Shown here one piece after another: positions 1 through 64,000 of a DNA stretch of 64,000 bases (within the stretch, counting starts at the first letter, position 1; each line of letters begins with the position of its first letter). The translations under genes and the position numbers were made by a program. The notes below the pieces were generated by a model. It had not been told where the DNA came from and made no database searches. It saw only the letters and a list, made by a program, of their open reading frames with translations. The stretch is from Streptantibioticus parmotrematis. GTDB taxonomy: Bacteria > Actinomycetota > Actinomycetes > Streptomycetales > Streptomycetaceae. Location of the stretch: contig NZ_JAINVZ010000015.1 in assembly GCF_019890615.1 (NCBI RefSeq), positions 1 to 64,000 of the forward strand, read 5' to 3'.

Positions 1-789
1 CTCGGCGAGCACTACGGCATGATCGTCTCCGCCCACGACCTCAAGCCCGACCTGCCCGGCGACGCCGCCATGGCCCGCGACCGCATCCGGGCCGGCACCA
101 TGGGCGCCGAAGACATCCTCCACGACCTCGGCGTCATCGGCATCACCTCCTCCGACGCCCAGGGCATGGGCCGCGCCGGCGAAACCGTACGCCGCACTTT
201 CGCCATGGCCGGCAAGATGAAACAGGAACTCGGCCCCCTCGACGGCTCCGGCTCCTTCGGAACAGCCGAATCAGGCGACGACAACGAACGGGTGCTGCGC
301 TACATCGCCAAACTGACGATCAATCCCGCCCTCGCCCACGGTCTCGCCCACGAGATCGGCTCCATCGAGGCGGGCAAGCTCGCCGACCTCGTGTTGTGGC
401 GCCCCGACCACTTCGGCGCCAAGCCGCAGCTCGTCCTCAAGTCGGGCTTCCCCGCCTACGGCGTCACCGGCGACCCCAACGCCTCCACCGACCGCTGCGA
501 ACCCCTCGTGCTCGGCCCCCAGTTCGGGGCCCACGGCGCCACCGCCGCGGACATCTCCGTCGCCTTCGTCGCCGGCGCGGCGGTGTCGAACGGCGACCGA
601 CTGCCCACCCGCAGGCGCCGCGTGGCCGTCCGCGACACCCGTGGCATCGGTCCCGCGAACATGCTGCGCAACCACCGCCTGGGGGCCGTCGACGTCAACC
701 CCGCCACCGGCCTGGTCACCCTGGACGGAGACCCCCTCCAGTCCGACCCCGCCGAGAGCGTCTCCCTCAGCCGCCTGTACTTCCTCTAG
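1..789 (+). CDS. ureC: Urease subunit alpha, C-terminal part (5' end outside window)
   Basis: This is the C-terminal 262 residues of a urease large subunit, the nickel enzyme that hydrolyses urea to ammonia and carbamate in the cytoplasm. The frame is open from base 1. Family landmarks include ILHDLG, the Asp-containing GITSSDAQGMGRAGE stretch (nickel ligand region), RYIAKLTINPALAHGLAHEIGS, GKLADLVLW, and the terminal RLYFL. The mobile-flap stretch reads IVSAHDLKPD, whereas the well-studied enzymes have VCHHLDPD, so the flap Cys and the adjacent catalytic His seem to be replaced. This suggests the divergent urease-alpha paralogue seen in some actinomycetes. The accessory genes are not in the window. 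It converges on the TetR gene across a shared hairpin. Confidence 0.93.
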   Translation, partial: LGEHYGMIVSAHDLKPDLPGDAAMARDRIRAGTMGAEDILHDLGVIGITSSDAQGMGRAGETVRRTFAMAGKMKQELGPLDGSGSFGTAESGDDNERVLRYIAKLTINPALAHGLAHEIGSIEAGKLADLVLWRPDHFGAKPQLVLKSGFPAYGVTGDPNASTDRCEPLVLGPQFGAHGATAADISVAFVAGAAVSNGDRLPTRRRRVAVRDTRGIGPANMLRNHRLGAVDVNPATGLVTLDGDPLQSDPAESVSLSRLYFL

Positions 790-805
790 GCGGCGGCACA
801 GGACC

Positions 806-835
806 GCGGTGGCACGGCCCGGGTTGTGCCACCGC
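806..835. terminator. Bidirectional hairpin between ureC and tetR genes
   Basis: A perfect 10-bp stem, GCGGTGGCAC at 806-815 and GTGCCACCGC at 826-835, closes a 10-nt loop. It lies in the 51-bp gap between two convergent genes, where it could terminate both. There is no T-tract on the plus side. Confidence 0.6.
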
Positions 836-840
836 AGTTG

Positions 841-1425
841 TCAACGCTGATTCCCGAGCCGGACCAGCTCCGCGTCGATGGCCTCCTTCATCAGCGTCCG
901 GGCATGCGCCAGCGGGAGGCTCCCGCTCAGCCACCGCGTGCTCAGCCCCTCCACCAGAGCCGTCAACCGCTCCGCGGCCTGAGCCAACGCCCCCGCTCCT
1001 GCGACGGGGTGCAGCTTGCCCAGCAACTCGGCGACGTCCTGCACCCACACCAGCGTCGCGCGGGCCAGGTCCTTGCGCAGCTCCGGCTCGAACACAGCGC
1101 TGGCCCGCAGTTCTCCCCAGGCGGTGCTGTTCTCCCGCACTTCCGGGGAGTCCTGGAACTCCAGAAGCAGGGTCTGCTCCAGCTCGCCGCGAGCATCCAG
1201 TGACGAGGCGTCCGCAACGCGGTCGGTCGTGTAGCGCTCGGCCCGGTCGTTGATGAAGTCGAGAGTGGCCCGCAGAATGCCCTGGCGGTTCTTGAAGTGG
1301 TAGTAGATGAGCGCGGTGGAGACTCCCGCCTCCGCCGCGAGTTCTTCGACCCGCAGCCCGCGGACCCCGTGCCGGGCAATGACCCTGGCTGCCGCTTCCA
1401 GCATCGTCGTTCTACGGTCGGCCAC
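841..1425 (-). CDS. TetR/AcrR family transcriptional regulator
   Basis: A 194-aa one-component repressor of TetR type. Residues about 9-51 form the N-terminal helix-turn-helix, including RVEELAAEAGVSTALIYYHF, which matches the family signature well. The rest is an all-helical ligand and dimerisation domain with no recognisable ligand signature. The start codon is GTG (complement of 1423-1425), with a purine-rich AAGGTGCGAG stretch upstream. Length is typical for the family. The gene converges on ureC. No divergent partner is intact, because upstream lies only a transposase remnant, so its target is unknown and it may regulate only itself. Confidence 0.9.
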   Translation of the reverse strand: MADRRTTMLEAAARVIARHGVRGLRVEELAAEAGVSTALIYYHFKNRQGILRATLDFINDRAERYTTDRVADASSLDARGELEQTLLLEFQDSPEVRENSTAWGELRASAVFEPELRKDLARATLVWVQDVAELLGKLHPVAGAGALAQAAERLTALVEGLSTRWLSGSLPLAHARTLMKEAIDAELVRLGNQR

Positions 1426-1545
1426 GATCTCGCACCTTACACACGTGAGGGACTAACTGAAAATATAGTCGACGCCCTGCTCGTCCGCGCGAGCCAAGCC
1501 CTCAGGGCCGCGCTGACAGGCCCCGGCCCTCCGCCGGTGGGCGCC

Positions 1546-1635
1546 CGACGCGGCACCGCCCACGGTTCCGGCCTGGGCAAGGTGCGCTGGGTTGTCGAGG
1601 GCGTCTTCGCCTGGCTGCACCAGTTCAGGATCACG
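1546..1635 (+). pseudogene. Remnant of an IS5-like transposase C-terminus
   Basis: In one frame the DNA encodes GLGKVRWVVEGVFAWLHQFR, which resembles the C-terminal DDE-transposase signature G-x-V-R-W-V-V-E-R-T-F-A-W-L of IS5-type elements. Homology stops immediately on both sides and no inverted repeats are visible, so it is a decayed fragment. It marks old mobile-element activity at the border between the urease/TetR segment and the plasmid replication region. Confidence 0.6.
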
Positions 1636-1681
1636 ACGCTGTGTCCGATCAATCCGAACCGGCTGAGAAGCGTCGCCTGCT

Positions 1682-1758
1682 CCTCTGTTCCTCTGTTCCT
1701 CTGTTCCTGGGACTTTTCAGGGACTTCCAGCGCTGTCCGAGGGACTTCCAAGGGACTT
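1682..1758. repeat. Iteron-like repeats: 3x CCTCTGTT then 4x GGGACTT
   Basis: Three perfect tandem 8-bp units CCTCTGTT occupy 1682-1689, 1690-1697 and 1698-1705. GGGACTT then occurs at 1709, 1720, 1741 and 1752, with spacings of 11, 21 and 11 bp. That is about one, two and one helical turns, so all copies face the same side of the DNA. Such phased repeats are typical of initiator or regulator binding sites. The nearest downstream genes encode HTH proteins (2286-4372). An origin or operator role is inference. Apart from this, the transposase remnant and two hairpins, I see nothing in 1426-2285. Confidence 0.45.
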
Positions 1759-1791
1759 CTCGCGGCCTGACGCGGCAAGCTCCTGAAAGAT

Positions 1792-1829
1792 CGGAAAGGA
1801 CCTCCGACGCAGGTCAGAGGCCCTTTCCG
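1792..1829. other. Strong hairpin, unknown role
   Basis: A 17-nt arm at 1792-1808 pairs with 1813-1829 (15 of 17 positions) around the 4-nt loop GCAG. It lies just downstream of the phased repeats. It could be a terminator or part of an origin. Confidence 0.45.
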
Positions 1830-2165
1830 AGGCAAAGCCGCAGGCGGCGACAGACGAGTCGTGCTGTACGCCGGGTTCATCGGCCCCACCCTTCCGACCT
1901 GGGCCTTTGTGAGTCGAAACGGTTTGTGACCTGCTAGGACGGGTTGCAGAGGCGATCGAAGGCAGTCAGAGGAAAACGCTCTGATTCGACCCCGATTCGA
2001 CCCGGGGCGCTCGGAGCCCACCAGAGGCAATCGCCGCTGGTGGGCCCCAGCTCCCGCTCAGTCGGTCGGGGTCGGGCAGCGCCGGACCCCGATGGCGTTG
2101 CCGAGACCGACCTTGGTCGTGCTTGCGGCGGGGACGTCTGCCTTCGGCCGGTGCCGGGCATACGA

Positions 2166-2193
2166 AAGCCTCCAGGACAGGTCCTGGAGGCTT
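2166..2193. terminator. Perfect 12-bp hairpin upstream of the rep-like gene
   Basis: AAGCCTCCAGGA (2166-2177) pairs perfectly with TCCTGGAGGCTT (2182-2193) around loop CAGG. It lies about 90 bp before the 2286 gene. The form suggests a factor-independent terminator or attenuator that isolates that gene from upstream transcription. Confidence 0.5.
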
Positions 2194-2285
2194 CGCTGGC
2201 ACCGATTGGAGGTCGGTTCCGGACACCACCCGCAGTTCTTGGCGGGACGGGGCGGTGTCCCTGTCTTCAATGAGACCAGACCAGA

Positions 2286-3803
2286 ATGCCACAGCACCAA
2301 GGGATGCCGCACTCCCTTCACGACGCCTTTCAACCGTCTATATCGCAGTCCAAGGCAGTCACAGCCCCTCACCTGGGGCTCAGTCAACTACCGCGTGCAG
2401 CAGCAGACTTGATCTTGTATGGCGATCTCACGGGCCGCTATGCGATCGGCAGCTACACCACATCCGGGGGGCCCGGCAAGGCGCCGGTCGCCCGTACCGA
2501 GCAGCGAGGCGTTGCCGAGCACGGTCACCGGGTAACGGCGGCCATCGCCTGCCATGTTGCTCGCGTCGGCGGCACCCCGGATCAGCTGGCCGGCCTACTC
2601 CTTCACACAGACCACGAGGGCGGACGCCACGCCCGCTACGTGGCGCTCCGCTCCGGACACAGCCGAGCCCTCAACTACATCCACCGAGTATGGGCCAGCG
2701 CGTCCCAGGCAGTAAGCAACTCCTTTGCTATCCATTCGCGGTTCGACTCCCACGGTCTGCTGGCCACCGTGCGAAGTCGTGCGGAGACCACGCCCTGGCC
2801 AGGAGAGCGCGGCCGCACGGCGCTCCGTGTACTGGCCGCGCATCTCGACTTCGCCGAGGCAGCGGGTGGGCCTCTTCACTTCGCCAGCGAGCGTCAGACC
2901 GCTGAAGCGGCGGGGTTGTCACGCTCTGCAGTCCGAGCTGCTTACGCGACCGTCCTCAGACCGTACGGCTGGTTGCGGCGACTTCGTGCGGGGCATGGGC
3001 GCGAAGGCTCCACCTGGTATCTCGGTGGCGGAGCTCATTCTCAGGTTTCCGCCGAGTCTTGCCTTCAGACCACTCAGTTCCCCCCCGACCGGGAACTTGA
3101 GGAGTGGGCTCCACCTGAGATGAGGCAAAGGGCAGAGATCGATTCCCGTGTGGTCAGCCGGCTGATGCCGCATGATGCCTTTGCCCGCGAAGGCTTGGGC
3201 AGCTCGGCTCTGGTCATTGTCGCGGCTCTCAACATCCAGCCTGCCCAGACGGTCGGCGAACTCATCGCCACGTCTTCGGTATCCCGAGCTACGGCATACC
3301 GGTCCTTGCGCACTCTAGTGAGCTACGGGCTCGTACTTCACGATGGCGAAGTCTGGCACCTTGCTCCCCGCGCCATCGAGGGCCTCGGGGGCGAGAAGCC
3401 GGGCCGGGAAGCCCTAGGGAGCTGCTCTAGGGGCTGGGACGTAGTCGCCGAAGGCTGTGGCTCAGCAGGGGTCTCGGCCCGGCGACATGCCCTGCACGCG
3501 AAGGAACGCGCAGCCTACCTCCGGGTTCTTGAGCATCTCGCCGAACGCCGGACGCCCGCCGCTGTCGTCGAACGCGACGGGCACCTCGTCCTGGTCCCCC
3601 GTCCGGCGCCTGACGAGGTTCCCCCCAACTGGCGAGGTCCCGCAGGAACCGTCCTGGACCCGTCCACCGGGCGGATCGACACCCAGTGGCGCGTAGCGAC
3701 CGATGGCCGACTGATCCTCATCACCCCTGCCGATCAGCGCACTTACGACGAACTGGCAGCCGCACACGCGGTGGCCTTGACCGAATGGGAGACGGCCTCA
3801 TGA
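2286..3803 (+). CDS. Putative plasmid replication-region HTH protein
   Basis: A 505-aa basic protein that I do not recognise with certainty. Two winged-HTH-like segments are visible. One is near residues 200-245 (TAEAAGLSRSAVRAAYATVL, then a basic wing). The other is near 320-355 (VGELIATSSVSRATAYRSLR, then a beta-wing), in MarR/GntR style. The C-terminal 100 residues are a separate, mixed alpha/beta domain. No good Shine-Dalgarno precedes the first ATG, so the true start may lie further in. The stop overlaps the next gene (ATGA at 3800-3803), so the two are translationally coupled. Phased repeats upstream and a ParA locus downstream make a replication-initiator or copy-control role plausible, but this is inference. 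Confidence 0.6.
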   Translation: MPQHQGMPHSLHDAFQPSISQSKAVTAPHLGLSQLPRAAADLILYGDLTGRYAIGSYTTSGGPGKAPVARTEQRGVAEHGHRVTAAIACHVARVGGTPDQLAGLLLHTDHEGGRHARYVALRSGHSRALNYIHRVWASASQAVSNSFAIHSRFDSHGLLATVRSRAETTPWPGERGRTALRVLAAHLDFAEAAGGPLHFASERQTAEAAGLSRSAVRAAYATVLRPYGWLRRLRAGHGREGSTWYLGGGAHSQVSAESCLQTTQFPPDRELEEWAPPEMRQRAEIDSRVVSRLMPHDAFAREGLGSSALVIVAALNIQPAQTVGELIATSSVSRATAYRSLRTLVSYGLVLHDGEVWHLAPRAIEGLGGEKPGREALGSCSRGWDVVAEGCGSAGVSARRHALHAKERAAYLRVLEHLAERRTPAAVVERDGHLVLVPRPAPDEVPPNWRGPAGTVLDPSTGRIDTQWRVATDGRLILITPADQRTYDELAAAHAVALTEWETAS

Positions 3804-4372
3804 ACCCGAAGTCCCTGAAAGATCAGCTCGCAGGCGGGCCAAGCTTCGCGTCGAGCCTGCGACGTCGATACGAAGCTGGCGCAACCGTAGCTGAGTTGGT
3901 GGCCGAGACCGGGCTTTCCCATGGCACCGTCGTCAACCGTCTGCACCAGGCCGGAACGATCATGCGCGCTCCCTGGGAGACACGCCGCATGCGGGAGGAC
4001 CCGGAGCGCGCGGCTGCACGCAAGCGACTCGCCATCCGTCTACGCCGCCTCTACGAAAGCCACGGAGCCACCCTCGCAGAACTCGCCGCGGCCGGGGCGG
4101 GGTCGCCTCGCAATGCTCGCCGTCTGCTTTTGGACGCCGGCGCGACTCTTCGCACCACGCAGGAGACTATTCGCCTTCGCTCCATCAACCGGACCGAAAC
4201 ACATCGCAGACTGCTGGCATCGGTCCGATCGCAGTACGAAGCCCGCGTTCCGGTGGCGCAGATTGCCATGAACCACGGCTATTCAATCGCCACCATCTAC
4301 AGGTTGCTTCGCCAAGCCAAGACCCCGATGCGGTACCGAAATCCGCAAACCAGGACGGCATCGAGGTCATGA
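3800..4372 (+). CDS. Protein with three tandem helix-turn-helix repeats
   Basis: A 190-aa protein of three similar units at about residues 20-56, 81-118 and 140-176. Each runs as an aromatic-containing helix (RRRYEAG, RRLYESHG, RSQYEAR), a resolvase/Hin-like HTH (for example VAELVAETGLSHGTVVNRLHQAG) and a terminal A-x-T-x-M/L-R. The start is ATG 3800, overlapping the previous stop by ATGA, which implies coupled expression. Three HTH units in one chain suggest binding to an array of spaced short sites, such as the phased GGGACTT repeats 2 kb upstream. That link is inference. Partner and function are unknown. Confidence 0.75.
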   Translation: MNPKSLKDQLAGGPSFASSLRRRYEAGATVAELVAETGLSHGTVVNRLHQAGTIMRAPWETRRMREDPERAAARKRLAIRLRRLYESHGATLAELAAAGAGSPRNARRLLLDAGATLRTTQETIRLRSINRTETHRRLLASVRSQYEARVPVAQIAMNHGYSIATIYRLLRQAKTPMRYRNPQTRTASRS

Positions 4373-4499
4373 GTTCTCCGGCCTCCCCGCAACCACCGTA
4401 CCCCCTGAAACGAGCGCCGCCTGACCTTCTTGGCGATGAGGCCTATCTATATCGCCACCACAGGACGTTCTCCTCTATACCAACCGAAGGAATCAGCGA

Positions 4500-5207
4500 A
4501 TGAAAGAACTAACCCGCCGTAAGGTGCTACTACGAGTAGCCCGCCCCTGGGAAACCGTCGTGTTCGTTATCGGCATGCTGAAAGGCGGTACCGGTAAGAC
4601 CACTAGCGCCTTCTTCATCGCCGTCTACTGCGCCGTCGTCCTGGAGATACCCACCCTTCTCCTTGACGCGGACAAGGGCAGCCAGTCCGCTTATGACTGG
4701 TACAAGGTTGCTCTCGCTAGCGGGATCGAAATCCCGCCTCTCCTTACCGTGGAGCGGTACCCATTTGACGACATCGCCGAGTACATCCGCGCCAAGCGCG
4801 CTCACTACGGTGCGATCGTCGTCGATGCGGGAGGTGGTGACGCGTCACTGTTCCACGAAGCGGTGACGGAAGCTGATCGACTCATCGTGCCAGTGGCGCC
4901 GACCAGGATCGAACGTCGAAAGCTGGTCGCTACTTTTGACGAAGCCGACCGTGCTGCGGCTCGCAGCGAAAGGAATGTCACGGCTCACCTCGTCTTGGTC
5001 AAGGCAGACGACCGCACCAGCCTGCCCGGCACGGCAAAGAATGCCCTGCTGAACCCTGTCAAGGGCGAAGGGATCGGCCCGGGCCACGAAGACGCCTACC
5101 CCCTCACTGAAACCGTCATCCATTCCTGGGTCCACTACATGGATGCTTTCGGTTCAATCCCTGACGAACTCGCTGAATACGGTGCACTGATGGAGGAAAT
5201 CGCATGA
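4500..5207 (+). CDS. parA: ParA-family partition ATPase
   Basis: A 235-aa ParA/Soj/MinD-type ATPase for plasmid segregation. The deviant Walker A motif KGGTGKTT spans residues 28-35 and contains the signature first lysine. A second motif, LLLDADKGSQSA, follows near residue 53, and VVDAGGGDASLF (Walker B/switch region) near 105. No N-terminal HTH is present, so it is the short type-Ib-like form. Such ATPases usually rely on a separate small DNA-binding partner for autoregulation. GAAGGA lies 8 nt before ATG 4500. The stop overlaps the start of the partner gene by ATGA at 5204-5207, giving a compact two-gene operon closed by a hairpin. Confidence 0.9.
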   Translation: MKELTRRKVLLRVARPWETVVFVIGMLKGGTGKTTSAFFIAVYCAVVLEIPTLLLDADKGSQSAYDWYKVALASGIEIPPLLTVERYPFDDIAEYIRAKRAHYGAIVVDAGGGDASLFHEAVTEADRLIVPVAPTRIERRKLVATFDEADRAAARSERNVTAHLVLVKADDRTSLPGTAKNALLNPVKGEGIGPGHEDAYPLTETVIHSWVHYMDAFGSIPDELAEYGALMEEIA

Positions 5208-5818
5208 CCGAGAAGAGCAAGCCTCCGACCCGCCGCCGACCCGCCGGCCGCGTCCTGGGTGCGACGAAGGCTTCCGTGCCGCCACCGTCTGCGGAGCTGA
5301 CGCGCGAGCAGCTCGAAGCCGAGGAGCCGAAGAGGCAGGCCGCGGACCCAGCGCCTCCTACCTCCGTGAAGGGGGAAGCGCTCACCCAAGCTGAGGTCCA
5401 CGACTCCGTCGACGGTCCGGCGGTCGGCCCCGACACATCGCATCGCCAAGGCGAAGACGGCCGCCAGGCGAACCTGGCGTCGGCTGAAGTAGCCGTCTCC
5501 GCAGCCCCGCAGCCGTTCCCCGTGGGCGGAACTCCGACGAGCACCGATCGCCCGCTTCCCGCCCCGGATCCGTCCCCCGACGAAGGCACCGCGACCTGGG
5601 TCCCTGGGCCCGGAAGGCCTGAAAACATTCCGTCCCTTCGAGAGGTGCTGAATCAGCGAGTCATCACGCGGGAAAGTCTCGACGCCAGCGTGGCATCACA
5701 GCTCCGTTTGAAGAAGCGGATAAAACGCTTTGCCCTGGACAATGATGTGGACCACCTGCCCATGGGCGACATCGTCTCGGTTGCCATAGACGAATGGCTG
5801 TCCACCCGAGGTTACTGA
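5204..5818 (+). CDS. ParB-type partner with disordered N-terminus and RHH-like C-terminus
   Basis: A 204-aa protein coupled to parA by an ATGA overlap. Residues 1-150 are proline-, alanine- and charge-rich and look disordered. The last 36 residues (LKKRIKRFALDNDVDHLPMG, then DIVSVAIDEWLSTRGY) look like a ribbon-helix-helix DNA-binding and dimerisation unit. The next gene (5924) ends in a clearly related segment. Its position as second gene after a short ParA fits a small centromere-binding protein, although the length is unusual for this class. The likely target is the 8-bp repeat array at 5873-5906. A perfect 12-bp hairpin follows the stop. Confidence 0.75.
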   Translation: MTEKSKPPTRRRPAGRVLGATKASVPPPSAELTREQLEAEEPKRQAADPAPPTSVKGEALTQAEVHDSVDGPAVGPDTSHRQGEDGRQANLASAEVAVSAAPQPFPVGGTPTSTDRPLPAPDPSPDEGTATWVPGPGRPENIPSLREVLNQRVITRESLDASVASQLRLKKRIKRFALDNDVDHLPMGDIVSVAIDEWLSTRGY

Positions 5819-5830
5819 CCCCCAGTCTTC

Positions 5831-5862
5831 GGGTGCGCCGCCAGCGAGACGGCGGCGCACCC
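5831..5862 (+). terminator. Hairpin terminator after the parA operon
   Basis: GGGTGCGCCGCC (5831-5842) pairs perfectly with GGCGGCGCACCC (5851-5862) around loop AGCGAGAC. It begins 12 nt after the partner-protein stop codon. There is no T-run, which is common for GC-rich actinomycete terminators. Confidence 0.7.
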
Positions 5863-5872
5863 GGAGCCCTCC

Positions 5873-5906
5873 AATAGTCGAATAGTCGGCCGAATATTCG
5901 ACTATT
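5873..5906. promoter_or_regulatory. Four symmetric 8-bp repeats: operator/centromere candidate
   Basis: AATAGTCG at 5873 and again at 5881, then GC, then CGAATATT at 5891 and CGACTATT at 5899. The right half is the inverted form of the left with one base changed. The block is AT-rich in a GC-rich setting. It lies between the two RHH genes, 18 bp before the ATG of the second. Tandem and inverted 8-bp half-sites are the usual target layout for RHH partition proteins and repressors, so it could serve as operator, centromere or both. Confidence 0.65.
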
Positions 5907-5923
5907 GATTTTAGGAGCAACGC

Positions 5924-6226
5924 ATGCGCGACATCTCACGTCAAGTTAAGCAACTGCGCGATATCGCGCGGGCACTAGAAGAGCAGCAGGCGTTGACCGA
6001 GGATCCGCTCTCTGTACATCCGGAAACCCAGGGGCTGCTTAATTCACGCCACACGAAACGAGGTCAGTTCAACTACGCCGTCCCAATCGATCTCGCCCTT
6101 CAGCGTCGGGTTCGCCAGTACCACGCAGATCATGAAGTACCTCACGGCGACATTGTCGCCATGGCCCTCGATGCCTGGCTGCGGGCCAAAGGGTATCCGC
6201 CACCCAAAAGGACTTCGACTAAGTGA
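5924..6226 (+). CDS. Small ribbon-helix-helix-type DNA-binding protein
   Basis: A 100-aa protein. Residues about 59-91 (LQRRVRQYHADHEVPHGDIV, then AMALDAWLRAKGY) closely match the C-terminus of the ParB-type protein at 5204-5818, with the shared pattern hxxRVxxY-x-D-x-x-V-PxGDIV-x-hALDxWL-x-x-x-GY. The upstream half is charged and helical. TTAGGAGC gives a clear ribosome site 9 nt before ATG 5924, directly after the four 8-bp repeats. It therefore probably binds those repeats, either repressing its own operon or competing with the larger paralogue. The stop overlaps the HNH gene start (GTGA at 6223-6226). Confidence 0.75.
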   Translation: MRDISRQVKQLRDIARALEEQQALTEDPLSVHPETQGLLNSRHTKRGQFNYAVPIDLALQRRVRQYHADHEVPHGDIVAMALDAWLRAKGYPPPKRTSTK

Positions 6227-6870
6227 CAAGCCATCGCAACCCCGGCGAATTCAACTTCACACCCTCTCAGTTTGAGCAACTGCCCTTAGACTGGGGAATC
6301 GCGGAAAGAATGGAACAGTTATCAATTCTCGGGCCGCCTCAACCAGTCCGAGTCAGTTCGGCGCTATGGGAGGTCTGGACCCAGGATAGCAGCGTCATCG
6401 AACGCTTCGAATCCAAACGTTACCGGCGGCGGGATAACCAGTGCTGGCCATGGCTGGGGGCTGTGAGTTCAACCGGCCATGGCTCATTCCGTGCTACTAG
6501 CCTTCCTGGCCACGGGAGACGAGGTACGGTGCCCGCCCACCTCTACGCCTTTCAGTTGGCCAACGGCCCTATAGCGAAATTCGGTTGGTCCAGGACCGAC
6601 GACCTAGAAGTCTGTCATAAGTGCGACTCTCACGGCTGCACTAACCCCGCCCACCTGCGCCTGGGCTCGTCATCCGAGAACCGAACCGAATGGGCCTCTC
6701 GGCGAGGCGATCCGAACGGACCTCTTGCTGACATCCGAGGTCCTGCCGGGCGGACCCGTGCGATCGCTGAAGCAGTTCGCTACGGACTTAAGCACCATGA
6801 ATCACGGGAGTTGATCGACGCACGCATTCGCACAGCAGAGCTTGCCGGGCTCCCCTGGACCTTATGGTAA
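6223..6870 (+). CDS. HNH endonuclease-like protein
   Basis: A 215-aa protein. Near residues 128-150 it carries CHKCDSHGCTNPAHLRLGSS, the second half of a zinc-binding HNH motif (C-x2-C-x4-C-x-N-P-x-H-L). This form is common in homing-type HNH nucleases of phages and plasmids. Upstream, CWPWLGAVSSTGHGSF, then a basic stretch and AHLYAFQLANGPIA, resembles the N-terminal half of the same domain, with AHLYAF placing a candidate first His. The start is GTG 6223, overlapping the RHH gene stop by GTGA, so it belongs to the RHH operon. It may be a free-standing homing endonuclease or a restriction-like nuclease. Confidence 0.8.
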   Translation: MTSHRNPGEFNFTPSQFEQLPLDWGIAERMEQLSILGPPQPVRVSSALWEVWTQDSSVIERFESKRYRRRDNQCWPWLGAVSSTGHGSFRATSLPGHGRRGTVPAHLYAFQLANGPIAKFGWSRTDDLEVCHKCDSHGCTNPAHLRLGSSSENRTEWASRRGDPNGPLADIRGPAGRTRAIAEAVRYGLKHHESRELIDARIRTAELAGLPWTLW

Positions 6871-6918
6871 TGCCACGGGATGATGATTTCTGGCGGCTCT
6901 TCCCTCCGAACAACCGCC

Positions 6919-6928
6919 CGTTATAACG
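6919..6928. promoter_or_regulatory. 10-bp perfect palindrome upstream of the helicase gene
   Basis: CGTTATAACG, AT-rich in its centre, lies 65 bp before the helicase start, in the 123-bp gap after the HNH gene. It may be an operator or part of a promoter. The evidence is its symmetry alone. Confidence 0.25.
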
Positions 6929-6993
6929 TCTGATTTGGTCTAGCTGTCCGCCATCGCTTGCCTGGAAGACCTGTTCCCTGAGTAAAGGAGAAA

Positions 6994-8703
6994 ATGAACG
7001 TGTCCGATTCTAGTAATCCCTCCCCGCAGTCAGTTCCACCATCTCGTTCGGCAGCAGTTCTCCGGGGCGACATAAAGCTCACGGTCGAGCAGCAGGTCAT
7101 CCTCGACACCTGCTCGACCGGGCAGAACGTGGTGATTGAGGCAGGCGCGGGCACCGGAAAGACCAGCACGCTGAAGATGGCGGCCGCGGTGATGCACGGC
7201 CGCGGACTTTACATGGCGTTCAACCGGGCCATCGCTGGCGACGCTGCGGCCAGCTTCCCCGGGCACGTCACCTGCAAGACAGCCCACTCCTTAGCGTTCG
7301 CCGCGGTGGGCCGCACCTACAGGCGCGACGGGCGGCTCGGCGGGCCCCGGCAGCGCGCCGAGGACGTTGCGCAGATCCTCGGCATCCGAGAACCGCTCGC
7401 CCTTGCCTCCGGGAGCTTCCTGACCACCGCGCAGGTCGCGCGGCTGGCCCTGGGCATGGTCAGGAGGTTCACCTTCTCCGCGGATGACGGACTCACCCCT
7501 CACCACATGGTCAAGGTCCACCTGCCGGGCGAGGACGAGAAGGCCGCGCAAGCCGGACTGGCCGAAGCGCTGTTGCCCTACGCCCGGCGGGCCTGGGAGG
7601 ACATCACCTCTCCCCATGGACGCTTGAAGGTCGAGCACGACCACTACCTGAAGATCTGGGCCTTGACCCGCCCGTCCCTGCGCGCCGACTTCGTCTACCT
7701 GGACGAGGCACAGGACTCCAACCCGGTCGTCGCCCGGCTGGTGCGGGAGCAGTCCGCGCAGGTCATCGTGGTGGGCGACAGCAACCAGGCGATCTACGGG
7801 TGGCGCGGCGCGGTGGACGCGCTCGCTGACTGGCCCGCCCAGCGGCGGCTGCGGCTCACCCAGTCATGGCGCTTCGGCCGCATGGTCGCCGACGAGGCCA
7901 ACAAGTGGCTGACCGTGCTTCGATCCGACCTGCAGCTCACGGGCGCCCCCTCACTCGACACTGCCGTCGCGCCGCTGGAGCTTCGAGACGTCGATGTCGT
8001 GCTGTGCCGCACCAACGCCGAGGCCTTCCGCCAGGGCATGGAGGCACTCGCCGCTGACCACCGTCCCGGCCTGATCGGCGGCACTACGGACATCGCCACC
8101 ATGGCCCGGGCCGCGCTCGACCTGCAGAACGGCAAGCGCACCGGCCACCCCGAACTTCTCGCGTTCGAGAGCTGGGCCCAGGTCAAGGACTACGTCGAAC
8201 ACGACGACGCCGGCGCCGATCTGGCCGTCTTCGTCCGCCTGGTCGACACCTACGGAGCCCAGAGCCTGATCAACACCACCGAGCAGTTCGTCGAACCGGA
8301 CAAGGCCGACCTGGTCATCTCCACCGCTCACCGGGCGAAGGGGCGTGAGTGGAACCACGTGCGCATCGCCGGCGACTTCCGCGAGCCCACGTGCGACCCG
8401 AAGACCGGCGCACTCGGCACCATTCAGCGCCAAGAGGCCATGCTCGCCTACGTCGCCGTCACCCGGGCCCGCACCTGCCTGGATCGCCACGGCCTCGCCT
8501 GGGTCGACCCCTACGTCGGCAGCCCGTCACAAGGCTCCGTAGCGCCGTTCCATCGGACACTCGACATGCTCAAGAACCTCTACTCCGCGAAGTGCCACAC
8601 CTGCGGCAATTGGGTTCCTCGCGACCGTGGACGCGTCCGCAAGAACGGCCGCTCTTGGGTCACCTACTGTCAGTCCTGCGTGAACGCCGGATCGGCGTCC
8701 TGA
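6994..8703 (+). CDS. UvrD/Rep-like superfamily 1 helicase with C-terminal zinc finger
   Basis: A 569-aa DNA helicase. Walker A EAGAGTGKTS lies near residues 48-58, followed by YMAFNRAIAGDAA (motif Ia), TAHSLAF, the DEAQ box YLDEAQDSNP near 235, VVGDSNQAIYGWRG (motif III), LTQSWRFG (motif IV), VISTAHRAKGREW (motif V) and AYVAVTRAR (motif VI). The last 40 residues add CHTCG...CQSC, a likely zinc ribbon. The ribosome site AAAGGAG precedes ATG 6994. It is clearly related to the helicase segment inside the giant protein at 48990-64000 and shares stretches such as FVRLVD and STAH-K/R-AKGREW. A role in plasmid replication, transfer or repair is inferred. Confidence 0.93.
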   Translation: MNVSDSSNPSPQSVPPSRSAAVLRGDIKLTVEQQVILDTCSTGQNVVIEAGAGTGKTSTLKMAAAVMHGRGLYMAFNRAIAGDAAASFPGHVTCKTAHSLAFAAVGRTYRRDGRLGGPRQRAEDVAQILGIREPLALASGSFLTTAQVARLALGMVRRFTFSADDGLTPHHMVKVHLPGEDEKAAQAGLAEALLPYARRAWEDITSPHGRLKVEHDHYLKIWALTRPSLRADFVYLDEAQDSNPVVARLVREQSAQVIVVGDSNQAIYGWRGAVDALADWPAQRRLRLTQSWRFGRMVADEANKWLTVLRSDLQLTGAPSLDTAVAPLELRDVDVVLCRTNAEAFRQGMEALAADHRPGLIGGTTDIATMARAALDLQNGKRTGHPELLAFESWAQVKDYVEHDDAGADLAVFVRLVDTYGAQSLINTTEQFVEPDKADLVISTAHRAKGREWNHVRIAGDFREPTCDPKTGALGTIQRQEAMLAYVAVTRARTCLDRHGLAWVDPYVGSPSQGSVAPFHRTLDMLKNLYSAKCHTCGNWVPRDRGRVRKNGRSWVTYCQSCVNAGSAS

Positions 8704-8898
8704 CCCCACCGTACACACCACGCCGACGTCGGTGGTGTGGGTTCGGGGTGCTGGCAGGCGGCGGCGGGCGGCGGGGGTGGGGCCGCTGCGCGGCCCCTGG
8801 GTTGGTTGTGGTGGGGGTGGGTTGTTGGGTGCGGGTGGCCCCTCCCGGCGCGAGATTGTGAGGGGGTGCGGCGGACTGCGCGCAAGGTCGTCCCGGGG

Positions 8899-8933
8899 CC
8901 TTTTTCGCCGCTCCTTCGTCGCGGTGAAAAAGG
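8899..8933 (+). terminator. Hairpin in direct repeat 1
   Basis: CCTTTTTCGCCGC (8899-8911) pairs with GCGGTGAAAAAGG (8921-8933), with one G-T wobble, around loop TCCTTCGTC. The A/T runs at the stem base make it terminator-like in both directions. The same hairpin recurs at 14423-14457 in repeat 2. Confidence 0.55.
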
Positions 8934-9153
8934 TCCCGCTCCTCCCCTGCGCTTCGTCCGGCACCCCCTCAAAATCTCTTTTTGCCGGGAGGGGGCGGGG
9001 GGGGGACCCTCCCGGCTCGGCTGGTCGGGCGGCCGGGGCAGCCGGCCGGGCGCGGCCCGGTGGTGGGAAGGGGCACGCAGCGAGGTGGTGAGCACGAGCA
9101 CCCCGAGCAGGCCCGGGGCGAGTAATTCCTTGTGATTGATGGGGATTTGGGGG

Positions 9154-9189
9154 TTGACCTCCCCCGCCCCACACGGGTAGATTTACCTA
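9154..9189 (+). promoter_or_regulatory. Sigma-70-like promoter (copy A), possibly leaderless
   Basis: TTGACC at 9154-9159, an 18-bp spacer and TAGATT at 9178-9183 form a good housekeeping promoter. An ATG begins 6 nt after the -10 box, at 9189. Transcription could therefore start at or within 2 nt of it, producing a leaderless upstream ORF (MSTRGRASPPTPTT...) that overlaps the 9250 gene out of frame. The promoter is duplicated at 14678-14713. The -10 box and ATG spacing recur at 15810-15821. Confidence 0.65.
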
Positions 9190-9198
9190 TGTCAACAC

Positions 9199-9215
9199 GG
9201 GGCAGGGCAAGCCCC
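9199..9215 (+). ncRNA. Leader hairpin with AGGGCAA loop (copy A)
   Basis: GGGGC (9199-9203) pairs with GCCCC (9211-9215) around the 7-nt loop AGGGCAA. It lies about 10 nt inside the predicted transcript and 35 nt before the start codon of the 9250 gene. CACCCACCACC follows. Hairpins with the same loop but different stem sequences occur upstream of five other genes here. The role is unknown, possibly a protein- or ligand-binding leader. Confidence 0.55.
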
Positions 9216-9249
9216 CCGACACCCACCACCGACCGCGAGGAGACAGTTC

Positions 9250-10122
9250 ATGGAACTCGTTCCCATCTCCCAGCTGGGCGCAGAACTGCGCGCCCAGGCC
9301 CAACTGGACGTCCGAGTCACCGAGGGCGAACGGCAGTTGGTGATCGTCCTGCCGAGCAGCCTGGACCAGCTGTGGATCACGCCCGGCCATTCCAGCGGGC
9401 GGCCCCGGCTCTTCTGGCGGCGGCGCACCTTCCTCGGGACCGCGACCGACGAGTCCGGCTACCTGGACTGGACCGCCGACCCGGCCCCGCTGATCCACTT
9501 CGTCTTCAACTACGCCTACTCGCCTAGCCAAATCGCGCCCCAGTACCAGCGCGTCCTCGACGCCTTGCACGGACGAGGTCTCGACGCGAAGCTGGCGCAT
9601 GCCAAGGGGGGCGGCTTCCAGATCCGCATCGGGCTGCCGGACCTAACGTACCTGCTGATCGGCACCGGCAAGTCCCTTGCTCCCCGGCTGGAGCAAGTAC
9701 AGGGCTGGCACGTCGAGCACCACGGTCCCGAGGAGCACATCGCCGTCGTGTACGACTCGATGCCGCACAACCGCCCCCAGGGCGCGAGCCTCGGCGGCCC
9801 CCACGTTGACGTGATGGCCGATCACGTCGCCCGGTACGTCGCCAGCGTCATGGCCCGTTACGGAGGTCGTCACCCGCTCGGCGCGCCCGTCCGTCTCCAA
9901 CAGGACGCCACCGCCCCCGGCACCGTCGCATGGCTGCTTGAAGAACTGGTCCAACTCCCTTGCCATCAAGGCGAGTTGGACAACGACGGCGGCGCGCTGA
10001 TCACCATCGCGCGGCGTGACGGCAGCGATCCGGCAACGGTCGACGTCCCGGCCGTCGTCGTCAACCGGATCAGCGCCCTGCTGCTGTCCGAGGTCACCAA
10101 CTGCCAGATCTACGGCGGGTAG
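9250..10122 (+). CDS. Uncharacterised protein, first gene of the methyltransferase module
   Basis: A 290-aa soluble-looking protein without recognised motifs, signal peptide or membrane segments. The N-terminal third is rich in beta-strand-like and aromatic stretches (LDQLWITPGH, LFWRRRTFLG). The middle reads like an alpha/beta domain (YQRVLDALHGRGLDAKLAHA, then GGFQIRIGLPDLTYLLIGTG). The C-terminal half is helical and could be a separate dimerisation domain. CGAGGAGA lies about 8 nt before ATG 9250. It is preceded by the copy A promoter and leader hairpin and followed by a 13-bp AGGGCAA hairpin before the methyltransferase gene. Function unknown; co-location suggests an accessory role in the module. 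Confidence 0.75.
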   Translation: MELVPISQLGAELRAQAQLDVRVTEGERQLVIVLPSSLDQLWITPGHSSGRPRLFWRRRTFLGTATDESGYLDWTADPAPLIHFVFNYAYSPSQIAPQYQRVLDALHGRGLDAKLAHAKGGGFQIRIGLPDLTYLLIGTGKSLAPRLEQVQGWHVEHHGPEEHIAVVYDSMPHNRPQGASLGGPHVDVMADHVARYVASVMARYGGRHPLGAPVRLQQDATAPGTVAWLLEELVQLPCHQGELDNDGGALITIARRDGSDPATVDVPAVVVNRISALLLSEVTNCQIYGG

Positions 10123-10151
10123 CAGCTCCCGCCCCTACTGGCCGCTCCACC

Positions 10152-10184
10152 GTGCTGGGTCCGGAGGGCAACCGGACCCAGCAC
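10152..10184 (+). ncRNA. Leader hairpin with AGGGCAA loop (methyltransferase gene)
   Basis: A perfect 13-bp stem, GTGCTGGGTCCGG (10152-10164) with CCGGACCCAGCAC (10172-10184), closes exactly the 7-nt loop AGGGCAA. It lies in the 101-bp gap before the methyltransferase. The stem sequence is unrelated to copy A while the loop is identical, which indicates an RNA structure rather than a conserved DNA box. CTCCACCACC follows 9 nt later. Confidence 0.65.
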
Positions 10185-10223
10185 GCCGATCCCTCCACCA
10201 CCGAACGGTTGCAAGGACGGACC

Positions 10224-11621
10224 TTGAGTATCACCTTCACTGACATCTTCTGCGGCGCCGGTGGCGCCAGCACCGGCCTGGTCAAAGCGGGTTGGGAACT
10301 GAGATTGGCTGCCAACCACTGGCAGACCGCGATCGATACGCATTCGGCGAACCACCGCCAGGCCGAGCACGTGTGCGCCGACGTCTCGAACTACGACATG
10401 CGGCGCCTGCCGCGCACTGACGTGCTGTGGGCCAGCCCTATATGCACCGAAATCTCCCCTGCTGGGGGCCGCCGCCGCAGCAAGAAGGCCAGCGGGCTGA
10501 CCGAGGAGGAGCTGCGCTCGTTACCCGACGCCGCGTTCGAGCGGACCCGCGCGACCGCCTACGACGTCATCCGCGCGGTTGAAGTACACCGGTACAAGGC
10601 GGTGCTCATCGAGAACGTCACCGAGTTCGCCACCGACTGGATCCTGTTCGACTGGTGGCTGAGCGGCATGGTCAAACTGGGTTACAACTACCAGATCGTC
10701 TGCGTCAGCTCCGCGCACATCGGCGGCGAGCTCAACCCGGCCGCCCCACAGTGGCGGGACCGCCTCTACATCGTCTTCACCTGGGTCGGCATGCGCCTAC
10801 CCGACGTCACCCCGCGGCCCCCGGCCCGGTGCGAAGAGTGTGACGAGGACGTGTACGCGCAGCAGACCTGGCGCCCCGGCCACGCAGAGACTCGCATCGG
10901 CAAATACGGCCAGCAGTACGACTACACGTGCCCGAACCACGACACCGCCGTGATCGTCGAGCCCTACATCCGGCCCGCCTCCGACATCATCGACTGGACG
11001 AACCTGGGCACTCGGATCGGGGACCGCAGGCGCCCCCTGGCACCCACGACCATGGACCGCATCGCGGCCGGTCTGGAGATGTTCCCCGACGATCCCTCGG
11101 TCGTCACCATCAACCACGGCGGGCACGACGGCCGCGCCTTCCGCCCCGACCTCACCCCCCTGCCGTCGCGCACCGTCAAGATCGGCGAAGGGCTCGTCGT
11201 CCCGCCCGGCGCCTGCCCGCACGACAGCACGGCGGACCTGGCCGCCCCGCCCTTCATCGTCGAGTTCCGCAACCACGCCACCGCTGAGCGCGTGGACCGG
11301 CCTCTGGCCACCGTCACCGCGGGCGGCAACCACCACGGCCTGGTGATCCCCTTCCGGAAGGGCTCGACCCCGAAAGTGACCAGCGAGCCGCTGCACACCC
11401 TGTCCACCCGCGACTCCGCTGGTCTGCTACGCCCGGCGGTGAAGATCGAGGACTGCCACTTCCGGATGCTCCAGTGGCGCGAGCAGATGAGCGCCCAGCG
11501 CTTCCCCGAGACCTACATCGTCAAGGGCCGTAGCAAGGCCGAGCGGACCATGCAGGCCGGAAACGCCGTCAGCTGCAACGTCCCACAGTGGCTGGGCCAT
11601 GCCGTCAGCGCCGTCCTGTAG
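10224..11621 (+). CDS. DNA (cytosine-5) methyltransferase, orphan
   Basis: A 465-aa C5-cytosine methyltransferase transferring a methyl group from S-adenosylmethionine to DNA. Motif I is TDIFCGAGGASTG at residues 6-18. Motif IV is SPICTEISPAG near 71-81, with Cys in place but Ile instead of the usual Pro-Cys-Gln context. Motif VI has ENVTEF near 130, motif VIII PQWRDRLYIVF near 175, and motif X AGNAVSCNV near the C-terminus. The start is chosen at TTG 10224, preceded by AAGGA and giving LSITFTDIFCGAGG. Further upstream the frame runs through the hairpin. No restriction endonuclease is recognised beside it, so it is an orphan, of a type frequent on actinophages and plasmids (self-protection or regulation). 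Confidence 0.9.
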   Translation: MSITFTDIFCGAGGASTGLVKAGWELRLAANHWQTAIDTHSANHRQAEHVCADVSNYDMRRLPRTDVLWASPICTEISPAGGRRRSKKASGLTEEELRSLPDAAFERTRATAYDVIRAVEVHRYKAVLIENVTEFATDWILFDWWLSGMVKLGYNYQIVCVSSAHIGGELNPAAPQWRDRLYIVFTWVGMRLPDVTPRPPARCEECDEDVYAQQTWRPGHAETRIGKYGQQYDYTCPNHDTAVIVEPYIRPASDIIDWTNLGTRIGDRRRPLAPTTMDRIAAGLEMFPDDPSVVTINHGGHDGRAFRPDLTPLPSRTVKIGEGLVVPPGACPHDSTADLAAPPFIVEFRNHATAERVDRPLATVTAGGNHHGLVIPFRKGSTPKVTSEPLHTLSTRDSAGLLRPAVKIEDCHFRMLQWREQMSAQRFPETYIVKGRSKAERTMQAGNAVSCNVPQWLGHAVSAVL

Positions 11622-11631
11622 CCATCCTTCC

Positions 11632-11659
11632 GGGCCGCCCTGTCGAGGCGGGGCGGCCC
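11632..11659 (+). terminator. 9-bp GC hairpin after the methyltransferase gene
   Basis: GGGCCGCCC (11632-11640) pairs perfectly with GGGCGGCCC (11651-11659) around a 10-nt loop. It begins 11 nt after the methyltransferase stop and may terminate or attenuate transcription into the next gene. Confidence 0.5.
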
Positions 11660-11687
11660 CTGACCCGCTCCGAGGAGATGACCTCTC

Positions 11688-12122
11688 GTGCGAGCGTTCC
11701 ACCCCCGCCACCCGCCGAAGACGGCCACCGCCGCCGCCATCCGCACCCACCTCGAATCGAAGGGCTGGACTCTGGCCACCGTCGGCGGCCGCGAGTGCCG
11801 GCTCAACGAGGCTCCCGAGTCCGGCCACTTCACCGTCCAGGACGAAGATCACGACGGTACCCCGGCCGTGATCCTGATCTGCTTCACCGACGAATACGTC
11901 TACGACCTCTACAGCATGGTCGAGCAGCTGAAGGAAGCCGGATATGCCAGCGAGAGTCTGCCGTTCGCCGACGCGAGGCTCATCCGCGTCGCGACCAGTC
12001 AGGAGATCGCCGACCGCGCGGTCCACCAGACCCGGCGCGTCGCGTCGGTCCTCGCCGCGATCCTCCCGGAGCGGCCCAGGCAGCCTAACGAGCTGCCGCC
12101 GCTGCCCGACGCCCTGTTCTGA
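11688..12122 (+). CDS. Uncharacterised 144-aa protein
   Basis: A small soluble protein with a compact alpha/beta look. TAAAIRTHLESKGWTLATVG suggests a helix then strand. VILICFTDEYVYDLYSMVEQ and LPFADARLIRVAT follow, then a helix and a proline-rich tail. No catalytic motif is recognised. The start is GTG 11688, with GAGGAG about 10 nt upstream. It lies 66 bp after the methyltransferase and 94 bp before the next gene in the same direction, and it is the one gene of the module without an AGGGCAA-type leader. Function unknown. Confidence 0.65.
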   Translation: MRAFHPRHPPKTATAAAIRTHLESKGWTLATVGGRECRLNEAPESGHFTVQDEDHDGTPAVILICFTDEYVYDLYSMVEQLKEAGYASESLPFADARLIRVATSQEIADRAVHQTRRVASVLAAILPERPRQPNELPPLPDALF

Positions 12123-12140
12123 CCATCACGACTCCAGCCG

Positions 12141-12169
12141 CGCTCGCAGGGAGGGCAACCCCGCGGGCG
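12141..12169 (+). ncRNA. Leader hairpin with AGGGCAA loop (12217 gene)
   Basis: An 11-position stem pairs CGCTCGCAGGG (12141-12151) with CCCCGCGGGCG (12159-12169) around exactly AGGGCAA. Nine pairs are Watson-Crick, one is a wobble and one is an A-C mismatch. The stem differs from the other copies, so pairing is maintained while the sequence is not. CCCACCACT lies 30 nt downstream, before the AAGGAG ribosome site. Confidence 0.6.
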
Positions 12170-12216
12170 AATGCCACCGAGCCGGCTGGTCCCACCACTA
12201 CACGAAGGAGAACCTT

Positions 12217-13086
12217 GTGACCCCGTTCAGCACGGGCGTGCGACGCATCGTGGGCAGCCTCACCGCTGACACCTTGCGCATGATGACTGGCATCGAAACC
12301 GCGTGCCAACGCCGCGCCGTCCGTTCCTTGCGCGCCGCCCTGGCGGACCGCGCAGCCACAGCCATCGTCACGGCAGACCTCATTCACACCGAGCTGCGCT
12401 GGTACGAGCCGACCGGAGTGAGGGGCATGGCCCTGATCATTCGTATGGAGGGGCGCACCAACGTCGATCTGTGGTTTACCGGCCTTGGGGCTGAACCCGC
12501 CGAAGCTCTGCTGCGCGCTGGCGAAGGTAGGGACAACGATCTGACCATCAACGATGGAGAGCTGGTGCTTGTCCTCGGCAACCACTCCGTCGCCGAGGCC
12601 ACCGAGCTTCTCTCCGCGTACGTCCGCGCCACCACACCCACTCGCGTCGATGTCGCCCGTGCTGCCCATGGCTCCACCCAACACGAGCTCATCGCGGCCC
12701 TTGAGGAGGAGCTGATCCGGCGCGCCACCGCCTACTACCCCGGGGCCGCCTGGTTGGTCGTGGATTCCGCGCGTTGGTCCGAGACCTGGGGCGAGTCGGA
12801 GGTCGAGCTGCGAGCGGTGATCGACGCCGACGGCAAGGTTCTGCACGAGCACCAGGACTGCCAGGAGGGCGGTAGGCACCCGGACGGTAGCCGCCACACC
12901 GAGTGGGGTTGCGTCGTCGACCGCCTGCTGACGGAACTCGCTGATCTGGACGGAATCGGCGGTTGGCCGGAGGCGTGCCGGACCACTCAGTGGTGCGAGC
13001 TGCGCGCCGTGCCGCTGACACCCGAGGCCGCTACGAAGGACTGCCGTTACCCGCACGACGGACACGAGGAGTGGGACGAGGTGTAA
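12217..13086 (+). CDS. Uncharacterised 289-aa protein
   Basis: GTG 12217 is chosen because AAGGAG stands 8 nt upstream; the open frame extends further 5' only as noise. The protein begins with a helical stretch (TADTLRMMTGIETACQRRAV). A strand-rich segment follows (MALIIRMEGRTNVDLWFTGL), then an acidic, mixed C-terminal domain with scattered His and Cys (HEHQDCQEGGRHPDGSRHTE, and ATKDCRYPHDGHEEWDEV). A zinc site is conceivable but no known motif fits. No signal peptide or membrane helix. Fourth gene of the repeat-bounded module; function unknown. Confidence 0.7.
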   Translation: MTPFSTGVRRIVGSLTADTLRMMTGIETACQRRAVRSLRAALADRAATAIVTADLIHTELRWYEPTGVRGMALIIRMEGRTNVDLWFTGLGAEPAEALLRAGEGRDNDLTINDGELVLVLGNHSVAEATELLSAYVRATTPTRVDVARAAHGSTQHELIAALEEELIRRATAYYPGAAWLVVDSARWSETWGESEVELRAVIDADGKVLHEHQDCQEGGRHPDGSRHTEWGCVVDRLLTELADLDGIGGWPEACRTTQWCELRAVPLTPEAATKDCRYPHDGHEEWDEV

Positions 13087-13228
13087 TCGGCACGCCTTGG
13101 GGGGTGGGCCCGCGTCGGGCTCATCCCCGCCACGACCCGCGCCGCCTTCGCTGACCACCACGGCCCGGATGAACGAAAAGCGGGTCGGCGGTTACGAGCC
13201 GAAGCTCGTACCAGCCCCGCCGAAGCGT

Positions 13229-13249
13229 GCTGGCTCGGGCAAAACCGCC
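13229..13249 (+). ncRNA. Weak leader hairpin with CGGGCAA loop (13344 gene)
   Basis: The loop variant CGGGCAA (13236-13242) is flanked by GCTGGCT and AACCGCC, of which about five of seven positions can pair. CTTCTCCACCACC follows, as in the better copies. The sequence pattern fits the family, but the stem is poor. It lies about 100 nt before the start codon. No gene is seen in the rest of 13087-13343. Confidence 0.3.
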
Positions 13250-13343
13250 GACCCTTCTCCACCACCAACGACGAGGCCGCAACAGGACTCCCGCTGGCAG
13301 TCTCCATCAGTGTACGGCGGGAATACGGCAGGATGGCACCACG

Positions 13344-14222
13344 ATGACTACGACGAGAGAGCAGTTCGAGCAGCGGCTCGCCGCGCTGCGCGACCCCTGG
13401 GTAACCCGCAGACAGTTGGAGCACCTCGCCGGCGTCACCCCGAAGACGATCCGCAACTGGCTCCAGGTCCATCCCGTCCCCGAGGGGAAGACCCAGACCG
13501 GCCCTCGCAGCACCCAACTCATCGACAAGCAGACAGCGGTCGAGTGGGCGCGCGCGCGACTCTTCGGCGACAAGGAAGGGATCTCAGAAACGCCGTCCGG
13601 CCCGCGGTTGGCGGCCGAACGACGCCCCATGACGCACGCTCCCGGTGAACGGTGGCGCCGTGTCGACATCGCCCGGCTTCGCGGCGTGACCTCCGGGGCC
13701 ATCGGCAACCTGGCCCAGACGTACGCGGATCACCCGAGTCACCCCTTCCCACCCGCCGAAGAGGACCGCACCCGGGACGCAGCCGCCGTCGCCGCCTGGT
13801 TCGCCTGGTACGACGCCGAGCGCCCCGGTTACAGCGGGAAGCGGGCAGTTCCCGCGGACACCGCGCGAGCACTGGTTGGGAGGGTCGCCGAGGTTGCCGA
13901 ACTGCTGCGAACCGCCGTCAGCGAGGGCGCTGATCTGACCACCAAGAGCGTCGCGGCACGATTGGAGGTGTCACCCGACGTCGCCGCCCGCTACCTGTCG
14001 CAGGCAGCCGAGGTGGTGATGCCTGATCACGGACTGATCGCGCGCAGGCACATTCCCGAGCTGTTCCCGGCCACCGTGCGCGACCAGATGACCCCACTCC
14101 AGCAGCGCGAGCGCGTCAAAACACTGTTGCGGCGCCGCACAGCGCCGGAACCCGTCCTTGTCGTCGGTGGCACGGAGTACTTCTGGCGCCAAGAGGTGGA
14201 GACTCTGGTGACGTCGGCCTGA
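13344..14222 (+). CDS. HTH-containing protein of unknown function
   Basis: A 292-aa soluble protein. Residues about 18-48 (VTRRQLEHLAGVTPKTIRNW) form a MerR-like or excisionase-like HTH. Near residue 100, RWRRVDIARLRGVTSGAIGN looks like a second HTH, and near 198 LTTKSVAARLEVSPDVAARY a third. Three DNA-binding units spread over one chain suggest a regulator or DNA-organising protein. ATG 13344 has AGGA 10 nt upstream. It is the last gene before direct repeat 2, so it closes the repeat-bounded module and is a candidate regulator of it (inference from position). Confidence 0.7.
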   Translation: MTTTREQFEQRLAALRDPWVTRRQLEHLAGVTPKTIRNWLQVHPVPEGKTQTGPRSTQLIDKQTAVEWARARLFGDKEGISETPSGPRLAAERRPMTHAPGERWRRVDIARLRGVTSGAIGNLAQTYADHPSHPFPPAEEDRTRDAAAVAAWFAWYDAERPGYSGKRAVPADTARALVGRVAEVAELLRTAVSEGADLTTKSVAARLEVSPDVAARYLSQAAEVVMPDHGLIARRHIPELFPATVRDQMTPLQQRERVKTLLRRRTAPEPVLVVGGTEYFWRQEVETLVTSA

Positions 14223-14677
14223 AGGTGAGTTGTGCCGTTGTCGCTCCGGGTGTCGGTGGTGTGGGTTCGGGGTGCTGGCAGGCGGCGGCGGGCGGCGGGG
14301 GTGGGGCCGCTGCGCGGCCCCTGGGTTGGTTGTGGTGGGGGTGGGTTGTTGGGTGCGGGTGGCCCCTCCCGGCGCGAGATTGTGAGGGGGTGCGGCGGAC
14401 TGCGCGCAAGGTCGTCCCGGGGCCTTTTTCGCCGCTCCTTCGTCGCGGTGAAAAAGGTCCCGCTCCTCCCCTGCGCTTCGTCCGGCACCCCCTCAAAATC
14501 TCTTTTTGCCGGGAGGGGGCGGGGGGGGGACCCTCCCGGCTCGGCTGGTCGGGCGGCCGGGGCAGCCGGCCGGGCGCGGCCCGGTGGTGGGAAGGGGCAC
14601 GCAGCGAGGTGGTGAGCACGAGCACCCCGAGCAGGCCCGGGGCGAGTAATTCCTTGTGATTGATGGGGATTTGGGGG

Positions 14678-14713
14678 TTGACCTCCCCCGCCCCACACGG
14701 GTAGATTTACCTA
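14678..14713 (+). promoter_or_regulatory. Sigma-70-like promoter (copy B)
   Basis: TTGACC at 14678-14683 and TAGATT at 14702-14707 with an 18-bp spacer, identical to copy A. The ATG at 14713 sits 6 nt after the -10 box. Here it is in frame with the 14800 gene, so a leaderless transcript could give that protein a 29-residue N-terminal extension. Confidence 0.65.
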
Positions 14714-14722
14714 TGTCAACAC

Positions 14723-14739
14723 GGGGCAGGGCAAGCCCC
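14723..14739 (+). ncRNA. Leader hairpin with AGGGCAA loop (copy B)
   Basis: Identical to copy A at 9199-9215 because it lies inside the direct repeat. It precedes the 14800 gene by about 60 nt. Confidence 0.5.
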
Positions 14740-14799
14740 CCGACACCCACCACCAATCGGGTGCGAAAAGCGCTCGACAAGTCAGGAAAGGGGATGCGC

Positions 14800-15600
14800 A
14801 TGACCACAATGGAGGCGGTTCTGGTCTCCGCCGACGGCGAGCACGCCCACGAGGCAGTGGTCGACAAGTCCAACCGCTGGAACGGCTGGTTGTCTCCGCG
14901 CTTCACACTGGAGACCGTCAAGCAGATAGCTGTGGACTGCCAGACGTGGATCGAGAGGTTTGGACGAGCCGACCAAGACGAGATCAGGGTTATCGAGGCC
15001 CCGGAGCTGTCGGAGACGTCCGAGGAAGGTGAGAGCCGCAAGGCCGCCATCGTCCTTCACATTCACTGGGCGTACATCCACACCGACGGCCCCGCCACCT
15101 GTGCAACCGTCGTCGAGCCCGGCGAGGACGGCCGGTATGCCATCGGCGCGTGGGAGTGGACCTGGGCGGAGATCTCGCCCAACATCAGCGAACGCGGCCA
15201 GTACTTGTTCGACTTCTACGCCGCTGCGTTGCGCGAGGCGGTGTGGTTCGAGGCGCAGCCCACACCCGAAGGTACCGATGGCGCTCCAGGTCGGGAGTGG
15301 GAGGAGGTCGAGGCCCTGAACCTCGACGTCAACAGCATCATCCTAAGCCAGCGGGAAGCGTTCATGGCGGTGTGCACATCGTTCGTCTCGGACAACGCCG
15401 AGATGTTGAACGAGATCCCGGCCGAACGAGCCGGAGGCGCGTTCTGGATGTCGGCGCGCGGCGGCGACGGCATCCCGGCACGGTCGCTCCTCGCGCTGCC
15501 AGACGTAGCCAAGGAGTCGCGCGAGCGCCTGCACAACTCGGCAGGCGGGCACCGGTTCGGCACCGTCCACCTTGACGGCACCACAGTGAGCTTCACCTGA
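14800..15600 (+). CDS. Uncharacterised 266-aa protein
   Basis: ATG 14800 is preferred because AGGAAAGGGG ends 6 nt upstream. ATG 14794 and the in-frame leaderless ATG 14713 are alternatives. The protein is acidic and soluble, with an N-terminal alpha/beta region (MEAVLVSADGEHAHEAVVDK) and a central stretch rich in Trp and Glu (YAIGAWEWTWAEISPNIS). A helical middle (YLFDFYAAALREAVWFEAQP) and a C-terminal part ending in a strand-like FGTVHLDGTTVSFT complete it. No known domain is recognised. It is the first gene after direct repeat 2 and is driven by a promoter-leader cassette identical to that of the 9250 gene, so the two are probably co-regulated. Confidence 0.7.
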   Translation: MTTMEAVLVSADGEHAHEAVVDKSNRWNGWLSPRFTLETVKQIAVDCQTWIERFGRADQDEIRVIEAPELSETSEEGESRKAAIVLHIHWAYIHTDGPATCATVVEPGEDGRYAIGAWEWTWAEISPNISERGQYLFDFYAAALREAVWFEAQPTPEGTDGAPGREWEEVEALNLDVNSIILSQREAFMAVCTSFVSDNAEMLNEIPAERAGGAFWMSARGGDGIPARSLLALPDVAKESRERLHNSAGGHRFGTVHLDGTTVSFT

Positions 15601-15809
15601 CCATGTCCGCGCGCCAGATCGCTCCGGCGACGACGGCGCAGCCATCGAAGCCCTGGCACCAAACCGTTCGCGCGGTACGAGAACTTGTGGCTGCACACAC
15701 CGGGCCAGGACCACGCCGATGCTGCCCGAGCGCACCCGTGCCGCCTGTCTAGCCCTAGCCGAACCTCTCAACCCACCGCAAAGAAAGGTGATTCCCCGCC
15801 TACCAAAGA

Positions 15810-15847
15810 TAGATTTCCCTATGTCGCGATGGGGTTGGGCAAGCCCC
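15810..15847 (+). promoter_or_regulatory. Diverged promoter-leader cassette (copy C)
   Basis: TAGATT at 15810-15815 is followed after five bases by ATG at 15821, the same layout as copies A and B. A leader hairpin follows: GGGGT (15831-15835), loop TGGGCAA (15836-15842), then GCCCC (15843-15847). The -35 region is poor. The upstream ORF has 28 codons (MSRWGWASPPDTPPPGRN...) and overlaps the 15885 gene out of frame. It shares the MS-x-x-G-x-ASPP pattern with copies A and B. The rest of 15601-15809 shows nothing. Confidence 0.5.
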
Positions 15848-15884
15848 CCCGACACTCCACCACCCGGAAGGAATCCCACAGACG

Positions 15885-16199
15885 ATGGCGTACGGCAAAT
15901 CGATTGATCTGGACGAAAGCACGCACATCTTGCCGGTCTTCGACCCGGTGCTCCGCACCTTCTCCGTGCAACTGTGGAAGGGCAGCCAACCGGCCGGAAT
16001 TCACGGCCTGGTCGAGAACTTCAGCCACCCCGACGACGTTCTTGACACGATTGATGAGTTCTTGGAGCGATCGGGCGTCCGGGCGCTCACCGAGGACGAG
16101 ATCGGCAAGCTCGGCGGCGAGCTGATCAGGAGCAAGGGCGGTCCCGACGCCGCCATCCTGGAACTCGCGCTGAAGCACCCTCAGCTCTTCTTCTGGTAA
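15885..16199 (+). CDS. Uncharacterised 104-aa protein
   Basis: A small acidic protein. The first 60 residues look like a beta-rich region with a helix (HILPVFDPVLRTFSVQLWKG, then DDVLDTIDEFLERSGVRAL). The end is helical (AAILELALKHPQLFFW). GGAAGGA lies about 13 nt before ATG 15885 and a leader cassette of the copy C type precedes it. No domain is recognised and no membrane segment is seen. It lies between two other unknown genes with related leaders, so it is probably part of the same regulon. Confidence 0.65.
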   Translation: MAYGKSIDLDESTHILPVFDPVLRTFSVQLWKGSQPAGIHGLVENFSHPDDVLDTIDEFLERSGVRALTEDEIGKLGGELIRSKGGPDAAILELALKHPQLFFW

Positions 16200-16268
16200 T
16201 TCACACCGGCCGGGGCCGCGCACCTCAGCGCCGCCCCGGCCCTCCATCAGAACCCAAGACGCCCCCGA

Positions 16269-16286
16269 GGGGCAGGGCAACACCCC
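16269..16286 (+). ncRNA. Leader hairpin with AGGGCAA motif (16342 gene)
   Basis: GGGG (16269-16272) and CCCC (16283-16286) can pair around a 10-nt loop containing AGGGCAA (16274-16280). CCACCAACACC follows. There is no TAGATT promoter here. The stem is short, so the call rests on the shared loop and position. Confidence 0.35.
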
Positions 16287-16341
16287 CGACGCGGGCTCGG
16301 CCACCAACACCGCCGTGACTTGACGCTGAAAGGAGACAGGC

Positions 16342-17301
16342 GTGACCACTTACCACGTCAGCTGGACCAACGAGGACATCGACGCCGAAGACCCGCTGAG
16401 CGCGGCGCGGGAAGCCTGGGACATGCTGCGCGACCCCGAAGCCTTCCCGCCCGTCTTCGAGGTCGGTGCCGGGAGCACCGTGGTCGAGGTAGACCTGCTG
16501 GATGACGCGATTCGACCGGCCAGCAGTCACGCCGCCAACGACCTCGGTGCAGGTCTGATCATTGGGGCCTACCTGGCCACCTACCCGTACCCGCTCCCCG
16601 ACCTGGACACCACCACTGCCCGCGTCGTACGAGCCGACCAAGTCCGTCAAGGTGACGTGCTCCTGAGCGCCTTCAAGTTGAATGACCGGCAGCTCGGCCA
16701 CGCGACGTTGAAGGCCCACATCCCCCGATACGCCGACCCCTCGCCCGCGTGCGGCACGTGCAGCCCCGACTGCGCCGCGTTCGCCCTCCACGCGCAGCAC
16801 GGGGAATGCCCCGCGCTACACATGACCGCCATCGGCCGCGAGGTCACCGACCCCGAGGAGTGCGACGATGAGCCTTTCCACCTCAACGACTTCGCCGACA
16901 CGCTCTACTTGATAGTCCCGCACTCGACGAGAGCCCTCGAAACGGCGGGTCGCGTACTGCGCGCTGCACTGGCCGAACGTAACGTCACCGTGCACGAAGG
17001 TACGGGACCGTACTACGCGATCCCACTGGACCCGGCCACCCCGGCGCAGGAGGTCTACCATCGTGCGCACCTGTCGGTGGCCGATCGCAATACGTCCACC
17101 GAGCACGACTCACCCGCCCACACCGGCTGGACGGTGTTCCTGCGCGACGACAACGGTGAGTCGGTCGGCGAGCCGCTCTACATCGCCGGGGACGGTGAAG
17201 TGATCGACTGTACAGTCGAGTCCGCGGCCGCCGCAGCGTTCATCGCCGGCTGGCTCACCGCGCATCAACGGCCGAGCAGCGCTTCCAACACCCAGGATTG
17301 A
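16342..17301 (+). CDS. Uncharacterised 319-aa protein with a Cys cluster
   Basis: GTG 16342 is preceded by AAAGGAG. A short N-terminal alpha/beta unit (TYHVSWTNEDIDAEDPLSAA, then AREAWDMLRD) leads into a region with Thr/Val-rich strands. Around residues 135-160 the Cys-rich segment ACGTCSPDCAAFALHAQHGE, then CPAL, suggests a structural zinc site. Downstream, SVADRNTSTEHDSPAHTGWT and a strand-rich end follow. The first segment resembles the short domain found repeatedly in plasmid and ICE proteins of unknown function. It ends at a near-palindromic sequence, and a strong 16-bp hairpin lies 26 nt after the stop. Confidence 0.7.
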   Translation: MTTYHVSWTNEDIDAEDPLSAAREAWDMLRDPEAFPPVFEVGAGSTVVEVDLLDDAIRPASSHAANDLGAGLIIGAYLATYPYPLPDLDTTTARVVRADQVRQGDVLLSAFKLNDRQLGHATLKAHIPRYADPSPACGTCSPDCAAFALHAQHGECPALHMTAIGREVTDPEECDDEPFHLNDFADTLYLIVPHSTRALETAGRVLRAALAERNVTVHEGTGPYYAIPLDPATPAQEVYHRAHLSVADRNTSTEHDSPAHTGWTVFLRDDNGESVGEPLYIAGDGEVIDCTVESAAAAAFIAGWLTAHQRPSSASNTQD

Positions 17302-17327
17302 TCAACTAGTTGGTCATGTCCGCACCC

Positions 17328-17362
17328 GGCCCCCGGTCGCGCTGCCAGCGCGACCGGGGGCC
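17328..17362 (+). terminator. 16-bp perfect hairpin terminator
   Basis: The arms 17328-17343 and 17347-17362 are fully complementary around the 3-nt loop GCC. The stem is almost entirely G and C, directly downstream of the 16342 gene, and probably ends the operon. Confidence 0.75.
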
Positions 17363-17468
17363 CGCTTCCGTGCTGTCGTGCTAAGCGCCGCGCTCTGCCA
17401 CCGTGCGAGGTACCGTCGCCCATGACCACCGCGCGCAGCAACACGGCGCCCGAGGGAAAGGGGATCCC

Positions 17469-17837
17469 ATGACGCGTAGCGGGATAGGGATAACGGAGAT
17501 GTCGATCGAGGATCTCGACCTCGACTGGATCGGCATGACGATCGAAGTGGACACCCCGGACGGCAGCAAGGTCGGGTTCCGCCTTGCGCGCTACGAGAAG
17601 ACCACCCGCGACAGCGAGCCGCTGTGGGTCCTCTTCAGCGCCGATCAGCCATGGCGAACTGAGCTGACGGCAGGCGCCAAGGTTCGATGGGTGCACCGGC
17701 CGATCGATCCTGGTCGGCCTGCGGGGCAGCACTTCTCCCCGCATCCGAACCCGGTAACAGCTCCTCAGGCCGGGCCCGTGTCGGCCCCACTTAGCCCGGC
17801 ATCCTGGGTTACACCCCCGGTGCCCGGAACCCGGTAA
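17469..17837 (+). CDS. Uncharacterised 122-aa protein
   Basis: ATG 17469 is preceded by GGGAAAGGGG. The first 75 residues look like a small beta domain (LDWIGMTIEVDTPDGSKVGF, then RLARYEKTTRDSEPLWVLFS), possibly an SH3-like or OB-like fold by appearance only. The proline-rich C-terminal third (PHPNPVTAPQAGPVSAPLSP) is disordered. The stop codon TAA itself lies inside the second CCGGTAACAG repeat. It is last on this strand before a bidirectional hairpin and converges on the 17909 gene. Function unknown. Confidence 0.6.
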   Translation: MTRSGIGITEMSIEDLDLDWIGMTIEVDTPDGSKVGFRLARYEKTTRDSEPLWVLFSADQPWRTELTAGAKVRWVHRPIDPGRPAGQHFSPHPNPVTAPQAGPVSAPLSPASWVTPPVPGTR

Positions 17838-17880
17838 CAGACGCCAAACGCCCGCAGTCCTCGACCTGGACCGGTAACAG
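17751..17880. repeat. Three CCGGTAACAG repeats at 80- and 40-bp spacing
   Basis: Exact 10-bp copies begin at 17751, 17831 and 17871. The first two are extended to GAACCCGGTAACAG and overlap the 3' end of the 17469 gene. The third forms almost the whole loop of the hairpin at 17853-17897. Spacing in multiples of 40 bp and proximity to the candidate oriT suggest a protein-binding array. Confidence 0.5.
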
Positions 17881-17897
17881 CCAGGTCGAGGACTGCG
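17853..17897. terminator. 17-bp perfect hairpin between convergent genes
   Basis: The arms 17853-17869 and 17881-17897 are fully complementary. The 11-nt loop is A plus CCGGTAACAG. It sits between genes converging at 17837 and 17909, so it can serve as a bidirectional terminator. Confidence 0.75.
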
Positions 17898-17908
17898 GCG
17901 CGTCCGTG

Positions 17909-18352
17909 TCACCCGGAGAGGGCCGCTGCCTCCTCTGTTGAACCGGGCCGCTCGACGGCCGTCGACGTCGGCTTCGGCGTCGGGGATCCGGAGTCAGCCG
18001 GAGCACTCGCAGTGCCGTGCAACGACGCCTTGACCTCCCGGACCACAGCCTCCGCCACACCCAGCCGCTCCGCCACGGAACGCACGCCTGAGAGCACCAG
18101 CATCTCACCCATGACGTCGCTCATCTGCTCCCGCAGCTTCCCGTTCTCCTTCTCCACCTCCCCGCGAACCTTCTCGGTGTACTTTCTGATCTTCTCGTCG
18201 GCCGCGGACGCTTTATCAGCTATCGCATCTTCCGCCTCGAACCAGGTGGTCGCCAGGTCTTCTAGTCGCTGCTCGCGTTGGCGACGTTCCACCGTCCGGG
18301 CCCGAGCCTTGTCCCTCGCCTTGAGCTGGCGAGTGGTCCTCCGCTCTGCCAT
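17909..18352 (-). CDS. Coiled-coil protein divergent from the relaxase gene
   Basis: A 147-aa protein from ATG at 18352, chosen because GGGAGGG stands 5 nt upstream. An ATG at 18400 without a good ribosome site would add 16 residues. The N-terminal part is highly basic (RTTRQLKARDKARARTVERR). A long charged helix follows (KIRKYTEKVRGEVEKENGKL), clearly coiled-coil-like. Then comes VRSVAERLGVAEAVVREVKA, a possible HTH, and a Pro/Ser/Thr tail. It is divergent from traA, with the candidate oriT between them. That is the usual place of relaxosome accessory or MobC-like proteins, so an oriT-binding role is plausible but not shown. Confidence 0.65.
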   Translation of the reverse strand: MAERRTTRQLKARDKARARTVERRQREQRLEDLATTWFEAEDAIADKASAADEKIRKYTEKVRGEVEKENGKLREQMSDVMGEMLVLSGVRSVAERLGVAEAVVREVKASLHGTASAPADSGSPTPKPTSTAVERPGSTEEAAALSG

Positions 18353-18490
18353 GAACGCCCTCCCATCGGTAGGTCCACGACCATTGTGGTCTTCAGACAA
18401 CGTCCGGTGCTACGGCGGGAGTTGCCTGGCCGTCTTGTCGACGCGAGCCCGGGACGTCACATACCGGCCCCCTGTGGAAAACAAACGGCG

Positions 18491-18536
18491 CGGCTGTCCC
18501 CAGGGGCGCTCCGGAGAGCGCCCCTCGGGACAGCCG
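18491..18536. other. Two-part hairpin in candidate oriT
   Basis: CGGCTGTCCC (18491-18500) pairs with GGGACAGCCG (18527-18536). Inside it, GGGGCGCTC (18503-18511) pairs with GAGCGCCCC (18516-18524) around loop CGGA. The 2-nt internal loops are CA and TC. It lies 14 nt before the larger inverted repeat in the gap upstream of the relaxase gene. Confidence 0.6.
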
Positions 18537-18549
18537 TAAGCGCTGCGCG

Positions 18550-18643
18550 GATCGTGCCAACGGCGCGGTCGGGATTGTTCGTTGGCCGGCTCGTTCCTCG
18601 CCTTCCCCAACTCACTGCACCCGACCGCGCCGTTGGCACGATC
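18550..18643. other. 24-bp perfect inverted repeat: candidate oriT core
   Basis: The arms 18550-18573 and 18620-18643 are fully complementary, separated by 46 nt. They begin GATCGTGCCAACGG and end CCGTTGGCACGATC. The pair ends about 40 bp before the MobF relaxase start. MobF relaxases bind an inverted repeat close to their nick site, and oriT usually adjoins the relaxase gene. The nick site itself cannot be read from sequence. Confidence 0.6.
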
Positions 18644-18684
18644 GAAGCTTTTGCATTCACAATGTCACAAGGTAGGCTGAGTGC

Positions 18685-21600
18685 ATGATGACCATCCACA
18701 AGCTCAGCGCTGGGGATGGTTACCTGTACTACACGCGCGAAATCGCCACCGGCGACGAACGCCGGTCGGGCAAGCGTGAACTGAGCGATTACTACACCGC
18801 CGAGGGCAATCCGCCCGGCGTCTGGATCGGCGGCGGGACTGCTGAGCTGGGCGTTCGAGGCACCGTCACCGAGGCTCAGATGAAGGCCTTGTACGGTGAG
18901 GGACTGCATCCGGACGCCGACCGGATCCTCGCCGAGGCCGTGGCCGAAGGGCTCAGCCCGGCCGCCGCGATCCGACGGGCCAGGCTGGGCCGGCGGTACT
19001 ACCAGTACGAGCAAACCAAGGGCCCGCTCGCCGCCCGGATTCAGGACGCGATCCAGGACTTCGAGACGCGCGAGGGACGCGAAGCGACTGATGCCGAGCG
19101 CAAGCGCATACGCGGGCGTATCGGCGCGATGGCCTTCCGCGAGGACTTCGGCCGGGCCCCGAAGGACGCTGAAGAACTCAGCCGCTACATCAGCGCGAAC
19201 ACCTCCTGCGACCGCCAGGCGGTCGCAGGCTACGACCTGGTCTTCCGCAACAAGTACGGCTCGGTTCTATGGGCGCTGGGCGATGAGCACACCCGTGTGG
19301 AGGTGCAGGCCGCCCACGAGCAGGCCATCGCCGAAACCCTAGCGTGGATCGAGGAGAATGCCCTGGCGACCCGCACCGGCATCAACGGAATTGCGCAGGA
19401 GGACGTGCGCGGCGGACTGATAGCCGCTCGTTACCGGCACTACGACAGCCGCCGCGGCGACCCGCTGCTGCACGACCACGTCGTGGTCGCCAACAAGGTC
19501 CGTGGCGTGGACGGGAAGTGGCGCTCCATCGACGGAAAGCTGCTGTACGCGATGGGAGTTGCGGCCAGCGAGCTGTACAACCAGCGCGTCGTCGAGGAGC
19601 TGTGCCGCCGGCTCGGTGTGCAGGCCGAGGAGCGGGAGGTCACTCCGGGCAAGCGGCCCGTGATGGCCATCAGTGGCTTGGACGACGACCTGATCGAGGC
19701 GTTCTCCAAGCGGGCCCAGGACATTCGCAAGGACCTGGACAAGCTGCTGCAGGAGTACCGGAGCCGGTATGGCAAGGAGCCGGACACCGGCGCCCGCATG
19801 GCGCTCATCCAGCAGGCCGCACAGATGTCCCGGCCGCACAAGAAGAAAGCCCGTGCCCTGTCCGATCTGCGCGCTGCCTGGCGCGAGGAAGCCATCGGCT
19901 TGTTCGGCGTCGCCCGGATCGACGGCCTGCTGGACCACCTGCGCGCCATCGCCCGCGGCGCGGTGACGGAGGAGGATCCGGCCGCCGCGGTCGACATCGA
20001 GCAGGCCACGCGGGACGTGCTGCAGGTGGTCTCCTCCGAGCGGGCGGTGTGGGGTGAGCGGCACGTGCTCGCCGAGGCCCGGCGGCACGTGGTCCGCCTG
20101 ACCCAGGGCCGCGGTGACACCCGCGGGCTGGCCGAGCGGATCACCCGGCAGGCGATCGACCACGGCTCGATCGACCTGACTCCCCCCGACCTTCACCGGC
20201 CGTTCGCGCCGCTGCAGCGCGCCGACGGCAGCAGCATCTACCGGCGCCGAGAGGCGCAGCTCTACACCTCCAGCGAGGTCCTGGCGGCCGAGTCGCGGAT
20301 CCTGAACGCGGCGCGCACCTCGGTCATCCCGGCGCTGGGCGCCGACCGCTTCGCCGCGGTTGCCGAGCGGTTCGACGGGCCCCCGCTCGACCCTGGCCAG
20401 CGGCGGCTGGCCCAGGCGTTTGCCTGCTCGGACAAGCTGGTCGTCGTCGGTATCGGCCCGGCCGGCTCCGGCAAGACCACCGCCCTGCAGTTGGTGCGCG
20501 ACGCCATCGCCGCCGGTGGCGGCCGCCTCATACCCCTGGCCCCCTCCAGCCGGGCGGCGAAGGTCATGGAGGACGACCTGGGCGCCGTCGCCCACACGAT
20601 GCACAGCTGGATCGCCCAGCGCGACCGGCTCGCCGAGGGACGGCGGGTCAAGGACGCCTTCCAACTCCGCCCGGGCGACGTCATCATCGTCGACGAGGCG
20701 GGCATGGCCGGAACCCGCAACCTCGCCGGGATCGTCGCCGAGGCCGAAGCGGCCGGCGCTCTGGTCCGCCTGATCGGCGACCCCGCGCAGCTCGGCGCGG
20801 TGGAGTCCGGCGGCGCCCTGCGGTTGGTGGCCCGCGAGGTCGGCGCGGTCGAACTGGAGCAGTTGCACCGCTTCCGCACCGACGGGGAAGCCGAAGCCAC
20901 CTTGGCCCTGCGCGACGGCGATCCTGCCGACGCGTGGACCTGGCATCTCGCCCAGGATCGGATCGTTGGCGGCGGCCCGCAGGAGATGCTGGACTCGGTC
21001 TTCGCCGCCTGGCAGACCGACACCGAGGCTGGCCTGCACTCGCTGATGATGGCCGACGACACCGATGCTGTGCGCGAACTCAACCTGCGCGCCCAGGCGT
21101 TCCAGATCGCCTCCGGACGCCTGGACCTGGCCCACTCCACCGCCCTGCGCGACGAGATGCAGGCGGCTGTCGGCGACCTCATCGTCACTCGAAGGAACCG
21201 GCGCCGTCTGATCGTCAACGCAGGCTTGGACTTCGTCAAGAATGGCGACCAGTGGTGCATCGAAGCCCTCGACGCTGCGGGCAACGCCACCGTCCGCCGC
21301 ACCGGCCACGGCGGCCGCGTCGTCCTCCCGGCCTTCTACCTGCGACGGCACGCCGAACTCGGCTACGCCTCCACCGTGCACCGCGCGCAGGGCCTGACGG
21401 TGGCGACCGCACACGGCCTGATCACCGCCCGTACGAGCCGCGAGTCCGCTTACGTCATGGCCACCCGCGCCCGCCTGTCGAACCGGCTGTACGTGGTCGC
21501 CGACGAGGGCCAGAGCATGCACGACGTGCTGGACGCCGTGGCGCGTAGCAGTCGCGGATCGGTCTCCGCGCACGAGACCATCCGGGCCGAGCAGCACCGC

Positions 21601-23457
21601 GCTTACAGCATCGGTCAGCTGGCAGCCGAGTACACCGACGTCCACGCCCGCGCGGTCAGCCACCGCATCCAGAACCTCGCGCGGCGCGTCTTGGGCGGTG
21701 CGGCCGAGGCGTTCATCGGCTCCGACGCCTGGTCCGCGGTCGAGCGTTCGCTGAAGAAGGCCGAGGCCGAAGGCTGGGACGCCGCTCGGCTGCTCGCCGC
21801 CGCATACGCGGAGCGCGACTTCGCCGACGCCGACGACGTCTCCGCGGTGCTGTCCTGGCGTATCGACGCCCGAGTAGAAGAGGGCCGCGCCGCTGCCGAA
21901 CGTGCCGCCGAACGGGAGTCGAAGCCGGGCCGCAGCCGCCCGCTCAAGCACATCGGCGACCAGCTGCTCGACCGCCTGCTGCAGTGCGCCGAGCGCCTGC
22001 GGCGCGAGGCACTGGAGGAATTGCACCGCGCCGACGCGGCCGTGGCCGGCCAGCCCCGTCACGTCGTGGTGGACGGTCTGCCACACCCGGCCTGGCCGCG
22101 CCGCCCGTACGGATATCTGACCCGCGCCGACCTCGCCACCGCCGTCGCCGACGCCCGGCGCCGCATGAGCCGAGCCGCACTCGACGGCGACCACGATGCC
22201 GAGCGGGCCGCCGCCGCGGAGCACGCTGCGCTGCGCTGCGAGCAGAAGCTGCGGCGGGACATGCGCCCGCTGGACCGCATGCGCGAGGACTGGCAGCGCG
22301 AGCCCAGGAGCGGCGCCAGCCACACCGCCCGCCAGCCTGTCGAGGCCACCCTTCGCGAGCTAGTCGCCACCCTGCACCGGCAGGACGAGGCGCGCCAGCG
22401 GCTGCACCGTGCTGAGATCATCGCCGCCCGCATCCGCGCCGAGCGGCGCCTGCGCGACCAGCTCCCCCACGGCCCCGCTCCGGTGCCCGACAACTCCGGT
22501 TCGCTCCCTGACTGGCTGGCCCCCTCGGCCGCCCTGCGGGACGCCGACACCCCCGAAGCGTGGCATGCACACCTGGTCGAGCGCCGTATCGTGCTCTCCC
22601 AGCGGCTGGAGCAGAGCGGCGCGCTGCTCGCCACGGACCCGCCCGCCTGGGCGTGTGTGCTGGGCCCCGTCCCGCACACCGGCAGCGAGCTGCGGGCGCT
22701 GTGGGAGCGCACCGCCGCGCTGGCGGATGCCTGGCGAGTCCGGCACGGTCTGGACGACTCGGTCGTCGGCATCGGCAACCAGCCCGAGGATCCACGCGAC
22801 GCCCACGCCTGGGCGATCTTCCAGGAGCGGATCGAGCAGGTCGGCCGGCGCACGAGGGCGTGGGCCGCCGCCCGCGCCCGGCCGGACAATCCCGTCTCCG
22901 GCATGCGCATCGCCGCGCGCACCGCGGAGAACTTCCACTACCTCCTGCTGGAGGCCCGCTTCACCGACGCCGACGACCGGCAGGCGGTCACGGCCGCCGC
23001 CGCGGCGTTCGCCGACGTCGCCTTGCGCCTGATGCTGGACGGCGAGGAACCGCCGGAGGAATGGGTCCAGCAGATCCCTGCACCCGATGAGCAGGACGAG
23101 GAACAGGAGGCCCAGTGGCGGCAGCTCGTCACTGCCTTGGCGGTGTGGAGGATGCTGCACCAGACTGACGCGGACGACCCCCTTGGGGAGAGCCCGGAGG
23201 AGGCCGAGCTGCGCGTGCAGTGGACCGAGCTGTACGACGCCCTGACGCTCTTCCAGCGCTCGCGGATCCAGCAGCGGCTCGCCGACCTGAGCGCCCATCG
23301 TGAGCGCGCCCGTCGCGGCCTGCCGCCGACCCACGGCCCGGTCACCGGCCAGACGGCCAAAGCCACCTCGCGAGCCCGCCAGGCGGCCGAGGACGAGCAG
23401 CAGCGCCAAGAGCGCCCCGGACCCGGTCTGGGCCCTCGCCGGGGCCCGAGAAGCTAA
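18685..23457 (+). CDS. traA: TraA-like MobF relaxase-helicase for conjugation
   Basis: A 1590-aa bifunctional protein that would nick oriT, stay covalently attached and unwind the transferred strand. The N-terminal TrwC-type relaxase domain (about 1-330) starts MMTIHKLSAGDGYLYYT. It has the metal-binding His cluster in LLHDHVVVANKV near residue 260, and a candidate catalytic tyrosine in the first 40 residues. A RecD/TraI-type SF1 helicase follows, with Walker A GPAGSGKTTALQ near 591, Walker B VIIVDEAGMAGT near 667, LIGDPAQLGAVESGG and STVHRAQGLTVAT. The C-terminal 600 residues are Arg/Glu-rich helices. ATG 18685 is preceded by AAGGTAGG; ATG 18688 is equally possible. Confidence 0.92.
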   Translation: MMTIHKLSAGDGYLYYTREIATGDERRSGKRELSDYYTAEGNPPGVWIGGGTAELGVRGTVTEAQMKALYGEGLHPDADRILAEAVAEGLSPAAAIRRARLGRRYYQYEQTKGPLAARIQDAIQDFETREGREATDAERKRIRGRIGAMAFREDFGRAPKDAEELSRYISANTSCDRQAVAGYDLVFRNKYGSVLWALGDEHTRVEVQAAHEQAIAETLAWIEENALATRTGINGIAQEDVRGGLIAARYRHYDSRRGDPLLHDHVVVANKVRGVDGKWRSIDGKLLYAMGVAASELYNQRVVEELCRRLGVQAEEREVTPGKRPVMAISGLDDDLIEAFSKRAQDIRKDLDKLLQEYRSRYGKEPDTGARMALIQQAAQMSRPHKKKARALSDLRAAWREEAIGLFGVARIDGLLDHLRAIARGAVTEEDPAAAVDIEQATRDVLQVVSSERAVWGERHVLAEARRHVVRLTQGRGDTRGLAERITRQAIDHGSIDLTPPDLHRPFAPLQRADGSSIYRRREAQLYTSSEVLAAESRILNAARTSVIPALGADRFAAVAERFDGPPLDPGQRRLAQAFACSDKLVVVGIGPAGSGKTTALQLVRDAIAAGGGRLIPLAPSSRAAKVMEDDLGAVAHTMHSWIAQRDRLAEGRRVKDAFQLRPGDVIIVDEAGMAGTRNLAGIVAEAEAAGALVRLIGDPAQLGAVESGGALRLVAREVGAVELEQLHRFRTDGEAEATLALRDGDPADAWTWHLAQDRIVGGGPQEMLDSVFAAWQTDTEAGLHSLMMADDTDAVRELNLRAQAFQIASGRLDLAHSTALRDEMQAAVGDLIVTRRNRRRLIVNAGLDFVKNGDQWCIEALDAAGNATVRRTGHGGRVVLPAFYLRRHAELGYASTVHRAQGLTVATAHGLITARTSRESAYVMATRARLSNRLYVVADEGQSMHDVLDAVARSSRGSVSAHETIRAEQHRAYSIGQLAAEYTDVHARAVSHRIQNLARRVLGGAAEAFIGSDAWSAVERSLKKAEAEGWDAARLLAAAYAERDFADADDVSAVLSWRIDARVEEGRAAAERAAERESKPGRSRPLKHIGDQLLDRLLQCAERLRREALEELHRADAAVAGQPRHVVVDGLPHPAWPRRPYGYLTRADLATAVADARRRMSRAALDGDHDAERAAAAEHAALRCEQKLRRDMRPLDRMREDWQREPRSGASHTARQPVEATLRELVATLHRQDEARQRLHRAEIIAARIRAERRLRDQLPHGPAPVPDNSGSLPDWLAPSAALRDADTPEAWHAHLVERRIVLSQRLEQSGALLATDPPAWACVLGPVPHTGSELRALWERTAALADAWRVRHGLDDSVVGIGNQPEDPRDAHAWAIFQERIEQVGRRTRAWAAARARPDNPVSGMRIAARTAENFHYLLLEARFTDADDRQAVTAAAAAFADVALRLMLDGEEPPEEWVQQIPAPDEQDEEQEAQWRQLVTALAVWRMLHQTDADDPLGESPEEAELRVQWTELYDALTLFQRSRIQQRLADLSAHRERARRGLPPTHGPVTGQTAKATSRARQAAEDEQQRQERPGPGLGPRRGPRS

Positions 23458-23475
23458 CGACGAAGGAGAGGAACG

Positions 23476-23772
23476 ATGGAGGACCAGCCGACTGACGGCC
23501 TCAGCCAGGAGCAGCGTGGACAGCTCGCCGCGTGGCTCTCCGAACGGCAGGCCCGCATGGCCGCCCTCGGGCACACCCCGGCCCCGGAGGACACCCTGGA
23601 TGAGCGGCTGCGCGGCATGGACGCAGCCTTCGAGGCCAGCCCCGACCGGAACGACGAGAGGGCGCAGGAGAATCACGAACTGCGTCGGACCGTGGCCATC
23701 TTGGAGGAGGCCATCCGCGCCCTCCTGGCCGGTCAGCTGCCCATGCCCGGTGCGGCGGCGGCCCCGAACTGA
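23476..23772 (+). CDS. Small helical protein downstream of traA
   Basis: A 98-aa acidic protein, 18 nt after the traA stop, with GAAGGAGAGG directly before ATG 23476. It is therefore almost certainly co-transcribed with traA. The sequence is mostly helical with a short coiled-coil-like segment (NHELRRTVAILEEAIRALLA) and no known motif. Genes of this kind behind MobF relaxases are common on actinobacterial plasmids. The function is unknown; a relaxosome or coupling accessory is a guess from position. Confidence 0.7.
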   Translation: MEDQPTDGLSQEQRGQLAAWLSERQARMAALGHTPAPEDTLDERLRGMDAAFEASPDRNDERAQENHELRRTVAILEEAIRALLAGQLPMPGAAAAPN

Positions 23773-23860
23773 ACGGGCCGCCGCCCGGCTATCGGCGCGC
23801 GCCCTGCGATCCCGGCGCCTGGCCCGGCCGGTGCATCTGCCACTCCTCTTCCGCCTGTGC

Positions 23861-24449
23861 ATGCCGACGGGCGGCAGCGCCCGCCGGGCGGCCAGGCCTA
23901 GCCGGGCAGCGTGGCGGATAGCCGCTCCGGTCCTGCTCGCGGCGGCGCTGACCAACGTCAGCGCGTGCGGCGGCTCCCCCAGCACGCACCCCTCTTCCTC
24001 GCCGAGCGCGGTACAGGTCACGGGAGCGCCGCCGGTGCGGCTGCCGGTCCCGGACAGGTTCGACGCTTCCCGGGGCTGGAGCACGACGGCGAGCCCGGAG
24101 GCCCCGGACGTCCAGGCCGGATCCAGTGGCTTCTCGCTGGTGGCTATCGCGCCCCGAAGCAACCTGGTGGTTCAGGCCGCCGCCGACGGCTCCCGCGTGC
24201 AGGCGTACGACCTGGCCACCGGGAAGGTCGCTTGGACCTTCATACCGGCTGCGCTGAGCGACGCCCGCACCGGCGTCTTCGTGATGACCACCGGGGGTCG
24301 CGAGCAGATCCTGCTTGCCCGGCAGGGCAAGACCAGCGGCGACGGGCTGCACCAGTCCGGCTCGACCGCCACGGTGGACATCATCCCCGTTGACTCCCCC
24401 GCCAAGGCGACCGCCGCCCGCCATCTCGACTTGCCCGTCGCCGGCTGGG
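23861..24449 (+). pseudogene. 5' part of a PQQ-propeller-like lipoprotein gene, truncated
   Basis: From ATG 23861 the frame encodes a typical lipoprotein signal (RIAAPVLLAAALTNVSACGG, lipobox Ser-Ala-Cys). A Ser/Pro linker and the start of a beta-propeller follow (VVQAAADGSRVQAYDLATGK, then VAWTF). After about 195 residues, at LPVAG, homology ends abruptly. The frame continues as unrelated low-quality sequence to 24559. The remaining propeller blades are missing, so the export protein cannot be complete. It marks one side of a recombination junction. Confidence 0.7.
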
Positions 24450-24707
24450 TACGTGCGGGACGTTGTGGAGCGGGTGACGCCCAGCGTGCTGGCGGCGAGG
24501 GCTGCCGGCCAGGTGCAGCCCGAGGAGATCATCGCCGCGCATGTTCGTCACACGGCTGATCTGCTGCTGGAGCGCTCTCGCGTGCTGGCCGAGAAGGTCG
24601 CCGCCGGTGAAACCGCCATCGTGGGCCTGCGCTACCAGCTGACCGGCGGCAGCGCACACCTCGTCACCTCCCACGGTCTCGACGCGCAGGCGGCAGCCGC
24701 GTCCTGA
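24450..24707 (+). pseudogene. 3' part of a beta-carbonic-anhydrase-type gene
   Basis: In the +1 frame relative to the lipoprotein, YVRDVVERVTPSVLAARAAG, then EEIIAAHVRHTADLLLERSR, and AIVGLRYQLTGGSAHLVTSH match the C-terminal part of bacterial beta-class carbonic anhydrases, which end AIVGL-x-YQL. The stop is TGA 24705-24707. The N-terminal zinc-ligand region is absent. The lipoprotein fragment is joined directly upstream, so this is the other half of the scar. Confidence 0.7.
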
Positions 24708-24759
24708 CCGTACGGGTCTTCCCGAGGTGTGCCTGGTGAGCTCCCGGCGTCGGTGCCGG

Positions 24760-25737
24760 TCACGCAGTGGGGCGGGGGCCTGCGGCGCGTCGCAGCCGGT
24801 TGGCGATCGCGAGCCCCAGGCCCTCCTCCACCGGCAACGAGGCGATGATGACGTCACACCCGCGCTGGTCGAGTTCGCGCAAGAACCCGTACAGCTCCCG
24901 TGCGTAGGCGGTCGTGGAACCGGGGATCTTCAGCACAGCGTGTGCTTTCACCACGGCGTCGGCGAGAGCGGGCGGAAGAAGAAGGCCCACGCGGTGTCCT
25001 CGCTCCCGTGCGAGGCGCGCTTCGAGGGCGAGGTTCTCCGGTTCGACGAGGATGACCCGCGCACGCGGTGCGTAATGGGAGGGATGCTGACCCGGCACCC
25101 GCACGTGGCTGGCCGAGGGGACCGCGAGTGGGTGGCCCAGCACCCGTTCGAGGTCTTCGCGCGTGATGCCGCCGGGGCGCAGGATGCTCGGCGTAATGCC
25201 CGTGAGGTCGACGATGGTCGACTCGACGCCGACCTGGCAAGCGCCTCCGTCCAGGACGAAGTCCACGGCGTCGCCGAGTTCCGTACGGACATGGTCGGCG
25301 GTGGTGGGGCTGACGGCGCCGAAGCGGTTCGCGGACGGGGCGGTGATTCCGCCGCCGAAGGCAGCAAGCAACGTAAGGGCCACGGGATGGCCCGGCACGC
25401 GTACTGCCACCGTCTCCAGGCCGCCGGTCGCCTGGAGCGGTACCCGGCGACCGCGCCGCAGGACCAGCGTGAGCGGGCCCGGCCAGAAGCGTTCGCCCAG
25501 CAGGCGCGCCGTGGGCGGCACATCCTCGGCCCAGTCGTCGAGCAGCTGCGCATCGCCGAGGTGGACGATCAGCGGGTGAGAGGGCGGACGCCCCTTGACC
25601 TGGAAGATACGCGAGACCGCGGCGGGGTCTTCGGCGTTGGCGCCCAGACCGTAGACCGTCTCGGTGGGGAGAGCCACGAGCCCTCCGTCACGCAGCACAC
25701 CGGCTGCCGTCTCGATGTCACTGGTCCTCGCGATCAC
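24760..25737 (-). CDS. L-threonylcarbamoyladenylate synthase (Sua5/TsaC)
   Basis: A 325-aa enzyme making the threonylcarbamoyl-AMP intermediate for the t6A37 modification of ANN-decoding tRNAs. The YrdC-like domain covers residues 1-200: LVALPTETVYGLGANA, KGRPPSHPLIVH (substrate-binding K-x-R), FWPGPLTLVL, PSANRFGAVSPTTA and VESTIVDL. The C-terminal Sua5 domain begins after the linker PGQHPSHYAPRARVILVEPE. This is the full-length archaeal/bacterial Sua5 form, longer than E. coli TsaC. Such a housekeeping gene is unusual on a plasmid, so it may be a second copy. It converges on the carbonic anhydrase fragment. Confidence 0.93.
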   Translation of the reverse strand: MIARTSDIETAAGVLRDGGLVALPTETVYGLGANAEDPAAVSRIFQVKGRPPSHPLIVHLGDAQLLDDWAEDVPPTARLLGERFWPGPLTLVLRRGRRVPLQATGGLETVAVRVPGHPVALTLLAAFGGGITAPSANRFGAVSPTTADHVRTELGDAVDFVLDGGACQVGVESTIVDLTGITPSILRPGGITREDLERVLGHPLAVPSASHVRVPGQHPSHYAPRARVILVEPENLALEARLARERGHRVGLLLPPALADAVVKAHAVLKIPGSTTAYARELYGFLRELDQRGCDVIIASLPVEEGLGLAIANRLRRAAGPRPTA

Positions 25738-25808
25738 GCCGCGATTCTAGGCGCACGTCGAGGACCGGCGACCCCCGCGCGGGTGAGCGGGCAACTCGCA
25801 CAGGTGGC

Positions 25809-26306
25809 TTATGGGAAGGTCTGCTGGGCGTGGGTGTGGTGGAGCTGCTGCAGTACGGTGCTTTGCTGCTGGGCGCGTTCGATCAGGGTGTCGAGGTGGT
25901 GTTGGTCGAGCCGGTCGTCGTGGTCCGCGAGGGTGCGCAGCGCGCGCCAGCCCGACGTTTTGCCCTCGACACCGACGCGCAGCATTTCCAGTTCCAGTAG
26001 GGAGCTCAGTGGCGAGCGGTGCAGCAGCCGGCCGTTCGGCTTCAGCCGGCCGGTCTTCTCTGCCAGGTAGCCGGCGGCGTTCATGCGGCGGCGGACGGCG
26101 ATCCCCAGCGTGTTCATGATCTTCAGGAGGGATGCGCGGTCTTCCGCGATCTCGGCGGCTAGGCGCTCGAGTGCTTCTGGGTCGGTGAAGTGCTGGCGTG
26201 CGCTGACCATGCGGCGTGCCAGGTGGGTGCCGAACCCGGCGCCGGCCAAGTGGTCGTTGAGGTAGATGTCCAGCAACCGCTGCTGATCGCTGTGCACGAT
26301 CCGCAC
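25809..26306 (-). CDS. Uncharacterised all-helical protein next to a SigB-type sigma factor
   Basis: A 165-aa protein that looks entirely helical, in the manner of a four-helix bundle. It runs LDIYLNDHLAGAGFGTHLAR, DPEALERLAAEIAEDRASLL, LKIMNTLGIAVRRR, LSSLLELEMLRVGVEGKTSG and DDRLDQHHLDTLIERAQQQS. His, Asp and Glu are frequent, but the spacing does not clearly match ferritin or hemerythrin metal sites. It is transcribed in the same direction as the sigma gene 99 bp upstream and probably belongs to its stress regulon (inference). No signal peptide or membrane helix. Confidence 0.75.
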   Translation of the reverse strand: MRIVHSDQQRLLDIYLNDHLAGAGFGTHLARRMVSARQHFTDPEALERLAAEIAEDRASLLKIMNTLGIAVRRRMNAAGYLAEKTGRLKPNGRLLHRSPLSSLLELEMLRVGVEGKTSGWRALRTLADHDDRLDQHHLDTLIERAQQQSTVLQQLHHTHAQQTFP

Positions 26307-26405
26307 TCCTGTCCTTCGCTTCTTGCTCGACGAGGCGTCAGCGCATCTGCCACGCGGGGAAGCGTGCTGATGGAGGTGGTGCCGGCCTCCGCGCGCCCGG
26401 ACGCT

Positions 26406-27269
26406 TCAGGCGGGGGCGAGGAGTTGCTGACGCAGCCTATCCAGCGTCCGGGCCAGCAGGCGGGAGACGTGCATCTGGGAGATGCCGAGTTTCGCGCCGA
26501 TGGCGGACTGGGTCATGTCGTCGTTGAAGCGCATGGACAAGATGGTGCGCTCGCGCAGCGGGAGGGCCGCGATGAGCGGCTTGAGGGCGATGTGGTTCTC
26601 GACGCTCTCCAGGGCCGGGTCGTCGGCTCCGATCCGTTCGGCCCAGGCTGCTCCCGCGCTGTCGCCGTCTTCTTCGAAGGTCTGAGCATTCAGGGAGCAG
26701 GCGGTGTAGGCGCCGGCCGCTGTCTGGCTTTCGCGCACGTCGTCCTCGGTGACCTCGGCACGTGCGGCGAGCTCGGCGGTGGTCGGGGCACGGTCGAGTT
26801 CCACGGCGAGAGCGTCGGTGGCCCTCGCGAGGCTGATGCGCAGTTCCTGAATGCGCCGCGGCACGCGCACCGACCAGTTGGTGTCACGGAAGAAACGCTT
26901 GATCTCGCCGACGATGGTGGGCATGGCGAAGCTGACGAACTCCACCCCGTAGTCGGGATCGAACCGGTTGACCGCCTTGATCAGGCCGACCACGCCCACC
27001 TGATAGATGTCGTCCATCTGCTCGGTCCGCTTGCTGAAGCGTTTGGCGGCGAACCCGACCAGGGCCGTGTTGGCCTCGACCAGGGCGTTGCGCACGTACT
27101 GGTACTCGGCCGTACCTTCCTCCAGCCCGGCCAGCCGCCGGAACAGTGCTGACGAGACCGCCCGCACCTCGGATATAAACGGGGAGTGCTCAAGCGTTGA
27201 CTCATGGGATCGACCGTCCGCGCACTCGGTCATCGGCTCGCGGGTCCGGTTCACCTGAGGTGTCTTCAC
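26406..27269 (-). CDS. SigB/SigF-family RNA polymerase sigma factor (copy 1)
   Basis: A 287-aa alternative sigma factor of the streptomycete SigB/F/G stress group. Region 2 holds DIYQVGVVGLIKAVNRFDPD, then GVEFVSFAMPTIVGEIKRFF (-10 recognition). Region 3 is RVPRRIQELRISLARATDAL. Region 4 contains LPLRERTILSMRFNDDMTQS, then AIGAKLGISQMHVSRLLART (HTH for -35). The start is GTG 27269, with AGGAGA 5 nt upstream. No anti-sigma kinase lies beside it, but STAS proteins occur at 39433 and 44023. A very similar paralogue lies inverted at 44643. Confidence 0.95.
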   Translation of the reverse strand: MKTPQVNRTREPMTECADGRSHESTLEHSPFISEVRAVSSALFRRLAGLEEGTAEYQYVRNALVEANTALVGFAAKRFSKRTEQMDDIYQVGVVGLIKAVNRFDPDYGVEFVSFAMPTIVGEIKRFFRDTNWSVRVPRRIQELRISLARATDALAVELDRAPTTAELAARAEVTEDDVRESQTAAGAYTACSLNAQTFEEDGDSAGAAWAERIGADDPALESVENHIALKPLIAALPLRERTILSMRFNDDMTQSAIGAKLGISQMHVSRLLARTLDRLRQQLLAPA

Positions 27270-27601
27270 ACGCTCTCCTGACCTGGGAATACGGGATCCT
27301 GTGGCCCGCGAAAGGCGGAATCGTGCAGTCCGCGCCTACCCGGGCACGCGTAGTCGTATGTGTCAGGAAACAAGCGACCATGCCCCGCCCAGGAAGGCCG
27401 GGGCTCTCTCGCAGCGTGCCGTAGGCGTCGGACGGCTGGCGGTCAGCGGCAGAAGCGGTTGTCCCACGCAACGATGGCAGTGCGAGGCCAGCAGAGAAGG
27501 GGGCTACAGGCTGGTGAGAAGTTGGGGTGACAGCGTTTTGATCATGGTGTTGGTCCATCGGATCTGGCGCAGTGTCTGTGGGTGACACGTGGAGGCCAGT
27601 T
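27270..27601. other. Intergenic 332 bp upstream of the sigma gene
   Basis: It must hold the promoter of the sigma factor gene. On the minus strand GGGTAG occurs about 80 nt before the start, like the -10 of SigB-type promoters, but no matching GTTT lies at the usual spacing. I see no gene in it. Confidence 0.3.
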
Positions 27602-28116
27602 TCAGCAGATGGGTGTCACTGCTGGCCTGGGCGGCACCACACTACGGCCTCCATCTGCCCGAGCACCCTGACGACCATCCACGAAGCCGATCGACCCTGG
27701 TCCCCGCTCCTGCAGCAGTGGCTGGGAGCGCGTCACCACTCTTCCTATCGCCGTTGCCCAGTCGGATTCCACCAGCCGCCCGCCCTCTCGGACCAGCGGC
27801 CACGTCAGCCGATCACGCGCCGCGTTGGCCTGCCAGCCGAACAGGTCCTTCGGCTCCAGCCACCCTCGGTTGACCCGGTCACCCACGCGGCCTCGCACTC
27901 CGACGATCCGTCCGTCGAGCACCGCGATATCCATTACATCACCGTTCGAATGCAGAAGAGACGCACTCGGCACCCAGCGCTCCACATCCTGGGGGGCTCA
28001 ACCCGGCCTGAAGATGGGTGTCGATGCGCACCGGCCACGGCGCGCCGCACGCGTACGGAGTGCGCGCACCCCCAGGGGTCCGCGATCCGGTTGACCGATG
28101 TACGCACCTGCGTCAA
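27602..28116 (-). pseudogene. N-terminal remnant of a molybdopterin oxidoreductase gene
   Basis: From 27985 downward one frame reads ERWVPSASLLHSNGDVMDIA, then GRIVGVRGRVGDRVNRGWL, DLFGWQANAARDRL and GPGSIGFVDG. This matches the N-terminal domain of formate-dehydrogenase/nitrate-reductase-like molybdopterin enzymes. The expected start (VNRIADPWG) lies just upstream in another frame, at about 28090-28116, so there is at least one frameshift. The reading frame loses homology near 27690. About 600 further residues are missing, so it is a non-functional remnant. Confidence 0.75.
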
Positions 28117-28285
28117 CTCCCTGGAGAAGCACGACGACGAGTCGTCGGCGACGCCTGTGCCACAGCCGCGACAGGCGAGCCGTAGTGAAGGGCGGCGCGA
28201 AGGGCTTGGCCGTTCGCGCCACCTTGGGTCGGGGCTGCTGCAGCTGGGGAGCCGGTATCGCCGAGCTGGCCCCGATCGAGGGTGG

Positions 28286-28846
28286 TCAGTGCTTGCCGCG
28301 GCCGGTGATCAGGTCCCGGGCGCGGTCGACCAGACCGGCGCCGGGTGCCAGGAGCTTGTTGGCGGGGGGAGTGTCCGGGGCGGAAGGGTGAGGGCGGGTG
28401 GGCGCCGTCTTCTTCGCCCGGCGTACCTTGTCACCGAGTTCCTCCAGCTCTTCGGCCGTGCAGGCCCTCGCCAGTGCGGGAAAAAGACGGTCCTCCTCAT
28501 CCTGAACGTGCGCGGAGACGGTGAGCTTCAGACGAGCGACCAGGTCATCGAAGCGCTCCTGGTCCGCCCCGAGACCCTCAAGGTCCTTGAGGAGCTGTTC
28601 GACCTCGGCGTGGTCGCGGATCTCCTTGTCCGCCAGCTGAGCACCGCCTTCAACGTGCTCCCGCACCGCAGGGTACAAGTACTGCTCTTCAGCGACGGAA
28701 TGCCGCACCAGCTCGATCGTGACCTCGTCAACGAGCTCTCGGCGACGTTTGTCCCCCACTGGGGTCGTCTCGATCCGGCTGAACAGACCGGCGACTTCCC
28801 GGTGATCGGCCGTCAGTTCCGTGATCACATCTCCGCCATGCCCCAT
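28286..28846 (-). CDS. Hemerythrin domain protein
   Basis: A 186-aa protein from ATG 28846 (MGHGGDVITELTADHREVAG), with GGAG 7 nt upstream. The hemerythrin-type diiron ligands appear in order: the His of DHREV, then RHSVAEEQYLYPAV (His and Glu), the His of RDHAEVEQLL, and HVQDEEDRLFPAL (His and acidic). Such proteins bind O2 or NO, or sense redox state, in the cytoplasm. The C-terminal 50 residues are Lys/Pro-rich, with a short amphipathic end (GLVDRARDLITGRGKH). Proteins of this form are common in streptomycete stress clusters, which fits the neighbouring sigma and catalase-like redox genes. Confidence 0.9.
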   Translation of the reverse strand: MGHGGDVITELTADHREVAGLFSRIETTPVGDKRRRELVDEVTIELVRHSVAEEQYLYPAVREHVEGGAQLADKEIRDHAEVEQLLKDLEGLGADQERFDDLVARLKLTVSAHVQDEEDRLFPALARACTAEELEELGDKVRRAKKTAPTRPHPSAPDTPPANKLLAPGAGLVDRARDLITGRGKH

Positions 28847-29436
28847 CACGCCACTCCGCTCCATTACCAGGTTGACGAGTCTCACCTTGCTCTGACGGCG
28901 ACGCCGTGGCGTCGGCGGACACGCCTTAGTGGCGTTCGCCTGCCCCAAACGGCCCCAGTGACACCACTGCCGCCCAACTGCGAGTGCCGTTAACGGACGT
29001 GTCATGAGCCCCACATGGGCGTGAGGTTGGTCGGCCGGGTCACCGCAGGGCACCGTGAGCGGCATGGGCGAGCTCAGCGAGGATGATCCGTGGCGTGCTG
29101 GAGTGGTCGGTTGGGATGCGGATGAGTACGACGTCGAGCCGCGCTGATCGCCGGAAATCCTCTGCATCGTTCGAAACGCTTGGGCACCCTTAGACACTCT
29201 TGGGTGACGCTGAGGAAGCGGGTGGCGAAGTCCACGCCGGTGACGGACAGCACGGCAAGGGCAGCAAGGACGACGCCAGATCATCACGCTGCGGCTGCGC
29301 CGCGCGGTGCCTGCGCCGTCGGGCAGGAGAGGAGCCGCCATGGCAGGCCCGTAGGCCCGAAATCTCGAGCCGACCTCGGTGGTGACCGCCGGAGACGTGA
29401 CGGCTGCGCCTCGTTGTTGTGCGTGCTCATCGGTCT
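28847..29436. other. Intergenic 590 bp, possible decayed coding sequence
   Basis: I see no intact gene. On the minus strand, fragments such as a start MSTHNNEA near 29428 and a hydrophobic stretch (VVLAALAVLSVTGVDFATRF) near 29220-29280 sit in different frames, so a short gene may have decayed here. The hemerythrin promoter must be in the lower part. Confidence 0.3.
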
Positions 29437-30561
29437 TCAGCTTTCGCGGTACCGGTCGACGGCCCGCAGCGCGAGGCCGTGGCCCGGCGCCCCGTCGGCG
29501 CCCGGGCGGATGATGCCACCGGCCGGGTCGAGGATGCCGGAGAACAGGAGGTTCTCGATTCGTACGTGGTCGTGGAACCATTCCAGGTGGCGGAGGTTGG
29601 GGATGGCAGCGGCGGGATGTGCGTGCAGGTGGGGGGCGCAGTGCCCGGAAATCTGCAGGCCGTGTGCTTCGGCGAGGGCAGCGGCCCGCAGCCAGACCGT
29701 GATGCCGCCGCAACGGGTGACATCGGCCTGCAGGCAGTCCACCGCGCCGGCGGCGAGCATGTGGTGGAAGTAGGGGAGCGTGTAGCCGTACTCACCGGCC
29801 GTGACGTCGGCGTGTGCCACGGCGCGGACGCGGGCCAGGCCTGCCAGGTCGTCGGAGGAGACCGGTTCCTCGAACCAGGTGACGCCCTCTGAGTCGAGAT
29901 GGGCGGCGAGGCGTACCGCTTGCTTGGCGGTGTAGCCGCCGTTGGCGTCGACGTAGAGTTCGACGTCATCGCCGACGCTGTTCCTCGCGTCGCTGATCCG
30001 TTTCCGGTCCCGGTTCTCGGCGGTGCCCCAGGACTCTCCCACCTTGATCTTGACGCGCGGGATGCCGAGGTCCTCGGTCCAGGACCGCAGTTGGCGGTCC
30101 TGCTGTGCGGCGTCGTAGGTGGTGAAGCCGCCGCTGCCGTAGACGGGCACCTCGGAGCGGGCGGCACCCAGCAGCCTGGTCAGCGGCAGACCGAGCACGC
30201 GGGCCTTGAGGTCCCACAGGGCGATGTCCACCGCGGAGATCGCGTGGCCCGCGATGCCCGGACGGGCGGCGTTGCGCACCGTGCGGCTCATCGCCTCGTT
30301 GGCCGCCGGTACGTCCCACACCGGGCGTCCGGTGATGGCTTCGGCGAGGTGGGCTTCGATGACGGTGGCAGCGGCCGGAGAGGCGTAGCTCCAGCCGAGG
30401 CCCACTTCTCCGGCCGCGTGTACCTGGGCGACCACCAAAGTGGTGGCGTTCCAGGTGAGGGTGCCGTCGGCTTCGGGCGAGTCGGTGGGCACGGTGTAGA
30501 CCGCGGTCTCGACCGCTTCCACGACCGGCTCGTGGGGTACTTTCGGGCTGGGGTGACTCAT
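29437..30561 (-). CDS. Mandelate racemase/enolase-superfamily enzyme
   Basis: A 374-aa enolase-superfamily enzyme of the mandelate racemase subgroup, which abstracts the proton alpha to a carboxylate (racemase or sugar-acid dehydratase). The barrel shows the base motif RVKIKVGESWG (K-x-K), then metal-ligand strands ELYVDANGGY (Asp), TWFEEPVS (Glu) and VTAGEYGY (Glu). It also has the catalytic-type His in LQISGHCAPHLHAH. Substrate cannot be told from sequence. It is the last gene of a three-gene minus-strand operon, starting only 6 bp after the stop of the TPP-enzyme gene. Confidence 0.92.
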   Translation of the reverse strand: MSHPSPKVPHEPVVEAVETAVYTVPTDSPEADGTLTWNATTLVVAQVHAAGEVGLGWSYASPAAATVIEAHLAEAITGRPVWDVPAANEAMSRTVRNAARPGIAGHAISAVDIALWDLKARVLGLPLTRLLGAARSEVPVYGSGGFTTYDAAQQDRQLRSWTEDLGIPRVKIKVGESWGTAENRDRKRISDARNSVGDDVELYVDANGGYTAKQAVRLAAHLDSEGVTWFEEPVSSDDLAGLARVRAVAHADVTAGEYGYTLPYFHHMLAAGAVDCLQADVTRCGGITVWLRAAALAEAHGLQISGHCAPHLHAHPAAAIPNLRHLEWFHDHVRIENLLFSGILDPAGGIIRPGADGAPGHGLALRAVDRYRES

Positions 30562-30567
30562 GGGACG

Positions 30568-32385
30568 TCAGTCCTCGGCCCCTGGCCGGTCGTCACGGTG
30601 ACGGTGGCCGGGCAGCATCTCCTGCACCTTCGCCTTGATGCCCTGCCGGACCATGCCGGCGCGGTCGCTGTCGCCACGCAGGACCGAGGATGCCGCCGCT
30701 TCGATCTGCTCCAGGGAGGCGTGCGGCGGAATCGGGGGCACGGCCGGGTCGGTGCGAAAGTCGATGACGAACGGACGGTCGCAGGCCAGTGCGCTCTGCC
30801 AGGCGCCGTGTACCTCCTCGGGCTTCTCGACGCGGGCTCCTTGCAGCCCGATGGAGCGGGCGAAGTCCGCGTACGGCACGTCGGGCAGGCTCTGTGACGG
30901 CAGGAACTGCGGTGCTCCCTCCATTGCGCGCATCTCCCAGGTGACCTGGTTGAGGTCCTGGTTGTTCAAAACGGCGATGATCAGCCGCGGGTCTGACCAC
31001 TCGTGCCAGTACTTGGCGGCGGTGATGAGTTCGGCCATGCCGTTCATCTGCATGGCTCCGTCACCGACGAGGGCGATCGCGGGCCGGTCCGGGTGGGCGA
31101 ACTTCGCGCCGATCACGTACGGCACGCCTGGGCCCATGGTGGCGAGCGTGCCGGACAGCGAGCCGCGCATCTGGCCGCGCATCCGCAGATGGCGGGCGTA
31201 CCAGTTGGCAGAGGAACCCGAGTCGGCGGCCAGCATGACGTTGGGCGGCAGCAAGTCGTCGAGGGCGTGGACGACGTATTCGGGGTTGATGGGGTCGGCG
31301 TCGACCGCGGCGCGGCGCTGCATGACCTCCCACCACCGCGCGGTGTCCTTCTCGATCTTCTTCCGCCATGAGCCGGGCTTCTTGCGCTTCAGGTGCGGCA
31401 GCAGGGCTTTGAGTGTCGCCTGCGCGTCGCCGACGAGGTTGACCTCGAAGGGATAGCGCAGCCCGATCATGAACGGGTCGATGTCGATCTGCACCGCCCG
31501 GGCCTGGTCCAGCTCCGGCATGAACTGCGTGTACGGGAAGCTGGAGCCGATCACCACAAGGGTGTCGCAGTCCTGCATCAGTTCGTACGACGGACGGGTG
31601 CCGAGCAGCCCGATGGAGCCGGTGACGTAGGGCAGCTCATCGGAGAGAACGTCCTTGCCGAGCAGCGCCTTGGCGACGCCGGCGCCCAGCATGTCCGCGA
31701 GCTGCTCGACCTCAGCCCGGGCGGCCCGCGCGCCTTGGCCGACGAGGATCGCGACCTTCTCACCCGCGTTGAGCACCTCGGCGGCCCGCTGAAGGTCCGC
31801 GCCCGCGGGCACCGGCGCATACTCCCCCACGCCGAGGCTGGAGGGGACCATCTTGAAGGCGTGTGTGGGTGGCGAGTAGTCCAGTTCTTGGACATCGGCG
31901 GGGATGATCACGGCGGTGACTGACCGCTTGGCGTACGCGGTGCGGATCGCCCGGTCGATGACGTTCGGCAGTTGCTCGGGGACGGTGACCATCTCGCAGT
32001 ATTCGGAGGCCACGTCCTTGTACAGGCTCAGCAGGTCGACCTCCTGCTGGTAACTGCCGCCCATCGCACTGCGGTTGGTCTGCCCGACGATGGCCACGAC
32101 CGGGACGTGGTCGAGTTTGGCGTCATACAAACCGTTGAGCAGGTGAATCGCGCCGGGTCCTGACGTAGCCGCACACACGCCGACCTTGCCGGAGAACTTG
32201 GCGTAGCCGACGGCTTCGAAGGCGGCCATCTCCTCGTGCCGGGCTTGGATGAACTGCGGCTTGTTCTCGGCGCGGCCCCAGGCGGCCAGCAGGCCGTTGA
32301 TGCCGTCGCCCGCGTAGGAGAAGACGCGTTCGACGTCCCATTCACGCAGGCGGTGGAGCACGTAGTCGGACACCTTCATCGACAC
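30568..32385 (-). CDS. Thiamine-diphosphate enzyme, pyruvate oxidase/acetolactate synthase type
   Basis: A 605-aa ThDP-dependent enzyme. The PYR domain carries ARHEEMAAFEAVGYAKFSGK, then CAATSGPGAIHLLNGLYDAK (catalytic Glu and the GPG turn), near residues 48-90. A central Rossmann-like domain follows (GEKVAILVGQGARAARAEVE). The PP domain has the ThDP/Mg signature GDGAMQMNGMAELITA, then VLNNQDLNQVTW. The closest group by feel is bacterial pyruvate oxidase (PoxB-like), giving acetate, CO2 and electrons, but acetolactate-synthase-like decarboxylases are alternatives. It is middle gene of an operon with an FAD/FeS oxidoreductase. Confidence 0.92.
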   Translation of the reverse strand: MSMKVSDYVLHRLREWDVERVFSYAGDGINGLLAAWGRAENKPQFIQARHEEMAAFEAVGYAKFSGKVGVCAATSGPGAIHLLNGLYDAKLDHVPVVAIVGQTNRSAMGGSYQQEVDLLSLYKDVASEYCEMVTVPEQLPNVIDRAIRTAYAKRSVTAVIIPADVQELDYSPPTHAFKMVPSSLGVGEYAPVPAGADLQRAAEVLNAGEKVAILVGQGARAARAEVEQLADMLGAGVAKALLGKDVLSDELPYVTGSIGLLGTRPSYELMQDCDTLVVIGSSFPYTQFMPELDQARAVQIDIDPFMIGLRYPFEVNLVGDAQATLKALLPHLKRKKPGSWRKKIEKDTARWWEVMQRRAAVDADPINPEYVVHALDDLLPPNVMLAADSGSSANWYARHLRMRGQMRGSLSGTLATMGPGVPYVIGAKFAHPDRPAIALVGDGAMQMNGMAELITAAKYWHEWSDPRLIIAVLNNQDLNQVTWEMRAMEGAPQFLPSQSLPDVPYADFARSIGLQGARVEKPEEVHGAWQSALACDRPFVIDFRTDPAVPPIPPHASLEQIEAAASSVLRGDSDRAGMVRQGIKAKVQEMLPGHRHRDDRPGAED

Positions 32386-32436
32386 AGGCCTATCCTCTCG
32401 TCTCGTCAGTCGGTGGGCTTCACTCAGGGGCGGCGG

Positions 32437-35400
32437 CTATCTCCTCCTGAGGCGCACCAGCAGATACGCGGCTCCCGCGGCAGCACCAGCAGTGACCACG
32501 GCCGCGGCGGCGGTGGCGAGCCGAAGCGCGGCCGGCGCGGGAGCGGCGGGCCGTGCGGCTGCCTTTTCAGGACGATCGGCGGGTGCCGGGCCGTCGAGTG
32601 CGAGGGCCAGTGCCTCGGCGAGGTGCAGCGCGCCTCGGCCGGTGCCGCCTTGTTCGATCTGGGTGCGGCAGCTGAATCCGTCCGCGAGCACCAGGGCGTC
32701 CGGCGCGGTCTGCCGGATCGCGGGCAGCACGCCCAGCTCCGCGATCTGCATGGACAACTCGTGGTGGCCGGCCTCGAAGCCGAAGTTCCCGGCCAGTCCG
32801 CAGCAGCCCGCGTCGAGGACGTCGGCATCGATGCCCGCCCGGCGCATCAGTTCACGGTCGGCGTCGAACTTAGTGACCGCGTGCTGATGGCAGTGGGTCT
32901 GCACCGTTGCCGCCCTGGTCAGCCGGGGAGGCTGCCAGCCCTCGGGAGCACGTTGCAACAGCAGTTCGGAGAAGGTCAGGAACTGCCCGGCAAGCCGTTT
33001 GATGTCCTCGTCGTCCGGCATCAACTCGGGGGCGTCGACGCGGAAGACAGCGGTGCACGAAGGCTCCAGGCCGACGACCGGCGTGCCGGCCTCGATCCAC
33101 GGCCGCAGCACCTCCACACTCCGGCGCAGCATGCGCTGCGCCATGCCGAGCTGCCCGGTGGAGATCCAGGTCAGCCCACAGCACACCGCTTCGGTGGGAA
33201 CGGCCACCCGGAACCCTGCGTCTTCCAGCACTCGCACCGCGGACCTGGCCACAGCCGGGTGGAAGTACGTGCTGAAGGTGTCCGGCCACAACACGACAGC
33301 AAGGGGATCTCCTGGTTCCGGGGCCGGGGTGTCACGGGTACGCCACCACTGGACGAAGTCCTCCTCGGCGAACAGCGGCGCGTCCCGGTCGGCGACGCCG
33401 GCCAGGCGCTTGCCCAGCCGTGCAATGCCGGGAGCGCGCAGCACGGTGTTGACCAGGTGGGGGGCGATCCGCGACGCGCGGGCCCACACGGGAAGCCAGC
33501 CGAGCGCGTAGTGCGCCGCAGGCCGCAGCCGTCCCTGATAGTGATGGGAGAGGAACTCCGCCTTGTAGGTGGCCATGTCGACACCGACCGGACAGTCGGA
33601 CTTGCAGCCCTTGCAGGCCAGGCACAAGTCGAGGGCGTCGCGAACCTCCGTGGAGCGCCAGCCGTCGGTGACCGGCGAGTCGGAATGACCGCCGATCATC
33701 TCGAAGAGCAGCCGGGCGCGGCCCCGGGTGGAGTGCTCCTCCTCGCCCGTGGCCCGGTACGACGGACACATCACGCCGCCTTGGTGGCTGCGACAGTTGC
33801 CCACGCCGACACAGCGCATCACGGCCCGGTTGAAGGAATGGTCGTCGCCGGGGTAGCCGAAGCGGGCGTCGGAGTCGTCACGGGGACGCCAGTGCGGCCC
33901 GAGGCGGAGCTGTCCGTCCACCGGATTCGCGGCGACGACCTTGCCGGGGTTCATCCGGTCGTCGGGATCGAACAGGTCCTTGAACTCGCCAAACGCCGCT
34001 ACGAGCCGGTCACCGAACATCCTCGTCAGCAGCTCGCCGCGAGCTTGTCCGTCGCCGTGCTCCCCGCTCAACGACCCCCCGTAGGAAGCCACCAGGTCGG
34101 CCGCCTTGTGTAGGAAGGCACGGAAAGCGGCGACCCCCTCGGCGGTCCGCAGCTGGAAGGGGATGCGCGTGTGCACGCATCCCTGTCCGAAGTGGCCGTA
34201 CAGCGACGGGTGATCGTAGTCGAACTCGGCGAAGAGCTTCTTCAGGTCACGCAGGTAGTCACCGAGCCGTTCAGGCGGCACGGCTGAGTCCTCCCAGCCC
34301 TCCCATGTCTCCCGGTCGTCCGGCGGCCGGGCGGTGACGCCCAGGCCGGCTTCACGGGCCTTGAGCATCCGCTGCTCACGCTCCGGGTCCTCCGACAGGG
34401 CCACGGTCGGGTCGTTCTGGCTGCGCCCAAGACCGCGCAGCAGCTCGTGTGCTTGACGGTCGACATCCTGCTGATCGTCGCCGGCGAACTGCACCAGTAG
34501 CCAACTGTCGCCCTCGGGGAACGACTCCAGCGACTCCAGATGGGTTCCCTCTTCGCGCATCAGCTGCGCCATCCGGTCGTCCATCGCCTCCAATTGGGCG
34601 GGGTCACAGTGTTCCAGGACCCGGGGGACGTCGTCGGCGGCGACGCAGATATCGGGATACCCCAGGACGAGGATCGCCTGCGCGGCCGGGACAGGAACGA
34701 GGTCGAGCTCGGCGTGCAGCACGGTGACCAGGGTGCCCTCGCTTCCCACCAGAGCGCGGGCTACGTTCAGGCCGTTCTCGGGCAGCAGGTCGTCCAGGTT
34801 GTAACCGGAGACGCGGCGCGGGATTTTCGGGTAGCCCTGGCGGATGTCGGCCAGATACCGCTCGGCCAGTGCCCGCATGCCCGCATAGAGCTCAGCGCGG
34901 CGGCCACCGGCAGCGGCGATCTCGGCATACTCCTCAGGCGATGTGCGCCCCGTCCACATCCGGGTGCCGTCGTAGGTGAGCACCTCAAGGCGGCGGACGT
35001 TGTCCACGGTCTTGCCGTACGCCTGAGCCGAGGCACCGCATGAGTTGTTGCCGATCATCCCGCCGAGCGTGCAGTGGCTGTGCGTGGCGGGCTTCGGGCC
35101 GAACATCAGGCCGTACCGAACCAGCTGCCTGTTCAGCTCGTCCAGCACGATGCCCGGTTCGACCACACAGGTCCGGGCCCGCTCGTCGACCGAGACCAGC
35201 GCATCGCAGTGCTTCGTCCAGTCGATCACGACAGCGGTGTTCGTGCACTGTCCGCCCAGGCTGGTACCGCCTCCACGGGAGAGCACCGGTGCCCCGAACC
35301 GGGCGCACACCGCCACCGCGGCAGCCCCGGCATCGACCGTACGAGGGACTACCACCCCCACCGGGACCTGCCGGTAGTTGGAGCCGTCCGTGACGTAGGC

Positions 35401-35523
35401 ACCACGGCTGCCCGCGTCGAAACGCACCTCACCGTCCACCCTCGCGCGCAGAGCACGCTCCAAAGCTGCGACGTCGAGTCCTGCGGGGTTTTCCCCAGCG
35501 GGCTGCTGTCGTGCGGTCGTCAT
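32437..35523 (-). CDS. FAD-linked oxidoreductase fused to FeS/CCG domains (D-lactate dehydrogenase-like)
   Basis: A 1028-aa fusion. Residues about 40-190 form the FAD-binding PCMH domain (PVLSRGGGTSLGGQCTNTAV, then GGMIGNNSCGASAQAYGKTV). Residues 270-520 form the FAD-oxidase C domain (HGDGQARGELLTRMFGDRLV). A ferredoxin-type motif follows near 628 (CLACKGCKSDCPVGVDMATY). Two CCG domains of GlpC/LutA type come next (AVCCGLTWIS, and DAGCCGLAGNFGFEAGHHEL). A C-terminal hydrophobic helix (ATAAAAVVTAGAAAGAAYLL) and Arg-rich tail may anchor it to the membrane. It probably oxidises a 2-hydroxyacid and passes electrons to the quinone pool. First gene of the operon. Confidence 0.92.
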   Translation of the reverse strand: MTTARQQPAGENPAGLDVAALERALRARVDGEVRFDAGSRGAYVTDGSNYRQVPVGVVVPRTVDAGAAAVAVCARFGAPVLSRGGGTSLGGQCTNTAVVIDWTKHCDALVSVDERARTCVVEPGIVLDELNRQLVRYGLMFGPKPATHSHCTLGGMIGNNSCGASAQAYGKTVDNVRRLEVLTYDGTRMWTGRTSPEEYAEIAAAGGRRAELYAGMRALAERYLADIRQGYPKIPRRVSGYNLDDLLPENGLNVARALVGSEGTLVTVLHAELDLVPVPAAQAILVLGYPDICVAADDVPRVLEHCDPAQLEAMDDRMAQLMREEGTHLESLESFPEGDSWLLVQFAGDDQQDVDRQAHELLRGLGRSQNDPTVALSEDPEREQRMLKAREAGLGVTARPPDDRETWEGWEDSAVPPERLGDYLRDLKKLFAEFDYDHPSLYGHFGQGCVHTRIPFQLRTAEGVAAFRAFLHKAADLVASYGGSLSGEHGDGQARGELLTRMFGDRLVAAFGEFKDLFDPDDRMNPGKVVAANPVDGQLRLGPHWRPRDDSDARFGYPGDDHSFNRAVMRCVGVGNCRSHQGGVMCPSYRATGEEEHSTRGRARLLFEMIGGHSDSPVTDGWRSTEVRDALDLCLACKGCKSDCPVGVDMATYKAEFLSHHYQGRLRPAAHYALGWLPVWARASRIAPHLVNTVLRAPGIARLGKRLAGVADRDAPLFAEEDFVQWWRTRDTPAPEPGDPLAVVLWPDTFSTYFHPAVARSAVRVLEDAGFRVAVPTEAVCCGLTWISTGQLGMAQRMLRRSVEVLRPWIEAGTPVVGLEPSCTAVFRVDAPELMPDDEDIKRLAGQFLTFSELLLQRAPEGWQPPRLTRAATVQTHCHQHAVTKFDADRELMRRAGIDADVLDAGCCGLAGNFGFEAGHHELSMQIAELGVLPAIRQTAPDALVLADGFSCRTQIEQGGTGRGALHLAEALALALDGPAPADRPEKAAARPAAPAPAALRLATAAAAVVTAGAAAGAAYLLVRLRRR

Positions 35524-36275
35524 ACGTGCCTTCCCCTGTCATGCTCACCATCACCTCCGCCGTGTGACATGGGGCGGCGGAGCTGATCCGTCAGTAGCCG
35601 AGCGCGGTCTTCAGCTCTGTCTCGTCATGGTCGAACGCCACTCGTGGTCGTGCTTCCACCCTCGCCTGGCAGCTGGGCTTCGGGTCATGGCGGATCGAGG
35701 GGAATCGCCGCCCGGCTTGAATGCCGAAATGCCGGTCTGGAGAGCGCATGCTGGGCAATACCTCGTGTACCGGTCGGCTCCGTTGCTTGGGGCCCTCTCG
35801 TCTGCTGAACGCTCGAGCCTGTGGACACGATCGCCGCCTTTCGTGGTCATCGCAGCTGTCCGGGTAGACCCACCGCCCGTGCAGAGGCCGTGGGTCACCG
35901 CCGTTCCGCCTGCCCACTACGGCACCGAGTAGGCCCAGCGGATGCAGAGTCAGAAGCCGTGCGCCGCCCGACTCCCCAGCCGTTCCCTCATCAGGTCCGG
36001 CCGGGCCCGTACCGCACACCACCCCGGTACCCGGTGTAACCGCTAAGGCCCTCCATCGCGGCAATATCCCCCCGATGGCCGCCCACACGGCCTTTCCCCA
36101 TCCCGGGTGCCGGAGAACTTCCGCATCGCGCGCAACCGTCAGGCCCAGCGTCACCTGAACCACACCAGCGGGCCCACGCGATCCTCAGGATCGCCCCCAT
36201 CAGGCGACCCTGCCGTTGCCGGTCGGTATCGGGGGCATGCGGAGGACGCGAGCGGCGCAGGCCAGGGACAGCACT
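35524..36275. other. Intergenic 752 bp without recognisable gene
   Basis: Open frames exist on both strands, but their codon bias is weak and I recognise no protein. It must include the promoter of the 29437-35523 operon, next to 35524. It may be the remains of a lost gene. Confidence 0.4.
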
Positions 36276-37295
36276 TCAGTGCCTCCGGCCGCGCAAGGCC
36301 ATGACGAGGAGCGCGGCCGACACGGCGGACGACCCCGCGGCCACCGCGCCCCAGGTGATCAGAGGATGCTGCGCGGCCCACAGTTGCGGAGCGCGGCCGT
36401 GTGCCTGCCTGTCGAAAGCCCCGTGCGCGCCGAAGTCATGACCATCGTCGCCGTCCAAGGGCGCCCACAGGTTGTCCGGCCGGTCCGCGGACACCTGCTG
36501 GCTCGTCTGCTGGGAGTCGTATCCGGTGCGACCCAGATACCGGTCAAGCAGAGAGGGCACCAGCCTGTTGGCAAGGACCGTCGCGACCGTGGAAGCGCCA
36601 ACGTAATACTGCTTGCGCCGCGGGTGGTCAGCGGCGTACACGACCGCGCGCGCAGCGATCTCCGGTTGATAGATCGGCGGCACGGGCTGGGGATGCCTCG
36701 GGAGGCGTGAGAGAACCCAGGAGAACTGCGGGGTGTTGACCGCGGGCATCTGGACCGCGGTGATGTGAACGTTGCTGTTGTTGTGGAGCAGTTCGGTGCG
36801 GACGGAGGAGGTAAAGCCGTTGACCGCGTGCTTGGCCCCGCAGTACGCCGATTGCAACGGGATGGACCGCTCGCCGAGCGCGGAGCCGACCTGGACGATG
36901 GTGCCCGTCTTCCGGGGCAGCATCCGGGCCAGGGCCGCCTGGGTGCCGTGGACATAGCCGAGGTAGGTCACTTCCGTGACACGTTTGAACTCCTCCGCTC
37001 GGATATCGGTGAAGGGCGCGAACACCGAGGTGAACGCCACGTTGACCCACACATCGATGGGTCCGAACGCGTTCTCGACGGCGTCGGCTGCGGCTTCGAC
37101 CTGCGCCGCGTCCGCGACATCGGTCGGCACGAGATACGCCCTGCCGCCCGCTTCCTCGACATCGCGGGCCGCCGCCTCCAGTCCGGCACGGCCTCGGGCG
37201 AGCAGGCCGACGTTCGCACCGCGCTGGGCGAACGCCCGAGCGACGGCTCGGCCGATGCCGCCACTGGCTCCCGTGACGACCACGGTCTGGCTCAT
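36276..37295 (-). CDS. Short-chain dehydrogenase/reductase with C-terminal membrane helix
   Basis: A 339-aa SDR protein, starting at ATG 37295, where AGGAAGGGG stands 6 nt upstream; a frame start 30 nt earlier lacks this. The Rossmann motif TGASGGIGRAVARAFAQRG lies at residues 8-26. The catalytic Ser is in QVGSALGERS and the Y-x3-K pair is in SAYCGAKHAVNGF. Residues 250-310 are a non-catalytic extension. The end contains one hydrophobic helix (WGAVAAGSSAVSAALLVMAL) followed by RGRRH, suggesting membrane attachment. It lies 33 bp downstream of the GH15 gene in the same operon. Confidence 0.92.
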   Translation of the reverse strand: MSQTVVVTGASGGIGRAVARAFAQRGANVGLLARGRAGLEAAARDVEEAGGRAYLVPTDVADAAQVEAAADAVENAFGPIDVWVNVAFTSVFAPFTDIRAEEFKRVTEVTYLGYVHGTQAALARMLPRKTGTIVQVGSALGERSIPLQSAYCGAKHAVNGFTSSVRTELLHNNSNVHITAVQMPAVNTPQFSWVLSRLPRHPQPVPPIYQPEIAARAVVYAADHPRRKQYYVGASTVATVLANRLVPSLLDRYLGRTGYDSQQTSQQVSADRPDNLWAPLDGDDGHDFGAHGAFDRQAHGRAPQLWAAQHPLITWGAVAAGSSAVSAALLVMALRGRRH

Positions 37296-37328
37296 GGACA
37301 ACCCCTTCCTGTGGGTAGGGCACAACGT

Positions 37329-39113
37329 TCAAGCCGACGCCCATGGGCCGGCGAGGCGTGTCGCGCATTCGAGCATGAGGGCGTGGACGAAGGCCTGGGG
37401 GAGGTTGCCGCGCATCTGGCGCTGGGTGACGTCGTACTCCTCGGAGAACAGGCCCGGCGGTCCGCAGGCGGCGCGGTTGCGCTCGAACCAGCGGTACGCG
37501 GCGGCCTCGTGGCCTTGCTGATGTTCCGCCAAGGCGGTGATGAACCCGCACAGGAGGAAGGCTCCCTCCGCCGCGCCCAGGGCGCGGCCGTCATGGCGGA
37601 ATCGGTAGGCGAAGTGATCATCAGTCAGTTGGTCGGTGTAGGCGCGCAGGGTGGCGATGGTCCGCGGGTCGTCAGCAGGCAGGGCTCCACGCAGCGGGGG
37701 CAGCAGGAGCGCCCCGTCAAGGCCGGGATCGTCCGGAGAGCGTTGCCAGCGGCCGGTGGGATGCAGGCTCGTGGCGGAGGCGTCGGCCACCAATCGGTCG
37801 GCCAGCGCGCTCCATTCGGCAGCCTGCCGCCCGCCGGGTCTGTCCGCGGCGGCCAGAGCGCGCAGCCCCGCGGCGCAGATGAGCTGACTGTGCGTCCATC
37901 GACGCGGTGACAGTTCCCACACGCCGGCATCGGGCTCGCTCCAACGTCGGGCGATCGCCTCGGCGCCGATCCGGGCGGCCCGCCGCCCGTCGGCGTCCAG
38001 CCGGTCGTGGCGTGCCGCGTCGGCGAACAGCAGCAGCGCCTCGCCGAACGCATCGAGCTGGAACTGCTGTGTGACGTGGTTCCCGACCAGATCGAAACCG
38101 CCCGGATAGCCGGGCAGGTCAAGGCGGTGCTGATCGGGGATGGGGCGGCCGTCGACCCGGTAGGCAGGTGCCATGGTGGGGCCGTCTTCGAGCAGCCGGG
38201 CCGTGGTGAAGCGCACCGCATCGTCCAGGAGGCCGTAGGCGCCCGCAGCGGCGACTGCGTGGCCCGCGTAGCACTGATCGCGGATCCACACATAGCGATA
38301 GTCGTAGTTGCGGCCTTCCTCGGCTCGCTCCGGCAAGCTCGTTGTGGTGGCGGCCACCATGCCTCCTGAGGACCCGGTCAGGCCCCGCAAGGCCGTGTAG
38401 GCGTGGCGCGCGTCTCTGGTGGCGATGGTGTGATCCAGTGCGGGGACCTGCCCGCGCCACGCTGCCAGTGTCGTCTCCCACATCTGACCGGGGTCGGGCG
38501 TGAGGCTGGGCAACGGCTTGTCGCTGACCTCCAGGACGAGATCGTGGTGCGCTCCGGGCTGCACAGTCAGATCCATCGCCAGCTGGTGTTCGCCTCCGGC
38601 GGCCGGACGGGCCTGCGAGCCACCCGACCAGCGGATCCGCAGATCGCCGCTGCGACCGCTCCACACCCCCGCGTCATCGCGGGTCAGGTCCTCGAAGGGA
38701 TGTCGGTCGAAACCGGCACCCGGCTGCAGGACGACGGCCAACCGCGCAGGCGCATCATGGGCGATGACGCGCCTCAGGACGACCGCGCGGTGCGGGTCAC
38801 CAGGAAACGCCAGCGCCTCACGGCATTCGACCAGGCCGTCCTGCGTCACCCAGCGGCTGCGCCAGATCAGTGAGCCTTCCTCGTAATAGCCACCCCACAC
38901 GCATCGCCCCACCGGCGTGATCACATAACTACTGCCGCCGCCGATCAGCGAGGAGAAGACGGCGTCGGAATCCCAGCGCGGTACGCACATCCATGCGAAG
39001 TCGCCGCGTGGTCCGACCAGGATGCCCCGCTCGCCATCCGCAAGCAGCGCGTACTGCCGCAAGGGATGCGGTGGAAGCACACCGGACCCGAGCCTGTCCG
39101 ATTTCTGCGCCAT
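37329..39113 (-). CDS. Glycoside hydrolase family 15 (glucoamylase/trehalase-like)
   Basis: A 594-aa cytoplasmic GH15 enzyme, starting at ATG 39113, preceded by AAAGGAG. The N-terminal beta domain (about 1-220) contains QYALLADGERGILVGPRGDF, then AWMCVPRWDSDAVFSSLIGG. The (alpha/alpha)6 barrel holds EEGRNYDYRYVWIRDQCYAG, typical of GH15, and then the helical repeats. The C-terminal part carries FLLCGFITALAEHQQGHEAA and LFSEEYDVTQRQMRGNLPQA, near a catalytic Glu. No signal peptide is present, so the substrate is probably an intracellular glucan, dextrin or trehalose. Osmoprotection is a plausible role given the SigB-type neighbours. Confidence 0.93.
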   Translation of the reverse strand: MAQKSDRLGSGVLPPHPLRQYALLADGERGILVGPRGDFAWMCVPRWDSDAVFSSLIGGGSSYVITPVGRCVWGGYYEEGSLIWRSRWVTQDGLVECREALAFPGDPHRAVVLRRVIAHDAPARLAVVLQPGAGFDRHPFEDLTRDDAGVWSGRSGDLRIRWSGGSQARPAAGGEHQLAMDLTVQPGAHHDLVLEVSDKPLPSLTPDPGQMWETTLAAWRGQVPALDHTIATRDARHAYTALRGLTGSSGGMVAATTTSLPERAEEGRNYDYRYVWIRDQCYAGHAVAAAGAYGLLDDAVRFTTARLLEDGPTMAPAYRVDGRPIPDQHRLDLPGYPGGFDLVGNHVTQQFQLDAFGEALLLFADAARHDRLDADGRRAARIGAEAIARRWSEPDAGVWELSPRRWTHSQLICAAGLRALAAADRPGGRQAAEWSALADRLVADASATSLHPTGRWQRSPDDPGLDGALLLPPLRGALPADDPRTIATLRAYTDQLTDDHFAYRFRHDGRALGAAEGAFLLCGFITALAEHQQGHEAAAYRWFERNRAACGPPGLFSEEYDVTQRQMRGNLPQAFVHALMLECATRLAGPWASA

Positions 39114-39432
39114 AGGCGCTCCTTTCACCTCGCCCCGAGGGCGGCCTGCTGCTCAGCCCTGACAGACCACCGCTGACGGCCCGCTCGCGCCGCCAGGCCC
39201 GGCATGGCACATGCCCCTCGTAGTGACACGGCGCCTAACCGGTAACCGTCGAAGGAAACTGAAACCTGCGCTTTCGGGATGTGCTTCTCTTGCTGGAACA
39301 GTTCCGCTGCGGGAACGCGAGCTCCTAGGTGAGGGTGTGCCACCAGCCTTACGAGGGAAACACGAGTGGTCTCAACAGACGAGTTCCGGCGCGCACCCAG
39401 CGGCGACGCTCCGTTGAGTAAGGTCAAGGGCT
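39114..39432. promoter_or_regulatory. Divergent promoter region between the GH15 and STAS genes
   Basis: A 319-bp region separates two divergently transcribed genes and must hold both promoters. On the minus strand GTTT, then 15 nt, then GGTTAG lies roughly 130 nt before the GH15 start, only loosely like the SigB-type GTTT/GGGTAY pair. No gene is seen in it. Confidence 0.3.
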
Positions 39433-39780
39433 GTGGCAGATGAACACAACTTTCCCGAGATGCACAGCCCAGTCGTTGCCATGGCCATCACCTCGGCCAG
39501 CGGCCCTCACGTCGTGCTGACCCTGACGGGTGAATTGCACACAGGGCGGCTGCAGGAACTCGAGGAGCTGCTCGCCGACCCGCGGCTGCATGAAGCTCAA
39601 GAATGGGTCCTGGAAATGGCCAGCGTCAGGCGCCTTGACCTGGCATGTGCCTACGCACTGCTCCGCGCGGCCACCCGACGGCCGCAACTCGACGCTTTGA
39701 CCTTCCGCGGCGCCACGCGCCCCGTGCAGCGGTCCCTCAGAGACGCTGGCCTCGGGGCAGTCGGAACCATCGAACCATGA
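39433..39780 (+). CDS. STAS-domain anti-anti-sigma factor-like protein (first)
   Basis: A 115-aa single-domain protein. GPHVVLTLTGELHTGRLQEL is the first strand pair and helix of a STAS fold. EWVLEMASVRRLDLACAYAL follows, where a phosphorylatable Ser or Thr is normally found (D-S/T-S/T-G); here the site is RRLDLACAYAL, lacking that Ser/Thr. GTG 39433 is preceded by AAGGTCAAGG. Such proteins antagonise anti-sigma factors of the SigB/SigF system or act as transport-associated modules. The missing phospho-site suggests constitutive or altered regulation. The stop overlaps a short ORF by ATGA at 39777. Confidence 0.75.
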   Translation: MADEHNFPEMHSPVVAMAITSASGPHVVLTLTGELHTGRLQELEELLADPRLHEAQEWVLEMASVRRLDLACAYALLRAATRRPQLDALTFRGATRPVQRSLRDAGLGAVGTIEP

Positions 39781-39944
39781 GCGGCGACGCTCTCGGGCAG
39801 CAGTCCGCAAGGCCTGAGCCGGGAGCGCGCAAGGTAGTCGCCCTCCTCCTCGCACGGGCACGCGCGACCCGACCCGGGAGGCGTTCGTTGCCCTGGCTGC
39901 CGGAGCACCGCCTGGTCACCTTCGACGAAGGCGGCCGCGGGTGA
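39777..39944 (+). CDS. Possible 55-aa coupled small protein
   Basis: ATG 39777 overlaps the STAS gene stop (ATGA), and the frame runs 55 codons to 39944. The product is basic (KVVALLLARARATRPGRRSL) without motif. The overlap is suggestive, but short GC-rich frames arise easily, so it is weakly supported. Confidence 0.25.
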   Translation: MSGDALGQQSARPEPGARKVVALLLARARATRPGRRSLPWLPEHRLVTFDEGGRG

Positions 39945-40053
39945 CGAGTCGGCTCTGCGCGGCTCCAGGCACTTCTTGCCGTCATGGACTCTGGCGCGAC
40001 GTCGTCCTGGTCGAGCGCCGCAGCCTGACGGTGATTGCACCCGCGATGCGGCG

Positions 40054-40302
40054 TCACGCGTTCTCGGGAGGCCCCGGGTCGAGCGGTCGGCACAGTACCA
40101 GGCCCACCGGCCGCGCCGTCGCCTCGTCACTGGGCGGCTGCTGGTTGACCCGCCGCTGGGCTTTCGCGAGGTTCACGGCCATGCCGACAGGCGCGTACAC
40201 AAAGCCGTTCGACTCCTCCACCACCGTGGTGCGTCCGGAAGGGCTGGCACCGGGGCCCAGGATTGGACGCACCGGGCGGCTTGCACGTCGATCTACGTGC
40301 AC
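40054..40302 (-). CDS. Small uncharacterised protein, 82 aa
   Basis: This minus-strand frame from GTG 40302 shows the strong GC3 bias of real genes, for example in the segment encoding TTVVEESNGFVYAPVGMAVN, then LAKAQRRVNQQPPSDEATAR and PVGLVLCRPLDPGPP. A GGGACGGCGG purine stretch precedes the start. I recognise no domain. It is divergent from the 40412 gene with 109 bp between them, room for two promoters. It could also be the surviving 3' end of a longer gene. Confidence 0.45.
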   Translation of the reverse strand: MHVDRRASRPVRPILGPGASPSGRTTVVEESNGFVYAPVGMAVNLAKAQRRVNQQPPSDEATARPVGLVLCRPLDPGPPENA

Positions 40303-40411
40303 CCGCCGTCCCGGCACGCCAAGCTGTGGCGGGCCCATGCCGTGAGAGCCGGTGCGCGCCGGGCAGAGGTGACAATGAAGGTCCGTGGCACTCTGGGGTC
40401 CAGGAGGAGAC

Positions 40412-40942
40412 ATGTCCGCTGACGCTGACGACGGCGGTGAGACGGACGGTCGGATCGACCAGAAGCACGGCTTCGGGCGGCACGAGACACCCGAAGCGCG
40501 TGCCGACCGGCGATGGGCGGAAATGCTCCAGGAGGTGCGCGTCACCCAGACCGGCGCACAGATCCTCTTCGGTTTCCTGCTCAGCGTGGCCTTCACTCCG
40601 CGCTTCACCCAACTGGGCGGCTTCGACAAGGCGTTGTACGCCACCACCGTCTTGCTCGGTGCCCTGGCGACCGGCGCGCTCGTCGCACCAGTCTCCCTGC
40701 ACCGGATGCTCGCCGGCCACCGGCGCAAGCCCGAACTGGTGACAATGACGGGACGACTGGTCGTCGTCGGCATGACGCTGCTCGCCGCCGCCGTCGTGTG
40801 CGCCGTCCTCCTCCTGCTGCGCGTTGCGCTGGGCGGCGGCTGGGCCTGGGGACTCGCGGCGGCGGTCCTGGCCTGGTTCGCCGTCTGCTGGCTGCTCCTG
40901 CCGACCGCCCTGCGGCACTACCTCGACCGTCCGGGAACCTAG
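40412..40942 (+). CDS. Four-helix integral membrane protein (DUF6328-like)
   Basis: A 176-aa protein, ATG 40412, with AGGAGGAGA directly upstream. The N-terminal 45 residues are charged (EARADRRWAEMLQEVRVTQT). Four hydrophobic helices follow at about residues 53-73, 77-97, 112-135 and 139-160 (for example VVVGMTLLAAAVVCAVLLLL, and WAWGLAAAVLAWFAVCWLLL), with short loops. The layout and the motif ELRVTQTG-x-QILFGFLL-type start match the small DUF6328 family of actinobacterial membrane proteins. Function unknown. The family label is from memory of the motif and should be read as probable. Confidence 0.75.
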   Translation: MSADADDGGETDGRIDQKHGFGRHETPEARADRRWAEMLQEVRVTQTGAQILFGFLLSVAFTPRFTQLGGFDKALYATTVLLGALATGALVAPVSLHRMLAGHRRKPELVTMTGRLVVVGMTLLAAAVVCAVLLLLRVALGGGWAWGLAAAVLAWFAVCWLLLPTALRHYLDRPGT

Positions 40943-40967
40943 TGCCGCTGTCCGTTCTCGCCTGATG

Positions 40968-41152
40968 TGGCGAGCACTCGGCCCGCTGGTCTGCGGCTCG
41001 CCAGGTCCGGCGTTCTCCTGGTTGCGCATCGTGTCCCAACCCTTCTGGCGAATCTGGGGCGTTCCGTTGTGGCGACCACTCATCGCCCTGGGGTTCGCCA
41101 GGTCGTCTGAGAACTCGCCACCGCGCTCGCCACACCTCGTGAGCGTTCGCCA
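40968..41152. repeat. Cluster of eight TCGCCA/TGGCGA hexamers
   Basis: TGGCGA occurs at 40968, 41046 and 41070, and TCGCCA at 40998, 41095, 41115, 41127 and 41147, eight copies in 185 bp. Three extend to TCGCCAGGTC, and two of these (41094 and 41146) share TTCGCCAGGTCG, one variable base, then CTGAG. The cluster abuts the broken end of the ISL3-type fragment. It resembles subterminal binding sites of a transposon or a regulator array. No gene is credible here. Confidence 0.5.
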
Positions 41153-41171
41153 GGTCGGCTGAGATCCGACA

Positions 41172-41584
41172 CCAGCCCGGCCTGCCAGTGCCAGGCCGAC
41201 CGAGGCCAGCGTCGAACGCAGACGCTCGCTCCACCGGCCGTATCTCCTGGTCAGCCCCGGCACCTGCTCGACGAACGTCCGCCGTCCGCACGAAGCGTTC
41301 GGGCAGAAGAACCGGCGAACGTGCAGGCAGACGACCACCCGCCGCCCCGCCGTGGGCACATCAGCCGGGAATTGCAGGTAGGAGCTGTGTACCCGGCTCG
41401 ACCAGCTCCCGCAATCCGGACAAGCCGAGCCGGTCGTCCTCACGCGGGCCTCGATGCGTATCGCGTCGTTGTTCACGTCTACCGACAGCACCGCCACGTC
41501 TGCGATCGACGGGAACAACAGCTCCTCCAGCCGGAGCGTCGTCTCTTCCAGGGCGCCGAACTGTCGGCACGCCAAGATCGCCAC
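41172..41584 (-). pseudogene. ISL3-family transposase, N-terminal fragment
   Basis: The minus-strand frame from 41584 encodes about 137 residues typical of ISL3 transposases. The N-terminus ends LEELLFPSIADVAVLSVDVN. A zinc-binding region follows, CPDCGSWSSRVHSSYLQFPA, then RRFFCPNASCGRRTFVEQVP (paired Cys). After LALAGRAG the match breaks off, near 41172, and the catalytic DDE half is missing. It is therefore a remnant. The breakpoint adjoins the TCGCCA repeat cluster. Confidence 0.8.
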
Positions 41585-41662
41585 TGATTATTTTCGGGCA
41601 ACTTCCGGGCGGCCCATCTCGACGTCAGTGGTCACTCACCGTGTCGCTTCACGGAAGTTGAG

Positions 41663-42568
41663 CTAGGCAGTTTCGTTTGGATCAGTAGGTCGTTGGTCTG
41701 GTGTGTCGTTGACTGATGTGCAGTGGGCGCGGATTGAGCCCTTACTCCCGGACCGCACGCCGAGAGGCGGCGAGGCCGCTGGCGAGACCATCGTGAGGTG
41801 ATCGACGCGATCGCCTTCAAGTTCCAGACTGGAACGCAGTGGGTTCACCTGCCGGAGAAGTACGGCAACTGGCGAGGGGTCTACAACCGGCTGCGGATGT
41901 GGGCTGTCGACGGCACGTGGAAGCGGGTCTTCACCGCCCTGGTGGCCCAGGCCGACGCGGACGAGGACCTCGACTGGGCCGTCTCGGTGGACTCTACGAT
42001 CGTGCGGGCTCACCAGCACGCGGCCGGGGCCCGCAAAAAGGGGCCCCGGCCGGCGAGCCGGACGACCATGCCATCGGCCGGTCCCGCGGCGGACTGACCA
42101 CGAAGATCCACCTCGCTGCCGATGCCCGTTGCCGGCCCCTCGCGTTCGTTCTCACCGCCGGACAAGCCGGTGATGCACCTGCCTTCACCGATGTCATGGC
42201 CCGCCTGCGTGTTCCCCGTCGGCGAGGACGACCACGCACCAGGCCGGATCTGGTCTTGGCCGACAAGGCGTACTCCTCCCGCGCCATCCGCGAGCACTTG
42301 CGCAAGCGCGGCATCCGGGCAGTGATCCCCATCCCCGCCGACCAACGCGCACACCGGCTACGTCGGGGCAGCCTCGGCGGCAGGCCACCAGCCTTCGACC
42401 GCGAGACCTACAAACAGCGCAACACCGTCGAACGGTGCATCAACCGCCTCAAGCAATGGCGAGGCATCGCCACCCGCTACTACAAGAACGCCACCACCTA
42501 CCTGGCCGGACTCCACATCGCGGGCATCTTCCTCTGGTCCGCCCGATGATCCAAACGAAACTGCCTAG
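41663..42568 (+). mobile_element. IS5-family element with 22-bp perfect terminal repeats
   Basis: The ends 41663-41684 and 42547-42568 are perfect inverted repeats beginning CTAGGCAGTTTCGTTTGG. The outer CTAG on both sides can be read as a 4-bp YTAR-type target duplication, as used by many IS5-family members. The 906-bp element carries one transposase region in shifted frames. A 334-bp end fragment of the same element lies inverted at 48475-48808. Confidence 0.9.
41703..42549 (+). pseudogene. IS5-family transposase with frameshifts
   Basis: GTG 41703 starts SLTDVQWARIEPLLPDRTP. Compared with the fragment at 48475-48808, this copy has two extra bases near 41765-41775, so the frame breaks at once. 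The next part reads IDAIAFKFQTGTQWVHLPEK to VSVDST (DDE Asp). A second shift at the AAAAAGGGG run (42035-42043) leads into GLTTKIHLAADARCRPLAFV and ERCINRLKQWRGIATRYYKN. The second shift may be the programmed -1 frameshift known in part of this family. The first is a real lesion, so the copy is probably inactive. Confidence 0.75.
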
Positions 42569-42606
42569 GGGCGTTCGTCCGGATCACTAGGCTGCTGAGC
42601 GACGCC

Positions 42607-43251
42607 TTATGGGTGTGCTTCGCGGGCTTCAGCGGGTTGCGTGTGCCGGCCTTCCCTCAGGCAGCGCCGTAGTTCTTCTCCGTACGGTACGACGACGGCG
42701 AGGGTGATGGCGGCCGCGATCCCGGCCAGGTAGCCGACGGGCAGCCGCTGGTGGCGGGCCACCAGCCGCCAGGCGTTCGGGTCGCCCTCCCCTCCACGCA
42801 GTAGAGACCGTACCTGCCGCGGGTGCAGGCACATCAACGCTGCCAGGCCCGCGAACGGCAGGGCTTCAAGGAAGCTGTGGATGTGCTGCTCAACGGGTGT
42901 GACCTCGCGCTCGCTGCGCACCGCGGTGCGCACGTCCCACAGTGCGGTGGCCTCGTGGGCCCCGGTCGCGCCGAGCATGACGGCCAGCAGCATCGGGTTG
43001 ACCTCACACAGGAAGGCCAGCGTGATGGGCACCCCGACCTCGGTCATCATCAGCGCGTGGATGAGCGACTCGCGGGTGCCGGCGGTCTTCTCGATACGGG
43101 TGCGCCGGTGCATGACCCAGTCGGCAAGTCCGGGCGCGAACCAGGAGGGGAGCAAGCCGTACATCAGGTAGCGCAGCGTCGCGTCCTGGGCGTCGACCGC
43201 GGGGGATGCGGGCTGGATCACGGGTTTACGCAGCCAGCGGTTCAGCGACAC
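42607..43251 (-). CDS. Multi-pass membrane protein of unknown function
   Basis: A 214-aa protein with about four or five hydrophobic segments: YLMYGLLPSWFAPGLADWVM, LIHALMMTEVGVPITLAFLC, PMLLAVMLGATGAHEATALW, FLEALPFAGLAALMCLHPRQ and LAGIAAAITLAVVVPYG. Conserved-looking His and Glu within or near the helices (HRRTRIEKTAGTRESLIHAL, TGAHEATALWD, EQHIHSFLEALP) are reminiscent of membrane diiron or metal sites, but I cannot name the family. The gene lies between the IS5 element and the 43370 gene in the same orientation. A terminal stretch HTQPAEAREAHP is hydrophilic. Confidence 0.75.
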   Translation of the reverse strand: MSLNRWLRKPVIQPASPAVDAQDATLRYLMYGLLPSWFAPGLADWVMHRRTRIEKTAGTRESLIHALMMTEVGVPITLAFLCEVNPMLLAVMLGATGAHEATALWDVRTAVRSEREVTPVEQHIHSFLEALPFAGLAALMCLHPRQVRSLLRGGEGDPNAWRLVARHQRLPVGYLAGIAAAITLAVVVPYGEELRRCLREGRHTQPAEAREAHP

Positions 43252-43369
43252 GGGCGACTTCCGATCGGCCGGGGGCGGGCTGGACCGGCCGGTGGGCCGG
43301 TTCGCGCTGAGACGAGTGGTGGTACGGGGGGTGTGTGGCTCACGGGCCGGTCCTCCTGGCCTTCGGTGG

Positions 43370-43696
43370 TCAGCGGCCCAGGGCGTGGAGCAGTTCCTGC
43401 TTGCTCATGTGGGAGCGTCCCTCGATATTCTTCTTCTTCGCCTCCGCGTACAGCTGGTCCTTGGTGGGGCTCTGCGCGCCGCGGTGGGAGCGTTCGCCGC
43501 CACGCTGGGAGGCGGATTTCGGGTCCTTGGTCGAGGTGCGGCTGGCCGACTGCGACTCCCCGGAACGGGCCCGTTCCTTGTTGACCGTCCTCGATGCGAT
43601 CTCCTTGGCGCGACGTTCAGAGGCTCCACGCTGCTGCGCGCTGTCCTTGACGTGCTCGTACTGTCGCTCCCGCTTGCGGCTGGCTCCTGCAGGCAT
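43370..43696 (-). CDS. Small basic protein annotated in the family as plasmid stabilisation
   Basis: A 108-aa, very hydrophilic protein. ATG 43696 (PAGASRKRERQYEHVKDSAQ) is preferred over ATG 43705, with GAAGGG 9 nt upstream. The middle is Ser/Arg/Lys-rich (VNKERARSGESQSASRTSTK, then SQRGGERSHRGAQSPTKDQL). The last 35 residues (YAEAKKKNIEGRSHMSKQEL, then LHALGR) form a SAP/Rho-N-like helix-extended-helix that may bind nucleic acid. Homologues are widespread in streptomycetes, often with that plasmid-stabilisation name but without experimental basis. The surrounding stress genes fit a desiccation or DNA-protection role equally well. Confidence 0.8.
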   Translation of the reverse strand: MPAGASRKRERQYEHVKDSAQQRGASERRAKEIASRTVNKERARSGESQSASRTSTKDPKSASQRGGERSHRGAQSPTKDQLYAEAKKKNIEGRSHMSKQELLHALGR

Positions 43697-44022
43697 GGTC
43701 CTCATCCCTTCATCTGATCCTCACGCTGCTCCTGCCCTCTTCAGCCTGCCTGACGCAAATGGACTCGGCGCCGTCGAGCAGGCCAACCGGGGGGGGCCGC
43801 CCGGGGGCCACGCGCGTCAGGCCGGTGGGCCGGCCGTCCGCAGCGGACGTGCCTCGCAGCTGAGCCCAGCTGGCGGCGTCCTGCTCGGCGCGGGCGACAA
43901 GCCGTTTGACGTGTCCGGTTCAGGCCCGGCACGTGGCCGTGCGTGCCGCTGGGCGAGAACCCCGAAGCCTTACATGTCCTTCGGGGTGGGCGAGCCGGTG
44001 CCAGTTGGCGCCTGGCGACCCG
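43697..44022. other. Intergenic 326 bp
   Basis: Apart from a run of seven G near 43790 I see nothing distinctive. It must hold the promoter of the 43370 gene. The overlapping frames read as low-complexity Arg/Pro/Gly sequence, so no gene is called. Confidence 0.35.
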
Positions 44023-44322
44023 TCATGCGGGTTGCTGGTGTGCGGGCAAGGTGGAGAACAGCTCGGTGGCTACACGGATCAGTCGTCGTGGCTGGGGGCG
44101 CAAGCCGGTGATGATCACGGTGCGGCGGTGACGCTGGTCGTTCAGGAGGTGGAGTCCGGCCAGGTCCATGAACGGCACGTCGTGGAGGTCCCAGGTCACC
44201 ACGGTCACCGTCGAGGGCAGGGCCGCTACGGCATGGAGCAGGCTGGGCAGCGCGTCGAAGTCGATGTCGCCGTGCGGGGCGATCGAGGCATTGACCCCGT
44301 CGATCGTCTTGGTGACGTCCAT
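44023..44322 (-). CDS. STAS-domain anti-anti-sigma factor-like protein (second)
   Basis: A 99-aa single STAS domain, starting at ATG 44322 (MDVTKTIDGVNASIAPHGDI), where GGGGAAAGGGG lies about 7 nt upstream. A longer frame start at 44427 lacks a good site. Strands and helix follow the fold: DIDFDALPSLLHAVAALPST, then VTVVTWDLHDVPFMDLAGLH. The phospho-acceptor position (D-S/T-S-G in SpoIIAA) here reads PFMDLAGLHLL, again without Ser/Thr, as in the first STAS protein. It lies divergent from the second sigma factor gene, so a role in controlling it is plausible. Confidence 0.8.
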   Translation of the reverse strand: MDVTKTIDGVNASIAPHGDIDFDALPSLLHAVAALPSTVTVVTWDLHDVPFMDLAGLHLLNDQRHRRTVIITGLRPQPRRLIRVATELFSTLPAHQQPA

Positions 44323-44642
44323 GCAGAACCCCTTTCCCCGGGGGCCCGGGCTCAAAAACTCGAGGTTTCGCAGCAGGGAGCATGAGACGGACAGCGCTGG
44401 GTTGCGCAAGCGGCGTACACCGCCCATGAGCGGGTCGGGCCCGCCCCACCCGGGACGGCAGCCAGCCGCGGGGCCCGGCTGCGGCCCCGGCGCAGGACAG
44501 CAGCGCGAGGCCCGAACCCGCCTACGCCTGGCTGTGCGGGCTCATCGGTTCCCTGCGAGCCGGCCCCTTCGGTCATGTGGACGCAAGAGCTGGGTAGACG
44601 CGAGATCGGAATGTGTCATTCCCCCAGGCCAGGAGATGCGCG
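44323..44642. promoter_or_regulatory. Divergent promoter region between STAS and sigma genes
   Basis: This 320-bp region contains GGGTAG at 44592-44597, 45 bp before the sigma start, with GGTCAT about 15 nt upstream. This is a weak resemblance to the GTTT/GGGTAY promoters used by the SigB group, which would make the sigma gene autoregulated. The rest is GC-rich without visible genes. Confidence 0.3.
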
Positions 44643-45503
44643 ATGGCATCACAGCTGCAGCAGGCCCGCGAGAGCACGACGAAGAACGAGACCAGCCGGT
44701 CGCGAGGGGCGCAGCGAAAGCCCGCGGGCGGGGTGGCGCAGGCGCGGGCCTGGTCGGCGGTGCTGTTTCGGCGGCTGGCGGTGCTGGAGGAGGGCACCAG
44801 CGAGTACCAGTCCGTGCGCAACGCCCTGGTCGAGGCCAATACGGGGCTGGTGGGGTTCGCTGTCAAGCGGTTCAGTGACCGGACCGAGCAGGTGGAGGAC
44901 ATCTACCAGGTCGGCGTGGTCGGCCTGATCAAAGCGGTCAACCGCTTCGACCCCGACTACGGGGTGGAATTCGTCAGCTTCGCCATGCCCACCATTGTCG
45001 GCGAGATCAAGCGCTTCTTCCGCGACACCAACTGGTCAGTGCGCGTACCACGGCGGCTGCAGGAACTACGCATTGACCTTGCCAGGGCCACCGACCAGCT
45101 GGCCGTGGAACTCGACCATGCCCCCACCACCGCCGAACTCGCCGGCCGCGCCGGCGTGCGCGAGGAAGAGGTACTGGAGAGCCAGATGGCCGCCAGCGCG
45201 TATTCCGCCTCCTCCCTCGATGCTCCCGTCTTCCACGACCAGCCCGACGACGATGGCACCGTCTGGGCAGAACGGGTCGGGGACACGGACCCGGCACTGG
45301 AGAGCGTCGAGAACCTCATCGCCCTCAAGCCGCTCATCGCCGCGCTCCCCCTGCGGGAGCGCACCATCTTGTCGATGCGCTTCAGCGACGACATGACCCA
45401 GTCCGCCATCGCCGCCCGGATCGGCATCTCCCAGATGCACGTCTCCCGCCTGCTCGCCCAGACCCTGGGCAAGCTGCGCGAACACCTCCTCGCACCCTCC
45501 TGA
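44643..45503 (+). CDS. SigB/SigF-family RNA polymerase sigma factor (copy 2)
   Basis: A 286-aa alternative sigma factor, starting at ATG 44643 (MASQLQQARESTTKNETSRS), with AGGAG 7 nt upstream; an earlier GTG at 44613 is less likely. Region 2 is DIYQVGVVGLIKAVNRFDPD, then GVEFVSFAMPTIVGEIKRFF, the same as copy 1. Region 4 is LPLRERTILSMRFSDDMTQS, then AIAARIGISQMHVSRLLAQT. The two differ mainly in the N-terminus and the region 3-4 linker. It would direct RNA polymerase to stress promoters of the GTTT/GGGTAY type. A strong terminator lies about 120 bp after the stop. Confidence 0.95.
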   Translation: MASQLQQARESTTKNETSRSRGAQRKPAGGVAQARAWSAVLFRRLAVLEEGTSEYQSVRNALVEANTGLVGFAVKRFSDRTEQVEDIYQVGVVGLIKAVNRFDPDYGVEFVSFAMPTIVGEIKRFFRDTNWSVRVPRRLQELRIDLARATDQLAVELDHAPTTAELAGRAGVREEEVLESQMAASAYSASSLDAPVFHDQPDDDGTVWAERVGDTDPALESVENLIALKPLIAALPLRERTILSMRFSDDMTQSAIAARIGISQMHVSRLLAQTLGKLREHLLAPS

Positions 45504-45625
45504 CCACCCGTAACAGCCCCGCAGTGCCACCAGGACCGTGCTGCGTCCTCCCGGCACGCTGGCGACACCTCGACAACGGCGAAGGACGGGAAACCAGACC
45601 TAGAAGTCTCATGAAGATCTTGGGT

Positions 45626-45670
45626 TCTGGCCCTGCCGCGTGAGCGGCAGGGCCAGACTGTTTTGTTGTG
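45626..45670 (+). terminator. Strong factor-independent terminator
   Basis: TCTGGCCCTGCCGC (45626-45639) pairs perfectly with GCGGCAGGGCCAGA (45644-45657) around loop GTGA, followed by a T-rich stretch (CTGTTTTGTTGTGG). It is the clearest intrinsic terminator in the window and ends the sigma factor transcript. Confidence 0.85.
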
Positions 45671-46028
45671 GTGATGGGGGAATGGGCCGGGGAGACGGTC
45701 GGTCCGGATGTGTGGGAGACCTGTCGTGTCAGCGGTCACGTAATTCCCCATGATCTGCATGATCAGCGCCACGTAGTTCCCCACCCGCGTGGTCACGATT
45801 CCCCACCGGGGCGCCGACCACCGATGGTGCCGCCGACCATGCTCGGACTGGCGTGATGTTCCCTGTTTCGGGTGGTTTGATCACTGATCAGTCATTCCTT
45901 GCGAATCGACCGGGTTCCCCATGGGCATGCCGGTGCTCGGGTTGAGGGCCTGGGTCTTCCGGAGCCGTCGCGGTCCCTCGACCTGCGAGTCGAGACGGAC
46001 GCACCGGATGGCAAGGAGAACGTTCACC

Positions 46029-47640
46029 GTGGTCGACATCATCGAGATCTACGTGCACTGGTACGCGGGCCGGTCCAAGAGCCAGGTGTCCACCTCGCTG
46101 GGGGGGACCGCAAGACGATCAGGAAGTATCTGGCGCCGGCGGAGAAGGCGGGGATCACCCCGGGCGGGCCGCCCATGACCGAGACGGACTGGGCCAAGCT
46201 GCTCAAGAGCTGGTTCCCGGAGCTCACGAGCCGGAAGCTGAACCAGGTCCGGTGGGACGAGATCGAGCCGCACCGCGACTACGTCAAGGAACTGCTGAAG
46301 ACAACGACGGTCACCACGATCCATCAACGGCTCCGTGAAGAGGGCAAGTTGACGGTGTCGCTGACGACGTTCCGCCGCTGGGTGCGCGAGAACCTGCCCG
46401 ACGAGGCGGCCCGCTCCAAGGTCACGGTGCTGCGGGGCGACGTCGAGCCGGGCTCGGAGGCCCAGATCGACTACGGCTTCCTGGGCCAGTGGATCAACCC
46501 CACCAGTGGGAAACGGCACCGGATCTGGGCTTTTGTGATGGTGTTGCCCGCCTCGCGGCACATGTTCGTCCGCCCGGTGACACACATGGACCAGCACGCC
46601 TGGACCCTCGCACACGCCGAAGCCTTCCGCTTCTTCGGCGGCGTCCCGCGCCGCCTGGTCCCGGACAACCTCAAGACCGGGGTCGACAAGCCGGACCTCT
46701 ACGACCCGAAGATCAACCGGTCCTATGCCGAACTCGCCACCTACTACCAGACGTTGGTGGATCCGGCTCGCGCGGCGAAGCCGAAGGACAAGCCGCGGGT
46801 CGAGCGGCCCATGCCCTATGTCCGCGACTCGTTCTGGAGCGGGCGGACGTTCACCTCGCTGGAGCACATGCAGGCCGAGGCTCTGCTCTGGGCAACGAAC
46901 GTCGCAGGTCAGCGGCAGTGCCGCCCCTTGGGCGGCGCGAAACCGCAGTCCGTCTTCGAGGCGGTGGAGGCCAAGGCCCTCCTCCCGCTGCCCGAGGAGC
47001 CGTTCGTGCTGGCCAGATGGTCACAGGCCACCGTCGGCCCGGACATCCACATCAAGGTCGGCCGCACCCTCTACTCGGTGCCCTGGAAACTGATCGGCCG
47101 CCGCGTCGATGTCCGCTCCACCGCGACCATGGTGCAGGTGTTCCACGAGGGCGAGCTGGTCAAGACCCACGCGGCCCTTGAGCAGGGCAAACGCACCGAC
47201 AAGAACGATTACCCGCCGGAGAAGATCGCCTTCCAGATGCGCACGCCGATCTGGTGCCGCGGCCAAGCCTCGCAGGTCGGGGACGCCTGCCGTCAGGTGA
47301 TCGACCAGCTGCTGGAGGTCAACGCCCTCTACCGGCCGCGGGCCGCCCAGGGAGTGCTCGGGCTGCGCAAGAAGTACGGCGACACCAGGCTGGAGGCCGC
47401 CTGCCGCAAGGCGGTCGTGGTCGGTGACCCGTCCTACCGGACCGTCAAGGGCATCCTGGTCGCCGGCACCGAGACCGACCCGGAACCCGAGACCGGCGAC
47501 GCCGGGGCCGCGGCCTTCCTGCACGGCCCGAGGGCCTGTTCGCCGCCACCGTCCCCCTGCAGATCCCCGGCGACGTTCACGACGAGCAGGGTCACGCCGA
47601 CGCCGACGCCGATGTCGATGCCGAGGAGGCCGGCCGGTGA
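46029..47640 (+). pseudogene. istA: IS21-family transposase IstA, two frameshifts
   Basis: From GTG 46029 (AAGGAGA upstream) the frame reads VDIIEIYVHWYAGRSKSQVS, then breaks at a run of seven G (46100-46106). It resumes one frame over as DRKTIRKYLAPAEKAGITPG. The integrase core follows, with KVTVLRGDVEPGSEAQIDYG (first Asp), RLVPDNLKTGVDK (second Asp), and the IstA C-terminal beta domain (RTLYSVPWKLIGRRVDVRST). A second 1-nt loss in CCC at 47527-47529 displaces the natural end, which reads GLFAATVPLQIPGDVHDEQG. Both lesions are in homopolymers, so sequencing error is possible. Confidence 0.8.
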
Positions 47641-48407
47641 GCGTGATGACCACCGCCCTGCGCGAGTCGCTGAAGACGCTGCGGCTGTCCGGCATGCTGG
47701 AAACCCTCGACGCCCGCCTCACCCAGGCCCAGAAGGGCGAACTCGGGCACCTCGACTTCCTCCAGGTCCTCTGCCAGGACGAGATCACCCGCCGCGAGTC
47801 CGTCGCCCTCGAACGGCGCCTGCGCAGAGCAAAGTTCGAGCAGCAGGCCACCCTGGAGGGCTTCGACTTCAACGCCTCCCCGAAGTTGCCCGCCGCCCAG
47901 ATCCGCGACCTCGCCGCCCTGCGCTGGCTCCACTCCGGCGAGTCCGTCATTTTGTTCGGACCCGTCGGCGTCGGGAAGACACACGTCGCCCAGGCCCTCG
48001 GTCACCAGGCCGTCCGCCAGGGCGCCAACGTCCGCTTCGCCAAGACCAGCCGCATCCTGGCCGAGCTCGCCGGCGGCCACGCGGACCGCACCTGGGACAA
48101 GCGGATGCGCGAACTCGTCCGCCCCGACGTGCTCATCCTCGACGACTTCGCCATGCGCCAGATGAACGCGGCCCAGGCCGACGACCTCTACGAACTCGTC
48201 TCCGAGCGGCAAGGCCGGTCTCTGATCATCACCAGCAACAGGGCGCCCAGCGACTGGTATCCCCTCTTCCCCAACCCGGTCGTCGCCGAGTCACTGCTGG
48301 ACCGGCTGATCAACGCCAGCCATCAGGTGATCATGAACGGCCCCAGCTACCGGCCCAACAAGCGGCCGAAGGGACCCACCGGCCCCAAGGAACCCCCGGT
48401 CAAGTAA
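47637..48407 (+). CDS. istB: IS21-family ATP-binding helper IstB
   Basis: A 256-aa AAA+ ATPase that activates the IstA transposase and selects target DNA. GTG 47637 overlaps the istA stop (GTGA), and GAGGAGG lies 7 nt upstream; GTG 47643 and ATG 47646 are alternatives. Walker A LFGPVGVGKTHVAQALG lies near residues 104-120 and Walker B VLILDDFAMRQM near 166. SLIITSNRAPSDWYPLFPNP carries sensor 1. The N-terminal helical domain (LRLSGMLETLDARLTQAQKG) is typical of DnaC-like IstB. Length and frame are intact, so only istA limits the mobility of this copy. Confidence 0.93.
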   Translation: MSVMTTALRESLKTLRLSGMLETLDARLTQAQKGELGHLDFLQVLCQDEITRRESVALERRLRRAKFEQQATLEGFDFNASPKLPAAQIRDLAALRWLHSGESVILFGPVGVGKTHVAQALGHQAVRQGANVRFAKTSRILAELAGGHADRTWDKRMRELVRPDVLILDDFAMRQMNAAQADDLYELVSERQGRSLIITSNRAPSDWYPLFPNPVVAESLLDRLINASHQVIMNGPSYRPNKRPKGPTGPKEPPVK

Positions 48408-48474
48408 CCGCCCCTCGCCCCAGGGGTGGGGAATTACGTGACCACACCCCTGGGGAATTGCGCCGTCGTCCACA

Positions 48475-48808
48475 CGTAGAGTCCACCGAGACGGCCCAGT
48501 CGAGGTCCTCGTCCGCGTCGGCCTGGGCCACCAGGGCGGTGAAGACCCGCTTCCACGTGCCGTCGACAGCCCACATCCGCAGCCGGTTGTAGACCCCTCG
48601 CCAGTTGCCGTACTTCTCCGGCAGGTGAACCCACTGCGTTCCAGTCTGGAACTTGAAGGCGATCGCGTCGATCACCTCACGATGGTCTCGCCAGCGGCCT
48701 CCCCGCCTCGGCGTGCGGTCCGGGAGTAAGGGCTCAATCCGCGCCCACTGCACATCAGTCAACGACACACCAGACCAACGACCTACTGATCCAAACGAAA
48801 CTGCCTAG
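48475..48808 (-). mobile_element. Truncated IS5-family element (end fragment)
   Basis: This stretch matches the first 336 bp of the element at 41663-42568 on the opposite strand, with only a few differences. It includes the 22-bp end (CTAGGCAGTTTCGTTTGG, outermost at 48808). It encodes SLTDVQWARIEPLLPDRTPR, then REVIDAIAFKFQTGTQWVHL up to VDST in one undamaged frame, and then stops at the IS21 boundary. It probably lost its other part through the IS21 insertion and deletion. Confidence 0.85.
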
Positions 48809-48989
48809 AACCCCTAGACATCAACGAAGCCAAACGCTCGTCCGCAGGGGCGGTGAGGCTGTTGTGCTCCCGGCCAGCTTGCTGGCGAACAACGGTTCCC
48901 GAGCGGCGCGGCCGAGGCCCGCAAGGCCGCAGTCACCCACGTCAACATGGATCTCACCCGCATCCGGCAGGACGGAGGGCCACGCATTT

Positions 48990-51900
48990 CTATCGCCGGC
49001 CCGGAGTGCTCGGGGCATTGCCCTGCGGACGTCGTTGGTGGAGCTCTTCCTGCGTGTGCCGCTGCGGACGCTGCTCTTTCTCTTTCTTCGGGCCCTTCGC
49101 CGCCGGGCTCTGTGGCTGCGCCGACGGCCGCTTGGCCGCGGCGGTGGCGGTCGCCTTCACCGCAGCCTGCCACGCGCCTTGAATCACGTTCTCCGGCAAC
49201 GCCGCCCCCTTGGCGGCCGCGTGGACGCGCAGCGCCGCGAGGAACGGCTCGGCCATCAATGCCTTTTCCTGCGATGGCGCCACCGACGCTTGAGGCTTGT
49301 CGGACAGCTTCTGCGCCGCCACCTGGGACTTGTCTGCCAGTTGCATCAGCATCTCGGCCTTGCTCCGTTCGGCAGGTGTGGTCGCCGCCGCGGCGGCGAG
49401 CCGGGCCCGATCACGGAGCCGCTGCGCCTGCATGGCAAGGGCCTGCTGGGTCATGGCCCGCTGATCCGGAGCCTCGCCCTGCTGTTGCTGCGGCTGTTGA
49501 AGTGCGGCGGAGGCAGGCGCCGGGGCCGGAGCGTCGCCGCCGCGGTGGCGCTGCGGCAGCGGCGGCGCCTGAGCCTCCGCTGCCTCCGGTTGCGCAGGAG
49601 TCGCGGCCGCCTGTTCCGCCCCGACCGAGGCTTCAGCAGCGGCAGCAGCCAGCCGCGCCGCCGGAGCAGGGCTCTCGGCCACACGCAGCTGCCAGCGGCC
49701 GCCGTCCTCGCCCCGCACGTAGGCGTAACCCTCGCCAGCCAGCATGGCGGGCACCTCGCTGCCCCGGCCGCTCAGGTACAACTCGACCGCCTCGTTGGCG
49801 CGCTGACCGGCCTCGGCTCGGTCGGTCTGCCCCCGCACCGCACGCTGGTTCTCCCGGAACAGCAGGCTGATCATGTCGCCGCGGGATAGCTCCCTCTGCG
49901 TCCGCGGATCGCGGGGCAGCGCGGCGCGCACCTCGTTGAACCACCGACTGCGGAACGGCTCGTGCTCGGGGTTCCAGAGCGGCCCCGATTCTTGCCCGGC
50001 GGCCTGTGCCTCGGCCTGCGCCCGCGGGGCCGCACTGGTGACCTGCTCGCCGTCCACGACATTGTTCTGGGTGGCTGGCTCGGGATCGTAGTAGGTGCCC
50101 AGCGGGGTGGTTTCCCCTTCGGGGAGGTAGCCGCGCAGGTGGGAGATGTGCTCCTCGGCCGCGTGATGAAGCACGCGCAGCGCGTTCCACCGCAGACCGC
50201 CGCGGTTGTCGCCGCGCTCCAGCCGATCCAGCAGCGTCCGGATGCCGTGAGAGATCAACTCGACGGTGCGCACCCACAGCGTCCGCCCGGTGCCTAGCGC
50301 GGAGTTGTCCGCCGAGAGCCGGTGGACGCCGAGCCGCGCTCGGTCCATCACCTCCTGCGCGGACTCGAACGCGGCAGTGACACGCCGCCACAGCGGATGG
50401 TGCGCGAGGTCGCCTATCCGGTCGGCAGCCGCGTGGTACGCCCGCTTGACCGTCTCGAAGCCGCGCTCCATCAAGGCGCCCATCCGACCCGGCTCGCGGT
50501 CGCCGCCCTCCTCACCGGCGGGCCGGGTGGTGATCCGCGAGGCGAGCCACTGCCAGGCCCCGCGCAGCTGGCCGACCAGGTCGATGCGCTGGCCGGGCGG
50601 CAGCAGGCCGGTGAGCCGGTCGGCCCGGGTGGCGGAAGCACGGTGCAGCCGCCACACCGCCCTCCAGACGGCGGTGTCCCGATGCCCGCCACGGTCCAGC
50701 CTCCTCGCCAGCGCGATAGCGGCGTGCGAGATGACCCGCGCCGTGCGGGCCTGGATCGTGCGGTCCAGACCGTGGGTGCGCACATCGCGCACCAGCTCCT
50801 CGGCGTAGGTGCCCACTGCCTCGCGGACCGCCGCGCGCAGCCCCTGCGCCGCGTCGCGGACCTGGCGGATCGTCTCCCACTCCGGGGTGCCCCAGTAGTA
50901 GCCCGCCTGGTCCTGGGCCGCCCCCAGCGCGGTATCGAGTTCCGCCGCGTCGGCCGCATCGACCGCCAGGTCCTGGGAGCGGGGCAGGATCGGATCGGCG
51001 TCGATGCCGCGCAGGGTCCTGTTCAACTCCGCGCGCAGGGCATCGAACCGGGCGTTGAGCCGCCGTTCGTCGTCCTCACTCAGACGCCGCGTCACGGGCG
51101 CGGCCGCCGGTGTGACCGGCTCGGTGCCCTGCTGCTCGCCGCCATCCCGGAGCACGGCGATGATGCTCTCGAAGTGCTGGTCCAGCTCGTCCGTGGCCGG
51201 GGAGCGTGGCTCCTCCATCGCTGCTTCCGGTTGCGCCACGGGCTCCTCCACGATCGTGTCGCGGACAGGCTGACCGCCTGCCGTGGGCTCGTAGGAATCG
51301 GCGGGCGCCGCAGGGGTCTCGGCCTGCGGTGCCTGGGTGTCGTGGACCACTGTGTCCAGGCCGTCCACGTTCGGCTCAGCCTCACGGCGACGCACGCCCT
51401 CTTCCCCTTCGTCGCTGCTGTAGACGACCCCGCCGGCCACCAGGTCGTCGCCGATCACGTCGCGCCAGAAGCCGAAGTCGTCCGCGACGGCATTGCGGTC
51501 GGCCTCAGCGGCCAAGTCCGCGCCGTCGGCCTCCGGCGCTTCCTGCTCCTCGGCCACCGCCGGGTCACGCTGGACCTGCTGGCCTGACTCCCCCGCGACG
51601 CCCTCCGCCTGCGGCTCGGTGCTCAACTGCTCGTCGGCAGAAGACTGCTGTTCGCGGGCCTGCGCCTGAAGCTCGTCCAGCGGCAGGGGATCACCGGTGA
51701 CCGCGGCCTCGAACTCCCTGAGTTCCTCGGATCCCTGATCCGGGTCATCGGGCAGCTGGTCCGTCACGGGCAGTTCCCCGCCGGTGCGGACCTGCTCGAT
51801 GAAGCGTTCTTTGCGCTCCGCTATCTGCTGAGCGAAGGAGTCCGACTCCCCGACCTCGGTCTCGGCCTGATCCTGCTGGCCGGCTGTGACGGCCTCCGCC

Positions 51901-54900
51901 ATTGCGGGAGCGGCCGGCTGTTGGGCGGCGGTCGCCTCCAGGCGCCCGGCCTGCTCCCTGGCCTGCGCGATCACTGTCCGCAGCAGCCGCCGGTCGGCGA
52001 CCGAGGCGAACGCTTGGCGCTCGTCCATCGAGCGGCCGGCCAGCGTCGCGGCCGAGATCAGTTCCCGGTAACTGCGGGCGATGGTGTGCGGATCGGTGTC
52101 GCGCAGCCCGGTCCGGGAGACCGTACGCCATGCCTCCTCGATCTGCGCGGCCTCGTTCGCGCCCGGCACGCCGGTTTCCTCGCGCAGTTCCCGCGCCTCC
52201 GCCAGCATCGACCGTCCGGTGTCGCAGGCCGCCCACGCCCCGTAGGCCCGCCGCAGCTGGGTGAACTCCTGCAGGAAGGAGTCGCGGTCGGCGTACGGCA
52301 GTTGACGCGCGCCGGTGCTGTCGTCCGGGCGCGCCTGGTCGGCTCCCGGCGCGGCACCCGGCGCCTCGGCGGGCCGCGCGGGTGCCGGTGCCGCCTCCGC
52401 CTCGCTGACACCGGCGTCCGCTTGCGGCTGCTGCTCCACGACTTCGGCGGGTTCCGCGACCACCCCAGCGGCGGAGGCCGCCTCGGTCTCGGCGACCGGC
52501 TCGTGCGGCGCGGCGGGACCGTCCTCGGCACGGGCGCCGTCCCTGCTGTCCGTGCGGATCTCGGCGCCAGCATCAGCTGGCGCGTCGACCAGATCACCGA
52601 ATGAATGCGGCAGCGTCAGCGGCTGGACCTGGACGTCGAGGTCGGTCCACTGCGCCCCGGACCACACGTACGGGCGCCGTTCGCCACCTCCCAGCAGCAG
52701 CTCCCCGGCAATGGAGATCCGCCCCTCCTCGATCGTAGCGAGGTCGCCCGCGACGAACAGCAGCCGCTGCGGTGAGACCTGCCAGAAGGCGTCCCCCGCC
52801 TGCACCTCACGCAAGGCCTTGACGCTGGTGTGGTGCTCCGGCAGCACCGCGTACAGGCGCCGAACCCGCTCCAAAGACGCCTCGTCGGCGGCCCGCTCGC
52901 TCGCGCTGGCCGGGTCCACCAGGTCGTCCAGGCTGATCAGACCGTCGTCCGGCTCCTGCGCCGACAGCCGGTTCCGTGCGATCAGGCCCTCGGCCGTGCC
53001 CTCCTCGTGGGCGCGCAACGACTCGCTGATCAGCGTGTGCCTCAACGATTCGAGCAGGGTGCGCACTTCCTGGCGCACCGCCTGGAAGCGACCGCGCTCA
53101 CCGATGGCGGTGAAACCGTCTTCGGTGCGCTGAAGCGCGTTGCTCGTACGCCACGTCATCTCGATGAGTTCTCGGCGCAGCGGGGTGAGGGCCGGGCGCA
53201 GCCAGGTGACCGCGCGGGGCCACGGGAGCTTACCCGCGCGTGCGGGGATGTCGTCCACAGAGACCGTGATCTCCAGCCCGGACCGGGAGGAGTAGGCGCT
53301 CGCCGTTTCCTGGCCCTGCTCGTTCCCGGGCCCGGAGGGCATCTGGAAGAACCCTTCATACAGCTGCGGGTACCGCTTCTGGCCGCTGTCGAGGTCGAAG
53401 ATGAGCTGACCGAAGTCGTGGGCGGAGATCCGGCCGAGCGCTGCGGCAATGTCGCGGTCGGCCAGTGGCTCGGGCGCGGCGGCCTCGCCCTCGGCCGACG
53501 GCTCGTCCTGATGCGCTTCGTCCGTCTGCGGCGCGGCCGCGGCCTGCTGCTCGCGGTCGGCGATGGAGCGGCGCAGCTGCGCGTACTCCTCCACCGTCGG
53601 GGCGTTCCAGCCGAGTTCGGCCATGAGTTCCCGCGCCACGTCCAGCTGTACCTTGACGGGCGTCAGTGCCGCGTCCAGGTGCGGGAACAGCTCTCCGTCC
53701 ACCGTGGTGGACCCGGCCAGGCCGACGATCTGGTCCAGGGCGTCGCGGACTGCGGCCGGCTTGAGCTTGCGACTGCGCGCGGTGCGCTCGGCGTCGTCGA
53801 TCGTGCGCAGGATCAGCACCAGCGCCTCGCGGACGAACGGATTAGTCAGCTCGGGCAGCCGGTTGTCGGCGGTGAGCTGCTCCTCCAACGCGGCCAGCAG
53901 CTGCGGGTCGTCCGCATTCGGGGTGATCAGCGCGTTGTAGTGCTCAGCGGCGCGGTCGGCGATCTGCCCGATCCGCTGCTGCAGCGCGCCAGCAACCTCG
54001 TCCACCAAGATGCGGGTAGCGTCGCTTTCGCCGAAACCCACCAGGGTGTGCTGGAGGTTGAGCAGGAACTGGTCGAAGGGGTGGTCCTGCTCCCACACAA
54101 TCCGGGCCCCGCTGGCGCCCACGGCCTCGCTGATCTCGCGGGCGAGGTTGGGGATGATGCTGTTCTGCCCTCGGCGGATTCCGGCCTGGGCGCGGCGGCG
54201 GATCTTGTCGTAGTCCCACGGCAGGGGAGCCGACCGTGCGGTAGCGACAGTCTCGCTCGCCGCCTCCGGCTGTGCGCCCCCGGTCGCCTCGGCGCCCGCC
54301 GTCTCGGCATCAGGGGCCGCGGCGGTGCTGTCTGCGAACAGCGACGGCTGCTCGCCGCCCACCAGTTCCTCCTGCGCGGACTGGGCGAGGGTTTCGTCTG
54401 AGCTCTGCCCAGTCGCCTCGGGCGCCGACGATGCCGACTCAGGTGTCTCCGGCTTCACCGGCTTGGGCTGGGAACCGATATGACCGAACATGAGGCGGTC
54501 ACCGAATCCGTCGATCAGGCGCTGCCGGTCCTCGGCGTCCGGGCCCTGCTGTGCCGGGGCGGCGTCCGGGGCCGCTTCCTGCTCGGGGGCGGGCTCCTCG
54601 CGCGGAGCGTCCGCAGGCAGCTTCAGGTGGCGCAGCTGCTCGTAGGCGGCCGGGACCGCCAGGTGCAGCACCTCTTCACGACGAGCGCCGTCGGAGCCCA
54701 GATAGCTCCAGATCAGGTGCTCGGAGCCGCCGTCAATGACCAGGTCGTCGGCGGCCGGTGCGAACACCACGGCGAAGTTGTCCTGGTCGTTGGCGTGCGC
54801 GGCGCCCACCAAGCGTTCCTGCTCGGCAGCGGTCTCTACAAGCCACGCCGCGATGTCCCTCAAAGCCGGGGCCATCGAGTCGCGCAGCGCGTCGCGCATC

Positions 54901-57900
54901 GCAGCGGCCAGCCCTGGACGCGCCTGTTGCGCTCCCCAGCAGGCGGCAAGCGCGCTGCCGGGCAGATGCGCCGCCAGCCAGGTGGTGACCTCCTTCTCCG
55001 AGACCAGCGATTCCCCGGCCGAGGCCGGACGGACCAGCGCGGGCACCTGCGCCGTCACCGGCAACTCGACGCCTGGCAGATTCTCTGGAGCAAGACCGGG
55101 CACGAGCCGTTCGTGGCGCGAGCCGTTGGTTTCGAGGGTGACCGTCAGCTTGCCCTGATCGTCGGCCGACAAGCTGACCGAGACCAGCGGGCCTCGCACC
55201 CGTTCAGGAGCCGCGTCGGCCGACGCCTGCTCCTGCAAGTCGGCCGCGTCGGTTACCGCTGCCGCAGCGCGCTCGGCCTCGACGGCGGGGGGTTGGGCCG
55301 CGGCCCGCTCCGGCGCGGCCGCGACCGCCTGTTGTACAGCGACGGGCACCAGTTCTTCGCCGAGGGTGTGCACCCAACCCAGCGAGCCCATCTCCAGTCG
55401 TTCCTTGGCCCGGGTCACCGTCACGTAGGCCAGCCGCAGTTCTTCGGCCGCGGGCAGGGCCAGTTCTCCGTTCTCGTTCTCCGGGGGCTGGGGGAAGTCC
55501 GGGCCGATGCGGACTCGGCTCCACTCCCGGCCCTTGGCCTTGTGGGCGGTGGAGACCACCAGCTCCGGGCGCATGGCTTCGTCCTTGGCGTCCTCCGGCA
55601 CCAGATCCCCGATCATGCCCAGCAGGCCCTCGGGGCTGTAGCGGTCGACGAGCCGGACGAACATCTGCAGGGACTTGTCGTCCTCGCTCTCGGCGTACTC
55701 GCGGACCTCGTTCCAGCTGTCGAACGCCTGGAGCTCCGGGTGCTTGGTGCGGCGCCCGCGCTGCAGGTCACGAGCCGCCTTGGCGATCTCTTCGATGTCG
55801 CGGCCGCCGCCGACCAGCGCCACGCGCTTGCCCGCCTCGAATCCGGCGAACACGCTGGCGATCGCTCCGATGTTGGTGCGGGTGAGCACCGCGTCGGGCT
55901 CCTCGACCGGGCCGAGGGTGGTGTCCAGCGCGGGGTTGCCCTCCAGGACCAGCTCTGAGTTCAGCAACTGCAGGTAGGCGTTGCCGACGGCAGCCACTTC
56001 CGGGCCGAAGCGCCAGCTCTGGGTGAGCGGCAGGACCTCGTCGGCCGGCCAGTCCTTGAGCGCGTCGATCGCACCGCGGAATTCGTAGATGCTCTGGTTG
56101 CTGTCCCCGACCACGATCGTCTGGGTGTCCTGGTCCTGGATGACCTTCTTCAGGACCGGGTTGATGTCCTGTGCCTCGTCGAACAGGATCACGTCGTAAT
56201 TCAGCTGCGGATTGGTCAGCGCCCACTGCTTGAGGTAGTCATCGTGGCTGAAGTACAGATTGTTGCTGGTCGGGTCGGCGATGTCCGCCCACGCGCGGCG
56301 GGCGACCTCCAGCAGTGCGGGAGCGGCCGGGCCGAGCGCCCAGCTCTGCCCGAGGTGCAGCGTGCCCAGCTCGGTGTCGGCGCTCTCGCGAAACCGGCGG
56401 ATCGCCGACATCACGATCCGCGCCACGTCCTCCGGTTCGATGCCGCCGCCCTTATATCTCAGTGTCTCGTTCAACCCCAAGGCCTGGGCCACGTCCTTCG
56501 GGCGGCGCGCGCCGCCGTTGCGCCCAGCCTTGGCGATCTTGTAGCGCAGCGGGGTGTTCCGCAGCGCGGCCCGTGCGAACGCGTGGGAGGTGTCGGCCGT
56601 GACGTTGCGCGGGAACTTCCGCTTCGCCTCGTCAGCGATCGACCTATTGAACGCAACGTAGACGATGCGCTTGTCAGGCATCCGCCGGGTGACCATCTGC
56701 AGCGTGGCCGTCTTGCCGGTCCCGGCGAGCGCCTGGACGGCGATGTTCCGCCCCGCCAAGGCAGCGTCGATGATCTTCTGCTGCTGTTCGGTTGGCGGGT
56801 ACTCCGTCGCCGAGGCCGCTGGCGTGGACGTCGCCCGTTCGTCCATAGTCCGCAGATAGGCGCGGATCTCCTCCATGGCACGGTCGCGGTCCGCCGCCCG
56901 GCCCTGGTAGCGCCAGCGCCCGTCCCGGAAGGCGAAGCGGCGGCCCTTCTTCAACAGATCGCGCAGCTCCGCCTCGTGCTCCCAGTACCCGGCGGCGCCC
57001 GTACCGGTGACGAACGTTCGTCCGCCGTCGGTGACGATCTTGATGCGGCTGGACCACGATCCTGCTGCCGCCGCGGGCTCCGTGACCGTCACGCTCTCCT
57101 CCTGCTCTGGTTCGTCGGTGGCCGGGACCTGCCCGTCCGGCTCCGGCTGGTGTTCCTCGTGTGCCGCTGCCTCCTCGGCATGCGGCACCTGATCAGCGCT
57201 CTGCTGCTCGGCAGAGGGCTCGGACGCGGGCAGGGCCAGGCCGAAGGCCCGCGCGGCCTCGACCGCGATCTCCTCGCGCGTGGCGCGAGCGAGCAGCAGA
57301 TTGCGCGGGACATCCCAGGAATAGACGTCATCGCGTTCGGCGGAGACGGTGCCGTCCTCCTCACCGGCGCGCAGTGCGGCGAGTGTGAGGGTGACCAGCC
57401 CTGCTGGGCCGTCTTGGGCACCCAGCACCTCGCGCGGAAGGTACTCGTCGTCCCCCTCGAACCAGAGGTGGTCCCCCACCCGGAAGTCGTCCGGATACGC
57501 CTGGCCGGCCGGGGCCGGGAGCCGGTCGGGCCGCTCCGCCATCAGATTCCAGACCAGCACGGCCTCAGACTGCTCGGCGTCCAGGCCTCGCTCCTGGTCG
57601 AACAGGGCGCGCTCGCACAGGACCAGGCGGTCCAGCTCGTAGCGGTAGCCGCCCACGGTGCGTGGCAGGGCGGGGTTCGACCAGTCGATGGGTGCCCCGA
57701 GGTGGTCCCGCAACGCGGCCAGCCGCTCGGAGAAGACGAGCGCGTCCTCGCGGGAGCGCAGCCCGCCCATGACGCTCAGTGCCGTCTCCAGGCCGGTGTT
57801 GAGCAGGTACGCGTACTCGTCCACCCGGCCGAACTCCACGCCGCTGCCCGCCGCCCGCAAGCACCACTCGGTGCCCTGCACCGGGTCGAGGTCAGCGTCG

Positions 57901-60900
57901 CCGGCTTGCTGGACCATGGCGAACTGCCCGTTCGGCGTCAGCTCGAACGAGGCGTGTTTTGCCATACGCTCAAGCTCGCGCCGGTCGCCCGGTATCGGAG
58001 CGGCCCTGAAGTGGGTGCGCAGCTGACCCGTCGTCGCAAACCGCGCCACCGGCTGCGCGGTCGGCTCGCCCAATGGCAACGCGAGGCGGGCCTCGTGCGC
58101 GGGCAGCGTCGCCAGCTGCTCGACCTGAGCCCACGGGATCGGCGCGGACAGTGGCAGCACGCGGGCGTCGGCCATGGCCAACAGATCGGCGGGCAGGAAG
58201 CGCCCGTTCAAGCTGGTGGGCAACAGGTTGTTGTGAGGGACGATCTGCGCACCACGCACGATCGGGTCGCTGCCGTCGACCGCGTCCACCTCCAGCGACT
58301 GCAGCAGCATCAGCACGTCGCGGACCTGCCCGTCCCGAAGGTTCAGCGTGGTCACGACGGCGAGCCGCGCATCCTCGGTCGGACGCGGATTGGCGTGATG
58401 AGGCAGCGCCTCCAGATGCTGTTGCGTCAGCTGAGCCCCGGAGACGGTGCCGCCAGCTTCCGGTGGCCTCGGCGCGGCAACCTCCCTCCTCTCTACCGGC
58501 TCCGGCTGCTCGGCCGCCAGGCCAGCGAAAAGCGTGTCCTGCTCGGTGGGCGCGGACGGGTCGAGGATCTGCCGCACCGCCTGCTCCGCCGAGGTGCCCG
58601 CTTCGATCGCCCGAGCCAGTACGTTCTGCTCGACCTCGGCCAGGCGCGGGCGGACCACCGAGCGGCCGGAGTGGTGATGCGCGGCGGAGCGCTGCGCGTT
58701 GTACGTGTAGTTCCCCCGGCTCAGCTCCCAGACAAGGGAGTAGTGCCGGGGCCCGTGGGCGGTCTGCGCGCGCAGCGTCAGCTGATAGTGCGGCGAGGAG
58801 TGCTCCGACCAGCGGGCCCACTGCCCGGCGACCTCCCACCCGCTGGCCCGCGCGGCCTGCTGGATCTGCCCCGCCCGGCCTGGAGGCTGCGGGGACTCGG
58901 CCACGGCAGCCAGGCCCTCGTCGACAGCCGCCTGTTCCTGCGCACTCGTCGCGGCCTGCTGTGCTGCCGCGCCCTCACGGTCGTCGGCCTGTGCCGCCAG
59001 GTTGAGGGCCCTGTACACCTCATCGAAAACCTGACGAGCGGTCACTTCGAAGGCCTCGCGGGCACCGGCGCCGACGAAGTAGTCCTCGAAGCGGTCGGTG
59101 CCCAGGTCTTCTGGCGGGTTCAGGCGCGTCTGCCGCAGCCACTCCCAGAACCATGCCCGCAGGTCCTCTACCGTCGTGGGTTCGGCAAACCGCGCACGCA
59201 CCAAGTCATCGTCGAGCGCCACTCGGATCGCCAGGTCGCGGGCGTGCTGACGGTTCCTTTCATTACCGGCGGCGATCACCGCTTCGACTTCGGCCCGCTT
59301 GGTACGTCTGGGCTCCGGGTCGTCCGGCTGGCTGTGCTGCCCTTCCGCTACGGGGTTCTCCTGCCGGGTCGCGAGCTGCTGTTCACGGTGCCGCTGCTCC
59401 GCCTGGACAGTCTCCTCGGCCACCCGATCGGTCAGCACGAGCCGCACGATGTGCTGCTCGCTGTCCGCGAGTAGCTGTGAGAGCAACTCACGGCCGGCCG
59501 GGGGCACCCAACCGCGTTCCAGTTCCCGCACGAGCGCCCCCGTTGCGGTGAACGCTTGCCGGTAGGCGTCGACCGCCTGCGTCAGCGGCACCTCGCCGCG
59601 GTACGCGGCGCGGGCGGCCTCCGCCGCCGACTCCCACCGGACGTCGAACTCCCAGCGCAGGGTGTACCGGTCGTCTTCCGCCCCTGACACCAGGCGGGAG
59701 TCGGCAGGAATCGCGACGATGCTGCTCGGGTGCGTGCGGACCGGCCTACCCCTGTAGTAGCCGTCGGCCGGCTCCTCCGGACCTGTGATCACCACCGTTC
59801 GGTGCGACATCCGCCGAGACTCCAGCCACCGCTTGAACCGCACTCGGACCACGTCACCGGGCTTGAGTGCTGCGGTGTCGTTGTCGTACGGGACGAAACC
59901 ATCGGGCACCTCGACCTTGGCCGGCCCCCGGAACCATGCCTCCTGGCCCTCCGCTGGCACCTGCTCCGCCTGTGGTGAGCCCGGCAAGTGCCCGGTCACC
60001 TGCTGGGTCAGCAGGTCGAGATGCTCGACAGCATCGAGCAGCCCCTCACCCTTGTACGGCCCGTCCACCAGGGCGTCCGGCGTCCCAGTCCTCGGTGTTT
60101 GGGCCGGTTGCGCCTCCGGCTCCGTCGTGGTCTGTACATCGGCCTGCGACGCCGGTTCGGCCTCCACGCTGGGGCGGGTTGCGGCGAACAGGCGTTCCCA
60201 AAGCCCTTCTTGCTGGGCGGTTGCGGTGATACGTGAAGCCAGCAGGGTCGCGTACTGCGAAATCGTGCGGAAGTGACGCAACGCCACCGGAGCGCGGTAG
60301 TGCTCTTCTTCGAGGTTACGGGCGAGCGTCTGCGTCGCACGAGCCAACTCCGTACAGCGGCGGACGACATCGTCGGCGGGGTCGGCGAAAGGGTCGCGGC
60401 CGCTGCCGATCGGGCCTTGCCGCAGATCTTCCAGGGCCCGGTGAACCGCTTCACCGTCTGGGCGGGCGCCGACCCCGCGCGTGATCAGCCGCTTGCCCGC
60501 CGGGGTGTCCTGCATCCGCCAGTAGCCGGCGAACGTCTCCTCGAAGTCGTCGGTAGCCTCTCCCTTGCTGGCGTAGGGCTCCCCCACCGGAATGACGAAA
60601 TGCTGCGGCCCGGCCTGCTCCGGCGGCTCCTCGGTCATCCGGTAGGTCCGGCCCAGGCGGCTGAGCTCGTCGACCAGCTTGCGGACGTGAACGTCCCGCG
60701 TGGTCTGCACCATGCGCCGCGGCAGGTACCAGTAGCCCTGGTTGCGGGAGAAGCGGAAGCCGTGCCGATCGAGGGCGGCGCGCACCGGCGCATCGCGCTC
60801 CTCGTTCGTGGTGCCGCGCACCACGGTGCCGCGGTAGTGGTGCTCGACCTCCAGCGTGCTGACCTGGGCTTCGGCCTTGGGCCTGGTGATCGGCTCCGGC

Positions 60901-63900
60901 GCGGTCTGCGGGTCTGCCCCAGCCCGCAGCGCCTCCTGCTGCTGGGCCAGGGCGGTGCACACATCGGCCACCGCTTGGGGGTCATCGGCGGAGGCGCGAC
61001 AGGCGGCGGCGTGCTCGTAGCTGGCCCGTACCAGCCGAGTCAGCGCCTTGCCGTCGTCCGGGCTGCGGTAGACGCCGTCCTGCAGACTGAGCACCAGCGC
61101 GTAGGTGGTGTGCGCGAGCTTCGTCGTGCGGCGGGTGACCTCCTCCAAGGTACCGTCGTCGGTCGTGGCCCACTCGGCGCCGTACAGTGCCTGCCGGATC
61201 TCCTCCAGCGCCGTGCGCGCACTGCCCAGCGCGGCGTCCGCCGCCCGGCCGGTCCGCTCGGCAAGGTCGCGAGCAGTGGGTGTCCGCAGCCACGCCTCCC
61301 ACGCCGTTGTGATCCACTGCACGCCGTCGGCGAACGAGCGGTCCTGGCCGTAGGCCGGGGAGTCAGCCACCGCCAACTGGTGGGCGGCAAGGGCCTGGTG
61401 ATGCCGGTAAGCGCGCTGGGCCAGATCGCGCAGCACGGTGCGGCTGACGGAGTTTTCCGCCTCCTCGGCCGCGTCCAGCGCGTAGGAGACGACCTGCATC
61501 CAGTCGATGAGCGCGGTGCCGATCGCGGTGTCGGGGGCCTGACGGATGTTCCACATCGCGCCGCGCAGCTGGGCGCTGGCTTCCCCGCCCTTGCTGGTGA
61601 AGACCTCGGGCCAGCGGTCGTAGGTCTCGAAGAGCAGCTGCCGGGCGAAGGTGAGCTGATCGCTCGCGGGGTACGGGGCCGGCTTCTCCTTCAGCGGGTC
61701 GTTGTGCACCAGGACCGACCAGGCATCGGTGTCCAGGGCGGAGGCGTCCAAGAGCATGTCGACCAAGTCGCGGCCCGTGGCGTGCATCCGCCCCAGGTGG
61801 CGTTCAGTGCGCTGGGCGAGCCGGGCACCGTGCTCGGCGACCTGACCTCCGATCTCGTCGGCAAGCCGGGATGCGGCAGCAGCCAACCGGTCGTAGCGGG
61901 CGAACACGTCCGTCGGCGACAGCTGCTCGCCACGCTCGACATCGGCGCTGGCCTCGGCGAACTCACTTATACAGGCGGCATCGCCGGGCTCGGCGATGTC
62001 CAGCGCGTCACGCAGTTGCCGGATCGACTCGCCGACCCGTTCCCGGCCCGCCACCAGCTCTCCGCCGTCGGCGTAGTGGTCAAGCAGCACCGCCAGCCTG
62101 TGGGCCTGCGCCAGTCCCGAACCAGGCACTTCCTCTGCCGCGGGAACCGATTCCGGCTCAGGCTCGGGCTCACCCTCCTGGTCCGCTCCACCCGCCGCGG
62201 TCTGGATATCTACCTCGGCCGGTCCGATGTTCTCGGCAGCGCTACGCACGCCCAGTACCGCAGCGTCGATCTCCGGGCTGGCGGGCCTGCCGGTAGGGGA
62301 GACGGCTTTGATCTCGAAGCGGGCGCCGTCCGGCCCCGACAGCGCGATACCGTCCGAGTTCTCCTCCACGCTCATCCCGTCGGCGAGGAGCTGCGCGATA
62401 CCGGCCGCCAGGTCGACGCCGCTGAACGGGCCGGTGCGCACGCCCTCGGGACCGGTGACGGTGTACTGGTCGAAGATGGATAGGCCGGGGATGGACTCCA
62501 GTGCCTCGTTGTCCGCGACGGTGATCGGCTCGTCACCGTCCCACCACTGCTGGAAGGCCGTGGTCTCGCGGTCCTCCACGGTGGCGCGGTAGCGGACTGC
62601 GTGGTCGCGCAACGCGTAGGCCATCTCCCAGGTGCGCCTCATCACCACCGGGCCACGCTGCTCGCGGTCCCACTGCTCAGCGACCTTGCGGGCCAAGTCG
62701 GTCGCGGCCTGGAGCACCGGCCAGTCGGCCACCTGCTCCAGTCCCAGCAACCGGCTGCGACGGGCTTCTTGGAACTGCGAGAGCATCAGCTGCGCGGCGG
62801 CCACCAGGCTGACCTCGGCATCGGTGCCGTCGACCAGGCGGGTGCCGAACTCCTGCTGCCACGTCCGGTAACCCTCCAACGCGGCATGCTCGGCGGCCCA
62901 GTACTCGGCGCGGTCGGCGTACGGCTCCGCCGTAGCCTGCTTCTCGCCGGAGCCGGCCGTGGCCGGTTCGGCAGCCGAGGGGCGCTCCGCCGCCGCGGTG
63001 TCGTCCTCATACAAGTCCTGGCCGGTGGCCTGGCTCTCGATCTCGGCGTCGAGGCGGGCCTGTTCGGCGCGGGCCCGGTGGAGCTTGTCGAGCTTGGTGA
63101 ACGGCTGGTCGACCAGCTTCTGGGCGCGGTTGATCTCCTGCTTCAGCTCCTCCACGGCGCCCAGCAGCCGAGTGTGAATCTCATCCAGCCGCTCGCACAG
63201 GTTCTCCATACGAGTCACCACACCGAGCGGGGACTTGCCGTCGCTGATGAGCGCGCCGACGTCGTCGATGGTGAAGGTGGCCTGGGGAATGTCGCGCAGG
63301 CCGCGGATGCGGAACTCGATGTAGTCGTGGACGGAGTTGATGCGGGCCTCGAACTGCTGGCCACCCACAGTGGCCACGTTCTCCCAGCGGCTGACCGGCC
63401 CGTAGCTCATGCGCTGCGCCAGCACGAGCTGGGTGCGCAGGGCGGTGGCCGCCTCGCCGCGCTTGGTGACGACGGTGCCGTTGGGCAGCTCCGTCCGGAA
63501 GGCGCCGCCCTTGGTGTCGGCGCGCATCGTGAGCGCCTGCGCCACCAGGTCGGCCCGCTCCTGGGCCTTGGCCAGGGTTTCGTCGGCGGTGTCGACCACG
63601 GTGCGCAGGTGCTTGTGGGTGCGCTGCCAGCTCTTGTAGGCCGCCTCCAGCTGGCGGACCTCCTCGTCGGCCTGCAGCTTCTTCAGTAGCAGCGGGTTGC
63701 CGGTCGCGATGGCCTTGATCTCGCCGTATTCCAGGTAGTCCTTGCCCAGGTCGCCGTCGAGCGCCTGGTCCTGCTCGTCCAGCTCCCGGCCGGTGCGGAC
63801 CTGGTCGATGAAGCGCGCCTTGCGCTCGACCGTCTGCCACATGAACGCGTCAAAAGAGCCGGCTTTTGTCCACCGGTAGAGCTGGACGGGAACGCCCTGG

Positions 63901-64000
63901 GTGAAGTGCTGGTTGAACTGCCGGATGATGCGGCCCTCGCGCTGAGTGACGTCGGAGGGCCGCCAGGGGCAGTCCAGGTGGTGCAGCGCGATCGCCCGGT
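48990..64000 (-). CDS. Giant plasmid protein: SNF2-type helicase tail plus embedded UvrD-like helicase (5' end outside window)
   Basis: A single minus-strand frame open from the window end to TAG/TGA at 48990, at least 5002 residues. The part beyond the first Met (63842) reads ALHHLDCPWRPSDVTQREGR, then IIRQFNQ, helicase motif VI. It is followed by MWQTVERKARFIDQVRTGRE and IKAIATGNPLLLKKL, the tail seen in SNF2-type parts of plasmid and phage DNA-processing megaproteins. Near 56.7-55.3 kb lies a full UvrD-like helicase: QALAGTGKTATLQMV, LFDEAQDINPVL, VVGDSNQSIYEFRGA, LTQSWRFG, STAHKAKGREWSRV. Elsewhere are Glu/Ala/Gln/Pro-rich linkers and coiled-coil-like helices. An incoming-DNA processing or protection role in conjugation is inferred. 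Confidence 0.85.
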   Translation of the reverse strand, partial: RAIALHHLDCPWRPSDVTQREGRIIRQFNQHFTQGVPVQLYRWTKAGSFDAFMWQTVERKARFIDQVRTGRELDEQDQALDGDLGKDYLEYGEIKAIATGNPLLLKKLQADEEVRQLEAAYKSWQRTHKHLRTVVDTADETLAKAQERADLVAQALTMRADTKGGAFRTELPNGTVVTKRGEAATALRTQLVLAQRMSYGPVSRWENVATVGGQQFEARINSVHDYIEFRIRGLRDIPQATFTIDDVGALISDGKSPLGVVTRMENLCERLDEIHTRLLGAVEELKQEINRAQKLVDQPFTKLDKLHRARAEQARLDAEIESQATGQDLYEDDTAAAERPSAAEPATAGSGEKQATAEPYADRAEYWAAEHAALEGYRTWQQEFGTRLVDGTDAEVSLVAAAQLMLSQFQEARRSRLLGLEQVADWPVLQAATDLARKVAEQWDREQRGPVVMRRTWEMAYALRDHAVRYRATVEDRETTAFQQWWDGDEPITVADNEALESIPGLSIFDQYTVTGPEGVRTGPFSGVDLAAGIAQLLADGMSVEENSDGIALSGPDGARFEIKAVSPTGRPASPEIDAAVLGVRSAAENIGPAEVDIQTAAGGADQEGEPEPEPESVPAAEEVPGSGLAQAHRLAVLLDHYADGGELVAGRERVGESIRQLRDALDIAEPGDAACISEFAEASADVERGEQLSPTDVFARYDRLAAAASRLADEIGGQVAEHGARLAQRTERHLGRMHATGRDLVDMLLDASALDTDAWSVLVHNDPLKEKPAPYPASDQLTFARQLLFETYDRWPEVFTSKGGEASAQLRGAMWNIRQAPDTAIGTALIDWMQVVSYALDAAEEAENSVSRTVLRDLAQRAYRHHQALAAHQLAVADSPAYGQDRSFADGVQWITTAWEAWLRTPTARDLAERTGRAADAALGSARTALEEIRQALYGAEWATTDDGTLEEVTRRTTKLAHTTYALVLSLQDGVYRSPDDGKALTRLVRASYEHAAACRASADDPQAVADVCTALAQQQEALRAGADPQTAPEPITRPKAEAQVSTLEVEHHYRGTVVRGTTNEERDAPVRAALDRHGFRFSRNQGYWYLPRRMVQTTRDVHVRKLVDELSRLGRTYRMTEEPPEQAGPQHFVIPVGEPYASKGEATDDFEETFAGYWRMQDTPAGKRLITRGVGARPDGEAVHRALEDLRQGPIGSGRDPFADPADDVVRRCTELARATQTLARNLEEEHYRAPVALRHFRTISQYATLLASRITATAQQEGLWERLFAATRPSVEAEPASQADVQTTTEPEAQPAQTPRTGTPDALVDGPYKGEGLLDAVEHLDLLTQQVTGHLPGSPQAEQVPAEGQEAWFRGPAKVEVPDGFVPYDNDTAALKPGDVVRVRFKRWLESRRMSHRTVVITGPEEPADGYYRGRPVRTHPSSIVAIPADSRLVSGAEDDRYTLRWEFDVRWESAAEAARAAYRGEVPLTQAVDAYRQAFTATGALVRELERGWVPPAGRELLSQLLADSEQHIVRLVLTDRVAEETVQAEQRHREQQLATRQENPVAEGQHSQPDDPEPRRTKRAEVEAVIAAGNERNRQHARDLAIRVALDDDLVRARFAEPTTVEDLRAWFWEWLRQTRLNPPEDLGTDRFEDYFVGAGAREAFEVTARQVFDEVYRALNLAAQADDREGAAAQQAATSAQEQAAVDEGLAAVAESPQPPGRAGQIQQAARASGWEVAGQWARWSEHSSPHYQLTLRAQTAHGPRHYSLVWELSRGNYTYNAQRSAAHHHSGRSVVRPRLAEVEQNVLARAIEAGTSAEQAVRQILDPSAPTEQDTLFAGLAAEQPEPVERREVAAPRPPEAGGTVSGAQLTQQHLEALPHHANPRPTEDARLAVVTTLNLRDGQVRDVLMLLQSLEVDAVDGSDPIVRGAQIVPHNNLLPTSLNGRFLPADLLAMADARVLPLSAPIPWAQVEQLATLPAHEARLALPLGEPTAQPVARFATTGQLRTHFRAAPIPGDRRELERMAKHASFELTPNGQFAMVQQAGDADLDPVQGTEWCLRAAGSGVEFGRVDEYAYLLNTGLETALSVMGGLRSREDALVFSERLAALRDHLGAPIDWSNPALPRTVGGYRYELDRLVLCERALFDQERGLDAEQSEAVLVWNLMAERPDRLPAPAGQAYPDDFRVGDHLWFEGDDEYLPREVLGAQDGPAGLVTLTLAALRAGEEDGTVSAERDDVYSWDVPRNLLLARATREEIAVEAARAFGLALPASEPSAEQQSADQVPHAEEAAAHEEHQPEPDGQVPATDEPEQEESVTVTEPAAAAGSWSSRIKIVTDGGRTFVTGTGAAGYWEHEAELRDLLKKGRRFAFRDGRWRYQGRAADRDRAMEEIRAYLRTMDERATSTPAASATEYPPTEQQQKIIDAALAGRNIAVQALAGTGKTATLQMVTRRMPDKRIVYVAFNRSIADEAKRKFPRNVTADTSHAFARAALRNTPLRYKIAKAGRNGGARRPKDVAQALGLNETLRYKGGGIEPEDVARIVMSAIRRFRESADTELGTLHLGQSWALGPAAPALLEVARRAWADIADPTSNNLYFSHDDYLKQWALTNPQLNYDVILFDEAQDINPVLKKVIQDQDTQTIVVGDSNQSIYEFRGAIDALKDWPADEVLPLTQSWRFGPEVAAVGNAYLQLLNSELVLEGNPALDTTLGPVEEPDAVLTRTNIGAIASVFAGFEAGKRVALVGGGRDIEEIAKAARDLQRGRRTKHPELQAFDSWNEVREYAESEDDKSLQMFVRLVDRYSPEGLLGMIGDLVPEDAKDEAMRPELVVSTAHKAKGREWSRVRIGPDFPQPPENENGELALPAAEELRLAYVTVTRAKERLEMGSLGWVHTLGEELVPVAVQQAVAAAPERAAAQPPAVEAERAAAAVTDAADLQEQASADAAPERVRGPLVSVSLSADDQGKLTVTLETNGSRHERLVPGLAPENLPGVELPVTAQVPALVRPASAGESLVSEKEVTTWLAAHLPGSALAACWGAQQARPGLAAAMRDALRDSMAPALRDIAAWLVETAAEQERLVGAAHANDQDNFAVVFAPAADDLVIDGGSEHLIWSYLGSDGARREEVLHLAVPAAYEQLRHLKLPADAPREEPAPEQEAAPDAAPAQQGPDAEDRQRLIDGFGDRLMFGHIGSQPKPVKPETPESASSAPEATGQSSDETLAQSAQEELVGGEQPSLFADSTAAAPDAETAGAEATGGAQPEAASETVATARSAPLPWDYDKIRRRAQAGIRRGQNSIIPNLAREISEAVGASGARIVWEQDHPFDQFLLNLQHTLVGFGESDATRILVDEVAGALQQRIGQIADRAAEHYNALITPNADDPQLLAALEEQLTADNRLPELTNPFVREALVLILRTIDDAERTARSRKLKPAAVRDALDQIVGLAGSTTVDGELFPHLDAALTPVKVQLDVARELMAELGWNAPTVEEYAQLRRSIADREQQAAAAPQTDEAHQDEPSAEGEAAAPEPLADRDIAAALGRISAHDFGQLIFDLDSGQKRYPQLYEGFFQMPSGPGNEQGQETASAYSSRSGLEITVSVDDIPARAGKLPWPRAVTWLRPALTPLRRELIEMTWRTSNALQRTEDGFTAIGERGRFQAVRQEVRTLLESLRHTLISESLRAHEEGTAEGLIARNRLSAQEPDDGLISLDDLVDPASASERAADEASLERVRRLYAVLPEHHTSVKALREVQAGDAFWQVSPQRLLFVAGDLATIEEGRISIAGELLLGGGERRPYVWSGAQWTDLDVQVQPLTLPHSFGDLVDAPADAGAEIRTDSRDGARAEDGPAAPHEPVAETEAASAAGVVAEPAEVVEQQPQADAGVSEAEAAPAPARPAEAPGAAPGADQARPDDSTGARQLPYADRDSFLQEFTQLRRAYGAWAACDTGRSMLAEARELREETGVPGANEAAQIEEAWRTVSRTGLRDTDPHTIARSYRELISAATLAGRSMDERQAFASVADRRLLRTVIAQAREQAGRLEATAAQQPAAPAMAEAVTAGQQDQAETEVGESDSFAQQIAERKERFIEQVRTGGELPVTDQLPDDPDQGSEELREFEAAVTGDPLPLDELQAQAREQQSSADEQLSTEPQAEGVAGESGQQVQRDPAVAEEQEAPEADGADLAAEADRNAVADDFGFWRDVIGDDLVAGGVVYSSDEGEEGVRRREAEPNVDGLDTVVHDTQAPQAETPAAPADSYEPTAGGQPVRDTIVEEPVAQPEAAMEEPRSPATDELDQHFESIIAVLRDGGEQQGTEPVTPAAAPVTRRLSEDDERRLNARFDALRAELNRTLRGIDADPILPRSQDLAVDAADAAELDTALGAAQDQAGYYWGTPEWETIRQVRDAAQGLRAAVREAVGTYAEELVRDVRTHGLDRTIQARTARVISHAAIALARRLDRGGHRDTAVWRAVWRLHRASATRADRLTGLLPPGQRIDLVGQLRGAWQWLASRITTRPAGEEGGDREPGRMGALMERGFETVKRAYHAAADRIGDLAHHPLWRRVTAAFESAQEVMDRARLGVHRLSADNSALGTGRTLWVRTVELISHGIRTLLDRLERGDNRGGLRWNALRVLHHAAEEHISHLRGYLPEGETTPLGTYYDPEPATQNNVVDGEQVTSAAPRAQAEAQAAGQESGPLWNPEHEPFRSRWFNEVRAALPRDPRTQRELSRGDMISLLFRENQRAVRGQTDRAEAGQRANEAVELYLSGRGSEVPAMLAGEGYAYVRGEDGGRWQLRVAESPAPAARLAAAAAEASVGAEQAAATPAQPEAAEAQAPPLPQRHRGGDAPAPAPASAALQQPQQQQGEAPDQRAMTQQALAMQAQRLRDRARLAAAAATTPAERSKAEMLMQLADKSQVAAQKLSDKPQASVAPSQEKALMAEPFLAALRVHAAAKGAALPENVIQGAWQAAVKATATAAAKRPSAQPQSPAAKGPKKEKEQRPQRHTQEELHQRRPQGNAPSTPGRR

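Follow-up and report, generated by a model that had tools for sequence, protein, structure and literature searches.

Organization of the module

The stretch of Streptantibioticus parmotrematis DNA analysed here (the window, 64,000 nucleotides) carries a module of genes, all on the + strand. A gene for a 290-aa protein without known domain (9250..10122), which among the compared loci occurs only in elements with AGGGCAA hairpins, precedes one for a C-5 cytosine DNA methyltransferase (10224..11621; PF00145) and one for a 289-aa protein, likewise without known domain (12217..13086). These are followed by the gene of a basic 292-aa protein (13344..14222) in which three HTH-like segments can be made out by eye and which has relatives in all loop classes described below, and then by genes for three acidic proteins of 266 aa (14800..15600), 104 aa (15885..16199; predicted beta-beta-beta-alpha fold) and 319 aa (16342..17301). 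Directly 3' of the module lies a MobF relaxase gene (18685..23457), which makes the module part of a conjugative element. Two segments, 8720-9230 and 14244-14754, are recent copies of each other.

Leader hairpins of the window

The motif GGGCAA occurs seven times between 8704 and 17301, every time on the + strand and between genes (the intergenic fraction is 0.24; p = 4.6e-5), with a count of zero on the - strand of the same region. After every occurrence the order is the same: an AC-rich tract with CCACCA, then the ribosome site, then the start codon. Six of the seven sites are heptaloop hairpins, one of them imperfect, and the seventh is part of a three-way junction. Re-reading of the sequence confirmed the positions and loops that the initial annotation had assigned to the leader hairpins, with corrections to individual sites given below.

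Hairpin 1 (GGGGC-AGGGCAA-GCCCC, 9199..9215) lies in the leader of the gene at 9250, has a counterpart at 8983 in the related locus L046, and is separated from the ribosome site by the AC-rich element CCCACCACC (9222..9230); extra outer pairing is possible between TGTC at 9190-9193 and GACA at 9218-9221. An identical copy, hairpin 4 (14723..14739), stands within the direct repeat of about 500 nt, in the leader of the gene that starts at 14794 or 14800. Hairpin 2 (10151..10185), in the methyltransferase leader, holds its AGGGCAA loop (10165-10171) on a perfect stem of 14 bp, one pair longer than the 13 first counted from 10152; the AC-rich element CCACCACC follows at 10195..10202, and orthologous leaders are found in seven other elements. 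Hairpin 3 (12141..12169; loop 12152-12158) presents AGGGCAA on an 11-position stem before the gene at 12217, and hairpin 5 (GGGGT-TGGGCAA-GCCCC, 15831..15847) precedes the gene of the 104-aa protein. Hairpin 6 (16269..16286, leader of the gene at 16342) is degenerate, with GGGG and CCCC flanking CAGGGCAACA; the site itself stands as annotated while the hairpin in the window is poor, and the one at the corresponding L046 site (17168) is better formed. What had been taken for a weak hairpin at 13229-13249, ahead of the HTH-protein gene, is instead a three-way junction (13182..13254) with an outer stem (13182-13193/13243-13254) and two inner hairpins, in which CGGGCAA (13236-13242) is unpaired just ahead of the 3' strand of the outer stem. 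On the 3' side of this junction is CAGTGTA (13308..13314), conserved as CAGTSTA in most elements, a candidate for either a -10 box of its own or an RNA element.

A promoter-like sequence, TTGACC-18-TAGATT, is predicted at 9154..9183, with a copy at 14678-14707, and a TAGATTT box also lies at 15810, ahead of 15822. The starts predicted from the promoter-like sequences, at 9190 and 14714, fall immediately 5' of hairpins. No terminator-like hairpin with a T run was called at any of the seven window sites.

Bare GGGCAA is barely enriched across the window (45 observed, 34 expected), whereas GGGCAA followed 5-35 nt later by CCACCA is found eight times against 0.26 expected, seven of the eight within 8704-17301. 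A covariance model of the hairpin matched the whole 7.4-Mb genome six times up to E = 1, five of these in the same region, and five of the six window hairpins scored well, the exception being the degenerate 16269-16286. Folding was clearly better than that of shuffled sequences in two of the seven window leaders (10130-10223, z -2.6; 13176-13300, z -3.05) and not in the rest. Folding energy in the window is thus insufficient as proof, and the proof has to be comparative.

Conservation of the AGGGCAA loop and covariation of its stems

With the methyltransferase as query, 80 loci were retrieved, and in seven of them (L046, L047, L048, L049, L063, L086 and L096, from Streptomyces and Streptacidiphilus) AGGGCAA hairpins stand before the same genes and before others, with up to 11 per locus including the HTH junction. 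Copies curated from such elements, here termed class A, lie on the coding strand in every case. In 49 hand-listed copies from eight Streptomyces/Streptacidiphilus elements the loop is constant while the stem is re-paired, and hairpins were far rarer with four scrambled motifs used as controls than with AGGGCAA. Among 23 aligned hairpins, 12 of 12 pairs have changed on both sides, with a covariation score of 0.507 compared with 0.156 +/- 0.024 for shuffled sequences and at most 0.181 when the alignment was slid. The methyltransferase leaders, as strict orthologs in eight elements, are 93.8% paired with 7 of 14 pairs changed on both sides; as the elements compared are mutually related, such counts are not independent. 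In L063 the methyltransferase hairpin is present as a tandem triplicate. The distance from loop to start codon, measured in 38 class A leaders of many unrelated genes with the HTH gene excluded, has a median of 48 nt and a range of 38-74.

The initial annotation had proposed a cis-regulatory RNA regulon with a fixed loop on compensating stems, and had made this reading depend on further copies ahead of homologous genes and on significant covariation. Further copies do occur there in other elements, the covariation is strong, and together they support a regulon of this kind, as far as sequence comparison can speak to it.

These comparisons also bear on a simpler explanation, which is that the hairpins are generic stabilisers at 5' ends and between cistrons, combined with ribosome stand-by structures and acting without any trans factor, and that their loops are alike since leader cassettes have been copied. 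A stabilising or stand-by role is indeed plausible for a GC-rich hairpin that is separated from the ribosome site by an unstructured AC-rich spacer, and the duplication of 8720-9230 and 14244-14754 is an instance of recent copying. It is nevertheless unlikely, given that AGGGCAA is constant across species despite unrelated stems and downstream genes, and that a pure stabiliser needs neither a fixed 7-nt loop nor a three-way junction in which that core recurs.

Beyond the known loci, an exact promoter-plus-hairpin pattern run over 395 genomes of the family gave three matches, all already known, so that AGGGCAA-type leaders were found in no additional genome of that set. A strictly filtered model search of 298 genomes matched two but missed the window's own copies, and this count is consequently not evidence of rarity. 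Viral contigs were considered as carriers and rejected: of 44 pattern matches, L164 was the single one to survive a crude test for leaders, and it looks like an AT-rich chance match.

Other loop codes in related elements

Streptomyces plasmids with a related methyltransferase (L038-L043, L051, L081) have hairpins at the same place with the loop NCGGUAU, or with CGGUAC as a variant (L038, L051, L081), followed by GACCCGUCA or a close variant. Further plasmids, picked solely for encoding a relative of the HTH protein, show the loops GCGGCAC (L177, L178), AACGGCA (class D; L179, L180, L182, L183) and AGGGCAAG (L176), and whole genomes picked by the same means (14 of 150 family genomes) add AACGGCA (L187, L189, L192) and AGUGGCA (L191). 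A core SGGYA, spotted by eye and counted afterwards, is common to nearly all loops, with U replacing S in AGUGGCA. In a crude unbiased scan SGGYA was found in 34 of 325 leader hairpins of HTH loci as against 10 of 358 in others, and it is therefore enriched but not exclusive. The AC-rich tract, too, exists in a version particular to each element type, and loop codes differ among elements from one genus. The claim of a fixed AGGGCAA loop thus holds within its own elements and gives way, across the family, to a loop around SGGYA for each element type; similarly ACCACC, noted after the hairpins, is present in the window but is one among several element-specific AC-rich tracts.

Two architectures recur in these leaders, one with short stems right after promoter-like boxes (4-6 bp near the loop) and the other with perfect stems of 12-15 bp between genes; the shortness of the promoter-type stems counts against the model proposed below. 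At L039 21563 and L041 21540 the stem is retained, but neither loop nor AC-rich element is present, a joint absence that counts in favour of the model.

The diversity of codes is informative about a further alternative, in which loop and AC-rich tract would base-pair, either with a small RNA belonging to the element or in a pseudoknot between the two. Loops of seven bases are well suited to kissing interactions, and loop nucleotides 2-4 could pair with a downstream CCG or CCC in classes A and B, but class D leaders have no downstream CCG, the spacer is nearly constant while stem length ranges over 5-14 bp, and reverse complements of the AC-rich element form no conserved second locus outside the leaders; pairing of either sort appears improbable. 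Two specific versions were tried and rejected. An H-type pseudoknot joining the loop to the AC-rich tract does not hold for class D, and where the stem is longer the spacer is no longer; as for a small RNA able to pair with the AC-rich tract, the reverse complements of that tract are almost confined to the leaders themselves.

The HTH-protein gene and its junction leader

A relative of the HTH protein is present in 11 of 15 hairpin loci as opposed to 1 of 73 others (88 methyltransferase-related loci; p = 5e-10, the loci being related and not independent), and the four hairpin loci that have none either are short contigs or stop close to the methyltransferase. Profile comparison with hhalign shows homology between the HTH proteins of classes A and B (E = 3e-7, 184 columns). 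The HTH-gene leader is nearly always a junction, and five other elements retain the design seen at 13182-13254. The core in the junction is that of the element's own simple hairpins (GGGCA, CGGUA, CGGCA, UGGCA) in all elements that were compared (18 of 18); CAGUA is recorded in L181. Over 13 elements the outer stem of the junction is 99.3% paired, and at six of its pairs both sides have changed. A recognisable junction ahead of the HTH relative was not found in L038, L051 and L073 and was not clearly shown in L176.

The HTH protein is the best lead to a loop binder, as it accompanies the hairpins and has this special leader, and it is offered as a lead only. Comparison with solved structures gave weak HTH matches and nothing further. 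L177 has both AGGGCAA and GCGGCAC hairpins yet a single HTH relative over the 40 kb that were read, from which it follows that the HTH protein alone cannot explain both codes.

Two other proteins of the module were considered for the role of RNA binder and set aside. The 104-aa protein has a confidently predicted fold (pLDDT 90) that weakly resembles PUR repeats (Z 5.6), and the protein is acidic, while the less confident prediction for the 290-aa protein (pLDDT 75) gave no convincing fold match. Both occur solely with AGGGCAA elements and so cannot serve the other codes.

Comparison with described systems

That no described motif fits, as first supposed, agrees with the covariance models of Rfam 15, which gave no gathering match in the window and, at permissive E, no convincing match in 8600-18000 or in L178, L182 and L096. 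A description of such a motif was not found in open-access full text, most of the subscription literature lying outside the search. RNA-phage coat-protein operators and iron-responsive elements are hairpins whose loop is read by a protein and whose stems tolerate change; unlike the leaders described here, they have single or few targets, other loops and no AC-rich element. With the CsrA/RsmA system the leaders share a short loop motif in unrelated hairpins near the ribosome sites of many genes, which in that system is read by one protein. CsrA, however, needs GGA, which is absent from the hairpin loops AGGGCAA, NCGGUAU, GCGGCAC and AACGGCA, where GGYA and element-specific codes are found instead. 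No CsrA-family protein was detected by Pfam scan of eight module genes and the helicase gene of the window, nor of eight genes in L178, L182, L039 and L042. Plasmid-borne regulators of the CsrA/RsmA type do exist, as exemplified by RsmQ (PMC9928087).

The SAS and ESAS repeats of cluster K mycobacteriophages, found at the starts of many non-structural genes and suspected of a role in translation, are likewise gene-start repeats of one mobile element, and their sequences are subcluster-specific as the loops here are element-specific (PMC3203893). SAS differs in being a fixed 13-bp sequence, GGGATAGGAGCCC, at the ribosome site (PMC3203893), and GGGATAGGAGCCC at the start site is absent from the leaders read here; ESAS conserves its 17-bp arms while the spacer varies, whereas here the arms vary and the loop is conserved.

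Frpo, the single-stranded promoters of plasmid leading regions, are folded nucleic acids that control early conjugation genes and, like these hairpins, lie near a relaxase (PMC11541004). By analogy, the sites could act not as RNA but as folded single-stranded DNA during conjugation, in priming, recombination or as single-strand promoters. The module adjoins the MobF relaxase gene and includes a methyltransferase, as plasmid leading regions do (PMC11541004), all hairpins are on a single strand, and the repeat of about 500 nt (8720-9215) folds well as single-stranded DNA (z -3.7). Frpo, however, folds the promoter itself in DNA, while here a hairpin of about 31 nt comes after promoter-like boxes, which by prediction are 5' of the hairpins and not within them. 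The fixed distance to the start codons of many unrelated genes, with the ribosome site always next, also argues against a DNA function, which we regard as very unlikely.

A proposed model for control by element-specific loop codes

That the leader elements are structured RNAs is well supported by the comparative evidence. It is rather probable, if less firmly so, that they are read by a factor carried on the element and serve control cistron by cistron; here we infer recognition in trans, action on translation and feedback. Each hairpin would be an RNA element that functions within the leader of a single cistron's mRNA, its stem serving only to present the loop. The factor would read the loop (AGGGCAA here, SGGYA family-wide) and probably the AC-rich stretch, and by binding some 48 nt ahead of the start codon it may set the translation or stability of that cistron. 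One factor could in this way govern many unrelated genes of the element jointly, whether at the start of a transcript or inside an operon, and a junction with the same loop code before the HTH gene would fit feedback on the system's regulator. That loops differ within one host genus speaks against a single factor supplied by the host and in favour of one borne on the element. Strand, position, the constant start-codon distance before unrelated genes, and the occurrence of sites both at predicted transcript starts and within operons point to action on mRNA, one cistron at a time.

A more specific version of this model is possible, if doubtful. Regulators encoded by the elements, perhaps the triple-HTH protein, would use the distinct loop codes GGGCA, CGGUA, CGGCA and UGGCA, so that each conjugative element in one host would have a separate post-transcriptional regulon, with the three-way junction being autoregulatory.

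Significance

At many gene starts of a family of plasmids and integrated elements in Streptomyces, a loop code peculiar to each element is borne on freely changing stems, and this pattern suggests an RNA switchboard, as yet undescribed, for joint gene control. If this is true, actinobacterial conjugative elements coordinate a methyltransferase and uncharacterised genes post-transcriptionally, through an RNA-level regulon that is spread over Streptomyces plasmids and integrated elements and offers many natural variants of one recognition code. Such variants would reveal which residue of the binding protein sees which base of the loop. They would also supply Streptomyces, for which few translational switches exist to our knowledge, with a series of such switches that may be orthogonal.

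Leader hairpins in the window and in related loci

Gene 11688 has a leader (window 11615-11688) whose GC-rich hairpin lacks the GGGCAA loop and may be a degenerated copy. Elsewhere, the leader hairpin of the cytosine methyltransferase gene occurs as three tandem copies of the unit GGCCCGGAGGGCAACC (locus L063, 8113-8177), and the methyltransferase leaders of Amycolatopsis and Prauserella (loci L044, 11455, and L058, 9934) carry a hairpin of a different kind, with a larger loop, GCCTCACCT..CACAG, common to the two. On a plasmid of S. europaeiscabiei (L177) there are two leader sub-regulons with different loops, at 645-3758 and 5282-9402, the combinations being AGGGCAAC with CUUCACGA and GCGGCAC with CAUCAAC.

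The HTH gene and the non-coding repeat

In the elements of loop classes B, C and D the helix-turn-helix (HTH) gene is followed by a gene for a protein of ~290 aa with a weak SprT-like match (L039 25411, L178 9633, L182 9363 and others), which in classes C and D has its own leader hairpin. One 34-kb contig (G092 C18; loci L188, L201, L204 and L206) holds six occurrences of the HTH gene at near-identical steps of ~6.4 kb each; these are either arrayed in tandem or an artefact of the assembly.

Within the window, about 500 nt of non-coding DNA is duplicated near-perfectly (8720-9230 and 14244-14754). Folded as single-stranded DNA, this repeat is predicted to adopt a good structure (z -3.7), with a long hairpin around GGCCTTTTTCGCCGC, and it is a candidate single-strand promoter or origin.
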